DNA from: Parabacteroides sp. FAFU027 | GTDB lineage: Bacteria > Bacteroidota > Bacteroidia > Bacteroidales > UBA7332 | Length of the DNA stretch: 64,000 nucleotides | NCBI RefSeq assembly: GCF_022808675.1 | Contig: NZ_JAKZKV010000008.1 | Coordinates: 190,711-254,710, forward strand | Direction: 5' to 3' | In this document: positions 1-64,000 of the stretch, one piece after another | How the letters are laid out: each line of letters starts with the position of its first letter | Position numbering within the stretch: position 1 is the stretch's first letter | Position numbers and translations under genes: made by a program | Notes under the pieces: model-generated | What the model saw: only the letters and a program-made list of their open reading frames with translations | Told to the model about the DNA's origin: nothing | Databases searched by the model: none

Positions 1-1
1 C

Positions 2-382
2 AATAAAGACAGTGCCTACACCTATCATGTAGCCTACAATTCTGAGGCTGGGAAACTCGCTGTGCAGCAACCGGTTTCTCAATCAGTTTCGCAGGATTAC
101 AATTCAATTGACTTTGAAAGTTACAATGTAAAGGTATTCCCCAATCCGTTTAAAGAAAATGCGCAGGTAGCCTATACATTACCTGAAAATGCAAAAGTGA
201 CTCTCTATATCTCGGACAATACCGGCAAGATCATTCAGACGCTTATTGACGGTATGCAACAGAAAGGTTCATACCTGCAAGACTTTTCCATTCCACAAGC
301 GACCACCTATTATGTAATTACACTTGTGGTCAATGGCAAAATCATTTGCTCTAAACTTCTTTTCCACATTGATGAAATATAA
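2..382 (+). CDS. C-terminal end of a T9SS-secreted protein (partial)
   Basis: The frame is open from the left edge of the window, so only the last 126 codons are present. The end of the protein has the form of a type IX secretion sorting domain (type A): a VKVFPNPF start near window position 130, then alternating strands with LYISDNTGKII and a final short strand ending in FHIDEI. In this family the domain directs export across the outer membrane and is then cleaved. What the passenger does cannot be told from this piece. The gene is on the plus strand, opposite to the large locus that follows, and about 90 bp before the next gene. It implies that the organism has a T9SS. Confidence 0.8.
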   Translation, partial: NKDSAYTYHVAYNSEAGKLAVQQPVSQSVSQDYNSIDFESYNVKVFPNPFKENAQVAYTLPENAKVTLYISDNTGKIIQTLIDGMQQKGSYLQDFSIPQATTYYVITLVVNGKIICSKLLFHIDEI

Positions 383-471
383 GCATCAACCTTTTCCTGT
401 AATTAACTGTTTATATCGGGAACTATGCAGTATCATAGCTCCCGATTTTTATTTCTGTAAATCCTCAATAC

Positions 472-1248
472 GTGAACGAATCATTCTCTGAACTTAAAGC
501 TTTTCTGGACGAAAAGGTGGAACAATACAACCGCCCCGGTTTTATTCCAAATGACCCCATCTCCATCCCGCACAGTTACACATTGCGACAGGATATCGAG
601 ATTATGGGATTCTTTGCTGCCATTTTAGCGTGGGGACAACGAACCACCATCATCAATAAGTGTCGCGAACTGGGCAAGCGAATGGATAATGCACCCTACC
701 AATTCATCACCCAATCCACCGAAAGCGACCTACAGTCCTTACTGGGATTTAAGCACCGGACCTTCAACGATACCGACCTGCTTTACTGCATCGACTTTAT
801 GAAACGGCATTTTGCGAAATACAATTCACTGGAAGATGCTTTTATTCCGGGGGAAAAAGCCACTGCCGAAGAAGCGTTGATTCATTTCCGGGAATATTTC
901 TTTGACGCATCATACGCCCCACATCGCACCCGCAAGCACATTGCCTCCCCCTTGCAAAAATCAGCCTGCAAACGGCTAAATATGTTCCTCCGCTGGATGG
1001 TACGAAGTGATGATAAAGGAGTGGATTTCGGTATTTGGAAGAAAATATCCCCGGCTGACCTGATTTGTCCTCTCGATGTGCATGTTGACCGCACGGCCAG
1101 ATATTTCGGGCTGCTTACCCGCACACAACCTGACTGGCTTGCGGCATTGGAACTGACCGAACATCTCAGAACCTTTGACCCGGACGACCCGGTGAAATAT
1201 GACTTTGCCTTGTTCGGTATTTCAGAGGAAGGATTGTTGATGCAGTAA
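472..1248 (+). CDS. TIGR02757 family protein
   Basis: This 258-residue cytoplasmic protein matches the TIGR02757 (DUF2400) family in length and pattern. It has an N-terminal DEKVEQYNRPGFI, then DPISIPH, the stretch DIEIMGFFAAILAWGQR, and a C-terminal ICPLDVHVDR with YDFALFG. The family is widespread in Bacteroidota; its biochemical role is not established to my knowledge. The start chosen is GTG at 472, because the family N-terminus begins within a few residues and there is no earlier in-frame ATG close by. There is no signal peptide. The gene stands alone and has no visible functional link to the pectin locus downstream. Confidence 0.85.
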   Translation: MNESFSELKAFLDEKVEQYNRPGFIPNDPISIPHSYTLRQDIEIMGFFAAILAWGQRTTIINKCRELGKRMDNAPYQFITQSTESDLQSLLGFKHRTFNDTDLLYCIDFMKRHFAKYNSLEDAFIPGEKATAEEALIHFREYFFDASYAPHRTRKHIASPLQKSACKRLNMFLRWMVRSDDKGVDFGIWKKISPADLICPLDVHVDRTARYFGLLTRTQPDWLAALELTEHLRTFDPDDPVKYDFALFGISEEGLLMQ

Positions 1249-1374
1249 TCTTTTCAGTAACATTATTTACACCAATATTTTAAACATATCCCTACGAGAT
1301 TTGTCTGATTTATATACCCTTAAAGGTAAGCCGACAAGGTCATCATAATAGTATTTACCCTAAAATCCCAAATT

Positions 1375-1980
1375 ATGAAAACGCTAAAATCATTCAGTCT
1401 CAGAGTACTGTTTGCTGCGCTGATTCTTTTCTTTTCAGGATTGGGAATCAGTGAAAGCAACACGGCTCTGGCGCGCCCGCCTCATGGCAATCCGGCCTGG
1501 GCGCCTCCTTATTATAATGGAGTTCGTTACTACTACCTGCCCGACATTGAAGCATACTACGATTTGCAACGGGAGGTATTTGTTTATTTCAGAAACGGGC
1601 AATGGATATTTTCGGCCAGTTTACCTGGAATTTATGCAAATTTCGACCTGAACAACGGTTTTGTCATTGCACTCGGATCCCGGGTGGTAAATCCGTGGCA
1701 AAATCACAAACATTACGTGGAAAGCTATCCCCGTTACTACTACGAAAAGAGGTATGCACCCGACCGTCTTCGTGAAATCCGTGGCTATAATGAAAATTCC
1801 CGCAGACCTTATTTCAGTCCGCAAGGGGCTCGAAAAGGCAACTGGAAAGAGATTTATAAAAGCGAGCGAAAACAGCAAAAAGAGTATGAAAAAGCCCGCA
1901 AACACGAATGGAAAAACGAGGATAAAGGCAACAAACACGACAATGGTGAAGGCCGTGGAAATAAACGCGGATGGGAATAA
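1375..1980 (+). CDS. small secreted protein, aromatic-rich core and charged tail
   Basis: The first 34 residues form a clear signal peptide ending near ALA-RPP, so the 201-residue product is exported. The middle (about residues 40-130) is rich in Tyr and Trp and reads as short beta strands (YYNGVRYYYLPDIEAYYDL, VFVYFRNGQW). It resembles uncharacterised small exported proteins common in Bacteroidota. The last 60 residues are strongly basic and hydrophilic with many Lys, Glu, Asn and His, likely disordered. A strong hairpin terminator follows directly. I do not recognise a function. Confidence 0.75.
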   Translation: MKTLKSFSLRVLFAALILFFSGLGISESNTALARPPHGNPAWAPPYYNGVRYYYLPDIEAYYDLQREVFVYFRNGQWIFSASLPGIYANFDLNNGFVIALGSRVVNPWQNHKHYVESYPRYYYEKRYAPDRLREIRGYNENSRRPYFSPQGARKGNWKEIYKSERKQQKEYEKARKHEWKNEDKGNKHDNGEGRGNKRGWE

Positions 1981-2001
1981 CCCTCAGGAAAACTGATTAT
2001 G

Positions 2002-2040
2002 ACACCCGGTTCGGCAAAACCCGAACCGGGTGTTTCTTTT
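2002..2040 (+). terminator. rho-independent terminator
   Basis: A perfect 13-bp stem (2002-2014 with 2021-2033, arm ACACCCGGTTCGG), a six-base loop and a T-rich tail lie 21 bp after the stop of the small secreted protein. Confidence 0.9.
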
Positions 2041-2046
2041 TGTAAA

Positions 2047-2395
2047 GTGGGATGACCTGTTTTGAAATTCAGACAAGCGTTCCCGCTTGCGAATTTCGCA
2101 TTTTAAAGCCGGGTGAAGCTCTTCGCGCCTGCGAATTCCTTGTCCGGCATCCGGTTTGCCCTCTTCGCAATCGCTAATTCCTTGTTTTCATTTTAAAACA
2201 GACCATTAGCGACTGCGAAGAGCTTGTTTTAGATCCCGTTTGCCTCATTAGCGGGCGCTAATTCCTTGTTTTGGATTTAAAATGCCCAATTAGCGACCGC
2301 GAAGAGCGTGTTTTGGGTTCAGTTTAGGGTATTAGCGGGCGCTAAGAGGTTGTCTGAGCTTTAAAAGGTCAAATTAGCGGTTGAGAAGCATCTTT
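2047..2395. repeat. 42-bp tandem palindrome array (array A)
   Basis: About eight imperfect units, each 42 bp, start at 2047, 2089, 2131, 2173, 2215, 2257, 2299 and 2341, with no length change from unit to unit. A typical unit starts GCTAATTCC or GCGAAGAGC, has TTGTTTT at offset 10 and ends ATTAGCG plus 2-3 bases. Each junction is therefore an inverted repeat such as TTAGCG-GG-CGCTAA. From 2173 on, the two start types alternate, giving a clear 84-bp higher order (2173-2256 and 2257-2340). All six frames of a central unit contain stops, so it is not coding. It fills the gap between two convergent genes. Confidence 0.85.
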
Positions 2396-2397
2396 TT

Positions 2398-2443
2398 GAA
2401 AATAATAAGGGCCTCGCAACTTGCGAAGCCCTTATTATTTTCA
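2398..2443 (-). terminator. terminator of the GH2 gene
   Basis: A long hairpin lies just past the GH2 stop codon. The arms AATAATAAGGGC and GCCCTTATTATT are extended by near-matching CTCGCAA/TTGCGAA, followed by T-rich DNA on the minus strand. It could stop transcription from both directions. Confidence 0.85.
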
Positions 2444-2455
2444 ATGGGAAAGTAT

Positions 2456-5837
<3,382 letters not shown>

Positions 5838-5857
5838 TGAAATTAATTATAATCTAT

Positions 5858-7894
5858 TTATCGTGCTAACGGTACCCAAACCTCCATGTCCGCTTTGCCT
5901 CGGTTACCCCAGGCATAGTAAGGCACGAAGCTTACCGGAACCTTTTTCACATCAGCCGGAATCTCTTTGTAAAGGCTGTTGCTCCAGTCGCCTGAAGGTG
6001 TGCAGATCGCCTGTCCTTCGAGGCTCATCATGCGGCTATTATCGATGGTAACTTCTTTCGGAGTCAACTTAATCGAAGCCGGAACAGCAATATCTGCCAA
6101 TTTAGTACCGGCCGGGATGTCTTTGCTTTCAAGACAGTAAACCACCGGACCACGTTTTACAGAAACCTGATTGCGGGTCTCCTCCACCAACGGATTTGAA
6201 GCCATCAGTTTCGCAGGCATATCGAGGGTCAGTTCCAGCTTGTCGCCTTTTTTCCACGTGTTGTTGATTTCAGCATATTGACCGGAAACCAGTTTCACGT
6301 CAGCCGCTTTGCCGTTTACCAACAAAGTGGCTTTGTTACACCAGCCCGGAATACGCAGGAAGATGGAGAATGCTTTTTTCGGAGCCAAATCAACATTGAT
6401 GGTCACCTTTTCATTCCACGGATAGTCTGTGCTTTGTGACAATTTCACTTTCGATCCATCTTTCAGTTCAGATGAAAGCGCACTTCCACCGTACAGATTC
6501 ACATAAACACCTTTCGCTGATACACTGTACACATAATCCTGAACTTCAGCCATCGTACGCGCGATGTTCGGTGGACAGCAATAACAGCTTATGAAATCTT
6601 CGCGGGTTTTCGACCAACGCATTTTGTATGGAAAGTCTGCACTTACGCTCAACGGATTGGTGTAGAAATATCGTTTCTGGTCAAGGCTCAATGAAGCCAA
6701 TAAGCTATTGTAAAGTACAGTTTCCACGATGTCGGTGTATTTCGCATCGCCGGTGAGCTGGAACATGCGCCAGTTCCACAACATGTTGCCGATGTTGGCA
6801 CACGATTCGTTGTGGGCGGTGTGGTTAGGTAACTGGAAGGCACGACCGTAAGACTGGTGTACTTTCTGTACTGAATCGGGCTCGTATGATGTTCCGTCTG
6901 GTGAAGTTCCGTCGTACAACGCACCACACGCACCGGTGATGTACATTTTACGGTTGGTCACATCGTTCCAGATGGATTTCAGGCAGGTCATCAATGAATC
7001 TTCACCGGTCTCAGAGTAGATGTCGGCAACACCTGCATAGAGGTAGTTCGCACGAACGGCGTGTCCCATCGCTTTCATCTGTTTGCGGAAAGGAATGCGG
7101 TCCTGGTTGTCGTCGGTTCCTTTTTCCACCAGACCACGGATGTTGATCAGGTTCTCTGCCAATTCGAGGTAACGCGGATCCTTGGTGGTGCGGTACATCT
7201 CCACCACGCCCATGTAGTGCGACGGGCAGATGGCATTGCGCGCCAGCTCCGGAGACGAACGTTTGTAGAAATTATAGAGGTAATCAGTCGCTTTAACAGA
7301 CAGGTTGAACAACGTCTTTTTGCCTGTAGCACGATAGTGCACGCAGCCCGCTGTCATCAGGTGACCGAGGTTGTAGGTCTCAAAGTTCAGACGGTTTTCA
7401 AATTCGGTTCTTTTCTTTTCCTTGCGCTCTTTGATGATTACCGGCGTATGGATGTAACCGTCTTCGCGCTGGCATTTGCTGATCACACCGATGATCTCAT
7501 CCATCAGTTTGTCGAGCTTAGGGTCATGGGTGATGGTGTAAACGGCAGCTACTGATTCGAACCATTTGTAGAAGTCTCCATCAAAGAAGGGAGGACCGAA
7601 GTGTTCGCCTTGCTGCACGCCAGCTGCAATCTCGAAGTTGCGGTAAGCGTGGCTGATATTTGGGTCTTTGAGCACGCGCCACATGTCGAAGATCATGGTG
7701 TCTTTGCTGATGTTGAAGCGGTCGGCCCAGAAGCCGTTGGTCCATTTCACGGCATCCATATCGACGTTCCACACTTTCGCAAATTTACTGTTTGAGTCAT
7801 CGGCCAGACTCTTGGAGTAAGGCTTCGCTTTCTGAGCCATCATCGCTGAGGTGCAAAGGAGCATCCCCAGGGTAATGTTTTTCAGTTTGTTCAT
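5858..7894 (-). CDS. GH127-type beta-L-arabinofuranosidase
   Basis: This 678-residue exported protein (signal peptide ending MMAQ) has the DUF1680/GH127 fold: an alpha/alpha barrel followed by beta-sandwich domains. The metal and nucleophile site is visible. E363 and C365 lie in HNESCANIG, and the double Cys C439-C440 lies in CYCCPPN, matching the zinc-bound cysteine nucleophile of the family. The segment before it reads VHQSYGRAFQLPN. Counting back 16 residues from E363, as in the Bifidobacterium enzyme as I recall it, places Gln347 where the acid/base Glu is expected. The likely substrate is beta-L-arabinofuranose on pectin or RG-II. GH127 and GH146 cannot be separated here. Confidence 0.85.
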   Translation of the reverse strand: MNKLKNITLGMLLCTSAMMAQKAKPYSKSLADDSNSKFAKVWNVDMDAVKWTNGFWADRFNISKDTMIFDMWRVLKDPNISHAYRNFEIAAGVQQGEHFGPPFFDGDFYKWFESVAAVYTITHDPKLDKLMDEIIGVISKCQREDGYIHTPVIIKERKEKKRTEFENRLNFETYNLGHLMTAGCVHYRATGKKTLFNLSVKATDYLYNFYKRSSPELARNAICPSHYMGVVEMYRTTKDPRYLELAENLINIRGLVEKGTDDNQDRIPFRKQMKAMGHAVRANYLYAGVADIYSETGEDSLMTCLKSIWNDVTNRKMYITGACGALYDGTSPDGTSYEPDSVQKVHQSYGRAFQLPNHTAHNESCANIGNMLWNWRMFQLTGDAKYTDIVETVLYNSLLASLSLDQKRYFYTNPLSVSADFPYKMRWSKTREDFISCYCCPPNIARTMAEVQDYVYSVSAKGVYVNLYGGSALSSELKDGSKVKLSQSTDYPWNEKVTINVDLAPKKAFSIFLRIPGWCNKATLLVNGKAADVKLVSGQYAEINNTWKKGDKLELTLDMPAKLMASNPLVEETRNQVSVKRGPVVYCLESKDIPAGTKLADIAVPASIKLTPKEVTIDNSRMMSLEGQAICTPSGDWSNSLYKEIPADVKKVPVSFVPYYAWGNRGKADMEVWVPLAR

Positions 7895-7991
7895 TGTTGA
7901 GTTTTATAGATTGGTTTTTGATTAATTGCTTATTTGGCACACTGATGACACAGATTTGAATCGATTTTCACCGATTTTCCTGTACTGGATC

Positions 7992-8024
7992 AAACCTAAC
8001 AGGTTTTGAAAACCTGTTAGGTTT
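7992..8024. repeat. 33-bp dispersed palindrome, copy 1
   Basis: A perfect palindrome with 16-base arms (AAACCTAACAGGTTTT) around one G. It is the first of five copies in the window that share the core GGTTTTGAAAACC. The 312-bp gap 7895-8206 holds this copy, a second one at 8129-8161 and a candidate -7 box between them, with nothing else recognised. Confidence 0.9.
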
Positions 8025-8044
8025 AGCCAAACCAATACACATTA

Positions 8045-8052
8045 CAAAATTA
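8045..8052 (-). promoter_or_regulatory. candidate -7 box upstream of GH127
   Basis: The minus strand reads TAATTTTG, a match to the Bacteroidota -7 consensus TAnnTTTG, about 150 bp before the GH127 start. I see no convincing -33 element at the usual distance, so this is only a candidate. Confidence 0.3.
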
Positions 8053-8128
8053 TAGGGAGAATGGATTTTTGCCCTGTAGGAATTATCAAAAGAGGGTTGT
8101 GAATTGACGGGAAAAGAATGATACTAAA

Positions 8129-8161
8129 AAACCTCCAAGGTTTTGAAAACCTTGGAGGTTT
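8129..8161. repeat. 33-bp dispersed palindrome, copy 2
   Basis: A perfect 33-bp palindrome with arms AAACCTCCAAGGTTTT. The outer part differs from copy 1 on both arms in a compensating way. It lies just after the stop of the propeller hydrolase gene. Confidence 0.9.
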
Positions 8162-8206
8162 GGCGGGATACAAAGAGGGCGACCACAAGGGTCGCCCCTA
8201 CGAATA

Positions 8207-9295
8207 TCATTTCTCCGGATACCTCATCGTACTCTTTCTGAGGTCTTTGGAAGTCGCCACGGCTATGCCGCGGCGGTCGTTCTTATCCACCGAGTTATAG
8301 AAGTGATATACGATGCCTTTCCATTTTATCACATAGGGCTTATGGGCAAACTGTATATCGAAATCTTCCGACGGTGAGATGAGGTTTTCACCCTCCCAGT
8401 CGGTCCAGTGGACGAGGTCGTAGGAGCAGGCGAAGCGTTCGAAGGCAGCCGGTTTCCAGAAGGCGCCGAAGTAGAACATCACGTACACGTTACCGATTTT
8501 AGCTATCTGAGCATCACCAGTGATGCCGGTGTGATGGTTTAGCAACGGTTCTTTGCCGTAGCGTTTCCAATTGACCATGTCGTTGGAGACGGCCAGTCCG
8601 ATACGCTCAGCTCCTCGTTTTTCCTTGGTTTTCATGCTGTCACCACGGGCGTTGTAGTACATCAGGAAGCGGTAGCCGGAAACTTTTTTCTTGTCTTCGA
8701 TCACCAGATTCTTGTATTGCACCATGTTGTCCCACCAGCTTACGTCCTTATCGTTGGGGGTAAAGATGGGATTGTTGGGCAGTGGTGTCCATGTTTTAAG
8801 AGCGGTGACATCGTCGGTGGTGGCAATGCCGATGCCGAGATCACCCTGCTCGTAGCCGGGGGTATCGCCACCGATGTAGGACATCCAGTATTTGTTGTCG
8901 TATTTACTCACTTTATAGCCTCCACCCCATTTAATATCCACGAGGCTGACGTAACCGCCGCGCTGGTTTTCATCCCAAGCTCCTTTTGGTCCGAACGGGA
9001 AGATTTGTCCCAGCTTATTCCAGTGAAGCAGGTCATCGCTCTCGGCCAGATGGGTCTGGTAGCCTCTGCCGTCAAACTCGAAGTAGGACATGTACCACTT
9101 GCCGTCTTTGCGGAAGATGGTGGGACAGTCGTTGCGAAGATTGTTGTTTTCGGGAACCATCACCAGACCGTACTTGTACGGGGTTTTGACTTCCTGAAAG
9201 ACTTTCTTCATCACCTCTTTGGGTACTCGATTTTGGGCGAAAGAGAAGGAGGTGAGCAGCACAAGGGCTGCGGTGAGAGTGATTATTCTTTTCAT
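8207..9295 (-). CDS. secreted five-bladed beta-propeller glycoside hydrolase
   Basis: The 362-residue product has a signal peptide (MKRIITLTAALVLLTSFSFAQ) and the repeated blade pattern of GH43, GH32, GH117 and GH130-type enzymes: NDCPTIFRKDGKWYMSYFEF, LAESDDLLHWNKLG, GIATTDD, LAVSNDMVNWKRYG, CSYDLVHWTDW and VATSKDL. The Asp in NDCPTIF is a likely catalytic residue. I cannot place it in a named family with confidence; it is closer in feel to the GH43/GH117 clan than to GH32. The neighbours (GH127 and a GH78-like enzyme) suggest an exo-acting arabinosidase or galactosidase on pectin side chains. This is inference. Confidence 0.65.
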   Translation of the reverse strand: MKRIITLTAALVLLTSFSFAQNRVPKEVMKKVFQEVKTPYKYGLVMVPENNNLRNDCPTIFRKDGKWYMSYFEFDGRGYQTHLAESDDLLHWNKLGQIFPFGPKGAWDENQRGGYVSLVDIKWGGGYKVSKYDNKYWMSYIGGDTPGYEQGDLGIGIATTDDVTALKTWTPLPNNPIFTPNDKDVSWWDNMVQYKNLVIEDKKKVSGYRFLMYYNARGDSMKTKEKRGAERIGLAVSNDMVNWKRYGKEPLLNHHTGITGDAQIAKIGNVYVMFYFGAFWKPAAFERFACSYDLVHWTDWEGENLISPSEDFDIQFAHKPYVIKWKGIVYHFYNSVDKNDRRGIAVATSKDLRKSTMRYPEK

Positions 9296-9310
9296 TGTTC
9301 CTATTTAATT

Positions 9311-9514
9311 GAACGCAAAGGCGCTAAGACGCAAAGGTTTATTGAATCCCCAACAAAACTTCGCGATGTCATCCCGTGCTTGACACGGGATCTCAAAAAC
9401 GCAGTTACATATAGATTGAACCTTTATCTGATTGAGAGATCCCGCATCAAGTGCGGGATGACAATTGCAAATTTAATCGGATTCTTACCCTTAGCGTCTT
9501 CGCGACTTTGCGTT
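9311..9514. repeat. nested inverted repeats, about 200 bp
   Basis: The outer imperfect arms are built from the words AACGCAAAG, GCTAAGACG and GCAAAGG (9311-9337 and 9489-9514). An inner pair built on GTCATCCCG and GAGATCCCG (9368-9396 and 9433-9463) lies inside. Much of the gap between the GH78-like and propeller genes could fold into one structure. Confidence 0.7.
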
Positions 9515-9518
9515 TAAA

Positions 9519-11693
9519 TCATTTCGCCTGATATTTCACCAGATACTCTTTTCCTTTCTCCACAGTCATTTCAAAGACACCGTTGCCTTTGGCTACGATA
9601 GTCGCGCTTTTGCTGGAAGGTTTCGATTTGCTGTTGATGCGGAGCGTACCGGTTCCGGTATCTGATTTCACCTTGATTTCTTTGGTGTTGCAATAGACAT
9701 GGATTTTACCGGTATGCGTTGGAACATCACCTTCCATCCATTGCAGGCCGCCGAGTTTCGGCTCAATCAGGTAAGTTTGGTAAGCTGGAGAGGTCGGTTT
9801 CACACCGAGGTAATATTTACCCAAAAGATAAATCGGGCTGGCTCCCCAGGCATGGCAAAGGCTTTTTCCGAACGGACGACCGTACATCGCATAGTGGTCG
9901 GCATCTTTCTTCGCAGGATTGTACTCTTCCCAGAAAGAGGTCGCACCGAGATTGAGCATGCCGCCCCAGTAATCCTTCACCTCTTTCAATACATAAGACT
10001 GCTCACCCATCGAACACAACGCTTCCAATTCGTAGAAACGCATGTAAGGCGTGGTGATTTTTTGAATCTTATCGTTGAGCAATACCGACTGCTTCACCTC
10101 CTGTTTTTGTTTTTCGGTGAAATAGTTGAAGAAGATGGCAAACATATTGGAGTAACGGGTCACATTGTCAGTCAACTGGCCATTCACCCGGTTGTGGATA
10201 AGGGCTTTCTTATCCTCCGACCAGAAGGTTTTGAAGAATTTATCTTTCATATCAGCGGCCAGTTTTGCGTATTTCTCCTGACCGGCTTTGTCATTGGCAA
10301 TGCGGGCACAGGTGGACATGGCTTCGAGACTGCGGGTAAAGAGCAATTGCTCGAAACTCACCTCTCCTTTTTTGCTTAGCTTATCCGCCCAGTCGATAAA
10401 CTGCCAGTCACCGGCCAGTCCTTCCAACATGCCATTCGCATTGCGGCGTCCCAGCACGTAATCCATCATCGACACCATGCGCGGATATGCCTGCGCAATG
10501 AATTTTTCATCGCCGGTGTACTGGTAGTAATCGTAAATTCCGAGGAACCAGTAGAAGGTATAATCCATGATGGTATTGGTGTGGCTGGTCACGGGATCTT
10601 TGCCGCGCAAAGCCCATAAAGTTCGTCTTACGGTTGCATCATCATTGAAGAGGTAGTAGTTCATCAGGTAGCTTTGGTACGCATCGCCCGACCAAATCCA
10701 GCGGTCGCGCTTGATACCGTCGATGAAGAATTCGCGGGTAGTGAGGTGCATGGTGTAAGCCGCCACGTCCCAGATTTTGTTAATCTGATTGTCGTTGCAA
10801 CGGAAACTTCCTTTGTAGGTCAATGGTTGGTATTCGTAATCCATCGAGACAGAATCGAGCTGCACCGAACCGTCGCATTCCACATTCACGTAACGGAAAG
10901 CGCGTGAACCCTCCAACGTCAATGTTGCAGGTTGCGCGCTGTCTATATTTTTGCGGTCAAGCGTCTCACAGGTTCCGGTAGCCAATGCCTCTTCACGCGA
11001 TTCTCCGTAATAGACATTGACTGTTCCTTTTCCTTTCAGTCCGTGGAGCTTCACATAGCCGAAAGTCTCTTTGCCAAAATCAACAACCAGCGACTTGCCG
11101 CTTTTCTCCGCTTTCTTAGCGGAAATGGCTTTGCGAGCCAATTGATATTTTGAGGGAGGAGTTTGTGCATCGTCAAAGTTCCAGGTAGCGGCATTGAGGA
11201 AGATGGTTCCCGACTGGTCGGAAGCCTTGCCTGATTCGTCAATCCACTCCTTGTCTTCGTAGGTACAGAGCCAACTGTCATCCGACACCAAGGTTTTTCC
11301 CTTGATGTAAACGGCTGGCACATTGGTCTGATTGTGCACTTTGATATTGAGCTGGTGCTTACCGGCAGGGATGGTCATTTTTGTAGGCGAACCGAAAACC
11401 AGTTTGCCGTCGAGCTTTACGTTGTAACGGCCTTCCACCGCTATCTCGATCTCCTCGGGAGCTGTTAGTTCGAAATTTTTGTGGAAATCAATCAGCACGT
11501 AGTGGCTGTCCATTTTCCAAAACGGAGGGAAGAAAGCGCCCCTTTCGGTGCGGCGGTTCTGCATTTCATTACCGAGCCAGATTTCGAAGTCACCGGGATA
11601 CCACATCCAGGTGGCTTTTTGGGCGGAGATTATTCCGGGCATAAACATTCCGAATAATAAAAGGAGAAGTGAAAGTTTACTGAAACATTTCAT
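9519..11693 (-). CDS. secreted GH78-type alpha-L-rhamnosidase
   Basis: About 724 residues; the start is placed at 11693, where the signal peptide MKCFSKLSLLLLLFGMFMPG begins, rather than at an ATG 33 bp upstream. An N-terminal beta-sandwich with HQLNIKVHNQTNVPAVYIKG is followed by an (alpha/alpha)6 barrel. The GH78 catalytic patch is visible as IDGIKRDRWIWSGD, and GDWQFIDW and SFWEEYNP further on match conserved barrel positions. The DCPHRE form of the motif seen in the second rhamnosidase (33414-36182) is replaced here by DGIKRDR, so the two belong to different GH78 branches. The likely substrate is alpha-L-rhamnose on rhamnogalacturonan. Confidence 0.8.
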   Translation of the reverse strand: MKCFSKLSLLLLLFGMFMPGIISAQKATWMWYPGDFEIWLGNEMQNRRTERGAFFPPFWKMDSHYVLIDFHKNFELTAPEEIEIAVEGRYNVKLDGKLVFGSPTKMTIPAGKHQLNIKVHNQTNVPAVYIKGKTLVSDDSWLCTYEDKEWIDESGKASDQSGTIFLNAATWNFDDAQTPPSKYQLARKAISAKKAEKSGKSLVVDFGKETFGYVKLHGLKGKGTVNVYYGESREEALATGTCETLDRKNIDSAQPATLTLEGSRAFRYVNVECDGSVQLDSVSMDYEYQPLTYKGSFRCNDNQINKIWDVAAYTMHLTTREFFIDGIKRDRWIWSGDAYQSYLMNYYLFNDDATVRRTLWALRGKDPVTSHTNTIMDYTFYWFLGIYDYYQYTGDEKFIAQAYPRMVSMMDYVLGRRNANGMLEGLAGDWQFIDWADKLSKKGEVSFEQLLFTRSLEAMSTCARIANDKAGQEKYAKLAADMKDKFFKTFWSEDKKALIHNRVNGQLTDNVTRYSNMFAIFFNYFTEKQKQEVKQSVLLNDKIQKITTPYMRFYELEALCSMGEQSYVLKEVKDYWGGMLNLGATSFWEEYNPAKKDADHYAMYGRPFGKSLCHAWGASPIYLLGKYYLGVKPTSPAYQTYLIEPKLGGLQWMEGDVPTHTGKIHVYCNTKEIKVKSDTGTGTLRINSKSKPSSKSATIVAKGNGVFEMTVEKGKEYLVKYQAK

Positions 11694-11724
11694 TGTATTT
11701 GATTTTAATATATTGTCGAGTACC

Positions 11725-11757
11725 AAACCTCCAAGGTTTCGAAAACCTTGGAGGTTT
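11725..11757. repeat. 33-bp dispersed palindrome, copy 3
   Basis: It has the same arms as copy 2 except for one mismatch beside the centre (TTTC-G instead of TTTT-G). It lies directly upstream of the GH78-like gene. Confidence 0.85.
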
Positions 11758-11883
11758 TTGGAGGTTTACGGCTAGAACCCCCACACCATTCCACATTACG
11801 AAATTACATCGAAGATGAAGCATTTATAGGCAGAAATTGGGAATAAACCATCAGATATTATCAGATGAGAAGTCGGGAAGCTG

Positions 11884-12066
11884 TCAACTAATGTTGAAAG
11901 TCTCCCGACAACCGAGGACAAGGTTTCAACCTTTGTTGGAAGGTAGCCACGAAGCGCGGACAGGTTTCCAACAATAGTTGAAAGTTTGCCTTCAACCCGT
12001 GGCAGGGTTTCAACCTTTGTTGAAAGCTTGCCGGGAGTTGTCGGCTGGCTTTCAACTATTGTTGAC
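11884..12066. repeat. 42-bp phased palindrome array (array B)
   Basis: Five copies of the palindrome TCAAC-nnnn-GTTGA begin at 11884, 11926, 11968, 12010 and 12052, exactly 42 bp apart each time. Two copies each have one changed base in an arm. At the half-way point (21 bp on) most units have a second, weaker CC...GG dyad, for example CCGGGAGTTGTCGG. The array lies between the end of the SSS gene (with its terminator) and the GH78-like start. The rest of the gap 11694-12173 holds copy 3 of the 33-bp palindrome. Confidence 0.88.
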
Positions 12067-12072
12067 GCAAAA

Positions 12073-12105
12073 AAACCAGACGAGATATGGAAATCTGTCT
12101 GGTTT
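12073..12105 (-). terminator. terminator after the SSS transporter gene
   Basis: A 9-bp stem (AAACCAGAC at 12073-12081 with GTCTGGTTT at 12097-12105) is followed on the minus strand by a run of seven T. It separates the SSS gene from the GH78-like gene. Confidence 0.8.
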
Positions 12106-12173
12106 TATTATATACTGAGACGAGATAAATCGCCGTCTCTGCAAAGGTTACTTTGATCGCAGGGCGGGTTTTC

Positions 12174-13745
12174 TTAGTGATTATTGAAAATAAAATACAA
12201 CACCACCATCACAATGCTCAGTATAATCCATGAAGCTCTCACTGCAAAAGCGGTCTTCATCGGAGTGAACTGAAGAGCGCTGACCTCTTCTTCTTTTTTC
12301 CTTTCCAATAAAGAATAAATGATGACGAAAACGGAAAGCAGGACAAAGAGGAAGAACGACAGATACATGAAGTGCAGACCGGTCAATATCACCTTAAAGT
12401 AGTACAAAATACCGATAATAAGACAGAATGCAGTCCCCCCCGTCAACACCCAGTTGATGGCTTTGCGCGAAGTCTTTTTCCACAATACGGCAAAGAGGAA
12501 AGTCACCGTCATCGGCGGAGCCAGAAAGCCCAGCACCGACTGGAAAACGTTGAAGAGATTCAATCCCTTGATTCCGTCAATGGCCAACGCAATGACCACC
12601 GCCACAATGGCACTTACAACAGTCACCCAACGACCGATTTTGATAATCTCGGCATTAGTGGCATTGGGTTTATGTTTTTTCAGGTAAATATCCATCGTAT
12701 AAACAGTACTCACGGAGTTGAGCGACGAACCCACATTCCCCACCAATGCCGCCAAAAGCACCACGATAATCAGCCCTTTCATCCCCATCGGGAAGAGGTT
12801 GGTCACCAGCACCAGATAAGCTTCATCGGGGTTGGTCAAATGCGGAAACAGCACAAAGCAAAGGATACCGGGAAGGATAAACAAAGGCACATCGAGTATC
12901 TTCAACCAACCGATAAAGCTTGCGCCCAATTGGCCCTGTTTGAGGCTCTTCGCACCCAATACCGACTGCACCATCGACTGCTCGGTACACCAAAACCAGA
13001 CTCCCATCACCGGATAGCCCAGCACAATGGCTAACCACGGGAAGTCTTTATCGGAATTGGGCAGGAAAAGATTCCAGTAATGCAAAGGCGTTTGATGGAA
13101 GAGTTCAGAAGGACCGCCTACTTTATAAAGACCGATTAATGTCAATGTCAGTGAAACGGCAATCAGCAACAGCATCTGGAAAACGCTGGTGTAGGCAATC
13201 GCCTTCAAACCACCGGCAGCCGTCAGTGCCGTTGCCAGCACCACCATAATCATAATGGATGTCCACATCGGGATGCCAAGAAGCTGTTTCACCATGATTC
13301 CCCCGGCAAAAAGGCCGAGCGAAAGCCAAGAAATCAGGATAGTAATCAATGTGTACCACGCGAGCAGGTGACGGGTGGACTGTCCGAAGCGTTTTCCCAT
13401 GTATTCAGGCAACGTCGAAACCTTCGCCCCCAGGTAACGCGGCGCAAAAACCACCGCCAGCATCAGGATAAAGATAAAGGCGTACCAGGCAAAATTACCG
13501 GATGCAATTCCGGTCGTGTATCCCGCACTCGCCGATGCCAACAGCATAGAGGGGCCCACATTGGTTCCCCACATGTTCAGTCCGATAGCCGGCCAACCGA
13601 GCGAGTGCTCGGCAAGGAACATATTCTCGTTCTCTTTTTTCTTTTTGATAAAACTCGCCCAATAGCCGATCCCGATCAGAACCAACATATACACGGCAAT
13701 AATAATGTAATCTAATGTCTGAAAATGACTCAGTAGGTTATTCAT
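12174..13745 (-). CDS. sodium:solute symporter (SSS family), sugar type
   Basis: This is an integral membrane protein of about 523 residues with 12-14 hydrophobic segments. Signature stretches of the SSS/SGLT family are present: TTGIASGNFAWYAFIF near the second helix, KVSTLPEYMGKRFG, TAAGGLKAIAYTSVFQ and SSLNSVSTVYTMDIY. The start is set at 13745 (MNNLLSHFQ), which leaves the usual short N-terminal lead; two ATGs lie slightly upstream. It should couple sodium entry to uptake of a monosaccharide or small glycoside across the inner membrane. It follows the Gfo/Idh/MocA and methyltransferase genes on the same strand, so it may import the sugar they act on. Confidence 0.88.
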   Translation of the reverse strand: MNNLLSHFQTLDYIIIAVYMLVLIGIGYWASFIKKKKENENMFLAEHSLGWPAIGLNMWGTNVGPSMLLASASAGYTTGIASGNFAWYAFIFILMLAVVFAPRYLGAKVSTLPEYMGKRFGQSTRHLLAWYTLITILISWLSLGLFAGGIMVKQLLGIPMWTSIMIMVVLATALTAAGGLKAIAYTSVFQMLLLIAVSLTLTLIGLYKVGGPSELFHQTPLHYWNLFLPNSDKDFPWLAIVLGYPVMGVWFWCTEQSMVQSVLGAKSLKQGQLGASFIGWLKILDVPLFILPGILCFVLFPHLTNPDEAYLVLVTNLFPMGMKGLIIVVLLAALVGNVGSSLNSVSTVYTMDIYLKKHKPNATNAEIIKIGRWVTVVSAIVAVVIALAIDGIKGLNLFNVFQSVLGFLAPPMTVTFLFAVLWKKTSRKAINWVLTGGTAFCLIIGILYYFKVILTGLHFMYLSFFLFVLLSVFVIIYSLLERKKEEEVSALQFTPMKTAFAVRASWIILSIVMVVLYFIFNNH

Positions 13746-13812
13746 GTTTTTGGTAAATGATTTCATGTGACACGACGTCACTAGCGGTTAATATTATATG
13801 TAATGCACTGCA

Positions 13813-13902
13813 GTAGAGACGCAAGATTTTGCGTCTCTATCAAAACGATAATCAAAAAATAGATTACTGACGATCATGAGACGCAAAATCTTGCGTCTCT
13901 AC
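13813..13902. repeat. paired GAGACGCAA inverted repeats
   Basis: Two palindromes of the type GAGACGCAA-GATT-TTGCGTCTC lie at 13813-13840 and 13878-13902, and each can also pair with the other. The second overlaps the last codons of the upstream oxidoreductase gene, whose stop codon lies inside it. Confidence 0.8.
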
Positions 13903-14963
13903 AAAAGATCATATTTCTCCAGAATCTCTTTAATCTTCACCGGACGGCCAAGTTCCATGGAAAGATCCATTGCCTGCATGACCGCAACAGTTCCGATACC
14001 CTCTTTCAGGTCAGGATAAGCGGTTTTACCTGATTCGAGGCAATCCACGAAATACTCGAGGTAGTTTTGATACTCTCCGGCATGGTGTGATTTCCCTTCG
14101 AAACGGAAGAAATGTTTCAGTTTATGGTCAAAAGTGATCAGTTTCTCTTCTCCGGTTTTAGTAGTGATGGCATAGCGCAAATCCATGTAGTCACCCTGGC
14201 TGCAACCTTCCGTTCCGCGGAGAATGCAGCTCATTTCACTGTCGCGCACCGTCGGCTGCACCGGCCCGGTATAGACGCCGCTTGCACGAGCCACGCGACC
14301 ATCGGCCGCCTTGAAGATAAAGTGCATCGTGTCGTTGTTCTTCAATCCACCCGCTTTACCGTTAGGGCTGAGCATTCCGTAGCCCATCACCTCTTCGATG
14401 TCGGGCAGATACCAACGTACCAAATCCACCGGATGGCTCATGCCACCGTATAACCACTTGAAGGCTTTTTCCAATGACCAGCCTTTACCCAGAAACCAAC
14501 GGTGGTCGGCGTGGTAATAAGCTTCCACAGTCACCAATTCGCCGATTTCCCCGGCTTCGAAGTCTGCACGCTGGCGTTTCATCGGTTCGAAGAAACGGCT
14601 GCTCTGGCCAACGAAGACTCTCTTGCCGCTCTTTTCGCAAAGCTCCAGCAACTCTTTGGCTTTGGCCAAATCGTCAATCAACGGCTTGGTGCACACCACA
14701 TTTTTGCCAGCCTCTAACGCCATCTTGATGTGTTCGGCATGAAACTTATCCGGTGTGTAAATGGCAATAATATCAATCTCCGGATCGCTAAGCAAATCCT
14801 GATATTCTGTTGTGTACTGGTGAAAATCGAACTCCTTGGCGCGATGTTTACACAACTCTTCGTTCCTGTCACACACTTTAACAAGCTCCAGTTTGTCACT
14901 TTGTAATGCAGCGGACATGGTGCTGCGGCCTTCACCGAGACCTAGAATTGCTATTTTTTTCAT
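13899..14963 (-). CDS. Gfo/Idh/MocA-family oxidoreductase
   Basis: This 354-residue cytoplasmic protein has an N-terminal Rossmann fold (KKIAILGLGEGRS, a variant of GxGxxG) and IIAIYTPDKFHAEH. It also has the family CTKPL motif, the equivalent of EKP, with the NAD-site Lys. The C-terminal half has the usual GGMSHPVDLVRWYLPD, with the active-site His region. The family oxidises or epimerises sugar hydroxyls using NAD(P). The gene lies between the UroD-type methyltransferase and the sodium symporter on the same strand. A sugar or inositol substrate is likely, but which one cannot be told from sequence alone. No signal peptide is present, unlike the secreted members in many Bacteroidota. Confidence 0.88.
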   Translation of the reverse strand: MKKIAILGLGEGRSTMSAALQSDKLELVKVCDRNEELCKHRAKEFDFHQYTTEYQDLLSDPEIDIIAIYTPDKFHAEHIKMALEAGKNVVCTKPLIDDLAKAKELLELCEKSGKRVFVGQSSRFFEPMKRQRADFEAGEIGELVTVEAYYHADHRWFLGKGWSLEKAFKWLYGGMSHPVDLVRWYLPDIEEVMGYGMLSPNGKAGGLKNNDTMHFIFKAADGRVARASGVYTGPVQPTVRDSEMSCILRGTEGCSQGDYMDLRYAITTKTGEEKLITFDHKLKHFFRFEGKSHHAGEYQNYLEYFVDCLESGKTAYPDLKEGIGTVAVMQAMDLSMELGRPVKIKEILEKYDLL

Positions 14964-14980
14964 GATTATATTGAATCTGA

Positions 14981-15030
14981 AGACGAGGCAGGCCTCGTTT
15001 GAATATTAAGACGAGACAGACCTCGTCTCT
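14981..15030. repeat. GACGAG inverted repeats
   Basis: Two short palindromes, AGACGAGGCAGGCCTCGT (14981-14998) and AGACGAGACAGACCTCGTCT (15009-15028), lie in tandem between the methyltransferase and oxidoreductase genes. Confidence 0.7.
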
Positions 15031-15037
15031 ACAGGGT

Positions 15038-16102
15038 TTATCGGTATTTTTCAATAATCTTCAACGCCGCATCAATGTCCTTTTCCGATTTAAAATCGAC
15101 GTTGATGTGCAATCCCTGGTTGCCGACATTATCCAACAGCGGCTCCAGCTCATCAAGAGTCACCCAGTTGGCCATGATGGATTTTCCTCCGGCAATAATC
15201 CGTTTGTACAGGTCGTACCAACGCGGGTCTCCGCCTTGCGGTTCACCCACACCAGGCGTCCATTGGATGGCGTTCAGTTCTTTGATTTCGAGCAGTGCAT
15301 CCAGGTGGCGGATAGCTCCTACCCCATCAAGATGGTAGAGTGAGTAATCCAGCTTCTGGCATTGCTCCCGTAAATAAGGCTGTGCAAACTGACGGAAATC
15401 ATCTTCCGAAATCATAATGGAGATGTCCGATTGCAGCTTAGCCACCTTGCCCGGTCCCCAGATGGAGAAATAGCAGAAGGCCATCTCTTTATCCACATTG
15501 ATAACATCGTAGATTTGGTCAAATACTTTGAACCAGATTTCATTCACCTGTTTCAACTGCTGTTCCAACACTTCGGGGCGCATAATCATGTCCATCAGCA
15601 CGGCTTCGGTTCCTCGCAGCCCGGCCAGTGTATCAAGACCTTCCACCAAGTCAGGGCAGCCTACCAGATAGCGGTTATCAGCTTTCGCACGGCAATTACG
15701 GAGCAGCTCCAGATGCAACTTAAACCACGGATTATTTTCATCGAAAAGAATATTGTCGCCCAAATCTTCCCGGTGGTTAATCCAGATAGAATCTGGCAAA
15801 CCTTCCAGGTCGGCGCCGATACAGGCGGCCAGCGAGCCCGGTCCCAAATGGGTATTAGCAACCGGCAAAATGTCGGCTTTGAAAGAACTCTTTGAGAGTT
15901 GATAGTGCAGGTTATCCGCCCGCCAGGCAGGGTCAAACCAATATTGATTGATGTCCTTTGCCGCTGCGGGTTCGGGTACTATTTCGTAAGGTGCGCCCTC
16001 TTTTTGCAGGTGTTCCCACATGCTGAGAACGATGCCTTTGCCGCTCCACCAGTCGAGGTAATGCTTTTTGGTTTCTTCGAAGTTTGATTTCCAGGTTTGC
16101 AT
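15038..16102 (-). CDS. UroD-superfamily corrinoid methyltransferase
   Basis: This 354-residue cytoplasmic protein belongs to the uroporphyrinogen decarboxylase superfamily, which includes cobalamin-dependent methyltransferases (MtaA and CmuA types). It has the TIM-barrel pattern with LVGCPDLVEGLDTLAGLRG, CYFSIWGPGKVAKLQSD, YSLYHLDGVGAIRHLDALL and IQWTPGVGEP. The methyltransferases MtaA and CmuA bind zinc with H-x-C and a distant Cys; here the site reads H257-L-D259. The haem-pathway role is unlikely given the neighbours: a corrinoid protein and a MetH-activation-like protein lie in the same series. I infer transfer of a methyl group from an O-methyl compound to the corrinoid, or onward from it. 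The direction is not known. Confidence 0.75.
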   Translation of the reverse strand: MQTWKSNFEETKKHYLDWWSGKGIVLSMWEHLQKEGAPYEIVPEPAAAKDINQYWFDPAWRADNLHYQLSKSSFKADILPVANTHLGPGSLAACIGADLEGLPDSIWINHREDLGDNILFDENNPWFKLHLELLRNCRAKADNRYLVGCPDLVEGLDTLAGLRGTEAVLMDMIMRPEVLEQQLKQVNEIWFKVFDQIYDVINVDKEMAFCYFSIWGPGKVAKLQSDISIMISEDDFRQFAQPYLREQCQKLDYSLYHLDGVGAIRHLDALLEIKELNAIQWTPGVGEPQGGDPRWYDLYKRIIAGGKSIMANWVTLDELEPLLDNVGNQGLHINVDFKSEKDIDAALKIIEKYR

Positions 16103-16118
16103 GGTATATTGTTTTTTG

Positions 16119-16325
16119 TATCACAGAGAAACACTGAGAGTTTTCACAGAGGGCCACGGAGTTAAATCTCTGCGATTCATTGTTCTGCCCTCTTTTTTCA
16201 TCTGCGACAATATTTTTCTGTTTTTATATCACAGAGAAACACAGAGTATTTTTCACAGAGGGCAACAGAGCTTAGTTCTCTGTGGTTCTCTGTGCTTATT
16301 CTCTGTGCCCCTCTGTGATACAAAT
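16119..16325. repeat. CACAGAG word repeats in inverted orientation
   Basis: Two direct copies of a block with the words ATCACAGAGAAACAC and TTTTCACAGAGGG start near 16120 and 16227. The right side of the gap (16266-16321) carries the same words in reverse complement (CTCTGTGGTTCTCTGTG). The whole 225-bp gap could fold into a long hairpin. Confidence 0.75.
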
Positions 16326-16327
16326 CT

Positions 16328-18592
16328 TTATTTCTCTAAATAAGACAGTGTTTTGAAGATTCCGTGGAAGCTTTCGTCCATCTTCACCTTAATGACTTTC
16401 TCCATATCCATCTCGTCGGTGCAACTTACCGCTTCAGGGTAAAGTGAAAGCTTCACTCCGGCTTTTACCCACACCGGCATTTCGTCGAGCGGACATTCGT
16501 AGTTGTGAAGCCAGTGACCGCCTTCGGAGAATTTACCGGAAAATAGGTTCACCCATTGTCCTTTGGGTAAATAGATATCGCGGTGGTTGTGGTCATTCAT
16601 CACCGGAGCCACCATTATATCGTCACCGAAGTAGTATTGGTCGTCGATATGCTGGCACATTTTATCATCCAGATGATGGAAAATCAGGGCGCGCAATACC
16701 GGATAACCGGTTTCGGTTGTCTTCTTACTTTGTTCCAATAAATAAGGAATCAATGCGTAACGTAGTTTCAACCATTTGCGTACGATACCCGAAATATTGG
16801 GGAATTCATACGGTTCGCGTTTTGAAGTTCCGTGGTAGCGGAGGTGCGAACTAAACACGCCGAACTGTGTCCAGCGGACATACAATTCATCCGAAATCAC
16901 GGAGTTCATAAAGTCGGGTACGCTGTGGAAGCCCGGCACATCGTGGCTCCAGAATCCGAATCCGGAGAGTCCCAGGTGCAAGCCGCCCTTCAGCGAACCG
17001 GCCAATCCGTCCCACGAGCAGGCTGCATCACCACCCCAGTGCAACGGGTAGCGCTGGCATCCTGCCCAGCCGGCACGCGCCCACACGATGCCGTCACCCA
17101 CCACCTCTTTGGTGATTTCGTAAGCGGCTTTCTGGTAAAGCAGTGCATAAAGGTTGTGCAACAACTTCGGCGCCATCGAATGGTAATCGGCATCGAGGTG
17201 AATGTCTTCACCGAAGTCGGTCTTGATGCAGACCACGCCCATATCGAGGAGTTTTTTGAGTAACCCTTTGTACCACTCCACCGCTGCGGGATAGGTAAAG
17301 TCAATGGTTCCGGCATAATCCAGCGCACCGAAGTTTGAACCATCGGTAGCGCGTTCGCCCTGTACCTTGCAGATGTAGTTGTTATCCACCGCCTCTTTCA
17401 ACTGTTCGGCGGCAAACGCGATGTAGGGCAACTGCCACAGACTCACACGGAAACCGTTATCTTTTAGCCCTTTGATGAATCCTTCCGGATCGGGGAAACG
17501 TTCGTCGTTGAACTTCCACTCGCAGAGCCAGTCGGTCTTGAACCAACCGGTATCGAGGTGAATCACATCACAGGGATAATCTTCTTTGCGAAGTCGATTG
17601 CAGATAGTCTCTACTTCATCGGCTGAGAAGTAGGTCATGCGGCTCATCCACGTTCCGAAACTCCAGAGCGGAGGCATGGTCGGGAAGCCGGTCAACTGGC
17701 GATAACCGCGAAGGATTTCTTCTGGCGAATCACCGCCAATGAGGAACAGATCCACGCAAGGTTGTTCCACCATCCACTGCACCGAACGGGTAGAGATGTC
17801 AGCGAGTGACAGTTTGGTATAAGCCGAAGTGTGCATAAATGCACCGTAGCCTTTTCCCGAAAGGTAAAAAGGTATATTCTTGTAGGTACGGCGGCTGTTT
17901 ACGCCCTGACCGTCCTGATTTTCAAGTTGCAGGGTTTTGCCGGAAAGGTCAAGCTTGGCAAAACGTTCGCCGGTGCCGCAAAAGATTTCATCAGCAGCGG
18001 CATGAAAAGCGGTCGTCATGCGGTCTGCCACTCCCTCTTTTTCCACGAAAGCCAGCGCCATCGCATCGTGGCGGGCAGGCTGAAACTGGTCGTAAGCACT
18101 GATGGGAACTGCCTTTTTGCCGTCGGGATAAAACACTACGTTGAGTGTTTCATCGGGTGCGGGAAGCAGGTCGCTCCAGTGGTCGAGTACGGGATTGGAA
18201 AGGTCGAAAACGGCTTTCTTTACGCCTTTGAAATCGGTAACCACCCAGGTTTCACCCTTGATTTCATAAGAAAGAGGATGGATGGTCAACGCCGGGTCAA
18301 GCTCCAGCATCAGCGACTCTTCGGCCACCTCTTCATCTATGCCGATGGAGAAGCGAAGAATCTTATCGCCGTAAGCACGCAGACGAAGGGTGTAATCTTT
18401 TCTTGGAATGGTGGTATCGGCAGCGATTTCGGTAGTCTGCTTTTGTGCCTGAAAAGGTACGGTCACGAGCAGGTCGCCATTCGCAGCGGTCGTGATTGCA
18501 GCGGGTTTGCAGGCACGCCAGAGGCGTTCGTTGCCTTTCCCGTCGGGGTCGAAATCGAGGAAATCGACGGTATAGTTGTGTGTTTGTCGCAT
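16328..18592 (-). CDS. cytoplasmic GH31, alpha-xylosidase type
   Basis: The 754-residue protein has no signal peptide, unlike most glycosidases in this window. It has the GH31 layout: N-terminal beta-sandwich, then a TIM barrel. The nucleophile D459 lies in CIKTDFGEDI, which has the KTDFGE form typical of alpha-xylosidases such as YicI. The acid/base D522 lies in YPLHWGGDAACSWDG. Substrate-pocket stretches VIHLDTGWF and FGFWSHDVPGF are intact. It should hydrolyse an imported alpha-xyloside (or alpha-glucoside). It sits between the corrinoid protein and the methyltransferase, so a methylated xyloside is an attractive substrate; this is inference. Confidence 0.85.
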   Translation of the reverse strand: MRQTHNYTVDFLDFDPDGKGNERLWRACKPAAITTAANGDLLVTVPFQAQKQTTEIAADTTIPRKDYTLRLRAYGDKILRFSIGIDEEVAEESLMLELDPALTIHPLSYEIKGETWVVTDFKGVKKAVFDLSNPVLDHWSDLLPAPDETLNVVFYPDGKKAVPISAYDQFQPARHDAMALAFVEKEGVADRMTTAFHAAADEIFCGTGERFAKLDLSGKTLQLENQDGQGVNSRRTYKNIPFYLSGKGYGAFMHTSAYTKLSLADISTRSVQWMVEQPCVDLFLIGGDSPEEILRGYRQLTGFPTMPPLWSFGTWMSRMTYFSADEVETICNRLRKEDYPCDVIHLDTGWFKTDWLCEWKFNDERFPDPEGFIKGLKDNGFRVSLWQLPYIAFAAEQLKEAVDNNYICKVQGERATDGSNFGALDYAGTIDFTYPAAVEWYKGLLKKLLDMGVVCIKTDFGEDIHLDADYHSMAPKLLHNLYALLYQKAAYEITKEVVGDGIVWARAGWAGCQRYPLHWGGDAACSWDGLAGSLKGGLHLGLSGFGFWSHDVPGFHSVPDFMNSVISDELYVRWTQFGVFSSHLRYHGTSKREPYEFPNISGIVRKWLKLRYALIPYLLEQSKKTTETGYPVLRALIFHHLDDKMCQHIDDQYYFGDDIMVAPVMNDHNHRDIYLPKGQWVNLFSGKFSEGGHWLHNYECPLDEMPVWVKAGVKLSLYPEAVSCTDEMDMEKVIKVKMDESFHGIFKTLSYLEK

Positions 18593-18605
18593 GAGATTTA
18601 GTTTA

Positions 18606-18736
18606 AGGAGTAAAAAGGAGTTATGGGGAGTAAATGTAGTTAGAGTAGTTAATGTAGTCAGAGGTAGTTATTGTAGCAAAGGGAAGTGCAATTCCTACTT
18701 TTACTACATGTGACTACCTATAACTACACTGACTCC
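18606..18736. repeat. AGT-word inverted repeat, downstream of the corrinoid gene
   Basis: Short words (GGAGTAAAAA, TGTAGTTAG, AGTAGTTAA, TGTAGTCAG) with AGT every 9-10 bases fill 18606-18677. Complementary words (ACTACATGTG, ACTACCTATA, ACTACACTG, ACTCC) fill 18700-18736. The two halves can pair into a long imperfect hairpin between the corrinoid and GH31 genes. Confidence 0.7.
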
Positions 18737-18746
18737 TAACTTTTAT

Positions 18747-19385
18747 TTAGCAAACGCCCAGCAGCCCTTTCGCACAGGTCACCGCTTCGTTGGCATTTTC
18801 AGAGTAGCCGTCGGCACCGATTTCCATCGCGAACTTCTGATTCACGGGAGCGCCACCTACCATTACTTTTACCTGGTCACGGACACCGGCTGAAACCAAT
18901 GCGTCAATCACCGTTTTCATGTAACCCATCGTAGTGGTCAGCAATGCTGACATGCAAAGGATATTCGGTTGCTCGGTTTTCACCACTTCCACGAATTTCT
19001 CGGCAGGAATGTCGATGCCGATGTTTACCACTTCGAATCCGCAACCTTCGAGCATGGATGCTACTAGGTTTTTACCGATGTCATGGAGGTCACCTTTCAC
19101 CGTACCGATAACCACTTTGCCAATCATCGCATTTGGGTCACCTTTTAGAAGTGGTTTCAACAGTTCGAGCGCACCTTTCATTGCACGCGCCGACATCAGC
19201 AACTGGGGAACGAAAGCTTTTCCGGCACCGAAACGTGCACCGATTTCTTCCATCGCCTTAATCATGTAGCCGTTGATAATTTCCTGAGGTGCTACGCCCT
19301 CTGCAATCGCTTCTTTGGTAATTTCTACCGCCGGTTCGAGTTTGCCGGCGAGGATTGCTTCGTAAAGATTTTGTAAGTCTGCCAT
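18747..19385 (-). CDS. corrinoid protein (methyltransferase partner)
   Basis: This 212-residue cytoplasmic protein has the two-domain form of MtaC/MtbC/MtgC-type corrinoid proteins. A four-helix cap (about 1-85) has the MEEIGARFGAGKAFVPQLLMSARAM pattern, split here across its length. It is followed by a Rossmann-like B12 domain. The cobalt-ligand motif D99-L-H101-D-I-G is intact, as are the SxL (S146-A-L148) and GG (G177-G178) elements that hold the nucleotide tail. It carries the methyl group between two methyltransferases. The UroD-type methyltransferase and the MetH-activation-like protein nearby supply two of the partners. No second, folate-linked methyltransferase is seen in the window. 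Confidence 0.93.
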   Translation of the reverse strand: MADLQNLYEAILAGKLEPAVEITKEAIAEGVAPQEIINGYMIKAMEEIGARFGAGKAFVPQLLMSARAMKGALELLKPLLKGDPNAMIGKVVIGTVKGDLHDIGKNLVASMLEGCGFEVVNIGIDIPAEKFVEVVKTEQPNILCMSALLTTTMGYMKTVIDALVSAGVRDQVKVMVGGAPVNQKFAMEIGADGYSENANEAVTCAKGLLGVC

Positions 19386-19401
19386 AGTTATTGTTTTAAG
19401 G

Positions 19402-19498
19402 AGTAAGAGGGAGTAAGAGGTCGTTATAAGTAGTCAAGGGGGAAAATGGCTGCTCCATCCTACTCCTTTTGACTACTTATAACTCATTTACTACTTAA
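19402..19498. repeat. AGT-word inverted repeat, upstream of the corrinoid gene
   Basis: Perfect 15-bp arms GTTATAAGTAGTCAA (19423-19437) and their reverse complement (19469-19483) are flanked by GGAGTAAGAG words on the left and TTTACTACTT on the right. The right edge overlaps the stop codon of the beta-helix enzyme gene. Confidence 0.8.
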
Positions 19499-21371
19499 CG
19501 CTTTTTATATCCTGATATTCCGGAGTAATGCCCGCCCTGTTCTTTATTTCCAGGGAAACATCGGGGCCGTTGTTGGTCCATTCGTTGCCGGGGCCATTGG
19601 CGTTCTGAAGAAACTTCGCCACTTCGGTCCAGTTGTCGTGGACACGGATGTAACTGGAGCCTTCATCGGTATAGAGATAGAAACAGTGTTTCGGGTCATG
19701 CGGATACGGAGCCTTGACCAGGTCATAGACACAGTTCTCGTAAATCTCCGAACCGGGCTGCGGTGACAAGGTATAGATGCCCGCCACGTCGTACATCTGC
19801 TTGGCATAATGGTGAACGAGGTTAGCGAAGACGCGGTTGTTGCGCATACAGTTCAGTCGCTTGTTCCACTGCCAACCCATGCTGATGCCGGTGTAGTAAA
19901 CGTCATATACTTCGTTGTGCTCGATGTTGATGTTGCGCACGTGGCCAGCACCGATACCGACACAGCCCCAGTCTTCGTTGGCACAGTCGGTCACGTAGTT
20001 GTTGGCGATGCGTTCGTACTGGCAAACGTCGCGCATATCCTGCGGATTGTAGGCGCGGTGAGTCTCATAAGCTTCATCGGAGAAGAGACCGATTTGCAAC
20101 CCGTTTCCTCCCATATCTTTGAAAACGCAACCTTCCACGGTATCGTAAGAAGTGCCGCGCACGAAGTCGAGTCCGGCGAAGGCCATGTGCTGGAAGACAC
20201 AACGGTTAAACGAAATGTTATTGGCATTCATCACCGTCACTCCCGCCGTGGGGCGACCCAGCCAGGCCAGGTTGGTCAGGTCGGGACGTTCGTCGGTGCC
20301 TTTTTCTTTTTCAATACTGTAAGCGTCGAGCATGTACATTCCCGCCTGCAAAGGCACGTGACCGGCACGCGACGGACGCATCCACGCTGCGTGCTCAAAG
20401 GTGATACCCTTAAACTGAATGTTTGAGACCTGACGGTCAGGGGTTCCTTTTATATTGACAATGTTTTCAAGATTCGGAGCAATGATTTCCGCCTTGTGCA
20501 TATTCTCTCCTTCGCGGGGATAGTAGTACACGAGCCCTTTCTCAAGGTCTTCGTACCATTCACCCGGCGTATTGAGGAAGCGGATAGAATTGGCGAGATA
20601 GAACGGTGAGTTTCCGTCCTTTTTAGACATAAACGGCGCGGGCCACGGGTGCTCATTCTGTACGCGGCTCTCGGGTTCGTAAAAGCTGAGGCAGGTGCTG
20701 TCTCCGTGAATCTCGACACTCTTCACGCGCAGGATGGCAATCTCCCACCACTGGTGAATAATCATTTCGAGCTGTTTGGTATCTTCCCACTTGCCGTATT
20801 TCGGAGTAGGAATCCAGCAAATCGCTTTCTTCTTGTCCCAACGAATGATACGGTTCATCTGTTGCCATTCCGGAGTCTGAGCGCGAACGGCTTTTTTATC
20901 ATTTACCCAAAGCTGACGGAATTCTAAAAGACGTCCGCCCACGCGGGGAGCTTTCGCCACCCACACTTTGCCTTGTGCCTCAGCCGGAAGTTCGGCTACG
21001 TTGCCCGCCTTCTCCCAATTGGTCACAGAAACGCCTCCTGAAATCACAGGCTTCTCCCCTTTCACCGCCTGAATCACAGTGGGAGATGTCGGGCTTCCCG
21101 AATCTTCCGGACGAATAAACAACGGCTCTTCGGAGCTATAGACTCCACCCTTGAGAAGTATATTTACCGGTTCATTGGGTTGAAGTTTATGGGTACGGCG
21201 AAGTTCGCTGCCATTGCGGAGAGCAATGATGAGAGATTTAACCGGCTGTGCCGCTGTGCCGGGATTAGCATCATCGCCTTTGGGCGAAACCCAGATGTCG
21301 GCAGCTTGTGTAAAAGTGGTACTCATGCCCAATAAAAGTAAGGCGAGGAGTGCTTTGGATTGTTTTTTCAT
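19491..21371 (-). CDS. secreted GH141-like parallel beta-helix enzyme
   Basis: About 626 residues from the ATG at 21371, where the signal peptide MKKQSKALLALLLLGMSTTF begins. An upstream in-frame ATG at 21476 would add 35 residues encoded by the 21-bp repeat array, so I do not use it. After ADIWVSPKGDDANPGT the protein has right-handed beta-helix coils: INVEHNEVYDV-like turns, RCVFQHMAFAGLD, GCVFKDMGGNGLQIG and IANNYVTDCANEDWGCVGIG. The opening and overall pattern resemble GH141 proteins, which include an alpha-L-fucosidase acting on RG-II and a xylanase. A fucose-type linkage in pectin is plausible. Other beta-helix families remain possible. Confidence 0.65.
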   Translation of the reverse strand: MKKQSKALLALLLLGMSTTFTQAADIWVSPKGDDANPGTAAQPVKSLIIALRNGSELRRTHKLQPNEPVNILLKGGVYSSEEPLFIRPEDSGSPTSPTVIQAVKGEKPVISGGVSVTNWEKAGNVAELPAEAQGKVWVAKAPRVGGRLLEFRQLWVNDKKAVRAQTPEWQQMNRIIRWDKKKAICWIPTPKYGKWEDTKQLEMIIHQWWEIAILRVKSVEIHGDSTCLSFYEPESRVQNEHPWPAPFMSKKDGNSPFYLANSIRFLNTPGEWYEDLEKGLVYYYPREGENMHKAEIIAPNLENIVNIKGTPDRQVSNIQFKGITFEHAAWMRPSRAGHVPLQAGMYMLDAYSIEKEKGTDERPDLTNLAWLGRPTAGVTVMNANNISFNRCVFQHMAFAGLDFVRGTSYDTVEGCVFKDMGGNGLQIGLFSDEAYETHRAYNPQDMRDVCQYERIANNYVTDCANEDWGCVGIGAGHVRNINIEHNEVYDVYYTGISMGWQWNKRLNCMRNNRVFANLVHHYAKQMYDVAGIYTLSPQPGSEIYENCVYDLVKAPYPHDPKHCFYLYTDEGSSYIRVHDNWTEVAKFLQNANGPGNEWTNNGPDVSLEIKNRAGITPEYQDIKSVK

Positions 21372-21383
21372 GAAATTATAACT

Positions 21384-21829
21384 TGTATTGGCATCTGCAT
21401 GGTTTACATTAATGCCTAAATGCGTTGTATTTGCTTCTTTACCAAATGTATTAGTAGCTACACATATTGTATTCATATCTTCGGGCGATGTATTGTTAAA
21501 TACTTGCGTTGTATTATTAATTACACCCGATGTATTATTAATTCCATCAATGTATTGTCAATTCCATTCAATGTATTGACAATTATCTTCAATGTATTGT
21601 CATTTCCATTCAATGTATTGTCTATTATCTTCAATGTATCGTCACCTTAATTCAATGTATCTTGAAATATCTTCAATGTATCATCTATTTCATTCAATGT
21701 ATTGTTAATTTCATTCGATGTATTCGCATCTGCAAGTGTTGTATTTGTTTCTGCTTGCATTGTATTCAGCATTTGCAGTCGTTGAATTGAATCTTCAAGT
21801 AATGTATATTCATCTTTCAACGATTGAAT
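21384..21829. repeat. 21-bp phased TGTATT array (array C)
   Basis: The hexamer TGTATT (or a near match) recurs every 21 bp: 21384, 21405, 21426, 21447, 21468, 21489, 21510 and 21531. There is one 20-bp step to 21551, then 21572 and on to 21761 in steps of 21, with weaker copies at 21782, 21803 and 21824. In the centre whole units are conserved (TCAATGTATTGTCAATTCC), contain CAAT-GT-ATTG dyads and alternate in their last four bases, giving a 42-bp higher order. Towards the edges only the hexamer stays. This accounts for nearly all of the gap between the MetH-activation-like gene and the beta-helix gene. Confidence 0.9.
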
Positions 21830-21853
21830 TACATATTGTATCGATGATATATC
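21647..21853 (-). other. 68-codon open frame with heptad pattern, possible gene remnant
   Basis: On the minus strand the array is read as heptads such as NTLNEID and DTLKIFQ, which have a coiled-coil spacing of Leu and Ile. The frame is open from 21853 to a TAA at 21647-21649. It continues open after that stop, and after the single 20-bp step it joins the frame of the beta-helix gene (repeated NNTS, NNTT and NTFGKEA). One stop and one 1-bp change therefore separate it from one long heptad-coding frame. It may be a decayed coding repeat, or a side effect of a 21-bp DNA period. No good start codon is present. Confidence 0.2.
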
Positions 21854-21863
21854 TTATTAAAAA

Positions 21864-22535
21864 TCACCGTTTCACCTTCCGCTTCACGCAATCAATCAGG
21901 TGACAGATGCCGCACTGGTAATCGCGCCATTCTACCTGATTGCCGATAGCGACAATGCCGCTGACCGACTTGATGGGGTGCATCAGGCAGGAATCATTGA
22001 GCGAAATGCCACAGAATCCTTCCGGCAAAAGGGCGAAAATAGATTTCTGTTCGGCCACACTCCATCCGCAATAGCCGGGGCTGTAGTTGTTACTGATGTT
22101 TTGCCCGATCGATAAAGCCGTTTCCCTGATTTTTTCCGTAATGTACTCTACAGCGGCTTCGGCAATCACCGAACCGATGGCATCTGCCATATAGGTATGT
22201 ACAATATCATTCAGCGACGATGCCCATTGCTCAAACTCCTCCCCCGCCGTGGCTACAAAAACGCCAAACCGAGTGGAATCATCCAGATACTTGGTGATGG
22301 TGCGCCCGGGCTTGAAAGTATGGTCTTCAATCCGAATGTGACGCGGGTCAATCACCGCTCCATCCTTCACCACATATCCTACCTGCGGCCGGCAAACCTC
22401 ATACGCCTGTTGAAGAAGATTTTCCATCATTTCTTCTACATCTTGAGTCGGTTCTGCCCCGAGATATCCCATCGTAAGCCAGATTTCACTCCGGCGGATG
22501 GATAGGTCGTGAGGGGAAAGGGTTTGTTGGTACAT
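21864..22535 (-). CDS. MetH-activation-domain-like protein (corrinoid reactivation)
   Basis: This 223-residue cytoplasmic protein is like the S-adenosylmethionine-binding activation domain of cobalamin methionine synthase, but free-standing. The key stretch YSPGYCGWSVAEQKSIFALL (151-170) matches the SPGY...EK...LL signature. It is followed by ISLNDSCLMHPIKSVSGI, like the conserved S-x-M-x-P-x-K-S-x-S-G. The C-terminus adds C208-x2-C211-x4-C216, which the MetH domain lacks and which could hold part of an iron-sulfur cluster. I infer that it reduces and re-methylates inactive cob(II)alamin on the corrinoid protein at 18747-19385, a role played by RamA-type proteins in other systems. Its gene is the first of the series that contains the corrinoid genes. 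Confidence 0.8.
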   Translation of the reverse strand: MYQQTLSPHDLSIRRSEIWLTMGYLGAEPTQDVEEMMENLLQQAYEVCRPQVGYVVKDGAVIDPRHIRIEDHTFKPGRTITKYLDDSTRFGVFVATAGEEFEQWASSLNDIVHTYMADAIGSVIAEAAVEYITEKIRETALSIGQNISNNYSPGYCGWSVAEQKSIFALLPEGFCGISLNDSCLMHPIKSVSGIVAIGNQVEWRDYQCGICHLIDCVKRKVKR

Positions 22536-22552
22536 TTATTACTGTATGTCAT

Positions 22553-22585
22553 AGACCTGACAGGTTTTGAAAACCAGTCAGGTCT
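22553..22585. repeat. 33-bp dispersed palindrome, copy 4
   Basis: Arms AGACCTGACAGGTTTT and the complement with one mismatch, around a central G. It lies between the GH2 and MetH-activation-like genes. Confidence 0.85.
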
Positions 22586-22604
22586 GATATGATTCAATTA
22601 AATC

Positions 22605-25600
22605 TTACTCCACCTCCAAGGCAACGATGCGCACCCCTTTCAATCCGGGGTTGAGCAGTCGGAGTTTGTATGTACCGGCATTGATCGTGGTGCCGGTGGT
22701 GGTATTAAACGACTTCCATTTCTCCGAAGCCACCGGAAACTCCAGCCTATCCTTACGCATCACCGTTCCATTCGGAGAAATGATTTCGAAATCCAGCGGA
22801 GCCGGTGTCGTATTCATATTCATATACTGGAAACGGAGCAGATAGGTGCTGGCCAGTCCGACAGAGAAATTGAATTCCAACGTGTCTTTCTCCGGACGGG
22901 TAAATTCGACATAACCTTTCGATTTGAAATTGCCTTTTACCAAACCGGGGCCCAGTATTTTGGCTTTTTCGGCTTCGTAAGTCGTTACCGAACGCGCCTC
23001 TTTGGCTTCGTCCATCTTCACATCGGGTGTGACGAATACGATATAGTCGGCTGTCGCGTTGCTATGCGTTTTCACCTTGTCGCCGGCTTTAAAGCGGGCC
23101 TTGAAAAGGTTGTATTTCTTACCGTTTGAGAGTTCCACCTTCTGATTCGTGATTTCAAATCCGGTCAGCCACGGTGGGAACAAACTAATCTTATCTGACA
23201 ATGCAATATACACAGTGGCATCATTCGTAAGCCTGAAGCTGACGGCCGCTTTCGTATCAGTAGGGCGTACAATGCGTTCGGCGGTGTATAATGCAGCTGG
23301 CAATGAGGAGAATGACGCATCCGAATTGGAAAATGCCTTATCGCCGGTGTCGGTCCATGTTTTTACCTGAAATTCCGTAGAATCTGCCGTCACAGCCAGG
23401 TCGGCAATGAACAGGGATGATGCCGGAGCAGCTTTCAGGGTATTGTCTTTCGAAGCAATGGTGATGGCCGAAATCACGGCTTCACCCGCTTTCACATCAG
23501 GGAAGTTGATGGACAACTGACCGCCTTTTACATTTACATTAAATGCTTTTTTCACCGCACGATTTACACCGGCTTCTTTCCAGATGTCGAAATCTTTCAA
23601 TACAATCCGGTTGTTCACCGCCACGTCAAAGACTCTCCAGCCTTTGGCGTTCACATTGCCGATTCCGTACCACGGTTCGGTAAAGTAAAGCTCCACGCGG
23701 TACTCTCCATCGGGAACGGGGAAATCGAAATGCAGTTTATCCATGCCGTAACGGAAGGTTTGGAACAGCGCATCGTCATTCGTCCCAGCGATCGCGTCAC
23801 GCGTGCGACGCTGACTCGCATAATAGGGATGCATTCCGGGATAATCCTTGCTCCATGACACCGAACCCCATGAAAGGGAATCCGTTTTGGCACGGTCTGC
23901 CATCCAGAGTTTGCCATTCGCATCGGTATAATCCCCTCCCCCGCAGTTCACGCGGAAAAGGTAGTTGAAGCCCTTTTCAGGAGCGGTTATCGCTTGTTTC
24001 TCTTTTTCTTTTTGGGAAAACAGAGGCGCTTTAGGTAAATGATTCAATACAATCACATCGGTAGCCACGGCTTTACCATTGACATAGCCGACTGCCTTCA
24101 ATACATTGTATTTTACATCAATATTATTAAAGGTAAAATGGGTGCCGCGACCCTGATTCTTCAGACGTCCCAATGAAGCGCCGTCCACATCGTTGAAAAG
24201 CTCAACTTCATTGCAATTTGAATAGACAATAATGCCATCCTTCACCCCCGGAGTCATCCAACGGTCGGGCCAGGTGTGCGATGCGATATAGACCATCGGC
24301 TCTTTTTCTTTCGAAATATAATTGGCACGGAACATATAGAAAGCATCGAGCGGTTCGCCCCACGGAGTGAATACTCCTTTGTAGTTTACCGGACCTACGC
24401 GGTCGATGTCACGCGTCCCCTCCTCGTTTTGAATACGTCCGGGGTTTTCGTGCGAATTAAGCAACCAGTGATACTGTCCGCAAACCTTGTCTTTCACCGC
24501 TTCGGCCAGACGAATCTTCGATTCCATCAGCAGTGTCATCCGGTCTTCGCTCAACGCTCCGCTTTGGTTGAATTCTCCTTCGGAGTGAAGGTCAATGCTG
24601 CGCCACGCACCGTACTCGCCGTTCAGGAGTTGGTAGCTGAGCTCTTCGCCATACTTAGCCGGATTGCCGCTATAGGTTCCGGACCAGTTTTGAATAACAT
24701 TCCAGTCGGTACCGGTACCACCGTTGCAGGTAGTCACCAGTCGTTGAGAAGAGGAAGTCGGGTCGAGCGTGCGAATCAGTTCCGTACACTCGCGGGCAAA
24801 AGATTCCGGCAGTGTACTTTCGTTCTGCAAACCCCACAGAATGACTGAGGGAGAGTTGCGACGCTCCTTCACCCACTCGGTCAGCAGTTGCTTGAAGTTG
24901 TTTCTGAATTGGGGAGTATCGTACCAGATGTGCGCCGAAAGTTGCGGCCAGAAAAGGATTCCCGACTCATCCCAGTATTTCTGGTAAAGCAGGTTGTGCG
25001 GCTGGTGCGCATCGCGGAATGAGTTGTACCCGGCTGCTTTCACCTGATTCACCCTTGCAACCACCTCTTCATCGGTAAAGGCGTGGCTGCGGCCCATCAG
25101 GTGCTCGTATTCGGCAGTTCCGTTGATGAAAACCGGTTTTCCATTCAGGTAAAAACGGTTGGAGGGATTCTTTCCTTTTATGTCCCATTTCACCCAGCGG
25201 ATACCGTATGGAGTTTCCACTTTGTCAATCACGTGATTATTTTCCTTAATCTCGGTGACCAAAGTATAGAGGTAGGGATTCTCAATCGACCACAAAGTGG
25301 GATGCTGAATCTCCGTAAATTGTTGCTTAATGGTTTTCGTTGCACCGGCAGTGATGTTTTCCGTAGTTTGCAGTTGGGCAACCGTTTTACCTTTCCCGTC
25401 AATGAATCGTTGCACCAGCTGAATCTGATGTGTAGCGGCTCCGTGGTTTTTGATTTCGGTTTCAAGGAAAAGAAGTGCCGATTTCCCGGTCACTGTAGAG
25501 TCGTTCCACACGTGTACGCCAAAAGGGTTCACACGTACCTCATCAGTTACCACCAAATGAACAGGACGGTAAATCCCCATCGGCTGCGTACCTTCCGAGA

Positions 25601-26144
25601 AGCCCCATTCACTCGAACAACCGCCACACACCCACGGCAAATCACTTATCATAGCCGGATGGTCAGCCTTCACGGCGAGAATGTTGCTTTTGCCAAAAGC
25701 CAAAGCATCGGTAGCATCGAGCGTAAATGTAGTGCGGCCACCGGCATGATAACCGATTTTCTTACCGTTCATATATACGGTTGCATACGAACTCACCCCT
25801 TCGAAATAGAGAAAATAGCGTTTGCCTTCTTCTTTATTTCCTATGACAAATGACTTGCGGTACCAGGCATAACCGTGGAGATTTCCGTGTTTCAAGCGAC
25901 GGTATCCTCCGTGCTGGTCCCAGTTATGAGGAACATTCACCGATTTCCATTTGGCATCGTTGAAAACCGTTTGTTCGAAACCTTTATAGGCATCTGCATT
26001 GGTCTCGTTCATAACGGTTTTCCATCCGTCGTTGAGTAATACCTCATGACGGATACCGTTATTAGCAAAAACCGATGCCGCCAAAAGCAGCAGCACCGGT
26101 ACTATTGTGAGTTTCTTTGATATTTTCTGAAAAAGGGAATTCAT
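22605..26144 (-). CDS. large secreted GH2 with malectin and CBM-like domains
   Basis: The product has 1179 residues and a signal peptide (MNSLFQKISKKLTIVPVLLLLAASVFA, split). The N-terminal GH2 triad is complete: jelly roll with VPHNWDQHGGY and WYRKSFV, Ig-like domain, TIM barrel. The acid/base Glu is E442 in ILWGLQNEST and the nucleophile is E510 in LLNGEYGAW. A GH2-type DUF4982-like strand region follows, then a malectin-type domain (about 728-890, FRVNCGGGDYTDANGKLW). A C-terminal beta-sandwich (about 1065-1179, YEAEKAKILG) looks like a CBM6/35-type sugar-binding module. Activity could be beta-galactosidase, beta-glucuronidase or similar. The sugar-binding additions suggest an insoluble or complex pectin substrate. 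Confidence 0.85.
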   Translation of the reverse strand: MNSLFQKISKKLTIVPVLLLLAASVFANNGIRHEVLLNDGWKTVMNETNADAYKGFEQTVFNDAKWKSVNVPHNWDQHGGYRRLKHGNLHGYAWYRKSFVIGNKEEGKRYFLYFEGVSSYATVYMNGKKIGYHAGGRTTFTLDATDALAFGKSNILAVKADHPAMISDLPWVCGGCSSEWGFSEGTQPMGIYRPVHLVVTDEVRVNPFGVHVWNDSTVTGKSALLFLETEIKNHGAATHQIQLVQRFIDGKGKTVAQLQTTENITAGATKTIKQQFTEIQHPTLWSIENPYLYTLVTEIKENNHVIDKVETPYGIRWVKWDIKGKNPSNRFYLNGKPVFINGTAEYEHLMGRSHAFTDEEVVARVNQVKAAGYNSFRDAHQPHNLLYQKYWDESGILFWPQLSAHIWYDTPQFRNNFKQLLTEWVKERRNSPSVILWGLQNESTLPESFARECTELIRTLDPTSSSQRLVTTCNGGTGTDWNVIQNWSGTYSGNPAKYGEELSYQLLNGEYGAWRSIDLHSEGEFNQSGALSEDRMTLLMESKIRLAEAVKDKVCGQYHWLLNSHENPGRIQNEEGTRDIDRVGPVNYKGVFTPWGEPLDAFYMFRANYISKEKEPMVYIASHTWPDRWMTPGVKDGIIVYSNCNEVELFNDVDGASLGRLKNQGRGTHFTFNNIDVKYNVLKAVGYVNGKAVATDVIVLNHLPKAPLFSQKEKEKQAITAPEKGFNYLFRVNCGGGDYTDANGKLWMADRAKTDSLSWGSVSWSKDYPGMHPYYASQRRTRDAIAGTNDDALFQTFRYGMDKLHFDFPVPDGEYRVELYFTEPWYGIGNVNAKGWRVFDVAVNNRIVLKDFDIWKEAGVNRAVKKAFNVNVKGGQLSINFPDVKAGEAVISAITIASKDNTLKAAPASSLFIADLAVTADSTEFQVKTWTDTGDKAFSNSDASFSSLPAALYTAERIVRPTDTKAAVSFRLTNDATVYIALSDKISLFPPWLTGFEITNQKVELSNGKKYNLFKARFKAGDKVKTHSNATADYIVFVTPDVKMDEAKEARSVTTYEAEKAKILGPGLVKGNFKSKGYVEFTRPEKDTLEFNFSVGLASTYLLRFQYMNMNTTPAPLDFEIISPNGTVMRKDRLEFPVASEKWKSFNTTTGTTINAGTYKLRLLNPGLKGVRIVALEVE

Positions 26145-26240
26145 ATATGAATGAATTTCTGAGTACTATATTGTTGAACCCTTTCCGGGTTCTTCGTTCA
26201 TTTCGTTTTCATCCACGGGTTGCAATCGCGGATATTCAGC

Positions 26241-28961
26241 TTAGTAAAAAAGCCAATCAACACTTTCCGTCTGACCCGCAGAAGTCAATCCGGCATCACG
26301 GTTTGGCATCTTCTGCTCTCCGTCAATGAAGCCAAGCAAAAGAGCGGCACCTTTACCGAGTCGGAGGGTATTGTTTCCGGCTTTGAAATAATAGCTGTGA
26401 ATATTTACCGGAGCCAAAGTCGGAATATTTAGCGCATTCATCAGCTTAGGCTCAGCTTGTCCGTAATCATTCGCACTTGCATCGGTTTCGAGCGTTGGTG
26501 CTTTGAGGAATCCGCGGTCATTACCTGTCAGGAATCCCACCAACACGTACACCGGCTTGTCGCAGGTAAACTGAATTTCGGTTGGCAAGTTGTTTTGTGA
26601 TTTGAAGCTGGTCTTCAGCGCATTCAGTTTCTTCAATTCCGGTGCAATAGTTTTGATACTGAAAGTCGTATCCGAATAAACTATTTTGCCGCCGCTCAAC
26701 GGATACTGTACAAAATCTTTCGATAGTATTTTTACGGTTGCCGGTTTAAGCGGAACAATCTCGGTAGCCTTTTTCACACCGTTATTGGCCTTCAGCATCA
26801 CGATGTTTTTCTTCAGATTGTTGTATTCTGTCTGATAGTAAGGATAAAGCTCTGCCCAGGTTTTGTTTTTACCATCATCACCACCCACCGGCACGCGACG
26901 CTGTTTGGTCTGCATACTGTTGGCATAGAGGTAAGTGTCTTTGGTCAAATCAACCAGTTTCTTGTAATGCGACAGACTGCTTTCCAGGAAAGGAACTGCC
27001 TGGTCAAGTAATGCTATATTTTTGGTATAACCATACTCAAGAATAAGCGCCGCTGCTTTTACCTTATCGGCAAAGAAATTGGCAAATTCGTTATAGCAAT
27101 AAACGTCGTTTTTGAGACGATTAAATTCATCCTTATTTTTAGTGACAAACGGAGTTGCTTTTTCGATGGATTCAACAGCAAGTTTACCGCGTTTAACGAC
27201 ATCATTGGTCACATCAAACGGTAACTCACCGATATGAGGTTGATGTTTGTTTTCTTTCTCAGCCCATTCAATCAGTTTCTCTCCTTCTGGACCACATGAT
27301 TCGTAGAATCCGGGATAGATTTTGTATTTGTACGGATTTACCAACTGGCTCATCAACATTCCCAACAAGAGAGTCTGACGGTTTCCTTCGGTGATACCAA
27401 AGCGACGAAGTAATTTAGGTGCAATCTCTCCGGTCTGCTCGTAAGCTGCCAAGATATTTTCTCCACCCTGAGCACATCCGTAGAAATCACAAAGTTTATT
27501 AGACCAATAGTTGATTTCATCTTTGCGATCACGGTGGTCGTTCCATGCATATCTCGCCCATCCCTGGTACCACATCCAGTCACGGTCCATTTCGAGCAAA
27601 CGATTTGGTGCTTTGTCGGCTGAATAAGGCCAGTCCCAGTAGGAAGCCTGTGGATAAATGTGAATCGCATTGGCACCGTGTATATTGTGCATTGCTGACA
27701 CCGACTTCTGGATAAAGTCAGGTGAACCGTAACGGAACGGCTCCAGATTAGCCAAAATGTGTACGTTCGAGATATGAACAGAACCCAAAGCACTCAGGTC
27801 TTTGTGGATTTTTGCCCATGGGCCACGCGGCTCGTATGTTGTGAGTGACTCTCCATTGTATTTGTGCATCGAGTAAAGGTTACTGTACAAAGGCAAAGCC
27901 TCTTTCATCACCATGCTCAGATCAGTATCGTGGGCACGCACTACAATCGGAGGAAGGTCTTTGGTTCCCAATGCTTTCAGACCGTCTTTTACCCCGGGTA
28001 TGATAGTTTTGCAAAACCAGTTCACATCATCTTCGTAAGTATCCATCGCCTCTCCCAGGCAAACAAGCAAGCCCACGTGAGGGTATTTTTCAATAAATGC
28101 AGCAATCGACTTTTGCGTATAATCAGCGATCAGCGGAGTAATCGGACGACTGCGGTCCTGTGTTTTAATCCCGTAATGGTCAGCAAAAGGTTTTGAAACG
28201 ATGATATTGTAAAACATCTGAATCACCCAGATACCACGTTTCTCAGCTTCTTCGGTCAGGAACTTGAACATCTCCTCATTTTTGGCAAATGTCTTGTCAT
28301 CCACCTCTACTGCAAACGGATAATCTTTCAGTTTAACCAATGAAGCAAACGGGTGACCGTTCCACAAGTAAAGCGAATTCATGCGGTTATCCACCAACAT
28401 GTCAAGGTACTTAATCCACAAGGCTTTATCGTAGAACCATGGAAAATTCTCTGGAGTATATGGATATTCATATACATCATGACCGGGCAGGTACACCGTT
28501 TTTTGCACACCGATGCAAGCGCCACGCATTACCATCTCGGGCTGATCGGTGATATTCAATGAAGCAGGCAGTTTCTTATCTTTTTTGATGCGGTCTGCCA
28601 ATTCCAGACAACCATACAGTACGCCGGATGCATCTGCACCTTTGATGATAGTAACCCCATCAGCCGACTTGATGGCAAATCCCTCTTTGGCTGGTTTTTT
28701 ATCAAAAGACAACTTCGATTTCTGAGCCAGTTTACCTGTTGTCAGATCATCCCATTCTCCTACGGCAATAACTCTTTTGGAATCAGCTTTAGCAGAAATC
28801 CTGACCTGAAAACCTGCAGATGCAAGGGACTCTTTCAAGCGTTCTACACCAAATCCGACTCTTTTCGATTTAGCTGTATCAGCAACTATAGTTACCTTTT
28901 CAATAGAAAATGAACAAAATAACAAGTATAAAAATGGTAGGTAAACCAGCAGTTTTCTCAT
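26241..28961 (-). CDS. secreted uronidase-like hydrolase with GH67N/GH20b-type N-terminus
   Basis: About 906 residues from the ATG at 28961, where a hydrophobic export signal begins (MRKLLVYLPFLYLLFCSF). The Cys in LLFC makes a lipoprotein possible. Residues about 20-140 look like the small alpha/beta domain found before the barrel in GH67 and GH20 enzymes (VGFGVERLKESLASAGF, GVTIIKGADASGVLYGCLELADRI). A TIM-barrel region follows (NSLYLWNGHPF, HVGLLVCLGEAMDTYEDD, IVVRAHDTD), then a helical part. I looked for GH115 and GH67 catalytic stretches and did not find them. A pectin uronidase is plausible from the context, but the family is not one I can name. Confidence 0.55.
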   Translation of the reverse strand: MRKLLVYLPFLYLLFCSFSIEKVTIVADTAKSKRVGFGVERLKESLASAGFQVRISAKADSKRVIAVGEWDDLTTGKLAQKSKLSFDKKPAKEGFAIKSADGVTIIKGADASGVLYGCLELADRIKKDKKLPASLNITDQPEMVMRGACIGVQKTVYLPGHDVYEYPYTPENFPWFYDKALWIKYLDMLVDNRMNSLYLWNGHPFASLVKLKDYPFAVEVDDKTFAKNEEMFKFLTEEAEKRGIWVIQMFYNIIVSKPFADHYGIKTQDRSRPITPLIADYTQKSIAAFIEKYPHVGLLVCLGEAMDTYEDDVNWFCKTIIPGVKDGLKALGTKDLPPIVVRAHDTDLSMVMKEALPLYSNLYSMHKYNGESLTTYEPRGPWAKIHKDLSALGSVHISNVHILANLEPFRYGSPDFIQKSVSAMHNIHGANAIHIYPQASYWDWPYSADKAPNRLLEMDRDWMWYQGWARYAWNDHRDRKDEINYWSNKLCDFYGCAQGGENILAAYEQTGEIAPKLLRRFGITEGNRQTLLLGMLMSQLVNPYKYKIYPGFYESCGPEGEKLIEWAEKENKHQPHIGELPFDVTNDVVKRGKLAVESIEKATPFVTKNKDEFNRLKNDVYCYNEFANFFADKVKAAALILEYGYTKNIALLDQAVPFLESSLSHYKKLVDLTKDTYLYANSMQTKQRRVPVGGDDGKNKTWAELYPYYQTEYNNLKKNIVMLKANNGVKKATEIVPLKPATVKILSKDFVQYPLSGGKIVYSDTTFSIKTIAPELKKLNALKTSFKSQNNLPTEIQFTCDKPVYVLVGFLTGNDRGFLKAPTLETDASANDYGQAEPKLMNALNIPTLAPVNIHSYYFKAGNNTLRLGKGAALLLGFIDGEQKMPNRDAGLTSAGQTESVDWLFY

Positions 28962-29030
28962 ATTATCGTATTTATTTTTATTTCCCAAACCCGTCTGCAT
29001 TTATATAAATGCCTTAACAGGAATGCAATT

Positions 29031-29038
29031 CAAAATTA
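29031..29038 (-). promoter_or_regulatory. candidate -7 box upstream of the uronidase-like gene
   Basis: The minus strand reads TAATTTTG 70 bp before the start codon. It is the same octamer as at 8045, 36232 and 58067. No clear -33 element was found. Confidence 0.35.
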
Positions 29039-29152
29039 CATTGACTCGAAATGATTACCGTATAAGAATTATCAATTAAACATCAGTATCTGACAACCGT
29101 TGTAAATAGCGATCACAGAAAACTAATTATCAACAATTTATACAATGGCCGC

Positions 29153-30592
29153 TTATTTAGTCAGCGTCAACGAGAAAGTTCCCATCGGCAACCCTTCAGT
29201 ATTAAATACCTGAGCCTCCACATAATTGCGGAAGGCGTAGCGCACTGATACCGGGTTCTTTACCTGCGGTGAGGTCACCGTAATAGACTTCCGCCCCAGC
29301 TCTGCTTTCGCGGGATAGAACTTATTATCACTTCCGGCAATTTCAAAAAGAGTCACTTCCTTGTCATAAGAGGTAATGCCATTCGGAATGTTTTTGAGTG
29401 AAAGACTTACGGTACTATCCTTTACCGTCATTTGATCCACCTCCGGACTATCGTAACCAAACCCGGTCACTTGGTATGTCTTCGCAAGAGCCTGATAAGC
29501 AAGTCTTTCGCCCGGAGTCTTTTTGTCATAAGGGTGAATGTTATTTTCCACACCGGCATCCAGCAAAATCGCGATTCCGGTATTTGGAATCATTGATTTA
29601 GCTTTTAATTGAGCGGCACGGATATAAGCCGAGTTATTCTTCTCGCTTTTGTCATTCGGAGTCAACAAAAAATAGTCGTAAGGCGCTATCTGGGTAAAGT
29701 AAAAAGGGAACTCACCCACATTCCAGCGTTTGCGCCAGTCTGACACCATCGTTTTGAGCATGTCAGGGTATCTGTCCGGCTCCTGATAGTTGGTTTCACC
29801 CTGATACCAGATGCAACCTTTGATACCATAACCGATTACCGGATTAAGCATTCCGTTAAACAAAGTAGTCGGAGTGCGATTCGGCACTTTGATACTGTCT
29901 CCTTTTTGAGGAATTCCGGTCTTTTCAAAAGCGCAAGAAGTCTCTTTGCTCATCCATGCCTGAATGCAGGAACCGCCATAACTCACACATATCAATCCCA
30001 CCGGTACATTTGTAATCTCATTGACCAGTTTTCCGAAATAGTATCCTGTCGCCGAAAAATCAGCAACAGAAGCCGGTGTAGCTTCAGCCCACTGCGCTTT
30101 AAATTCTGTTTGCGGCTCGGTAGTCGATGCTCGGGGAACTGTGATTACACGAATATTTTTGTTTTTTGAACGCAAGATCGCATCATTGGAATTTGCCACC
30201 GGAGAAGCCTTGAAGCCTTTCATCGGCTCTTCCATGTTTGACTGGCCGGCGCAAATCCACACCTCTCCGATGAGTACGTTTGATAGTTTCACCTGTTTAC
30301 CGTCAGAAATAGTCACATCGTATGGCCCGCCGGCTTTGGGTGTAGCCACTTTTGTGCTCCATTTACCATTAGCATCGGTTACCACTACGTATTTCCTTCC
30401 GTTCCACGAAGTTGAAATCTGCACTCTTTTGCCCGGTTGGTCTGTTCCCCACACAGCTACTTCGGATTGCTGCTGAAGCACCATATTATCAGTAAAAATG
30501 GAAGCCGGCTTGGGTTGGGCAAAAGCAGTTGCGCTAATCATCAGCGACAACGCCAGACCGGCAAATGTCTTTTTGGATAAAATATTATTCAT
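29153..30592 (-). CDS. secreted SGNH acetylesterase, sialate O-acetylesterase type
   Basis: About 479 residues; I start at 30592, where the signal peptide MNNILSKKTFAGLALSLMI begins. After a small beta-sandwich (DNMVLQQQSEVAVWG, VWGTDQPGKRV) the catalytic domain opens with WICAGQSNME, in which the Ser is the nucleophile. It continues with CIWYQGETNYQ and ends with GVENNIHPYDKKTPGERLA, where the His completes the site. Family members remove O-acetyl groups from sugars. In a pectin locus the likely targets are acetylated galacturonic acid or the acetylated sugars of RG-II side chains. The gene lies between the uronidase-like gene and a GH2 gene, all on one strand. Confidence 0.85.
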   Translation of the reverse strand: MNNILSKKTFAGLALSLMISATAFAQPKPASIFTDNMVLQQQSEVAVWGTDQPGKRVQISTSWNGRKYVVVTDANGKWSTKVATPKAGGPYDVTISDGKQVKLSNVLIGEVWICAGQSNMEEPMKGFKASPVANSNDAILRSKNKNIRVITVPRASTTEPQTEFKAQWAEATPASVADFSATGYYFGKLVNEITNVPVGLICVSYGGSCIQAWMSKETSCAFEKTGIPQKGDSIKVPNRTPTTLFNGMLNPVIGYGIKGCIWYQGETNYQEPDRYPDMLKTMVSDWRKRWNVGEFPFYFTQIAPYDYFLLTPNDKSEKNNSAYIRAAQLKAKSMIPNTGIAILLDAGVENNIHPYDKKTPGERLAYQALAKTYQVTGFGYDSPEVDQMTVKDSTVSLSLKNIPNGITSYDKEVTLFEIAGSDNKFYPAKAELGRKSITVTSPQVKNPVSVRYAFRNYVEAQVFNTEGLPMGTFSLTLTK

Positions 30593-30729
30593 ATTTAGTT
30601 TGTATTGGAATGTCAATTCAATGGTTAAATAAGTCAGGTCTGTTGAGTCGTAATTTACCCACCCCTACCCCTCCAAGGAGGGGAATCCGGTTTATCAATT
30701 GACATATCCGGACGATAGTGAGGTCTCTC

Positions 30730-33327
30730 CTATTTCTTTATTTTCTCTCCAAAATCCTTTTGCTGATCCTGTACCTCCTGAAGCTCGCGTTTGCGTTCTT
30801 CATCGGTGCGGGTGGACTGATGCTCTTTGCCAAAAGTCTTAGCTTTTGCTGAAACCGTTTTCGGAGTTTCGTCATATACCGCTTTGAGGGCAGTAGGTAC
30901 TGATACAAATTCGAGAGTAGCGGCTTTCGGTGCATGCTCCCCTTCGAAAAGGACACGGGCATTGACCTTTATCTTACCCGCTTTCAGTGTGGAACGGATC
31001 AGCACCGGTGCAGAGCCAAACTCAACCAAACGAGGATTTGCTCCGATGCGGTCATCGCCGATAATCTCGCCCTCGCCTTCTACCGTGAAATAGACCTGAT
31101 CTTTGGCCAGACGGCGCACATTACCTTCATCATCAGTCACTTCTGCGACTACGACTGCAAAATCAGAACCATTCGCCACCAATGACTGACCGTCATTATC
31201 GAGTGTCAATCGGAGTTTAGTAGATCGACGGGACGGCATTTTCTTAGTCGAACACACCACTTTGCCGTTAATCAAACCTTCCGCCACAAAGCTCACCTGC
31301 TGCCATTTCTTCTGCTCGTAAGTTAGGACACGCATTTTCATAAAGTCAAATACATTCCTGAAAATGACCGGCGGATGCGGCATACCGGGTGTAACCTTAG
31401 GCGCTTTCATCACCAGCGTATCTTTTTCATAAACAATCAGGCGGACTACATCACAATTGGTAAATACCACCACATCAGGATCTGAAAATGGAGTGATTTC
31501 GTGTGCGATATAAACCATCGGACCGCTTTCGGCCACCGGCAGTTTCACATCGGCATCCTGCTGGCTTTTAAACATATAGTAAGCATATTTAGGCTGACGG
31601 AAGTTATCCATCATTCCCCCGAAGTAAGGATCAGGGTAATAACCGCGCTGATGGTCAAAAGCGTGCCACTGCGCACCACCGATAAACTGACGGCTGGCGG
31701 TGTACATTTCATCATACGTCTGAGCCAGTCGCAATGCCTGCACGATTTGCGGTCGTTCACCCCAGCTGCGGGCTGCTCGGTTATTATTGTTGTGGGCATA
31801 CCAATCGTCCACCGTCTCGCCAAACTCGCGGGTAAAGATGCTTTGCTTCACCGTACCGGTATCTTTTGGCCAACCGTAAACGAGGTCGTAGTTTTCGGCC
31901 ACTCCTGCCGAATGAATATCAGCCACGGCCACACATCCATTATAAGGATATTCATCGTGAGTAATTTTCAATACGTTATTGGAAAACGAGAGTGGAAACT
32001 GAGTTTCATTAAGCACAGGTTCCCAAGCGATTACGCAAGCATGATTGCGATCACGACGGATCATATTTCTCACATCGTCATATACGCGTTGTTCAAAAAT
32101 GCTATCTTTCTTGTTCCAATATTGCCAGCCGGGAGTAGCCACAGTCAGGAACATTCCCAATTCATCACACGCATCAAGAAATGAAGGATCCTGCGGATAG
32201 TGCGCCGAACGGATAATGCGGCAACCGGCATCGCGAAGCTTTTTCACATCGCGCCAGTGCATATTATTAGGCACAGCATTTCCCACATAAGCAAAATCCT
32301 GGTGACGATTGGTTCCGAGCAGTTGGATATAGGGTTTTCCATTCAGGTAAAAGCCTTCTTTCCCCCGAAACTCGATAGAACGAATACCAATGCGGCTCAT
32401 CACCCCATCAAGAGACTGATTACCTGACAATACGCGACTTTTCACCTGATATAAATAAGGAGAATCCGGCGTCCAAAGCTTCGGATTCTTTACCGAATAT
32501 TGCTGTTTTACAGATTGAGCCTGACCGGGTAAAAGTTTCACTGCGGTCACTAATGTCTTCAGCGGATTGCCTTTATCATCACAAAGTGTAGTTTCCAGTT
32601 TGAGATTGACAGCCTTAGCCGATTCGTTGATAATCTCTGTCTGAGCAAAGACATCGGCATGCTTTTCACTGATATTATCTGAATGAATAAATACTCCGCC
32701 ACCGGCTACTTTACTGGCCTCATTGGCATCAGAAATATGAACCGGAGAGACTGCCACCATCCACACGTCACGGTACATTCCCCCGTGATAGGTAAAGTCA
32801 AGCTGTGATTGCTTCTTGCCCGGAGCATAGGTTTTATCATCGCTGTTGTCCGTAATCACAGCTACCAAAACCTTCTCACCCGGCTTTACGCCAAGATCAG
32901 TCAGGTTAATATTAAATGGCAAATAACCGCCGAAATGCTCTTTCACCAATTTGCCATTCAGGTAAACTTTAGATTTCCCCATCACAGCCTCAAAGTGCAG
33001 ATAGACTTTTTTCCCTGCCAGATCCTTATTGACCGTAAAGTGCTTACGGTACCAGGCAATGCCCTGATAATTGCGACCGCCACTGGCTTCCGACGGCTCC
33101 AACTCCACGGTATGCGGTGTGGCTACCACATCCCATTTTGAATCATCGAATGCAACAGTTTCAGCTCCGTCAACATCGCCTTTATGAAAACGCCAACCGA
33201 TATTGAAGTCAAAAACCTCCCGGCCCTGATTCTTCCATTCGAAAAAACCAGCGGTAGAGAAGGGCCGCTGCGCCTGGGCAGCCAAAATCAGGAATAGCGA
33301 TAGAAGTAAAAAAGTGGTCTTTTTCAT
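30730..33327 (-). CDS. secreted GH2 beta-glycosidase
   Basis: The 865-residue product carries a signal peptide ending ILAAQAQ. The GH2 order is intact: jelly roll (FNIGWRFHKGD, IAWYRKHFTV, VYLNGKLVKEHFGGYLPF), Ig-like domain, TIM barrel (LLGTNRHQDFAYVGNAVP). The acid/base Glu is E441 in AWEPVLNETQ and the nucleophile Glu is E501 in FTREFGE. A DUF4982-like domain and another Ig-like domain follow (about 620-810). The last 45 residues are a charged helical tail (KELQEVQDQQKDFGEKIKK-like). It could be a beta-galactosidase or beta-glucuronidase; the motifs alone do not decide. It sits between the esterase and the second rhamnosidase. Confidence 0.87.
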   Translation of the reverse strand: MKKTTFLLLSLFLILAAQAQRPFSTAGFFEWKNQGREVFDFNIGWRFHKGDVDGAETVAFDDSKWDVVATPHTVELEPSEASGGRNYQGIAWYRKHFTVNKDLAGKKVYLHFEAVMGKSKVYLNGKLVKEHFGGYLPFNINLTDLGVKPGEKVLVAVITDNSDDKTYAPGKKQSQLDFTYHGGMYRDVWMVAVSPVHISDANEASKVAGGGVFIHSDNISEKHADVFAQTEIINESAKAVNLKLETTLCDDKGNPLKTLVTAVKLLPGQAQSVKQQYSVKNPKLWTPDSPYLYQVKSRVLSGNQSLDGVMSRIGIRSIEFRGKEGFYLNGKPYIQLLGTNRHQDFAYVGNAVPNNMHWRDVKKLRDAGCRIIRSAHYPQDPSFLDACDELGMFLTVATPGWQYWNKKDSIFEQRVYDDVRNMIRRDRNHACVIAWEPVLNETQFPLSFSNNVLKITHDEYPYNGCVAVADIHSAGVAENYDLVYGWPKDTGTVKQSIFTREFGETVDDWYAHNNNNRAARSWGERPQIVQALRLAQTYDEMYTASRQFIGGAQWHAFDHQRGYYPDPYFGGMMDNFRQPKYAYYMFKSQQDADVKLPVAESGPMVYIAHEITPFSDPDVVVFTNCDVVRLIVYEKDTLVMKAPKVTPGMPHPPVIFRNVFDFMKMRVLTYEQKKWQQVSFVAEGLINGKVVCSTKKMPSRRSTKLRLTLDNDGQSLVANGSDFAVVVAEVTDDEGNVRRLAKDQVYFTVEGEGEIIGDDRIGANPRLVEFGSAPVLIRSTLKAGKIKVNARVLFEGEHAPKAATLEFVSVPTALKAVYDETPKTVSAKAKTFGKEHQSTRTDEERKRELQEVQDQQKDFGEKIKK

Positions 33328-33341
33328 AGTTTATTCAATTA

Positions 33342-33407
33342 AACGCAAAGGTGCTAAGACGCAAAGGCTCTTTAAATAATCCCTTCGCGTCTTTGCGACT
33401 TAGCGTT
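33342..33407. repeat. GCAAAGG word inverted repeat
   Basis: Arms built on AACGCAAAGGTGCTAAGACG (33342-33361) and the complement ending ACTTAGCGTT (33381-33407) fill the gap between the GH78 and GH2 genes. The same words occur at 9311-9514 and, in part, at 59773-59829. Confidence 0.75.
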
Positions 33408-33413
33408 CATTAA

Positions 33414-36182
33414 TCATTCACAAACGAATTCGTAATCACCCGAGCCTATTTCGGCTTTATTCTTTTTCAATGAAACACCTTCGCCCTGACTGACCGTCAC
33501 CTTAGAAGAAGGTAGAATCACGGTAGCAGTAGTATTAGCAGGTACAGAGACTTTCAATCTGAATTGTCCGTTTCCCTTTTTCCAATCTACTTTTATCGGC
33601 CCATAAACTGATGCGTATGAAGCCTTTGCGTAAGTCAGATCACCAACGGGTTGCGGAGCAATGATCGTATGTTTGAATCCCGGCTGCTTCATATCCGGCT
33701 GAATGCCTGCTACCGAACGGTAAAACCACTCCTCGATCTGCCCCATCATAAAGTGGTTCCACGAGTTGCCTTTCGATGGATCCCACTGCTCGGTCAAGGT
33801 GGTGAGGCCGTACTTTAACTGAAAGCCATACCCCGGAGCATCGTTGTGATTCGTCATTTTGTACATCAGCTCATTCAGCCCATTATCAGCTAACACACGG
33901 AAAAGGAAACGGTTACCGATATCACCGGTAGTCAAGCGATCACCGTGCGCTTTGATGTCGGTCACCAGATTATCCAGCACCGACTGACGGTATTTAGGCT
34001 CAACAATATTGAGGAATATCGGCATGGCATTGGAATACTGGCTTCCTGTACCGTATTGTTTGGTTTTGGGATTGAAAAATTTAGCATTAAAGGCCCGGCG
34101 GATTGCTTCGGCTCTTTTCTCGTATTGTTTTGCCTCTTTTTTTAAACCCAGCATTCTAGCAGATTTGGCCACCAGATCAGCATAATAGTAATAAAATGCA
34201 GTAGCAGAGAGTGCGATCGGGCTATTTTGCGAATACCCGGCAGGTTTTGGACCATAATCATACCAATCGCCCAGACCAAAAGCCAATGTATCGCCTTTCG
34301 CTTTGCTATCGAGATAAGCCATGTAGCGGGTCATCATCGGATAAGCTTTCTCTATTTGCGAAGCATCACCGTAATATTCATAATACATCCAGGGCAGAAT
34401 AGCCGAGGTTGCTCCCCATTCCGGCGAATCCTTAAAGTCACGAATAAATTCAAAATCGGTATATTCGGGTGCAGTCGTCGGAACCAAGCCATCCAGCAAC
34501 TGGGCATCCTGCATATCACGGATCACTTTGGCAAACATCTGTGTCTGGTCGTAATTAAACATCAGACCAGGTCCATTCAGGTGGTTTTGCTCCAGCCAAC
34601 CGAGCTTCTCCCGGTGGGGACAGTCGGTAAAAATGGATTGAAAATTACTTTTAATAGCATTGTTGATCAACCAATGCGTTTTATTGTAAATATCGTTGGA
34701 GCACTCAAACGTACCTGTTTCGGCAGTTGAGTTATAGACAAAGTTTGATTTCACATCCAGTAAGACAGGCTTATCACTGCCGGGCGCATTCTCCAGATAA
34801 TCAGCACCGTAGAGTTGTATATATTGATAACCGTAGTAGGAGAAACGCGGTGTCCACTCCTCTACCCCGTTTCCTTTCAGCGTATATTGGAAATAATAGG
34901 GTTTGCCGGTGCGTTTCTGATTCACGGCGCTGTCCTTGATGGACTCTCCCACCCATAAGCGCAAGGTCTGGCCTTTTTTGCCTTGTACCTTAATAGTAGG
35001 AAATCCGGACAGGTTTTGCCCCATATCAAGAATTACCGGATCTGTACCTATTTTTTTCACCTCTTTCACCCCGAATGTTTGCATAATTTTCACTGGTGCG
35101 GTCAACTGCGGCATCATCTCTCCTTTCGGATTTTCCACATGCACCACCTTTTTCCAGGCTGAGTCGTCAAATCCGGGCTTATCCCAACCGGGCTGTTCTT
35201 GATTTGCATCGTAATCTTCACCACCGAATATACAGTTGAAGGTCACGGGACTCAAGGCATATTTCCAGCTTTTATCAGAGACGATCTGCTCGGTAGTACC
35301 GTCATCGTATTTCAGACGCATGATGAAGTAAAGTTTCGGAGTCCCAAAGCTTACCCAGAACTTACGGTAACGGTCACCGGTGACATTGTACATGCCATTA
35401 CCCAGCATCACGCCGACGACATTTTCGCCCTGAGTCAGGTTTTTCTTTACATCGTAAATATTGTAATATACGGTCTTATCGTAATCACTCCATGCCGGAG
35501 CAAACTGGCTCTGACCAATCTTCTCACCATTGAGGGTAAGCTCGTATTGTCCCAGTCCGCAGATAATAGCCTGCGCACTTTTCACTTTCTTCATTATAGC
35601 GATAGGATGGCGCAACAAGATGCTGCGTTTGGCCAATGAGTCCACCGGCCCCCACAGATCCGCAATTTCCTTTTTCTTCATCGACGGCTGGTGGAAGTTG
35701 CGGCCCTCCGGCAGCTTGGCTTTCTTGCGTGAAATAGCAGAGATCCACAACGCGGCTGTAGCCATTGGAGGTGCGGTCTCGAATGATGACACCTCACTCC
35801 ACGCTGATGCTTTCTTATTTGCATCCCATACTTTTACGCGCCACAGGTAACGCTGGCCTTCCTTAAGCTCAGGACCTGCATATTCTACAAACTGGCTTTT
35901 GTCCGACTTTACCACACCTGAATTCCAGACACGACCGACTCCCCGCTCAATAGATTTGTTATCCATCGACAGAATGATCTGGTAAGCAGTCTGTTTATCT
36001 TTATTGACAGAGGAATGTAATTGCCAGCCCAGACGCGGACCTTTAGCAGTAATTCCTACCGGGTTTGTGATTAATTCGCAGGTAGTTCGTGTTACCTCAA
36101 TCGCAGAGACAGTGGCAACCCACAACAAAGCATATAATGACAGAGTTATTTTTCGTAATGAAAGCATGACTGTGTTTTTCAA
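33414..36182 (-). CDS. secreted GH78 alpha-L-rhamnosidase
   Basis: The 922-residue protein starts with an export signal (MLSLRKITLSLYALLWVATVSA; an ATG five codons earlier is equally possible). It shows the full GH78 architecture: fibronectin-like domain, two beta-sandwiches (SGFPTIKVQGKKGQTLRLWVGE, split), an (alpha/alpha)6 barrel and a C-terminal sandwich. The catalytic patch is DCPHREKLGWLEQNH, with supporting motifs GDWYDYGP, DSPEWGATSAILPW and, near the end, LTEQWDPSKGNSWNHFM, whose Glu is the conserved late carboxylate. It removes alpha-L-rhamnose from rhamnogalacturonan backbone ends or side chains. It is the first gene of the long minus-strand series and faces the SusC operon across a 684-bp gap. 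Confidence 0.92.
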   Translation of the reverse strand: MKNTVMLSLRKITLSLYALLWVATVSAIEVTRTTCELITNPVGITAKGPRLGWQLHSSVNKDKQTAYQIILSMDNKSIERGVGRVWNSGVVKSDKSQFVEYAGPELKEGQRYLWRVKVWDANKKASAWSEVSSFETAPPMATAALWISAISRKKAKLPEGRNFHQPSMKKKEIADLWGPVDSLAKRSILLRHPIAIMKKVKSAQAIICGLGQYELTLNGEKIGQSQFAPAWSDYDKTVYYNIYDVKKNLTQGENVVGVMLGNGMYNVTGDRYRKFWVSFGTPKLYFIMRLKYDDGTTEQIVSDKSWKYALSPVTFNCIFGGEDYDANQEQPGWDKPGFDDSAWKKVVHVENPKGEMMPQLTAPVKIMQTFGVKEVKKIGTDPVILDMGQNLSGFPTIKVQGKKGQTLRLWVGESIKDSAVNQKRTGKPYYFQYTLKGNGVEEWTPRFSYYGYQYIQLYGADYLENAPGSDKPVLLDVKSNFVYNSTAETGTFECSNDIYNKTHWLINNAIKSNFQSIFTDCPHREKLGWLEQNHLNGPGLMFNYDQTQMFAKVIRDMQDAQLLDGLVPTTAPEYTDFEFIRDFKDSPEWGATSAILPWMYYEYYGDASQIEKAYPMMTRYMAYLDSKAKGDTLAFGLGDWYDYGPKPAGYSQNSPIALSATAFYYYYADLVAKSARMLGLKKEAKQYEKRAEAIRRAFNAKFFNPKTKQYGTGSQYSNAMPIFLNIVEPKYRQSVLDNLVTDIKAHGDRLTTGDIGNRFLFRVLADNGLNELMYKMTNHNDAPGYGFQLKYGLTTLTEQWDPSKGNSWNHFMMGQIEEWFYRSVAGIQPDMKQPGFKHTIIAPQPVGDLTYAKASYASVYGPIKVDWKKGNGQFRLKVSVPANTTATVILPSSKVTVSQGEGVSLKKNKAEIGSGDYEFVCE

Positions 36183-36231
36183 TAATTATTTACAGAAATC
36201 GGACGAGATCTGAACTCAAAATTTAGAAGTT

Positions 36232-36239
36232 CAAAATTA
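36232..36239 (-). promoter_or_regulatory. candidate -7 box for the minus-strand series
   Basis: TAATTTTG on the minus strand lies 50 bp before the GH78 start. The 684-bp gap 36183-36866 otherwise holds AT-rich DNA with no gene or repeat that I recognise, and must carry divergent promoters. Confidence 0.4.
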
Positions 36240-36562
36240 CCCTTGAATAGAAGTATTAAAGTACACGAATTAATAAAAAACAGTAGCGATTTGCCGGCAC
36301 CGTCTCTACCTGGCAGCTGTGTTAAAAATGGAGCTCAACTGCACGTTTCCAACAGACATTCTAAACATATTGCAGAGCTAAAACGTTTATAACGATGACT
36401 GAAAAATACAATAACCAGCCATTACCTCACACTCTGCAACGCCGTTCTGCAAAGGCATTGAGATGCCAAGAACCCCTCTTTAACTATCTAACATCAAAGC
36501 CTATACAACAATTTACTATGGTAATTCAACAATTCGTGTACCTGCTTGCTGCTATTCCATTA

Positions 36563-36570
36563 TACATTTG
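36563..36570 (+). promoter_or_regulatory. candidate -7 box for the SusC/SusD operon
   Basis: TACATTTG is the only good plus-strand match to TAnnTTTG that I noticed in the divergent gap. If real it would leave a leader of nearly 300 bases before the lipoprotein gene. No -33 element is clear. Confidence 0.2.
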
Positions 36571-36866
36571 TGCACGTAAATATTTACAATGCTTCAAAAT
36601 GCACAACTAAGAATTAAGCATCAGTAGTACCATGTAACATACAACCCCTTCACCACTGACTCTATAGCAGGTGATGAAATCTAAAACACAGATCTCATAT
36701 CATGCTATAAGAAAACTGAGTCTTGAAAACACGCCTTAATAAAGATGTCTAATATCGATAAAAGCACAGCCTTTCAAAGACTCAAATAAAAACAGAGGCT
36801 ATTATATCAAAAACCCAATAAGTAAACCAAATCAACAAACAATTTATTAAAATTCAAACTTAACCT

Positions 36867-38354
36867 ATGAAGATGAGAAGCAAATTCAGAACATTATTAA
36901 GTCTGGTTTGTATCGCAGTCGCCTTATCTATTACATCGTGTATAGATGGATTCAAGGATAACTTGACATGGGCTCCAAGTGTGCAAAATGCGCAATTAGA
37001 GTCTCCGGCGGCGGATCAAATCACAGTAACTCCCAGTGCTGACGGTTCTAAACTAACATTTAAATGGCCGGTAGTATATGGAGCCGGAGGATATCAGTTT
37101 TCTCTTTACATTGTTGACGATCCTACCAAACCGGTATTAGTCGGCACTGAAAATGAAGTGGTAGATGGAACTAGCGTTGAGCGCCCAATGCAGGAAGATA
37201 CACGTTATAAAGTTGTTATTAAAACTTTGGGAAATGCTAAGTACAACAACACGGAGGCAACCACTGCAACTGAAAAGCTGTACGATAACCTGTTAGCTAT
37301 TACAGCTACGATTCCAAGCGGAACCAATTTAACAGATTATTTTACTGCAAATCCTATCCCTGCCAGTACAACAGAATTGTGTTATCAACTTGAACCCAAT
37401 GGAAATTACACTATGAGCGGTGATATTGCGATCGGATCACAGGTAACTATCCGTGGGGATAAAGTCAATCATGCAAAAATTGCTATGACCAATGGTTCAT
37501 TCGTCAATAATGGAGTTGGATTCAAAATGAAATTTATGGATATTGACTATTCCGGTTTTGCTGGAGCCAACACCAGTTCAATAATTCTGATGAGTGCAAC
37601 ACCAAATCCTGCAATCACATTGACTTCTACAGGATACACAGTAGTTCCAACTACTGCTCCTATCGCAATCCAGTCTTGCAAGATTACAGGTCTGAAATAT
37701 TACCTTTTCTACGACAATAGCAAGAAATATGGCATAGGCTCATTCCTTATCAAAGATTGCATTATCGGACAAAACACCAATTCCTTCGGTTTTGCAACAA
37801 TTCGTTTCGGAGCTGGTATGGTAAAGGATATGACGATAACCAACAGTACTTTCTACAACGAAGTAGTTGCTAATAGCAGCAATCGCATTTGCCAGATATC
37901 ATCAGGAAATGCTGGTAGCGTAAAACCATTGACTGAAACCTGGGCAAATGGAAGTGTTACTATAACCCACTCTACATTCTACCACTGTTCTGAAGGAGCC
38001 CAATCCTTTAACTCAAATGGAGCTATGGGGCAAGTTGGTGATAAAATCACCATACAGAAATGTGTTATAGTCAACTCAGCAGAGAATGCTGCCACTTCGG
38101 GTAGTAACGGCTTTGTAAGACGTTTTCGTAGGGGAAATACCAACGCAACTTTTACAGGAGGTGGAAACTCCTATTGGTACAATGGTGCTTTCCCAATAGG
38201 AGAAGTGCAGGGTACTACAAGTTGTGATACCAGTGGTGATTATATTGATTCCGATCCTCAATTGACTTATCAGGGTAACGGAGTGTTTAAAATGGAGGGA
38301 GCTACTCAGATTGCAAAAGGCTCCGGAGACCCACGTTGGTTACCTTCTAATTAA
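36867..38354 (+). CDS. surface lipoprotein with DUF4957/DUF5123-type beta-helix
   Basis: The 495-residue product is a lipoprotein: the signal peptide ends LSITS-C25, with acidic and polar residues after the Cys as in surface-exposed lipoproteins. A fibronectin-like domain (about 40-135, SKLTFKWPVVYGAGGYQFSLY) is followed by a beta-helix built from coils such as IAIQSCKITGLKYYLFYD, VTITHSTFYHCSEG and ITIQKCVIVNSAENA. It ends DPRWLPSN, as many DUF5123 proteins do. Such proteins accompany SusCD pairs in pectin loci and probably bind or present pectin at the surface. I see no catalytic residues. The gene leads the operon, 35 bp before SusC. Confidence 0.78.
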   Translation: MKMRSKFRTLLSLVCIAVALSITSCIDGFKDNLTWAPSVQNAQLESPAADQITVTPSADGSKLTFKWPVVYGAGGYQFSLYIVDDPTKPVLVGTENEVVDGTSVERPMQEDTRYKVVIKTLGNAKYNNTEATTATEKLYDNLLAITATIPSGTNLTDYFTANPIPASTTELCYQLEPNGNYTMSGDIAIGSQVTIRGDKVNHAKIAMTNGSFVNNGVGFKMKFMDIDYSGFAGANTSSIILMSATPNPAITLTSTGYTVVPTTAPIAIQSCKITGLKYYLFYDNSKKYGIGSFLIKDCIIGQNTNSFGFATIRFGAGMVKDMTITNSTFYNEVVANSSNRICQISSGNAGSVKPLTETWANGSVTITHSTFYHCSEGAQSFNSNGAMGQVGDKITIQKCVIVNSAENAATSGSNGFVRRFRRGNTNATFTGGGNSYWYNGAFPIGEVQGTTSCDTSGDYIDSDPQLTYQGNGVFKMEGATQIAKGSGDPRWLPSN

Positions 38355-38389
38355 TACATAAAGAATATAAACAATAAAAAAATAGCAAG

Positions 38390-41300
38390 ATGAAGAAATA
38401 TATAATTCTTGGTCTGATACTTACCCTCATCCAGGCATTTGCATTGCCGGCTCAGGCTCAGCAAGTCTCTGCGATTAATGGAATCGTGGTGGGTGAAGAT
38501 CAAAAACCCATTATCGGAGCTACCGTTAGGGTAAGTGGTACTACCACAGGAACGGTTACAGATATTGACGGAAAATTTACTCTTAAGGTTCCGGCTAATA
38601 GCAAACTGACTGTAACTTATGTGGGATATTTAACTCAGACAGTCTCAGCCTTAAAAAATACGCGCATTGTCTTGAAGGAAGATCAAATGAAGCTGGACGA
38701 AGTAGTCGTAGTAGGCTATGGTACCCAAAAGAAAGCGCATTTGACGGGTGCGGTTGCTTCGGTAGCCACTTCTGAAATTCGCGACCTTGCGGCTACCAAC
38801 CTTTCATCTACTTTGCAAGGCCAGATCAATGGTGTCAGTGTAAGCGAAAGCGGAAGTCGGCCTGGTGCTCCAACATCACTTGTAATCCGGAACGGTAATT
38901 TAAGTGTAGCTGCCCCCTCCTCCAGTACCGGTCTCCTGGTTCCATTGTACGTCATTGATGGCTTTATATATGATCCAACAGCAGGCCAGCAGGCATTTGA
39001 CAACCTGGATGTGAATATGGTTGAAAGTATATCGGTACTGAAAGATGCTGCTGCAGCCATTTATGGTGCCCGTTCTGCGCAAGGAGTTGTTTTGGTGAAG
39101 ACTAAAAAAGGAGAAGTAGGTAAACCAAAAATCTCTTACAGCGGACAATTTGGTTATGCTGACGAAGTTTATCGTTCCAAAATGCTGGATTCTTATAATT
39201 TTGGTTTGATATGGAATGGTATACGCGCTGCTGACCCGACAAGTCCTTATGATAAGAAAAATGATTTATTCCAGGCAGACGAATTGAATGCAATGAAATC
39301 GCTTAACTATGATTTGGTTGATAAATACTGGAGTTCTGCGATGTCACAAAAGCATAGTATCAATGTAAGTGGAGGTACAGATAATGCTACTTATTTTGGA
39401 GGTATATCGTATGTTACACAAGATGGAAACTTGGGTAGAATTGATTACAACCGCTGGAATTACAATGTCGGAGTAGAAGCTAAAATCAATAAGTGGACAA
39501 AATCTTCTTTGCGAGTATCAGGAGACTATGGCAGTACAACAAAAGCAAACGTTAAAGTTGGGGGGTCTAATGCAGATAAAGACTATGCTACATTATTGAC
39601 ACGTCCCCGTTACATTCCTGAATATGTAAATGGCCTGCCAATTGCTGCTTATGGTGTTACAAACGGTGCCATTGAACAAACGCAGGAATACAACTACAAT
39701 GTTGTCGAAAATATCGGCAATTTCGTTACCAACAAGCCTCATAACAACGTCATTAATGCTTCGTTGGATTATGATTTTGGATGGAGCAATATATTGAAAG
39801 GATTGAAATTGCAAGCTACATATTCTAAGAATATCAGCACAACAGAAGACAACGAATTTGGTTCTGATTATTCGCTCTATAAATTTGCTGACGGGGCTCG
39901 CGGTGGTAGTGGTTCTCACCTGTACACAGATACAGAAGAGCATGCTATGAATTTAACCGGCATGACAACTATACCTGTTTCAAATGGAAACTATCTGAGA
40001 AGAAACATGAGTCGTAGCGATAATTATCAATTGAACTTTATTGTCAACTATTCACGTACATTCGGCAAACATGACGTAAGCGGATTGTTTACCATTGAAA
40101 AAGCCGAAAATGAATCAGAATATGTGTGGGGTAATGTTACAGGACCATATTCATTTACCAATTATCAGTCGAATGGAGCAGGTGGAAATCAAACAACATC
40201 TTTCTCCCGTTCTGAAGGTGGAGTATTATCGTACATTGGCCGCTTCAATTACTCGTATGCCAATAAATATCTGGCAGAATTTTTAATTCGTTCGGATGCA
40301 AGTACCAAGTTTGCTCCGGAAAATTATTGGGGAGTGTTCCCTTCCTTGTCTGCCGGCTGGATTATTTCTGAAGAACCATTTTTCAAGAAAAATGTGACGT
40401 TCGTAGATTATATGAAAATTCGAGGGTCATTCGGTCTATTGGGACGTGACAATATCGGAGCCTGGCAATGGGCGCAATTCTACGGATCTGAAACTGTTAA
40501 GGGACCTATTTTCGGAACAGACCCTAATGCGTATGCCGGACCACACTTTCAATTACCCTCTGCAGTACCCAATCGCAATTCACAATGGGATCAGTGTTAC
40601 AAGAAAAACTTGGGACTGGATCTGGCTTTCCTGAACAATCGTTTAACAGTCAATTTGGATGGTTATTCTGATCTTACAAAGAATGTATTTATGGCTATTA
40701 CCAACACTGCGGGTTTCCCAAGTACAGTTGGAGCTATAGCTTCGCCTTCAAATTACGGTACTATTGAAAATTATGGAATTGAAATTTCGTTAGGCTGGAG
40801 AGATAAGATCGGAAAAGATTTCAAATATTACGTTAAGCTGAATACCGGTTATACAGATAATAAGATTATTAAGGCCCCTTGGGTTAGTGAGGCGACTCGC
40901 ACATTTACCGATTTAATGCCAAATCAACGTGCTGACCGCGGAGTGTGGGGGTATCAGTCAATTGGCATGTTCCGGAGCTATCAGGAGATTGCAGAGTATT
41001 TTGCGGCCAATAAAATTGTCACCTACATGGGAAAAACTCAGGCTGATGTTCATCCGGGTATGATGATTTACAATAATGTCAGAGGCTCACAGAAAGCTGA
41101 CGGTACATATTACGCGGCAAATGACCCGAATGATCCTGCCGGAAACGTAATTGATGAAAAAGATGTAGTACAGATATCAAAATTCTCTTCTAATCCTTTT
41201 GGCTTTACAATAAATATGGGGGGTGAATGGAAGAAGCTGTCATTCAGCGCTCAATTAGGTGCCAGCTGGGGAAGCTATGGATTGATGCCGACACAGGCAA

Positions 41301-41731
41301 TTAGTACTTCAAGTATTATTTCGACCGCATCTGGCTATAATGTAATGCAATATACCAATTTACCTTCATTCTGGGCTGGCAATATGTATGTTTATAAGGA
41401 TGTACTCGATAACCAGGGTAGAGTGGTTTCTCCACAGAACCTCGATGCAAGATATCCAAACTTACGTTTCTCGGATGTTAATAGTGTTGCTTCTACTTTC
41501 TGGAAAATCAGTAATACCGATGTTACCCTGCGTAACATTACTCTAGCGTATTCACTGCCGAAAACATGGTTAAACAAAGTGGGTGTTGAAAGCTGTCGAT
41601 TAAATGTGACCGGTCAGAATATGATCAGTTTCTATAACCCTTATCCGGATCATTTTATGAGTCCGATGTCAAGTTATAGCAAGTATCCTACATTACGGAA
41701 AATTACTCTGGGTATCAATGTTACACTCTAA
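38390..41731 (+). CDS. SusC-type TonB-dependent transporter
   Basis: The 1113-residue outer-membrane protein opens with a signal peptide (to about 23) and a carboxypeptidase-regulatory-like domain (AINGIVVGEDQKPIIGATVR, DGKFTLKV). The TonB-box region DEVVVVGYGTQKK comes next. The plug domain has LQGQINGVSVSESGSRPG, YVIDGFIYD and SISVLKDAAAAIYGARSAQGVVLVKTKKG, split over its length. The rest is a 22-strand barrel that ends with an aromatic-rich strand (LRKITLGINVTL). With the SusD protein 12 bp downstream it would take up pectin oligosaccharides, driven by TonB. Length and domain order are normal. Confidence 0.95.
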   Translation: MKKYIILGLILTLIQAFALPAQAQQVSAINGIVVGEDQKPIIGATVRVSGTTTGTVTDIDGKFTLKVPANSKLTVTYVGYLTQTVSALKNTRIVLKEDQMKLDEVVVVGYGTQKKAHLTGAVASVATSEIRDLAATNLSSTLQGQINGVSVSESGSRPGAPTSLVIRNGNLSVAAPSSSTGLLVPLYVIDGFIYDPTAGQQAFDNLDVNMVESISVLKDAAAAIYGARSAQGVVLVKTKKGEVGKPKISYSGQFGYADEVYRSKMLDSYNFGLIWNGIRAADPTSPYDKKNDLFQADELNAMKSLNYDLVDKYWSSAMSQKHSINVSGGTDNATYFGGISYVTQDGNLGRIDYNRWNYNVGVEAKINKWTKSSLRVSGDYGSTTKANVKVGGSNADKDYATLLTRPRYIPEYVNGLPIAAYGVTNGAIEQTQEYNYNVVENIGNFVTNKPHNNVINASLDYDFGWSNILKGLKLQATYSKNISTTEDNEFGSDYSLYKFADGARGGSGSHLYTDTEEHAMNLTGMTTIPVSNGNYLRRNMSRSDNYQLNFIVNYSRTFGKHDVSGLFTIEKAENESEYVWGNVTGPYSFTNYQSNGAGGNQTTSFSRSEGGVLSYIGRFNYSYANKYLAEFLIRSDASTKFAPENYWGVFPSLSAGWIISEEPFFKKNVTFVDYMKIRGSFGLLGRDNIGAWQWAQFYGSETVKGPIFGTDPNAYAGPHFQLPSAVPNRNSQWDQCYKKNLGLDLAFLNNRLTVNLDGYSDLTKNVFMAITNTAGFPSTVGAIASPSNYGTIENYGIEISLGWRDKIGKDFKYYVKLNTGYTDNKIIKAPWVSEATRTFTDLMPNQRADRGVWGYQSIGMFRSYQEIAEYFAANKIVTYMGKTQADVHPGMMIYNNVRGSQKADGTYYAANDPNDPAGNVIDEKDVVQISKFSSNPFGFTINMGGEWKKLSFSAQLGASWGSYGLMPTQAISTSSIISTASGYNVMQYTNLPSFWAGNMYVYKDVLDNQGRVVSPQNLDARYPNLRFSDVNSVASTFWKISNTDVTLRNITLAYSLPKTWLNKVGVESCRLNVTGQNMISFYNPYPDHFMSPMSSYSKYPTLRKITLGINVTL

Positions 41732-41743
41732 AAAGACAAAATA

Positions 41744-43891
41744 ATGACAAAGCTATATAAATCGATTTTTCACGTCGCTTGCTTATTAAGCATTTTCCTT
41801 TGGATGGGATGTAGCGACGACTTCTTGAAGGATAAGAAGAACTATTCCAATCTTACTCCTGATATTTACAATGATTATGCAGGGGCATCATTGAGAGTTC
41901 AGGATATATATCTGAGATTACTCCCTGATGTCAATAATGGTTTATCATACAGAAGTACCAGCTCGGGTAAAGCGGATATTCAATCTCAGTCAACCGAAGA
42001 ATTTAGCGGACTTTCAAATTTTGTAAGTCCTGATGTTATCTTAAGTACATCAAGCGGACTGAACGATTGGTTCCACGTTAATAAAGCTACCAATGCCGGC
42101 CCCTGGGGGGAAATCCGTAATTGTAACGATGTATTAGAGGGTGTTTCAGGTAGTACATTGACTGACACTCAGAAAAAAACATTACTTGGTCAGGTATATT
42201 TCTTCCGTGCTTGGCAATATTATTTGTTGGTAAAGACCTATGGTGGTGTACCTATTGTTGACCATGTACAGGTAACTGATGTGAGTCAGGCTCAAGCTCT
42301 GGAAGTGCCGCGTTCAACCACCAAACAATGTATCGATTTCATTTGTCAGGGTTTGGATACAGCCGCAAGCATGTTGCCAGCACGCTGGGACGATGCAAAT
42401 TTTGGTCGCGTTACCAAAGGAGCAGCCTTAGCCCTTGCAGGTCGCGCCAGATTGCTTTATGCTAGTCCATTATTTAATCGTGCCGACAATGCCGATCGTT
42501 GGCAAGCTGCCTACGATGCAAACAAAAAAGCAATTGACGCGCTGACTGCAGGAGGATTTGGTCTGGCCTATAAAGACGCTCCGGGAATTAACGGCGCCGG
42601 TTGGGCAAAAATATTTTCTGATTTTAACAGCAATGAAGCTGTATTTGTAACGCTTTATAATAAAGTTCATGATGACAATGCAGCCAATGAAATCTATAGG
42701 AATAATCACTGGGAACAGACTATACGCCCAGCCAATACTAATAAGAATGGTGGCGGAATGAGTCCCACATCGATGATGGTGGATTTATTTCCAATGGCCG
42801 ATGGTAAAAAACCGACAGAAGTAGGAACTTACAACCCATTGACGTTTTTTGCGAATCGTGACCCTCGTTTCTATAGAACTTTCGGATTTCCGGGTGTATC
42901 CTGGAGGTTTGATGCAGCCAGCGATCCTACTTCATTAGGAGTTGATTATCCATACTCCGGAGCTAACTACATGTTGTGGAACTACTCCTGGTATGCGAAC
43001 TCTACCAAACAAGCCGACATAACTCAGAGTGGTTACGGTGCAGATGGTCTAGGCCTGAATTATAAAGGTGTTTATATTCGTAAACGTTCAGACGATTTCG
43101 ACATGACCACACCAATCCCTACTTTGCTATACAGATGGAGCCTAGAAAACAAACAAGGTCCGTTTGGTGAAGGAGCAATGCCGTGGATGGAAATCCGCTA
43201 TGCTGAGGTATTACTCAACTTTGCTGAAGCTGCCTGTGGAGCCGGACATCCAGACGAGGCTATTCAGGCATTAAAAGACATCCGTAAACGCGCCAGCCTT
43301 CCCGCTGGTACTGATGGACTATATGGTTTGAGCTCAGACTTGGCTTCTGATAGAGGAAAATTATTTGGAGCAATCCTATATGAACGTCAAATAGAATTGG
43401 CATATGAAGGTAAACGCTTTGATGATATGCGTCGTTGGTTACTATGGGATGGCGGAGCCGCTTTCAATCAAATAGCAGGTGTGCCAACATCCTGGACATT
43501 GACAGGATTTGGAGGTAATACATGTACCTATTTGGGCGTAGAGCCTTTGAACGGTAAGCGAAGAGACAATATTGAAATTACTGCTAAAGCTACAGCAGAA
43601 GAGGCACAAGGAAAAGATCCTATTAAAACCAACCGTCCGGCGGCCATGGATTTGAAGACTGATCTAAGCACTCAAACGAATGCTTTGGTAACCTTTTATA
43701 CTACTTATCTGATGCGTAAAACGCGTCAGGGAGATGAAGCTGGAAAGGTTGTTTCCTTCAAACCTCAGTATTACTTCATTGGTCTGACAAGTGGTGCACA
43801 AACGAACAACGTCACTTTGTTGCAAACCATTGGATGGGCAGATGTACTGCATGGCAATATTAATGGTACTTTTGACCCATTAGCTGAATAA
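41744..43891 (+). CDS. SusD-type surface glycan-binding lipoprotein
   Basis: The signal peptide ends FLWMG-C23, followed by SDDFLKDK, the standard opening of RagB/SusD lipoproteins. The tetratricopeptide-like core is visible (ALALAGRARLLYASPLFN, WMEIRYAEVLLNFAEAACG, IQALKDIRKRASLPAG, YERQIELAYEGKRFDDMRRW). At 715 residues it is long for the family, with insertions in the middle and before the end. It caps the SusC barrel and presents bound glycan. The 12-bp spacing shows that the two are co-transcribed; a strong terminator follows. Confidence 0.94.
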   Translation: MTKLYKSIFHVACLLSIFLWMGCSDDFLKDKKNYSNLTPDIYNDYAGASLRVQDIYLRLLPDVNNGLSYRSTSSGKADIQSQSTEEFSGLSNFVSPDVILSTSSGLNDWFHVNKATNAGPWGEIRNCNDVLEGVSGSTLTDTQKKTLLGQVYFFRAWQYYLLVKTYGGVPIVDHVQVTDVSQAQALEVPRSTTKQCIDFICQGLDTAASMLPARWDDANFGRVTKGAALALAGRARLLYASPLFNRADNADRWQAAYDANKKAIDALTAGGFGLAYKDAPGINGAGWAKIFSDFNSNEAVFVTLYNKVHDDNAANEIYRNNHWEQTIRPANTNKNGGGMSPTSMMVDLFPMADGKKPTEVGTYNPLTFFANRDPRFYRTFGFPGVSWRFDAASDPTSLGVDYPYSGANYMLWNYSWYANSTKQADITQSGYGADGLGLNYKGVYIRKRSDDFDMTTPIPTLLYRWSLENKQGPFGEGAMPWMEIRYAEVLLNFAEAACGAGHPDEAIQALKDIRKRASLPAGTDGLYGLSSDLASDRGKLFGAILYERQIELAYEGKRFDDMRRWLLWDGGAAFNQIAGVPTSWTLTGFGGNTCTYLGVEPLNGKRRDNIEITAKATAEEAQGKDPIKTNRPAAMDLKTDLSTQTNALVTFYTTYLMRKTRQGDEAGKVVSFKPQYYFIGLTSGAQTNNVTLLQTIGWADVLHGNINGTFDPLAE

Positions 43892-43915
43892 TAAATTTTA
43901 TTCTGAATAACATTA

Positions 43916-43951
43916 CAACCGGACAGATTTATTTGTCCGGTTGTTTTTTTT
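43916..43951 (+). terminator. terminator of the SusC/SusD operon
   Basis: A 10-bp perfect stem (CAACCGGACA at 43916-43925 with its complement at 43934-43943) is followed by eight T. Confidence 0.93.
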
Positions 43952-43969
43952 GAAGCAAATAAGATATCT

Positions 43970-44286
43970 CTCTTATATTGTCAGACACCCTGACAATAAA
44001 ACGAAAAATGGATGCTCTTTCAAGAACAGAAAGAGTATCCATTTTTTGTTGATTATAACGGCCCAGAAAAGCCCACACAAGTTGTATCGCAATGGTAATG
44101 AAACGATTACCACAACCCAAAACAAAGAAGAATGCGCCAAATTAGCTCGAAGACAACGCTCGAAAGTCTCGCTTATAGAGAGGCTTTCGATAAAAACATT
44201 GGACGGTTGGTTAAGCAGCGTTTTGTCCCATTTGAAGGAAACTAAGCGCATCAACATTTCAAAGAACCAGACCATTGAGAGAAAAC
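43970..44286. other. gene-free stretch with several hairpins
   Basis: Between the SusD terminator and the pectate lyase gene the DNA holds a TTGTCAG...CTGACAA palindrome (about 43978-43996). It also holds a long hairpin with 16-base arms starting AAAATGGATGCTCTTT (44005-44020 with 44030-44045) and a T-run. Two overlapping minus-strand frames (43929-44120 and 43973-44275) share hydrophobic segments. They show no family I know and run through the hairpins, so I do not call a gene. It could be a remnant of an inserted element. Confidence 0.4.
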
Positions 44287-44334
44287 AAGAATAGCCAAAT
44301 GAAATCCTTTTACAGACTTCATTTGGCTATTCTT
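44287..44334 (-). terminator. terminator of the pectate lyase gene
   Basis: A 17-bp perfect stem (AAGAATAGCCAAATGAA at 44287-44303 with its complement at 44318-44334) and T-rich DNA on the minus strand. Confidence 0.85.
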
Positions 44335-44379
44335 ACTATTGGGATAAATGATCAGTTTACAGAGAAATAATCTGCGTCA

Positions 44380-45954
44380 TCAAAACTCAGCAACATTATT
44401 TTTGTTTGACTTATTATTCAGACGAATGGTTTTATACCCTTTTCCTACTACCTGATAAGGAGCATCAGCAAGAGAATTGAGGTACTTTTCTAAATTGGTA
44501 TATCCGTCTTTTCCCTTCTTGCTGCCATCTTTCGGGTCATTAGGATTTAACCTGTTTTGCTTTTCCCAAACATCGGGAATTCCATCGCGATCACTGTCCC
44601 TTAGTGCTTTGGAGGGATCATCTACCGAGGTATAATTGGCATCCCACGCATTCCAGGCAGCAGGTGCATTCTTAGGGCGAAGGTTATTTTGCGAGTCTAT
44701 CAATCCACAAGCCGTTCCCAGCACCGGGGTCTTTACTCCATTATGCTCGTATGTAGAACGAACAATTGGCAACGTACCTTTCACCTCGCCGATCACGCGG
44801 GTATCGATCTTATCGCGACGCGGCTTGGTAGCGCCTGCATAGGCCAATACCGACTGGAAAGCCTTGCCCGCAGTCTCTGTACCCACTTCGTTTGAGTCAA
44901 ATTCAGTTGTCGATTGGATATTGGCAACAGAACCCACTTTCGATATTTCAACCCCTTTCCAGTTATCAGCCGTCAGGTCACGATTTCCATCCATCACATT
45001 GCCCTTAAGAAACCATTTTCCATAACCGCACAGTTTACGGCCTTTTCTATTTAAATATGGTTCAATAAAATATAATGAATCAGCTGTAGCCGGACCAGGC
45101 TTGAAATAGTTATTCACAATATTGGTATGGGTGAATCCTTTACATTCGTCGCTCTGAGATTCCCATTCACCACCATAAAATGCTCCTTGCACGCCCCAGT
45201 TGTAGTTCACGTTGTTGCGATAATCCACCAATGCTTCGATGTCATTCTTGTTCGAACCGTTGATTCGGGGCATACGGCTATGGTGGTGAGCCAACAGGTT
45301 GTGGTGGTACGAAGCGTATTGTCCACCCCATTGTGCGGCATATCCACGAGCTCCTTTTTTATGAATGGAGCTGTAGAGCGATTCGCTGATTATGCACCAT
45401 TGCACTGAAAGAAACTTACTGCTTGAGAAGTGTGTGGTTTCCTCAATCGCCCAGCTCATTGAGCAGTGATCGACAATAAAGTTCTCACTATTCTCAAAAC
45501 GCAATGCCGAAACCTCAGCGTTCTTCTCATCGCCGGGGCGGAAACGCATATAGCGCACGATTACATTCTTGCTTCCCGAAAGATTGATGGTTCCTCCACG
45601 GATACAGATGCCGTCGCCCGGAGCGGTCTGTCCGGCAATGGTCATATTGGGACGGTTGGAACGGATTTCACTGGTGGAGAGACTGATTACACCCGACACC
45701 TTGAAAACAATGGTAATCGGGTCCGTGCCTTCGGTTTTCAACGCGGCACGAAAACTTCCGGGAATGATTTTCCCCTGCGCATCGAGGTCTTTCAGCGTGG
45801 TTACCTCCACTACACGGCCGCCACGACCGCCTGAAGCATATTTCCCGTAACCTTCGGCACCGGGAAAAGCGAGTTGCTGTGCCTTTAGCTCCCCGTTATT
45901 GGAGAAAAAAATGGCAACAAACAGAACGAAATAAGAAAGAATTCCTGGTTTCAT
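44380..45954 (-). CDS. secreted PL1-type pectate lyase
   Basis: The 524-residue exported protein begins its mature part with LAFPGAEGYGKYASGGRGG, the standard opening of Bacteroidota pectate lyases of the PL1 parallel beta-helix fold. Helix coils follow: GVISLSTSEIRSNRPNMTIA, TAPGDGICIRGG, VIVRYMRFRPGD and FIVDHCSMSWAIEE with calcium-site acidic residues. HHNLLAHHHSRMPRI comes next, whose Arg is placed where the catalytic base is expected. The end has a calcium-binding type motif DSDRDGIPDVWEKQNRLNP. It cleaves polygalacturonan by beta-elimination. It is single here, while two related copies lie at 54483-57921. Confidence 0.88.
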   Translation of the reverse strand: MKPGILSYFVLFVAIFFSNNGELKAQQLAFPGAEGYGKYASGGRGGRVVEVTTLKDLDAQGKIIPGSFRAALKTEGTDPITIVFKVSGVISLSTSEIRSNRPNMTIAGQTAPGDGICIRGGTINLSGSKNVIVRYMRFRPGDEKNAEVSALRFENSENFIVDHCSMSWAIEETTHFSSSKFLSVQWCIISESLYSSIHKKGARGYAAQWGGQYASYHHNLLAHHHSRMPRINGSNKNDIEALVDYRNNVNYNWGVQGAFYGGEWESQSDECKGFTHTNIVNNYFKPGPATADSLYFIEPYLNRKGRKLCGYGKWFLKGNVMDGNRDLTADNWKGVEISKVGSVANIQSTTEFDSNEVGTETAGKAFQSVLAYAGATKPRRDKIDTRVIGEVKGTLPIVRSTYEHNGVKTPVLGTACGLIDSQNNLRPKNAPAAWNAWDANYTSVDDPSKALRDSDRDGIPDVWEKQNRLNPNDPKDGSKKGKDGYTNLEKYLNSLADAPYQVVGKGYKTIRLNNKSNKNNVAEF

Positions 45955-46008
45955 AATTGTATGACATTTATGCTCTTTTCAGAATGTAAAAGCTCTATAT
46001 TTAAAACA

Positions 46009-46038
46009 GTTCAGGCCAAAAGTATATTTGGCCTGAAC
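46009..46038 (-). terminator. terminator of the sialidase-fold gene
   Basis: A perfect 12-bp stem (GTTCAGGCCAAA at 46009-46020 with 46027-46038) is followed by a T-rich stretch on the minus strand. Confidence 0.8.
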
Positions 46039-46081
46039 GTAATTTTTATCGATTTTTGCATTAGGTGAAATCCTCATTGGA

Positions 46082-47914
46082 TTAATTCTTTTCTGTCTTC
46101 AATCCCTTGATGTAATAAACCGACATCGGGTCTGAATCTCCGGCATTCGGCACATCGTAAGTCTGGTCAGCCGGGGTATCGGGTGTAGGGAAACGACGAA
46201 TATCTCCGGTGCGGAACTGAATGCGTTTTACCGAAGCAACAGGAGCGAAGAATATTCGTGTACCGCCTTTGCCATTCACATCAATGGTATAACTGCGAGT
46301 CGTCACATCCAGTTTGACTTTGACATTGTAAGTTTCACCCGGCACATATTTCATCACAGTAGAATATCTGGAACCGGTTTTAGTGGTGATTGCACCATCG
46401 GCATCAAAAGTAATGCGGATAGGAGCTGTTCCTTTTTCCTCCAGAAACTCAATCTGCAACGTGCCTTTATCGTTTTGCATTGGCACAACACTAAATTCAG
46501 CCGACATCTGTTTGGCTTCAGGGAAAATACGTTCAGCTTTCGCAAAATCAAATTTATCCCAGTCTTTCAGGGCAAGACATTTGCCAAACTTATCGGTCTG
46601 CTCGATCTTAACCGGAGCCATTACCGGGCTGTAAATGTTCCATTTATCCAGCTCATGACCGGCTGGCATTTGGGCGAAGTTATCATTAACCGGCTGCAAT
46701 TCGGAGTCTGTAACAGGTACGGGAATCGATGAGACCCAGATATCTTCCTTATTTACGCTATAAGTTACCCACATGTTTCCGTCGGGAGGAGTACCATTAC
46801 CCTCTACAATCCCACGAGTGTATTGCGGTCCGTACGATTTGTAGTTACCGCCGTAACGCATGGGTGTGATTTCACCATGCACCAGCAACAGGTTTGTGTA
46901 ATCCAATCCATCCTGACTGACCGAAACAGCCAATGGCCAGCGGTATTCCGAAGGGTTGTAAACGGTAGCGTATTTGCCATCGGAGGTACGTTGTCCCCAA
47001 ATTTTTGCATTGCTGGTCACAACCCCGGGAGCACGACGAGCATCCTGAGGCCAGGGTTTATTAACATCGTCGATTATCATGGTCAATCCATGTTTCCACA
47101 AACCCACAACTCTGTTATCAGGCAAATGGTAAAAGCAGAAAGCTTTATACGGTTTCTTCACCGAAATAAGCGGATCATTCCGGTCACTCTCCTCTACCCA
47201 TTGCTGCACCATCAGCTTATTGCCCAGCAGCTCGTTGCAGGCAGCTACAAAACCTTTGTCTTTGCTTTTAGTGAAATACGGATAAGAGGTATTCTTCTCG
47301 TTGAAATTCGGATTATAATGGATAAAATAAATCGGTCCGAATGAACCGTCTTTCTTTATCTCACGAATAACACGTCCAAGGCCATTACCATCATTGGGAT
47401 CGTCTTTCGCATTCAACACAAAGGAATAAAATCCTAACGCAAACAAGCGGTTGCTTTTGGAAACATAAAATCCCATGCGCTGGTGCATCACCCCGTACAT
47501 GTCTTTAGTTTCACCTTCCTCACCTGGCTTTTTCAGGCCATCGGGAAGTTTATATTTTGGGAAAACAGCTTCTGGAGCACTCCAGTTGTGGCCGTCGGGG
47601 GATGTTTGCAACATGGTCTGGCAGGGAGGAATATGCTCTCCTACAGGATTGCTGATGTATTCGAGATAAAACTTGTTATTCCAATAGGCAAGCATCGGTT
47701 GGTGATTGTAGGTCCAACCATTGCCGTTAGATTTATCCGGATGCTCGCGGTTAGCCCGCATGGTCTGGATATTATGTACACCCATTGCAGGACAAAGCTG
47801 CCCGTGGTGATAATCGACATTTGACAACGTCTTGCCGCTGTAATGCACCGACTCCTGTGCTGACAAAATTCCCAGCGACAGTGACAATGCTGATAATATG
47901 ATTAGCTTTTTCAT
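46082..47914 (-). CDS. secreted sialidase-fold (six-bladed propeller) protein
   Basis: 610 residues with the signal peptide MKKLIILSALSLSLGILSAQ. Residues about 25-430 have propeller blades rather than a pectin-lyase helix: WTYNHQPMLAYWNNKFYLEY, MLQTSPDGHNWSAPE, GFYVSKSNRLFALGFYS, WGQRTSDGKYATVYNP and AVSVSQDGLDYTNLL. The S-x-D-G-x-x-W pieces recall Asp-box turns of sialidases. The last 180 residues form a second beta-sandwich (MSAEFSVVPMQNDKGTLQIE) like a concanavalin-type domain. Related proteins are common in rhamnogalacturonan loci, but I cannot name the reaction. The gene precedes a pectate lyase gene and follows a GH43 gene on the same strand. Confidence 0.6.
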   Translation of the reverse strand: MKKLIILSALSLSLGILSAQESVHYSGKTLSNVDYHHGQLCPAMGVHNIQTMRANREHPDKSNGNGWTYNHQPMLAYWNNKFYLEYISNPVGEHIPPCQTMLQTSPDGHNWSAPEAVFPKYKLPDGLKKPGEEGETKDMYGVMHQRMGFYVSKSNRLFALGFYSFVLNAKDDPNDGNGLGRVIREIKKDGSFGPIYFIHYNPNFNEKNTSYPYFTKSKDKGFVAACNELLGNKLMVQQWVEESDRNDPLISVKKPYKAFCFYHLPDNRVVGLWKHGLTMIIDDVNKPWPQDARRAPGVVTSNAKIWGQRTSDGKYATVYNPSEYRWPLAVSVSQDGLDYTNLLLVHGEITPMRYGGNYKSYGPQYTRGIVEGNGTPPDGNMWVTYSVNKEDIWVSSIPVPVTDSELQPVNDNFAQMPAGHELDKWNIYSPVMAPVKIEQTDKFGKCLALKDWDKFDFAKAERIFPEAKQMSAEFSVVPMQNDKGTLQIEFLEEKGTAPIRITFDADGAITTKTGSRYSTVMKYVPGETYNVKVKLDVTTRSYTIDVNGKGGTRIFFAPVASVKRIQFRTGDIRRFPTPDTPADQTYDVPNAGDSDPMSVYYIKGLKTEKN

Positions 47915-47960
47915 TCGTTTTTATTTAATTCAAATCCTCTCCCGATAGTTATCGGGACCC

Positions 47961-48869
47961 TCAATTCTTCAATCCCTTAAGCACCTTCTCATCCACCTTC
48001 AATATTGTCCCATGTTTATGACCTTCCGGAACGGATATATTGTCATTGATATCGGTAAAAGTTTTGAAGTCACGGGTACGGATGGCACCGTATCGCTTAT
48101 TCTTATAGTCATCAAAATAGATCAGGTAATCCTTACCTACTTTAGCACAGTTAGGACCTTCTGTCAGGAAGCCGGTCAGACGTGGTGAAGGATTCGTCCA
48201 CGGGCCAAGCGGCGTTTTTCCAAAGCAGACAAATATGTTCCGGTTGGGACGGGTATTGTCTTTTACGACCTGTACATAATCGCCCTTTCCCCGCTTAACT
48301 ATCATCGCATCAATGACACTAAAGCCGGGGTCATAGAATAAGGAAGCCGGTGTAAAAGTCTTAAAATCCTTGGTTCTGGTATAATAGAGGCGATGGTTGT
48401 TGTTTTCCTCCTCCTGCCCTTTGGCAAAACGGAACAGGATGGTCGTAGCCCACACAATGATATACTCTTTCTTCTCATTATCAAAAAAAATCTCCGGTGC
48501 CCACACGTTGACAGCTTGAGGCTCATGCATCATTACGGGAATTTCCCGCTGTGCCGACCAGTGAATCAAATCCTTAGAACTGGCATATCCGAATGTGCGG
48601 TCACCTTTCCAGCCGCATGTCCACACCAGATGAAAAGTACCATCCGGCCCCTGCACCATAGAAGGGTCACGCATGATTTTCTTTTCCCCCACTTCCGGTT
48701 TCAGGAAGATTTTACCTAAATCCGTCCATTTGTAGCCATCATAGCTGTACAGCAGGCGTAATCCCTCGGTTGCCGGCTCATTGAATGAGGTGAAGAGGTA
48801 AACCTTTTTAGCTGAAAGGGAAATTCCAATCAGAAAAAAGAGTAGTAAGGTTAATGTGTATTTCTTCAT
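47961..48869 (-). CDS. secreted GH43-type glycosidase
   Basis: The 302-residue product has a signal peptide and the five-bladed propeller of GH43. The general-base Asp is likely in KKIMRDPSMVQGPDGTFHLV, the pKa-tuning Asp in GFSVIDAMIVKRG, and the acid Glu in GFLTEGPNCAKVGKDYLIYF. WAPEIFFDNEKKEYIIVW is the usual blade-two stretch. It is a compact single-domain enzyme, probably acting on alpha-L-arabinofuranose or beta-D-galactose in pectin side chains. It is followed by the sialidase-fold gene 46 bp downstream, which suggests co-transcription. Confidence 0.82.
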   Translation of the reverse strand: MKKYTLTLLLFFLIGISLSAKKVYLFTSFNEPATEGLRLLYSYDGYKWTDLGKIFLKPEVGEKKIMRDPSMVQGPDGTFHLVWTCGWKGDRTFGYASSKDLIHWSAQREIPVMMHEPQAVNVWAPEIFFDNEKKEYIIVWATTILFRFAKGQEEENNNHRLYYTRTKDFKTFTPASLFYDPGFSVIDAMIVKRGKGDYVQVVKDNTRPNRNIFVCFGKTPLGPWTNPSPRLTGFLTEGPNCAKVGKDYLIYFDDYKNKRYGAIRTRDFKTFTDINDNISVPEGHKHGTILKVDEKVLKGLKN

Positions 48870-48873
48870 ATAA

Positions 48874-48989
48874 GAGACCCCACCCCGACCCTCCCCGATG
48901 GGGAGGGAGTCAGCAGGAAAAAAGATAGTTTGTACAAATTTGAGACGCTCTCTATCTCCCCTCCTTCAGAGGGGTCGGGGGAGGTCTCC
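48874..48989. repeat. GAGACCCC / GGGGAGGTCTC inverted repeat
   Basis: Complementary C-rich and G-rich arms (48874-48899 and 48964-48989), with an internal CCTCCCC-GAT-GGGGAGG hairpin, fill the gap between the GH140-like and GH43 genes. Confidence 0.65.
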
Positions 48990-48991
48990 AT

Positions 48992-50398
48992 TTATTTCAC
49001 AGAATCCAATATCAACACCCAGTCATTGCCGTTTTTCGGTATGCCCGGGGTTTTAAACTGTTTGATTCCTTTGTTGGCAAATGTTCCGATTTCCCAGATT
49101 TTACCGGTGCGCGGATTAAACCACGAGGCTTTTACCTGAACACCTTCGATTATACCGAGATTCAAAGTCATCGGTTTGCCATTGTAAGTATAGACAAATG
49201 CATAATCTTTACCGCGGGTAGCCACTTGGTAGTTGTATTTTACACCCGGTTGTTTTGCAATGATGCTTTGGTCAGGAACACGTTCGAAATAAGGACGAGA
49301 AAGCATTAAATCTTTCAGGTGAACCATTTGTAATGAACCCGGAGCATCAATTGTCTTTTTCCAGAATTCCTTGGCTCCGAAAGCAGCCTCCTTGTCTCCC
49401 TCCTGATAAAATTGCATGATGGAATTCTCTCCATAAGTGAATCCGCAACCACCGGCAAATACAGACCAGTAAGCATAACGACGGACATCATCAGCCGTCC
49501 AGCGCGGTTGCTTAAAGTCATGAAGTCCCTGAACGATATTTTCATACGAAGGTTCTCCATCGAAAGATGGCTTCGCTGGTTTCTTTGCCAAATCTTCCAC
49601 CATGTAACGCCAGTTGTCTTCACCGTAACGTTTGGTTTTGGAATCATCTTGGTCATAGCGACGGTGGCCCGATTGGAACATATTGAAATCCAACCACGAT
49701 TCGTTATGGAACCAACGCGAAGAGGTCGTTCTACCACGAGGGTGGAAGGTAATCAGGTGGTTCGGGTCGTTGGCACGAAGAGTTTTTCCAATGGTATTCC
49801 ACACGTTGATAGAATCACTTCCGGCAATGTCACCACCATTTAACCAAATTACATTATTGCGGTCTTTGTATCTCTTGGCCAGAAACTCACTGTAGGCTTT
49901 AGCTTGTGCAGCAGTCACGAATCCCGATTTCACAGGTGTTCCCCAAACAGGAACCATGCCCACATACATATGCTTTTGGGCTGCCAGATCAACGATGTAA
50001 TCCACGTGATCCCAGTAGTCATATTGAGCAGGATCATTCGGGTTATTACCGGCTGTCACCAACGGTTTAGCTACATTTTTATTGATCAATGCTGAATCTC
50101 CATAGAAATTCTTTGCGCCTACAGTGTGCAATACCATTACCTGAACAACATTGAAACCCTTCTTGCGACGGTCTTCCAGATATTTCTCCGCCTCTTCACG
50201 ATTCAGTTTTGCAAAAAGTAACCAACCGGTATCGCCCAGGTAGAAAAATGGTTTGCCGTTTGCCTGAACGAAATAACGTCCGTTCGAAGAAATGGTCAGT
50301 TTTCCCAATACATCGGGAGATTCTGTTTCAGCGGCACTGCTGAATCCTAAATGAGTAAATAGTATTGCTACTGTTATCCAAAAGGCTTTCTTGATCAT
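48992..50398 (-). CDS. GH140-like secreted apiosidase (DUF4038)
   Basis: About 468 residues from the ATG at 50398, where a signal peptide begins (MIKKAFWITVAILFTHLGFS). The TIM barrel has the DUF4038 opening ISSNGRYFVQANGKPFFYLG and LGDTGWLLF. It carries the two carboxylates of the GH140 site: Asp in VIWLNGGDIAGS (about residue 190) and Glu in PSFDGEPSYEN (about 282). A C-terminal beta-sandwich of the putative collagen-binding type follows (KASWFNPRTGKIWEIG). Known GH140 members cut apiose from galacturonan, the linkage that anchors RG-II side chains A and B. This is the clearest RG-II marker in the window. Confidence 0.82.
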   Translation of the reverse strand: MIKKAFWITVAILFTHLGFSSAAETESPDVLGKLTISSNGRYFVQANGKPFFYLGDTGWLLFAKLNREEAEKYLEDRRKKGFNVVQVMVLHTVGAKNFYGDSALINKNVAKPLVTAGNNPNDPAQYDYWDHVDYIVDLAAQKHMYVGMVPVWGTPVKSGFVTAAQAKAYSEFLAKRYKDRNNVIWLNGGDIAGSDSINVWNTIGKTLRANDPNHLITFHPRGRTTSSRWFHNESWLDFNMFQSGHRRYDQDDSKTKRYGEDNWRYMVEDLAKKPAKPSFDGEPSYENIVQGLHDFKQPRWTADDVRRYAYWSVFAGGCGFTYGENSIMQFYQEGDKEAAFGAKEFWKKTIDAPGSLQMVHLKDLMLSRPYFERVPDQSIIAKQPGVKYNYQVATRGKDYAFVYTYNGKPMTLNLGIIEGVQVKASWFNPRTGKIWEIGTFANKGIKQFKTPGIPKNGNDWVLILDSVK

Positions 50399-50429
50399 AT
50401 TATTTTGTTTTTGTTTTCTACAAATAGAA

Positions 50430-50452
50430 TGTTGAACCCTTTCAGGGTTCAA
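50430..50452. repeat. short palindrome GTTGAACCCT
   Basis: GTTGAACCCT-TTC-AGGGTTCAAC lies upstream of the GH140-like gene. A partial copy (GTTGAACCCTTTCCGGGTTC) lies at 26173-26192 upstream of the large GH2 gene. Confidence 0.7.
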
Positions 50453-50504
50453 CCTCGTTAGTGTAAGCGAAGAGGCCGCTCAAAGCGACCCGTACTCCGG
50501 GTAA

Positions 50505-53500
50505 TTACTTTCTCGAAATCCATGCCACGACATCACCTTCATTTGGTACGGTCAGATTTACGACTGAACCGCCAACAACGGTTTGAGTCGCTTTAGCAAC
50601 CTTTCCATCATTCGGATTTATCCAGCGAACAATAAATTTCCCTTTGCTTGCTGATAAGTCTATCGAAATGGTTTTTCCGGCAGCCGCATACACAATGTAT
50701 CCGGTAGCGGCTTCACCTAATGCATATTGCTTTTCCGGATTTCCGGGTAATGATACGATATTCATTTTACCAGCATCAGCCAGAAACTGCGCTGGAACTT
50801 CAGGCAATGCAGCCATTGATCCTCCAGCCATAAAGGCTCCCCAGGCTGCCTGCGGATAGCTGATTGCAGAATATGAAACTGCTTTTCCGGGGAATTTAGC
50901 ACGATACTCTTTCACCGCACGATATACTTCAGGGAAGGTACTGTTACCATATTTTTCCAGACGCATGTGCTGGCGTGGCGCCAGATTCTGACCACCTTTG
51001 GGCTCGTAAACACCGCCTTTATCCTTGTACCACCAATAGCGAATGTCGATCAGATCAACAACTGCCGCACACTTGGGATCAGCAAGAATGGAATCCTGCA
51101 CATCTTTTGTGGTACTCAGAGCCACAATCATCTTCTTGCCGGTCTCTTTCTCCCATTCGTTAATGACTTCCAGCCAGAATTTCACAAAATGAGCCGGGCC
51201 GGTGTATTCGGCACTCACCATATGAACCACCCCGTTATTGTCTTTGTAATTATTCAGACATTGACGAATGTAAGCCCGATGCAATTCACGGCGAACCGGA
51301 TGATTTACATCGTAAAACAGGTGCGCCTGGAAGATCCGTTTATCGCCGGCAAATGGTGGCGGTTCGGGAAATCCGGTCTGGTTGACGTTGTTTGCTGTAC
51401 GCCAGGGAGAATCTACCCAGTGCGCTCCGGCCTCGATGATATTGTGCTGGAAATAGTGTTGGTTCACCAAAACCAGACCCTTTCGGTCAGCCAAATCGGC
51501 AAAACGTTTCATGCGCAACCAGTACCACTGATCGTATTTGGTCAAATCATATTTACTCATACCGTCCCATGCCAAATCCTTTCCGGTACGGGCAAATGGC
51601 AGTTCGTAGAACGGAGGCCACACTTCGCCATCCATGCGGCGGATGCGCTCGTGGTCGTCACGGCGACGGTCGTACCACAATGGATAATTGTGTTCAAATA
51701 TATTAGTACGAGAAGCCACCAATGAATCGGTCATTTCGTCGAGGTCTTCGGTCAGGCCTTTGCCCACGCGACCGGGGACAAAGCGGTTGATGCTCGGTTT
51801 TGCTTTGGCAATATCTGCCGCCTGCAATCCCCCATTCCACCAGGGTGATTCGGTGCGGCCACCGATAACGGGCTTGTCGCCGCGCATCAGCCAACCATTT
51901 ACTATTTGTAATGCAGGTGAGAGCGGAAGTGATGCGGGTTGCTTCACGCCAATCTGGTCGATGGTTTTAGCTCCTTTAGTATCCAACGAAATGGGGTTGG
52001 TTGCTACGACCTTATCAATCCAGTCGATGAGTTGCAACGGTGGTTGATTCGAATTGGCCACACACTCCTGAGCCTGAGAAACAGTCGGACTGCTGGTAGC
52101 TTCACGGTTCAGCGGTAAAATCTGCGCCTGGGCTGAAACATCTTTACCCAGACGGTCTTTCAACTGTGCATAATAAAGACTGACCGGGTTAATATGGTTA
52201 TTGGAGTCAAACCAGGTGCCGTCACCAGCAAACTGCGCCCAGCTACCAAATGCCCAGTTGTTGGCTGTTGGCGGACGATAGCAGTCGATACGGGCCGCCC
52301 AGCATTGCCAAAACATAGAATTAGCAGCGCTCCAGCCGGCTCCGTTGCCATCTTGTCCACGGTTGGCAAAGCGTAACGCATTACCATCAACATCCACAAT
52401 ATCAAATAAGACACCGGAAGCCCAACTGTCAATAGCGCCACTAAAACTATAAGGTAATGATGAATAACATTGTACAAAGGCATTCGGGCCCGGAGCGGTA
52501 TATCCTACCGAAAAATCGTGATAACCCTGCTCGGCATAGCAACGCTGAACGAGTGTCTGCTCACCGGTTACGCGGAAAGTATAGCGACGCTGACCTCCGA
52601 TTTCGGAGATGGGCTGGAGAGATTTACAGTCTTCGATGGTGACGCGTTTCGCAGTTTCCCAAACGGCAACGGCTGAACCGGCAAAGTGTTTGAAAATTAC
52701 ACGACGTACCCAACTGTCCTGCACATTATCCATCGTAATGGCCTGCCAGCGGTGGTCTTCGTCTTTGAGATTCTCAATATTAAAGGTCGATTCCAGTTTC
52801 AGATTTTCAACACCTACATGACTAATGCGGCCGTTCCATTGGTAAGGAGTAACGGTTGCGCCGCCATATTGTGCATCGAGTGCAGTTGTCAACGGAGCGT
52901 CAAGGATGATTTTATCGCCATTTACAGCAACAATCGTTCTATCCCACTGAATATCGCGGTCTCCCGGTTTCCACCCCAACGCAGTAATTCCACCGCCGAA
53001 GTGTTCGGTTCCCAGGGTTTTAATCCATTCGTCAGTGAATGGTCGGTTAATGAATATTTTATCACCCGCTTTTAATGCCGTCGGTGCTTTGAGATGCAGT
53101 TCAGTGGCATTTACCGGAACATATTTATCGGTAATTGCCATTGACGCTGATTTCTTAATATCGTTTTTTCCTAAAATACGGATCAAAGCGTCGCGCTCGG
53201 GACCGGTACCCAGAATGGTAGTTCCGCCTTCGCTCATGCCGCTACCGCGCAATACCACGCCGGAAGCTTTGATGAGTAGTTTGCCGGAAACTTCATATGT
53301 TCCTTTTTCCAATAATACAGCTCCGCGGAATCCTGATTTATCAGGTTTCAATCCTGCAACATAGTCTAGTGCAGATTGGATGCGAAGAGTTGCATCTCCG
53401 CTTTTAACGGGTACAACGACTTTTACTGGAACAGTTGGGATGGTTTGCTCAGATGCCATGTATCCGCAATAGGAAAAGTCCGGAATACGGTTTCCCTGAG

Positions 53501-53642
53501 CATCTGACACATAGACGAGTTTATTGTCGGTACCGGAATACACCGGTGGTTTGGGAGGTTCTTTTTTCAATTTCTGTGCCAGCATCACAGAGCCGGATGC
53601 CAAAATACACGCTGAAAGAAGGACGATTTGTAAGTGTCTCAT
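50505..53642 (-). CDS. large secreted beta-helix plus barrel-like protein (DUF6298-type)
   Basis: The 1045-residue exported protein has two parts. Residues about 75-520 are a pectin-lyase-type beta-helix: GFRGAVLLEKGTYEVSGKLL, GVVLRGSGMSEGGTTILG, NVQDSWVRRVIFKHFAGSA and RVTIEDCKSLQPISE. Residues about 600-1045 are different. INGWLMRGDKPVIGGR-like text, HNYPLWYDRRRDDHERIRR, GLVLVNQHYFQHNIIEAGAHW and VVDLIDIRYWWYKDKGG read as an alpha/beta barrel, ending in a small beta-sandwich. I recall similar double proteins annotated as DUF6298 in pectin loci; I know of no proven activity. A lyase or hydrolase joined in one chain is plausible. Confidence 0.6.
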   Translation of the reverse strand: MRHLQIVLLSACILASGSVMLAQKLKKEPPKPPVYSGTDNKLVYVSDAQGNRIPDFSYCGYMASEQTIPTVPVKVVVPVKSGDATLRIQSALDYVAGLKPDKSGFRGAVLLEKGTYEVSGKLLIKASGVVLRGSGMSEGGTTILGTGPERDALIRILGKNDIKKSASMAITDKYVPVNATELHLKAPTALKAGDKIFINRPFTDEWIKTLGTEHFGGGITALGWKPGDRDIQWDRTIVAVNGDKIILDAPLTTALDAQYGGATVTPYQWNGRISHVGVENLKLESTFNIENLKDEDHRWQAITMDNVQDSWVRRVIFKHFAGSAVAVWETAKRVTIEDCKSLQPISEIGGQRRYTFRVTGEQTLVQRCYAEQGYHDFSVGYTAPGPNAFVQCYSSLPYSFSGAIDSWASGVLFDIVDVDGNALRFANRGQDGNGAGWSAANSMFWQCWAARIDCYRPPTANNWAFGSWAQFAGDGTWFDSNNHINPVSLYYAQLKDRLGKDVSAQAQILPLNREATSSPTVSQAQECVANSNQPPLQLIDWIDKVVATNPISLDTKGAKTIDQIGVKQPASLPLSPALQIVNGWLMRGDKPVIGGRTESPWWNGGLQAADIAKAKPSINRFVPGRVGKGLTEDLDEMTDSLVASRTNIFEHNYPLWYDRRRDDHERIRRMDGEVWPPFYELPFARTGKDLAWDGMSKYDLTKYDQWYWLRMKRFADLADRKGLVLVNQHYFQHNIIEAGAHWVDSPWRTANNVNQTGFPEPPPFAGDKRIFQAHLFYDVNHPVRRELHRAYIRQCLNNYKDNNGVVHMVSAEYTGPAHFVKFWLEVINEWEKETGKKMIVALSTTKDVQDSILADPKCAAVVDLIDIRYWWYKDKGGVYEPKGGQNLAPRQHMRLEKYGNSTFPEVYRAVKEYRAKFPGKAVSYSAISYPQAAWGAFMAGGSMAALPEVPAQFLADAGKMNIVSLPGNPEKQYALGEAATGYIVYAAAGKTISIDLSASKGKFIVRWINPNDGKVAKATQTVVGGSVVNLTVPNEGDVVAWISRK

Positions 53643-53751
53643 TTTTTAAGGTCAAAATTGATTGAAAGAGATTTGTAAAAAAGGGAAGCCGATTCATCGG
53701 TTACCCAACGAACCGGCATTTCCACCACACACACTCTATCACAAAGTAACT

Positions 53752-54453
53752 CTATTTCTTTTCTGTAGCGGCTTTTTGTTTCTTAGCCTCTTCAATACGT
53801 TTCATCCAACCGGCTTCTTCGGTTTTCATGTCGTAACCCTGTTTAGCCAGATAGTTATTGATGCGGCCTTTGTATTTACCAAACCAATAATCTTTCTTAG
53901 CTGCCGATTCGGCATCCATCGCGCGTTCGCGGGCTGCACAAAGACAAGCCATCAGATAACGCTTTTGCTCATCAGTTAGTTTGAGCATCATCTCCTTGTA
54001 GGCAGTCATGGTCACATTCACTTTATTGTAAGTCATCGCATCCTTCACCATTACGATTTGGTCGGGAGTCAACTCGCTGTACAATTTACCCAGAAACTCA
54101 CCGTGCAAGGTGTACAACTGAGCATCGGCATCAGCCACCAGGAAATTTACTTTAGCATCAACAACCTCTTTAGCCAATGATTTGTCCGCTTTCAGCGCTT
54201 TCACCTGCGCATCACGACCATCGTGTATTTTGCTCAGATTACGGTATTGCTCCACCAGAATGTCACGTACACGAACGCCCTGTGCGCCATCTTTCAAACC
54301 TAATTTATCCGCAATCTTCTGAGCGCGGTCAGTGAGAGTCTTGGTATATGCAGCCTCTTTTTCAGCCGGGGTTTGTTGAACCGGTTGTGCCTGCTGTGCA
54401 AACATTGCGACAGACATCAACACTGCTATCATCAAAATTGAAATTCTTTTCAT
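53752..54453 (-). CDS. exported DUF3826-type helical protein
   Basis: The 233-residue protein has a signal peptide ending AMFAQQ and is otherwise helical. Stretches such as ITDRAQKIADKLGLKD, VRDILVEQYRNLSKIHDGRD, LTPDQIVMVKDAMTYNKV and LTDEQKRYLMACLCAARERAMD, and a Lys-rich C-terminus, match the DUF3826 family. In Bacteroidota this family is tied to pectate-lyase loci; its function is not known to me. It starts 30 bp after the PL1 gene stop and so is co-transcribed with it. Confidence 0.78.
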   Translation of the reverse strand: MKRISILMIAVLMSVAMFAQQAQPVQQTPAEKEAAYTKTLTDRAQKIADKLGLKDGAQGVRVRDILVEQYRNLSKIHDGRDAQVKALKADKSLAKEVVDAKVNFLVADADAQLYTLHGEFLGKLYSELTPDQIVMVKDAMTYNKVNVTMTAYKEMMLKLTDEQKRYLMACLCAARERAMDAESAAKKDYWFGKYKGRINNYLAKQGYDMKTEEAGWMKRIEEAKKQKAATEKK

Positions 54454-54482
54454 CAGTTATAATCTGTTATTTGGATTTTTAT

Positions 54483-56159
54483 TTACAATAAACTTTTGCG
54501 ACCGGCCAACGTATCGTGGTTGTTTTTCAGCTCCTTCCAGTTTACTTTTTTCTTCGGGTCAATGCCGTTGATGTATTTCTCGATATTGGTATAACCATCA
54601 CCGTTGCAATCCTTGATGGCATCAGATGGGTCTTTCGGATTCAATCCGTATTTTATTTCCCAGGCATCCGGCATACCATCATTGTCAGTGTCAACGATCG
54701 GAGTTCCTTTGTATTCAGGATACCCACCTACCTGATTTGGAGTGGTGATGATGCCTTTTTTATAAGAATCAGCCGGAAGGCGACGTTTCACATATTTCTT
54801 TGCAACATCAGGATAATCACCTTCTACATATTCGATTTTCCCGGTGCGTACCTGTCGAACGATGCGTTCATCCACCTTATCACGTTTAGGGAAAGTCGCT
54901 CCCACGTTATTCATAACAAATTCGAAGGCCTCTTTAGCCGACATGATTTTAGCAATCGGACCGAATGGAAAAGGTTTGTCCACCTTGATCTGGTCTTTAA
55001 ATTCACCGGCATTCGGCAGACTTTCGATTTGTACACCACCGTTCCAGTTGTCTTTCGTAATTTGAGGATAGCCCTCCATGATGTTGCCGTTTACATAGGC
55101 TTTGCCATAAAGGTCTTTATTTTCCTTGCTACGACCCGACTCTGGCTTCAGAATTCTCCAGCCGGGAGCTTCTTTCATCGTGATAGGGCCTGGTTTGTAG
55201 TAGTTGTTGATGATGTTGTAAAGGCTTTTGTTATCTCCGCCATCTACCGAACGATTCCACCAGTTGAAGATCACATTATTGACAAAATTAAAATCACCGT
55301 CCATGCCCACAGAGGCATTACGAGAAATATTACAAGCCCAGAGATTGCGGGCAAACATGCTGTTGTGACCACCAATTGTACTGCCGAATGCATGGTTGTA
55401 GGTATCCAGTCCTTCAGAGGAAATACAGTTCTGGATGGTAATATTTACAGTAGGAAGTTTCAGTTTCTTCGTTGCACCTTCAGGTAAAAAAAGATGACGG
55501 TAAGCCGAAAGGTTTTCATCCAATCCCCAACTGACAGAACAGTGGTCATAGATTGTGTTACCGATAACATCACCACTCAAAGCGTCATCCCGGTTGCCCA
55601 CGTAAGTGGCCCCGCGACGGAAACGCATGTGGCGAATCACCACGTCGTGAGTATCGATATTGAAGGATTCACCCGCCACACAAATACCATCGCCCGGAGC
55701 AGTCTGTCCGGCAATCGTGATATAAGGAGCACGTACCGAAACCGGAGTTTTCAGCCAGATAATCCCCGAAACATTGAAAACAATCACACGGGCGCCACCG
55801 GTTTCAACGGCTTCGCGCAACGAACCGGGTCCGCTATCAGCCAGCGTATTCACTACGATCACCTTTCCACCGCGGCCGCCGGGAGTAAATGCTCCGCCCC
55901 CTTCGGCTCCGGGGAATGCAGGAATTGCTGATTTAACTAAATCGGATGGTTGGGATGCGCCGGGCACGTAAGGACGTCCGTGTTTGGCTTGCTCCATGAT
56001 TACAGGATAGGCTTTTGCAAATGCAGAATCAGAACGACGCTGAAATGCATCGAGGTACGCCTGAGCTTCTGCTTTTTCATTATCGGGAATGATCGGATAC
56101 TGGGCCAACAACGACATGGGAAGTACGACCAGCAAAATAAGTAGAATTGTGTTCTTCAT
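54483..56159 (-). CDS. secreted PL1-type pectate lyase, second of a tandem pair
   Basis: The 558-residue exported protein has an N-terminal helical lead (about 20-85), then the lyase opening AFPGAEGGGAFTPGGRGG. Beta-helix coils follow: NTLADSGPGSLREAVETGG, APYITIAGQTAPGDGICVAG, VVIRHMRFRRGATYVG and YDHCSVSWGLDENLSAYRH. NLWACNISRNASVG holds the Arg placed like the catalytic base. The C-terminus has DTDNDGMPDAWEIKYGLNP and DCNGDGYTNIEKYINGIDP, calcium-binding dockerin-like turns. It is closely similar along its full length to the product of the next gene (56227-57921), so the two arose by duplication. The substrate is polygalacturonan or rhamnogalacturonan. Confidence 0.87.
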   Translation of the reverse strand: MKNTILLILLVVLPMSLLAQYPIIPDNEKAEAQAYLDAFQRRSDSAFAKAYPVIMEQAKHGRPYVPGASQPSDLVKSAIPAFPGAEGGGAFTPGGRGGKVIVVNTLADSGPGSLREAVETGGARVIVFNVSGIIWLKTPVSVRAPYITIAGQTAPGDGICVAGESFNIDTHDVVIRHMRFRRGATYVGNRDDALSGDVIGNTIYDHCSVSWGLDENLSAYRHLFLPEGATKKLKLPTVNITIQNCISSEGLDTYNHAFGSTIGGHNSMFARNLWACNISRNASVGMDGDFNFVNNVIFNWWNRSVDGGDNKSLYNIINNYYKPGPITMKEAPGWRILKPESGRSKENKDLYGKAYVNGNIMEGYPQITKDNWNGGVQIESLPNAGEFKDQIKVDKPFPFGPIAKIMSAKEAFEFVMNNVGATFPKRDKVDERIVRQVRTGKIEYVEGDYPDVAKKYVKRRLPADSYKKGIITTPNQVGGYPEYKGTPIVDTDNDGMPDAWEIKYGLNPKDPSDAIKDCNGDGYTNIEKYINGIDPKKKVNWKELKNNHDTLAGRKSLL

Positions 56160-56182
56160 TTGTTAGGGATGGTTTCTAATAT

Positions 56183-56215
56183 AAACCTGACAGGTCATGA
56201 AAACCTGTCAGGTTT
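56183..56215. repeat. 33-bp dispersed palindrome, copy 5
   Basis: Arms AAACCTGACAGGTCAT and TGAAAACCTGTCAGGTTT-type complement, between the two tandem pectate lyase genes. The arms match the GACAGG version of copy 4. Confidence 0.85.
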
Positions 56216-56226
56216 AATGATATGAA

Positions 56227-57921
56227 TTAGTTCAGACCGCCTTTTTTAGCCAGCGTGTCAAAGTTATTCTTGAAGTTAGTCCAATCTACTTTAGTTGTAG
56301 GATCGATTCCGTTGATGTATTTCTCGATGTTGGTGTAACCGTCACCGTTACAGTCTTTCACTGCGTCAGAAGCATCTTTCGGATTCAGACCGTATTTTAC
56401 TTCCCACTCGTCAGGCATACCGTCGTTGTCACTGTCTTTGAGCGGTTTTACGCTTTTATATACCGGATAGCCACCTACCTGAGCAATGTCAGTGATAATA
56501 CCTTGCTTGTAAGAATCTCTTGGATTCTGACGGTGTTTAAACTGTGGTTTACCGTCATCTTTGTATTTTTCGTTGTAAACGATTTTTCCGGTGCGAACCT
56601 CTTCTGTCACACGAGCATCAACTGCGTCGCGTTTTGGCAAGGTAGCCCCTGCATTTGCCAATACATGATCAAACACCTGGTTGGTAGGCATAATATTAAA
56701 TGTTGGCATTGGGAATGGTTCGTTATACTTCATGTCAGCAGTATATTTACCACAATCTTTTTCATCTTCTACCTGAACCCCACCATTCCAGTTGTCTTTA
56801 GTCACAGCGTCGTTACCTTCCATGATGTTACCGGTTACATAGCAACGGCCATACACTTTGTAACCCAATTTGCTACGGCCTGATTCCGGCTTCAGGATAC
56901 GGTTGCTGATAGGCTCACCTACAGGTGTTGCAGGACCTGGCTTGAAGTAGTTGTTGATGATATTGAATTGAGCGCGGTAGTCTCCACCATCGATAGAACG
57001 ACGCACCCAGTTAAATATAACGTTGTTGGCAAAGTTAAAGATTCCATACCAACCCACAGACGGATTACGACAAGCATTATTTGCCCACAGGTTACGAATG
57101 AACGAACAGTTTTCACCACCCAGTGTACTACCGAATGCGTGATTCCAGGTATCCAGTGATTCTGCAAAGATTGAGTTCTGAATAGTAATATTCACAGTCG
57201 GAAGTTTTTCTTCAGGGTGTTTACCGTTACCATCTGCATACATGTGGCGATACATGGACATGTTTTCATCCAATCCCCAACTTGCAGAAACGTGGTCAAT
57301 CATGATATTTCCCATTGGATTACCACCGATAGCGTCATCGCGACGACCTACCCATGTTTCACCACGACGGAAACGCATGTGACGGATCACAACATCGTGT
57401 GTATTTACCCAAAATGATTCTCCGGCTACGCAGATTCCATCACCGGGAGCTGTTTGTCCCGCAATGGTCACGTAAGGAGCACGAAGGATCAACGGCGATT
57501 TCAGGCGAATAATACCTGATACTTTGAATATGATGATACGTGCACCTCCGGTCTCACATGCCTCACGCAAAGAACCAGGCCCTTCATCAGCCAGTGTAGT
57601 TACAGCAATTACTTTGCCACCACGACCTCCGGCTGTGTATGCACCACCTCCTTCAGCACCGGGGAACGCAGGAATTCTTGCCTGATTCAAATCGGTAGGA
57701 CGGTGTGCCCAGGGAACGAACGGACGACCCGCCTGTGCTTCTTTCTGTACAATAGGATACGCAAAATTGTTCCAGATAGAATCAGAACGACGCTCTGTAG
57801 CTGCCATTAATGCTGCTGCTTTGTCCTGATCTTCTTTTGAGACCTGCGGATATTGAGCAAAAGCCGATTGACCGGCAAATGCCAACAACAAAAGTCCCAG
57901 AGAGATTACTCTTCTTTTCAT
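56227..57921 (-). CDS. secreted PL1-type pectate lyase, first of a tandem pair
   Basis: 564 residues with signal peptide MKRRVISLGLLLLAFAGQSA and the same layout as its neighbour: helical lead with a RRSDSIWN stretch, AFPGAEGGGAYTAGGRGG, beta-helix with PYVTIAGQTAPGDGICVAG, RHMRFRRGETWVG and DHVSASWGLDENMSMYRH, then NLWANNACRNPSVG. It has the same pair of calcium-type turns at the end (DSDNDGMPDEWEVKYGLNP and DCNGDGYTNIEKYINGIDP). It is first in its transcription unit, with a 589-bp gap upstream that separates it from the divergent MFS gene. Small differences around the Arg (CRNPS against SRNAS) hint at different fine specificity. Confidence 0.88.
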   Translation of the reverse strand: MKRRVISLGLLLLAFAGQSAFAQYPQVSKEDQDKAAALMAATERRSDSIWNNFAYPIVQKEAQAGRPFVPWAHRPTDLNQARIPAFPGAEGGGAYTAGGRGGKVIAVTTLADEGPGSLREACETGGARIIIFKVSGIIRLKSPLILRAPYVTIAGQTAPGDGICVAGESFWVNTHDVVIRHMRFRRGETWVGRRDDAIGGNPMGNIMIDHVSASWGLDENMSMYRHMYADGNGKHPEEKLPTVNITIQNSIFAESLDTWNHAFGSTLGGENCSFIRNLWANNACRNPSVGWYGIFNFANNVIFNWVRRSIDGGDYRAQFNIINNYFKPGPATPVGEPISNRILKPESGRSKLGYKVYGRCYVTGNIMEGNDAVTKDNWNGGVQVEDEKDCGKYTADMKYNEPFPMPTFNIMPTNQVFDHVLANAGATLPKRDAVDARVTEEVRTGKIVYNEKYKDDGKPQFKHRQNPRDSYKQGIITDIAQVGGYPVYKSVKPLKDSDNDGMPDEWEVKYGLNPKDASDAVKDCNGDGYTNIEKYINGIDPTTKVDWTNFKNNFDTLAKKGGLN

Positions 57922-58066
57922 ACGTCAATAAAATTATTTAGTGTTTTGGCTACGCATGGAACTCGCATACAATGTGTTCTCTTTTTGGGAAACTCTAATG
58001 CATGCTCGTTTCATAATGGATATTTGATTTTACAAGTGTAATAATTCAGACACATTTTTGAATATC

Positions 58067-58074
58067 CAAAATTA
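58067..58074 (-). promoter_or_regulatory. candidate -7 box for the pectate lyase operon
   Basis: TAATTTTG on the minus strand, about 145 bp before the first pectate lyase start. The rest of the gap 57922-58510 is AT-rich, with one repeated motif near the MFS gene (58423-58494) and nothing else that I recognise. Confidence 0.35.
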
Positions 58075-58422
58075 GAACCATTCTCCCACTCCGGGGTATA
58101 CAAATTATTAAAAAACAGTGCCGTATTATCAAGTGGCAATTTGTGTGATGATTTGATGCAAAAGCAGTAAGAAACTCAACAATATAACGCTTTGGCATAA
58201 ATAACCCTGTCTTGATCCTGACTTCTGCTCAATATTGCAAATTTTACAATTACATTCCGTGCAATAGCGCCATTCCCATCTAATATAACTAACAAACATT
58301 CAACATAATGTATTCTAACAAAAAGCGTTGCTTTATTGATCTGGCTAAATAATATATTTACCACTGAGATTACACCATTGTCAATTAGTGATTTGAAAAA
58401 GAGAAAAAAGCACTATCGTCAG

Positions 58423-58494
58423 AGGTAATAATTACTACTTTTACTTATTACCTTTTAGAATTAACCCTATTGCTGAAAAGGCATTTATTACCTT
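58423..58494 (+). promoter_or_regulatory. candidate operator upstream of the MFS gene
   Basis: AGGTAATA (58423-58430) and TATTACCT (58446-58453) form an inverted pair. TATTACCTT recurs at 58486-58494, exactly 40 bp after the first copy and 16 bp before the start codon. A regulator site is plausible but unproven. Confidence 0.25.
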
Positions 58495-58510
58495 ATCTCT
58501 TAAACTAAAC

Positions 58511-59752
58511 ATGCAACACAAAAAGTATTATCCCTGGATCGTCGTATCCTTACTTTGGTTCGTAGCTTTACTTAACTACATCGACAGACAAATGCTTGCC
58601 ACCATGAAACCGGCTATGATGGTGGATATTGCCGAACTGAAAACAGCTGAAAACTTCGGAATCCTGATGGCCATATTCCTCTGGGTATATGCAATCATGA
58701 GCCCCATTTCCGGTATCATCGCAGACCGCCTCAACCGTAAATGGCTTATCGTTGGAAGTCTATTCGTATGGTCTGGCGTGACACTGCTGATGGGAATGGC
58801 AAAAACATTTGACCAACTCTACGCCTTGCGGGCAATCATGGGAATCAGCGAAGCCTTTTACATACCGGCCGGACTATCACTAATAGCAGACTACCATCAG
58901 GGCAAAACCCGTTCAATAGCCGTTGGTATTCACATGACGGGGATTTATCTGGGCCAGGCACTTGGTGGATTTGGCGCAACAATCGCCGGAAGTTTTTCAT
59001 GGCAAACCACTTTTCACGCATTTGGACTGGTCGGGATTATCTACAGCGCTATTCTTGTCATATTCTTAAGGGAAAATAAAGCGTACACTATCACACCTGA
59101 GAAAACGAAATCATTGAGAAAAGGATTTTCCGAAATGTTTAAAGGCGTGGGCGTGCTATTGGGAAACCTATCTTTTTGGGTGATTCTGTTTTACTTTTCA
59201 GCGCCAAGCCTTCCGGGCTGGGCTACAAAAAACTGGTTACCGACTCTATTCTCCAATAACCTGCATATTAATATGGAGGAAGCCGGACCTCTGGCAACCA
59301 TCACCATTGCATTATCAGCTTTGATTGGAGTGCTTGTTGGCGGTGTGATTTCCGACCGTTGGGTGCAGAAGAATCTCCGTGGCCGCATTTTCACCGGCGC
59401 TATCGGACTGGCATTGACCATCCCAGCGGTCATGATGCTGGGATTCGGTGATAGCTTCTTTCTGATTTGGGGCGGTGCTTTGTGCTTCGGGTTCGGATTC
59501 GGAATGTTTGATGTGAATAACATGCCTATCCTCTGCCAGTTTGCATCGCCACGTTACCGAGCCACAGGCTACGGTCTGATGAATATGGCCGGCATCTCAT
59601 CCGGTGCACTCATTACCACATTTCTTGGCAAGTCAGCTGACTCCGGTCATTTGAGCCGGGACATTGCCTTTCTGGCAATCTTTGTTGTGGTTGCATTGGT
59701 ACTTCAACTACTCCTGCTTCATCCTAAAACAGCCAACAAAACTGACGATTAA
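58511..59752 (+). CDS. MFS transporter, hexuronate (ACS) type
   Basis: This 413-residue inner-membrane protein has 12 hydrophobic segments and the MFS loop motif IADRLNRKWLIVG between helices 2 and 3. The first helix NYIDRQMLATMKP and the ALRAIMGISEAFYIPAG region match the anion:cation symporter branch that includes ExuT, which uses Asp/Arg in the first helix. It probably imports galacturonate or unsaturated galacturonides set free by the lyases and uronidases. It is the only plus-strand gene here, divergent from the pectate lyase operon and convergent with the aldolase gene. Confidence 0.85.
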   Translation: MQHKKYYPWIVVSLLWFVALLNYIDRQMLATMKPAMMVDIAELKTAENFGILMAIFLWVYAIMSPISGIIADRLNRKWLIVGSLFVWSGVTLLMGMAKTFDQLYALRAIMGISEAFYIPAGLSLIADYHQGKTRSIAVGIHMTGIYLGQALGGFGATIAGSFSWQTTFHAFGLVGIIYSAILVIFLRENKAYTITPEKTKSLRKGFSEMFKGVGVLLGNLSFWVILFYFSAPSLPGWATKNWLPTLFSNNLHINMEEAGPLATITIALSALIGVLVGGVISDRWVQKNLRGRIFTGAIGLALTIPAVMMLGFGDSFFLIWGGALCFGFGFGMFDVNNMPILCQFASPRYRATGYGLMNMAGISSGALITTFLGKSADSGHLSRDIAFLAIFVVVALVLQLLLLHPKTANKTDD

Positions 59753-59772
59753 AATTTTAAATTCAACGAAAT

Positions 59773-59829
59773 ACAAAGGCGCAAAGATGCAAGGGATAAG
59801 AATCTACCTTTGCGTCTTTGCGCCTTCGC
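59773..59829. repeat. GCGCAAAG word inverted repeat
   Basis: ACAAAGGCGCAAAGATGCA (59773-59791) and its near complement ACCTTTGCGTCTTTGCGCC (59806-59824) form a hairpin after the MFS stop codon. The words are like those at 9311-9514 and 33342-33407. Confidence 0.75.
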
Positions 59830-59840
59830 ATTTAATAAAA

Positions 59841-59868
59841 AGTCCCACCGCCCGAAAGCGATGAGACT
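59841..59868. terminator. terminator between convergent genes
   Basis: AGTCCCACCGC (59841-59851) pairs with GCGATGAGACT (59858-59868) using two wobble pairs when read on the minus strand. It is flanked by A-rich DNA that becomes T-rich on that strand. Confidence 0.55.
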
Positions 59869-59895
59869 ATATAATCAATTATTTAGAGCCTGAAA

Positions 59896-60831
59896 TTACT
59901 CTTTCAGCGTAACGCCAAGATTCAATGCCTCAACAGCCTTGCGAACAATTTCGCGTTCGCGGGGAAGGAAGTGTTGGAATGGTTCAGCCAGTTTATCGCT
60001 GCAAATACCCAACAGTCCGAGTACACATTTCACCCCTTTCAGGTAGCTTGAGCCATATTGACCCACATTGTAAACAGCACGGCTGATAGCCAATACTTTC
60101 TGCTGCAATTCACGCACTTTTTCCAAATCACCAGCTACAGAAGCGTTGTACAGCTCCACATAAAGTGACGGGAACATATTTGCACCACCGTTTACACCAC
60201 CGTGAGCACCCAGCAATACTGATTCGGCAGTCATTTCCTCCGGTCCAACAAGTAAAGAAAACTCCGGCATATCACGCATCTCCTGACATACCGCCTGGAA
60301 ATAGGAACCGCTACCCGAACTGTCTTTGAAACCTACGATTTTAGGATTCTGAGCCAAAGTGCGGATAGTAGCCGGACTAAAACTTACTTTAGTGTGTACC
60401 GGCATGTTGTACAGGAACAACGGCAAAGGCAATTGTTCGGTCAGGTGTTTGTAGAAATCAGTCAACTCAGGCTGAGCAGTTGCATAGTAATACGGTGGAG
60501 CAGAAACCACTGCTGCAGCACCACAATCAGCCGCTTTTTTAGCCAGGTTAACGCTTTCAACAATTGAAGTATCGGTGATACCGACCAAAACCGGTACGCG
60601 ACCATCGACGATACGGCAGGTCTCTTCGATAACTTCGTGGCGAAGACGGTAGCTCAGGCTTTGCGCTTCACCGGTAGTACCCAGAATAAACAGACCATGA
60701 ACGCCTCCGGCAATCACGTGATTAATCAGGCGTTCGAAGCCCTCTTTATCCAATGTGTCGCTATCGAGCAACGGGGTTACCAACGGAGGTATAATCCCTT
60801 TCAAAGGGCGTGGTAAGGTTGAATTTGACAT
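59896..60831 (-). CDS. DapA-family aldolase/dehydratase
   Basis: About 311 residues, started at 60831 (MSNSTLPRPLKG) because the family fold begins there; an ATG 33 bp upstream would add an odd tail. The class I aldolase site is complete: GTTGE phosphate/carboxylate loop, Tyr in LFLYNMP (about 141) and the Schiff-base Lys in KIVGFKDSSGS (about 169). The subfamily includes dihydrodipicolinate synthase, N-acetylneuraminate lyase and 2-keto-3-deoxy sugar-acid aldolases or dehydratases. In a pectin locus a keto-deoxy sugar acid such as KDG, or an aldonic acid from galacturonate, is the likely substrate. It is cytoplasmic and lies 33 bp after the isomerase-fold gene. Confidence 0.82.
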   Translation of the reverse strand: MSNSTLPRPLKGIIPPLVTPLLDSDTLDKEGFERLINHVIAGGVHGLFILGTTGEAQSLSYRLRHEVIEETCRIVDGRVPVLVGITDTSIVESVNLAKKAADCGAAAVVSAPPYYYATAQPELTDFYKHLTEQLPLPLFLYNMPVHTKVSFSPATIRTLAQNPKIVGFKDSSGSGSYFQAVCQEMRDMPEFSLLVGPEEMTAESVLLGAHGGVNGGANMFPSLYVELYNASVAGDLEKVRELQQKVLAISRAVYNVGQYGSSYLKGVKCVLGLLGICSDKLAEPFQHFLPREREIVRKAVEALNLGVTLKE

Positions 60832-60864
60832 AACAGTATATTTTTGTTTGAATTGAATTATCAA

Positions 60865-61755
60865 TTATTTACCCTGAAACACCGATTTCAGATAGACGGC
60901 ATTTGCCCCATAGTTTTTCTTCACGTTGTGCACATCTTTCACATCACGCGAACGCTCCACGACCAACCAGCCGCTCCAGCCCATTTTATCCAATGTAGCC
61001 TTAACTTTGGACATATCTAGCTTTGAATCGTTTTGAATCCAGACACTGTCGGTATTCGAGACATGAATCTGGGCAATGCGATTTTTTCCAAATACTTTAA
61101 GTTCAGAGCAGATATCCCGGTTTCCGCTGATGATATTGGCAAAGTTCACGGTAGCTTTGATTGACCTGGAGCCCACTGCATCTAGTATTTTCACCATTTC
61201 AGATGCAGAAATCTGCGATTGAATACCAATCACCACCTTCGCTTTTTCAGCCATTTTTGCCACCTCTTTCAGACGCGCAATAACGGTAGATGTAAACTCC
61301 GGTGAAGTTACCAGATTGGGATTTTCAATCGGAAGAAAGCCTTCTTTCACCTTCATCAGCTTCATAGTTTCGATGGCTGTTCCCACCAGACGGACTGCAT
61401 CGGGACGTTTGGCAAATGACTGACCATAAAAGGCTGACATCGCGATAGTGGACATCTCCACTTTATATTTTGCAGCCTCTTTTCGGAATATAACCCGCAT
61501 GGAGTCTTCAACCAGTTTATTGTCAAAGTTTTCACGCGTACCCAGTCCACCCATGTCGACAGTCACTCCGTCTGCTCCGATTTCTGACGCGAGCTTAAAT
61601 TCGCCCAGCTTCTGACGTTTGAGAATCATCCAGTCACATACGGACACTTTATAGCGTTGTTTTTTTACAGAAAAAGCATTTTCGGGAAATAAGAAAAGCG
61701 AGCAAACCAACATCAATAATGCAGCCTGCCAAAAGGAAGTATTCGTGTTTTTCAT
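60865..61755 (-). CDS. exported xylose-isomerase-fold protein
   Basis: About 296 residues from the ATG at 61755 (seven codons after an earlier ATG), with a signal peptide MKNTNTSFWQAALLMLVCSL. The mature part has the sugar phosphate isomerase/epimerase TIM-barrel pattern: LASEIGADGVTVDMGGLG, VEMSTIAMSAFYG, LKEVAKMAEKAKVVIGIQSQ, INFANIISGNRD-like text, IAQIHVSNTDS and GWSGWLVVERSRDV. Export of this fold is common in Bacteroidota sugar loci but its role there is poorly known. It starts the two-gene unit with the aldolase, preceded by a candidate -7 box and array D. Confidence 0.75.
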   Translation of the reverse strand: MKNTNTSFWQAALLMLVCSLFLFPENAFSVKKQRYKVSVCDWMILKRQKLGEFKLASEIGADGVTVDMGGLGTRENFDNKLVEDSMRVIFRKEAAKYKVEMSTIAMSAFYGQSFAKRPDAVRLVGTAIETMKLMKVKEGFLPIENPNLVTSPEFTSTVIARLKEVAKMAEKAKVVIGIQSQISASEMVKILDAVGSRSIKATVNFANIISGNRDICSELKVFGKNRIAQIHVSNTDSVWIQNDSKLDMSKVKATLDKMGWSGWLVVERSRDVKDVHNVKKNYGANAVYLKSVFQGK

Positions 61756-61793
61756 TTCAATAGTTAATATCGTCACACAATGATTGACGAAAG

Positions 61794-61801
61794 CAAAAAT
61801 A
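61794..61801 (-). promoter_or_regulatory. candidate -7 box upstream of the isomerase-fold gene
   Basis: TATTTTTG on the minus strand fits TAnnTTTG, about 40 bp before the start. Array D lies 95-215 bp further upstream. Confidence 0.4.
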
Positions 61802-61895
61802 GAGGAGATTCAGTGGTGTAAGGTACACGTTTTCGCAAAAAAGAGGTAGAAATTGACAGTGTAAAAGAGACTGTACGCCTGTTGCTATAACCAAA

Positions 61896-62016
61896 TATAC
61901 GCCTATAATATATTGGGATATGCGACTGCCGTATATCAGGCTATGCGACTGTCGCATATTAGGCTATACGGGTGTCGCATATTCTAATATGCAGGTATCG
62001 AATACGAGGCTATACG
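61896..62016. repeat. 23-bp phased palindrome array (array D)
   Basis: TAT(A/G)C recurs at 61896, 61919, 61942, 61965, 61988 and 62011, exactly 23 bp apart. The best unit (61942-61958) is a perfect palindrome, TATGCGAC-T-GTCGCATA. Others keep the arms less well (TGCGACTGCCGTATA, TACGGGTGTCGCATA). The array lies between the terminator of the regulator gene and the promoter of the isomerase/aldolase unit. It accounts for most of the gap 61756-62069. Confidence 0.82.
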
Positions 62017-62023
62017 ACCATTG

Positions 62024-62068
62024 AATAAAAAAGAGAAGCCGCAGAAATGGATTTCCCTGCGGCTTCTC
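62024..62068 (-). terminator. terminator of the hybrid regulator gene
   Basis: A 12-bp perfect stem (GAGAAGCCGCAG at 62033-62044 with 62057-62068) is followed on the minus strand by a T-run, one base after the stop codon. Confidence 0.92.
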
Positions 62069-62069
62069 A

Positions 62070-64000
62070 TTATTCATCGCCTTTCTCATTATCACTCGAT
62101 CGTTGTTTGAGGAACTCCGAAGGTGAATAGCCATATTTCTTTTTAAAGCACTGGCTAAAGTAGTGCGGGTTGTTAAATCCGGCCTGATAAGCTGCTTCGG
62201 AGACGGAATATTGTCCGCTTTCCAGATATTGAAGCGCCCGTTTCACCCGGATATCACGCACAAACTCTACCGGTGACATACCGGTCAGGCCTTTCAGCTT
62301 ATTGTAAAAAGTCGTTCGTCCCAAAGTGGTGGACGAGGCAATTTTATCAATATCAAAGTCTGACTCCATCATATTGTCTTCCACGATCTTGATCACATCG
62401 CGCAGGAATTTCTCATCCTTATCGGTAATCGTAACCGGGCTTGGAGACAGGTCCATCACCTTCTTCTGGTCTGAAGCAGCTTCCGGTTTCTGGTCGAAAC
62501 GTTCAAAAAGCTTGCGGCGTTGCTCAAGCAGATTCTGAATACGCACCAACAGGTAATCAACGCTAAATGGTTTCACCACGAAGGCATCAGCGCCGGCACG
62601 GTAGCTCTCCACGGAGCTTTCGAGTTCCGTCTTGGCAGTCAGTAACACGACAGGAATGTGACTGGTACTGAAATCCTGCTTAATCGCACTGGTCAGTTGC
62701 AGACCATCCATCACCGGCATCATCAGGTCGGTAAGCACGATATCCGGCAACACATCCTTCACCAGTTTCAATGCCTCTTCACCATTGGTCGAAGTATAGA
62801 CCTGATACATGGAGTCGAGATTGATACGAAGGAATTCCCGCAAATCAGGATCATCTTCTGCAATCACAATCTTCGGTGCATTGCCTGACAGCTTGGCTGC
62901 CTGTTGGGTTTCCGTAATTTTTTCGGCTTCAAGCGACTGATAGTATGGTAAATAATCGCGAACACTCTTCGATTCGGTTTCAAAATCAACGTCTTCCGGT
63001 TTGAAATGCTCTTTGCCAACCTGAAGCCAGACGATAAACAATGCTCCCTGATTCTCGTGGCTATCTACCTCAATCTCGCCACCGTGCAACTCAATCAACT
63101 CTTTACACAATGAAAGACCGATACCCGCTCCACGGAACAGCTCTTTGGTTGCCGATGCACTTTGTCCGAATCGTTCAAACAGGTTACGCAATTTATCATC
63201 GGAGATACCTACCCCATTATCTTGAATCTTAATCGCCATCCAGCCCTCTCTATCTGCTTTGGTTACTACCTCAACAGTAATGGAACGTCCTTCCGGGGTA
63301 AATTTGAAGGCATTTGACAACAAATTAAAAATAACTATATCAATGCGATACGGGTCCATCCACATATCCAGTTCCGGGGTATCGGTTTTAAAGTGATAAT
63401 GAATTTTCTTATCATCTGCCGATTGCTTGAAGTGATTGTAAATGCTTTGCATAAACTCTACAATCTCAACCTGGGAAATGCGCAGACGCATCTTGCGTGA
63501 CTCTGTCTTCTGGAAGTCAAGGATTTGGTTGATGTGACGCAACATACGGCGGCTATTTTTCTCTGCCAATACCAGCTGTTCCTTCGATTTATTATCCAAT
63601 GAACCGTGGGAAAGCAGGTTCTCCAGCGTTCCCATAATTAACGAAAGCGGGGTGCGCAGTTCATGGGAAATATTGGTAAACACCTTGAGCTTCAGATCTG
63701 AAACAGCCTGCTCAACCTTGATCTTATTTTTAATACGGGTAATGAAAATCATCAGGCGATACCCGATATAAGCCAAAGCGCCCAATAGAACCAGATAAAA
63801 CAGGTATGCCCACCAGGTTGCCCAGAAAGGAGGTCGAACTACAACGAGCAATTCCTTCACCTCTGCATGTTCAAAATCGCCTGTTGCACTACATTTTACC
63901 TGGAAATAATATTTACCCGGAGGAATGTTGGTGTAAGTGGCACGTCGTTCATTTTTGGCAAATGTCCACTCCTTATCCAGTCCTTTCAGGCGATATGCAT
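62070..64000 (-). CDS. hybrid two-component regulator (HTCS), C-terminal part
   Basis: The frame runs off the right edge; 643 codons are present. It starts inside a Y_Y_Y domain (YRLKGLDKEW, ATYTNIPPGKYYF). A membrane helix follows (WWAYLFYLVLLGALAYIGY), then a histidine kinase with His in FTNISHELRTPLSLI and ATP-binding NLLSNAFKFTPEG and GAGIGLSLCKEL. Next come a receiver with the phospho-acceptor Asp in DIVLTDLMMPVMDG, and an AraC helix-turn-helix (VSEAAYQAGFNNPHYFSQCF). Such one-chain regulators sense a periplasmic oligosaccharide and switch on the neighbouring locus. The missing N-terminus should be a two-bladed or larger propeller sensor. It probably controls the pectin genes in this window. 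Confidence 0.95.
   Translation of the reverse strand, partial: AYRLKGLDKEWTFAKNERRATYTNIPPGKYYFQVKCSATGDFEHAEVKELLVVVRPPFWATWWAYLFYLVLLGALAYIGYRLMIFITRIKNKIKVEQAVSDLKLKVFTNISHELRTPLSLIMGTLENLLSHGSLDNKSKEQLVLAEKNSRRMLRHINQILDFQKTESRKMRLRISQVEIVEFMQSIYNHFKQSADDKKIHYHFKTDTPELDMWMDPYRIDIVIFNLLSNAFKFTPEGRSITVEVVTKADREGWMAIKIQDNGVGISDDKLRNLFERFGQSASATKELFRGAGIGLSLCKELIELHGGEIEVDSHENQGALFIVWLQVGKEHFKPEDVDFETESKSVRDYLPYYQSLEAEKITETQQAAKLSGNAPKIVIAEDDPDLREFLRINLDSMYQVYTSTNGEEALKLVKDVLPDIVLTDLMMPVMDGLQLTSAIKQDFSTSHIPVVLLTAKTELESSVESYRAGADAFVVKPFSVDYLLVRIQNLLEQRRKLFERFDQKPEAASDQKKVMDLSPSPVTITDKDEKFLRDVIKIVEDNMMESDFDIDKIASSTTLGRTTFYNKLKGLTGMSPVEFVRDIRVKRALQYLESGQYSVSEAAYQAGFNNPHYFSQCFKKKYGYSPSEFLKQRSSDNEKGDE

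Follow-up and report, generated by a model that had tools for sequence, protein, structure and literature searches.

Several described systems share parts with the locus analysed here. The O-demethylases and dehalogenases MtvB, OdmB, VdmB, MtoB and CdmB pair a UroD-fold first methyltransferase with a separate corrinoid protein and draw the methyl group from a methyl ether or a halide; for O-methyl donors a His-Cys-Cys site is not expected. In MtgBCDE glycine betaine demethylation of marine bacteria, the MtgC corrinoid protein is common to demethylation and homocysteine (Hcy) methylation and is coupled to methionine synthesis, whereas MtgB is of the MttB family (PF06253), the activator is RamA and the donor is a quaternary amine (PMC12478193). 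Type 1 mlp gene clusters, widespread in anaerobes, likewise combine UroD-family and corrinoid proteins; they encode a RACE protein, have sulfur genes and include several Mlps of the His-Cys-Cys type (PMC10418091). In MetH, a single polypeptide contains the Hcy, pterin and B12 domains as well as the activation domain. On the carbohydrate side, the comparison is with the RG-II PUL of B. thetaiotaomicron (BT1002, BT1012, BT1020), where BT1002 releases 2-O-Me-Xyl-α1,3-Fuc from RG-II side chain A and where every RG-II linkage is cut except that within this disaccharide, which accumulates (PMC7939467).

We analysed a stretch of 64,000 nucleotides from Parabacteroides sp. FAFU027 (the window), in which the genes between 12174 and 22535 are all intact and all on the minus strand; families were assigned with Pfam and NCBIfam. 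The original prediction had placed genes for a UroD-type, a corrinoid and a MetH-activation-like protein there on one strand, interleaved with GH31, Gfo/Idh/MocA, SSS and GH141 genes, and the positions, intactness and each of the interleaved family matches hold. The GH141 enzyme (19491-21476; PF21231 2e-65), in which a signal peptide can be seen by eye if translation starts internally (MKKQSKALLALLLLG...), matches the BT_1002 structure 5MQP over residues 57-658 (E 2e-213, 714 bits); judged by full-length homology it is the BT1002 orthologue, a predicted alpha-L-fucosidase of RG-II chain A. Further along the minus strand are a GH138 alpha-galacturonidase orthologue (BPa0997) of chain A (26241-29000; 6HZF/6HZE, E=0), a BT_1020-like beta-propeller protein (46082-47914; PF24067 5e-122) and a GH140-like apiosidase (48992-50452; PF13204 2e-114). 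The locus is an RG-II locus. It shares GH141, GH140-like and BT_1020-like enzymes with the B. thetaiotaomicron PUL and adds a GH31, an SSS transporter and a corrinoid set.

The first methyltransferase of this set, at 15038-16102, had been called UroD-type, a name that stands by fold but not by sequence. The protein matches no Pfam family at E<=10, falls short of the gathering cut-off of PF01208 (URO-D), and has neither an NCBIfam match nor a PDB match by phmmer. Only 5/25 relatives reach URO-D at all (best E 0.025), a profile search of the PDB with the family gave CdmB as its sole, sub-threshold match (E 0.37), and identity to known UroD members is about 10%. When the AlphaFold (AF2) model (pLDDT 94.6) was compared with the PDB by Foldseek, however, 24/24 matches at E<=1e-3 were of the UroD, MtbA or MetE superfamily, with a TM of about 0.6 for the UroD and MtbA matches and a best E of 1e-8. 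As modelled, then, the protein is a member of the UroD superfamily by fold and not by sequence. A phylum-wide profile search of 396 genomes found just two weak homologues besides the host, and the family is therefore rare and patchy.

Its putative active site also separates it from thiol methyltransferases. In S-methyltransferases the site is His-Cys-Cys, and a carboxylate substitution is seen in O-methyltransferases (PMC10418091). The His-Cys-Cys zinc site of the UroD S-methyltransferases (MtaA, MtbA, Mlp) is not present in the UroD-like protein: in a weak alignment, H257-L-D259-G replaces their HxCG site, with HLDG invariant across 25 UroD-like sequences and the third Cys absent. The hhalign comparison of UroD-like with MtaA-like profiles gave no significant alignment, and MAFFT puts HLDG within one column of HNCG, which is suggestive only. 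On fold and alignment we propose the protein as a corrinoid-dependent O-demethylase (MT1), like the MtvB/OdmB group, for which no His-Cys-Cys is expected either, and unlike it in a sequence beyond Pfam URO-D and in a sugar locus rather than an aryl ether or chloromethane locus.

The predicted methyl carrier is the corrinoid protein at 18747-19385 (PF02310 and PF02607), whose DLHDIG site is intact as first reported, within a GDLHDIG motif that fits DxHxxG; it matches 1Y80 (6e-60) and is closest to the MtgC/MtbC type, better than to MtaC. Together with MetH it makes up the B12-binding_2 proteins of the host genome. The protein at 21864-22535, which we propose reactivates the corrinoid protein by reduction, was rightly described as MetH-activation-like: it matches PF02965 (1e-12) and 1J6R across residues 6-196 (1.8e-4), and the one other PF02965 domain of the host lies within MetH. 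The RACE/RamA reductive activase (PF14574) was not found in the host genome, where the PF02965 protein is found instead, and by sequence similarity the activator is MetH-type, not RACE. In this the locus differs from the MtvB/OdmB group, as it does in having no linked folate methyltransferase, while it differs from Type 1 mlp clusters in its HLDG site, its PF02965 activator and its glycosidases. Methanol corrinoid systems use MtaB, which belongs to a different family. MtaB was not recognised in the window, and together with the greater distance of the corrinoid protein from MtaC this makes methanol from pectin methylesterases a very improbable donor; pectin loci do yield methanol, and corrinoid systems for methanol have been described (PMC13391211), but a methanol donor would not account for the association with a sugar symporter and a cytoplasmic GH31.

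To describe this association, we compared 28 loci with a UroD-like homologue and counted neighbours within 10 kb. The original prediction had named recurrence of its three parts beside sugar genes as a test, and this was borne out: GH31 is found in 26/28 loci, SSS in 24/28, GH141 in 15/28, and the corrinoid protein (free or fused) and the activation protein in 14/28 each. The GH31-UroD-SSS core is kept across Bacteroidales genera while the remaining neighbours vary, and even a distant 30% homologue (genome G169, locus L049) adjoins a GH31. Among 295 genomes of the order, the UroD-like protein and a GH31 of the window's type co-occur in 5/7 (Fisher p 2e-8; 7e-7 without the window's own genome), and a non-MetH corrinoid protein accompanies the UroD-like protein in 7/7 against 44/295 genomes of the order (p 1e-6); since genomes of one order are related, these p-values are inexact, upper-end guides. 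The association of the UroD-like protein with GH31 and SSS is not due to chance. Of the UroD-like genomes tested, 27/27 have a corrinoid protein other than MetH, whether free or fused, and 24/27 have a standalone PF02965 protein. Counting against our explanation, seven loci whose flanks are complete (L020, L021, L023, L028, L030, L042, L047) have no corrinoid gene within about 10 kb, the gene being unlinked. In its favour, a more distant locus (L081) brings together GH31, UroDs, corrinoid, activation and Hcy-methyltransferase genes, RbsD/FucU and a lyxose-isomerase-like protein. One genome (G208) has GH31-SSS without the UroD-like protein, so the glycosidase step may run without demethylation. 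We rejected it as a clean negative control: it lacks the UroD-like and B12-binding_2 proteins, but it retains the activation protein and an MtaA-like gene and is therefore a partial control only.

The GH31 (16328-18592; PF01055 5e-87), without a signal peptide by eye, is alpha-xylosidase-like. Its catalytic nucleophile and acid/base, both Asp, are conserved with YicI (about 362-370 bits), and it scores 479 bits against PRK10658 (alpha-xylosidase), under the cut-off of 606. The nearest solved homologue, 5F7C (1135 bits), presumably BT_0339 of B. thetaiotaomicron, was deposited as an alpha-glucosidase, so owning a GH31 of this type may not suffice. We propose from these similarities that the enzyme cuts 2-O-Me-Xyl-alpha-1,3-Fuc in the cytoplasm, with the SSS-family sodium/solute symporter (12174-13781; PF00474 4e-51, TIGR00813 1.5e-73) as a candidate importer of the methylated disaccharide. 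The Gfo/Idh/MocA oxidoreductase (13899-14963; PF01408 1.5e-25), without a signal peptide by eye, recurs at >=50% identity in 8 of the 28 loci and has no place in the proposed pathway, which counts against our explanation.

The substrate first suggested, a methylated RG-II sugar, remains the best candidate; among such sugars we give a slight preference to 2-O-methyl-xylose of side chain A. The linked glycosidases of known target (GH141 and GH138) act on chain A, and the GH31 at the core is alpha-xylosidase-like, which makes it unlikely that the same machinery serves 2-O-methyl-L-fucose, from chain B, or a different methylated plant sugar. RG-II does contain 2-O-methyl-fucose, released by GH139 (PMC12282258), and UroD-type proteins are diverse and also occur beside other glycosidases such as GH38 (L070); for a 6-deoxyhexose, however, a separate UroD-RhaM-RhaT set in RG-II-type loci is the better candidate.

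Four homologues (L039, L040, L044, L045) are UroD-Hcy-methyltransferase-corrinoid fusions, resembling a MetH with a UroD-like domain in the pterin domain's stead; no pterin domain was found in the one fusion scanned (L039). Free Hcy-methyltransferases adjoin the system in three loci (L025, L027, L046) and the unlinked corrinoid gene in three others (L082, L084, L085). The second methyltransferase was correctly reported as missing from the window, and two candidates lie elsewhere in the genome: the host orthologue of the Hcy-methyltransferase (C1:513689-514522) and an MtaA-like protein with a His-Cys-Cys site (C3:138370-139281), whose H227xC229 and C309 are invariant in the MtaA-like alignment (A2). 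Because of the fusions, the free Hcy-methyltransferases and the host orthologue, we favour homocysteine over folate as the likely acceptor. Transfer to folate, as originally proposed, is the usual course in O-demethylase and betaine systems of bacteria (PMC13222342, PMC12478193), but no folate methyltransferase was recognised near any UroD-like homologue and the Hcy domains and enzymes point to homocysteine, so that tetrahydrofolate as acceptor, with later oxidation or assimilation as C1, appears distinctly unlikely. Two observations count against our preferred explanation: L039 and L040 have an MtaA-like gene in addition to the fused Hcy domain, and in the host, where MetH is intact, neither the Hcy-methyltransferase gene nor the MtaA-like gene is linked to the locus.

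The MetH-type activation protein and the Hcy fusions would also suit a methionine synthase, split or accessory, or a thiol methyltransferase, present in the PUL by accident and not acting on sugars. There are split methionine synthases that include an MtgC-type corrinoid protein (PMC5764234, PMC12478193), and many genomes without the UroD-like protein have free corrinoid proteins. We regard this reading as improbable, since the host has an intact MetH of 1234 aa (contig 13), the UroD-like protein lacks the His-Cys-Cys thiol site, and its GH31 and SSS neighbours persist also in loci whose corrinoid gene is unlinked. Unlike MetH, the window has its B12 and activation proteins separate.

From gene content, conservation, fold, co-occurrence and fusions we infer the following reactions. 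Exported GH141 would free 2-O-Me-D-Xyl-alpha-1,3-L-Fuc from side chain A, the disaccharide would enter via the SSS symporter, and cytoplasmic GH31 would split it into fucose and 2-O-methyl-xylose. The UroD-fold protein would then convert 2-O-methyl-xylose to xylose, with Co(I) of the corrinoid protein taking up the O-methyl group, and methyl-Co(III) would methylate homocysteine to methionine via the Hcy-methyltransferase or the MtaA-like S-methyltransferase, with the MetH-activation-like protein rescuing oxidised Co(II). Corrinoid O-demethylation of an RG-II sugar is in our judgement quite probable; for the reading as a whole, a corrinoid-dependent sugar O-demethylation module inside RG-II catabolism, we see an even chance. 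The system appears to be a variant among known corrinoid methyltransferase systems, with sugar O-demethylation as its putatively new element; we found no description of corrinoid demethylation of sugars in the open-access literature, an absence of little weight.

RG-II is a pectin common in the diet, and the gene set is predicted to cut and demethylate the sole RG-II piece that the model gut degrader cannot split. This would extend corrinoid O-demethylation to sugars, beyond aryl ethers, methanol, amines and haloalkanes. More tentatively, interchangeable UroD-fold O-demethylases, each with its own sugar's glycosidases and importer, may be general in anaerobic Bacteroidota, feeding a shared corrinoid protein that leads to methionine and is served by a MetH-type activator, with GH31 and UroD as the missing last step of RG-II breakdown. 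In these bacteria, the breakdown of fibre would then be tied to the supply of vitamin B12 and of methionine.

Seven minus-strand genes were identified at 12174-22535, bearing out the gene content of the original prediction. In order of transcription they encode the MetH-activation-like protein (21864-22535), a GH141 (19491-21476), the corrinoid protein (18747-19385), a GH31 (16328-18592), the UroD-like protein (15038-16102), a Gfo/Idh oxidoreductase (13899-14963) and an SSS symporter (12174-13781), with intergenic gaps of 74-387 bases. By eye, a signal peptide is present in GH141 downstream of an internal start and none is seen at the N-termini of the GH31 and UroD-like proteins, which suggests that the GH141 fucosidase is exported and that the other products probably reside in the cytoplasm or inner membrane.

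The UroD-like protein has no match in Pfam, NCBIfam or, by phmmer, the PDB, and just 5 of 25 relatives show even a weak match to Pfam URO-D (best E 0.025); the original "UroD-type" call could not be made by sequence and holds by fold. The AlphaFold model, built from a 25-sequence alignment, has a mean pLDDT of 94.6, and its PDB matches at E<=1e-3 are all (24/24) uroporphyrinogen decarboxylases, the M. mazei methyltransferase 4AY8, which we take to be of the MtbA/MtaA type, or MetE; the modelled fold therefore makes it a member of the UroD superfamily. S-methyltransferases of this superfamily have a His-Cys-Cys zinc site, and in the O-methyltransferases one or both Cys become carboxylates or non-ligands (PMC10418091). 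An HLDG motif occurs in 25/25 UroD-like sequences and the third Cys is missing, the correspondence of HLDG to the known zinc site being a weak alignment for which hhalign is not significant. In the MtaA-like partner proteins H-x-C and C are always retained.

A GTDB genome scan with the UroD-like protein as query gave 24 loci, and clear carriers number 7 among 295 sampled order genomes, the host counted. The original prediction asked whether the corrinoid parts recur beside sugar genes, and they do: within 10 kb of the homologue (28 loci) we found GH31 in 26, SSS in 24, GH141 in 15, a corrinoid protein in 14 and an activation protein likewise in 14. Of the two loci without GH31, one (L048) is at a contig end and in the other (L044) the contig goes on; in a congener of the host (G219) the syntenic contig stops just past GH31. 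The UroD-like/GH31/SSS association is strongly conserved. Where not adjoining, the corrinoid gene sits elsewhere in the genome: a non-MetH corrinoid protein is present in 27/27 UroD-like genomes checked versus 44/295 order genomes (p = 1e-6 for 7/7 carriers versus 44/295, a guide since order genomes are related), and a standalone PF02965 protein in 24/27.

Several other neighbours were noted. Eight loci, including L022 (6882-7598), encode a protein that looks secreted and ends in a rhamnose-mutarotase-like domain (PF05336); in L022 and its relatives this gene sits immediately upstream of GH31. In Sunxiuqinia (L026:12884-13627) a gene between Gfo/Idh and SSS encodes a dioxygenase-like protein that matches methylphosphonate/ectoine hydroxylase models and may be an oxygen-dependent alternative. 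GTPase-like proteins with, by eye, a CobW/G3E-style N-terminus (GFLGSGKTT) recur by corrinoid and activation genes (L082:9089-10021, L083:5748-6644, L087:8759-9664, L089:3775-4686) and may be metal or cofactor chaperones.

The window is an RG-II locus: it encodes an apiosidase, a BT_1020-like propeller, GH127, GH78s, GH2s, a GH138 orthologous to the chain A galacturonidase BPa0997, and a GH141 orthologous to BT1002. BT1002 is an alpha-L-fucosidase that degrades chain A down to 2-O-Me-Xyl-alpha-1,3-Fuc, which B. theta cannot cleave and which remains in the medium (PMC7939467). Use of this disaccharide would need a cytoplasmic GH31, a symporter and an O-demethylase; whereas B. theta leaves it, the window adds a symporter, a putative O-demethylase and a GH31 related to the alpha-xylosidase YicI (also close to 5F7C, deposited as an alpha-glucosidase), and we infer that these three serve its use.

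The original prediction passed the methyl group from corrinoid to folate, which we revise to homocysteine as the more likely acceptor, on the evidence of fusions and adjoining enzymes. UroD-like, homocysteine methyltransferase and corrinoid domains are fused in proteins of 970-1017 aa (L039:9977-12919, L040:10001-12913, L044:8441-11398, L045:7851-10904), an arrangement resembling a MetH whose pterin domain has been exchanged; in the L039 fusion a Pfam scan detects no pterin domain. The UroD-like gene adjoins a free homocysteine methyltransferase 60-68% identical to the host's in L025, L027 and L046, and the unlinked corrinoid gene adjoins others in L082, L084 and L085. An MtaA-like protein occurs in nine UroD-like loci, in place of or besides homocysteine methyltransferase, and is missing from 10/29 genomes tested. 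The host genome encodes a single intact MetH, a single free homocysteine methyltransferase (C1:513689-514522) and a single MtaA-like methyltransferase (C3:138370-139281), and no RACE-type activase was found in it. On host contig C3 (L002:1420-3116) the MtaA-like gene is followed by one that by eye looks like an MTA/SAH nucleosidase, a neighbour that would suit a homocysteine/thiol role. Taken most simply, these observations make homocysteine the final methyl acceptor, via homocysteine methyltransferase or the MtaA-like enzyme. For glycine betaine, demethylation is reported to be tied to methionine synthesis through a common corrinoid protein (PMC12478193).

Outside the GH31/UroD-like system, the corrinoid proteins most closely related to that of the window (L070, L071, L072) lie alongside other UroD proteins and activation and MtaA-like proteins, with GH38 in one. 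A single run there (L070:1013-9854) holds GH38 alpha-mannosidase-like, MFS transporter, UroD, corrinoid, MtaA-like and activation genes, possibly a methyl-mannose system. In a more distant genome, genes for three UroD proteins, corrinoid and activation proteins and a homocysteine methyltransferase adjoin GH31 (L081:3114-12690), together with RbsD/FucU and lyxose-isomerase-like genes, in a run that resembles a full operon for methyl-pentose demethylation. In several RG-II-type loci a mutarotase of the rhamnose type and a RhaT-type transporter are accompanied by a second UroD family, 57-82% identical and with the motif HSCG (members at L021:13746-14792, L023:13933-14976, L027:11062-12081, L030:12765-13880, L031:12853-13890, L075:11654-12688 and L082:3377-4411); it adjoins a 107-aa RhaM-type mutarotase and the transporter in L027, L030, L031 and L082, and RhaT is nearby in L023. 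This family may demethylate a 6-deoxyhexose, for example 2-O-methyl-fucose.

The prediction of a corrinoid methyl-sugar system in an RG-II locus stands in outline, with its substrate narrowed and folate disfavoured, and the module is a predicted variant of corrinoid methyltransferase systems. The sets in L070-L072 and L081 and the second UroD family suggest a general scheme in which each methyl sugar has its own UroD protein and the corrinoid parts are held in common.
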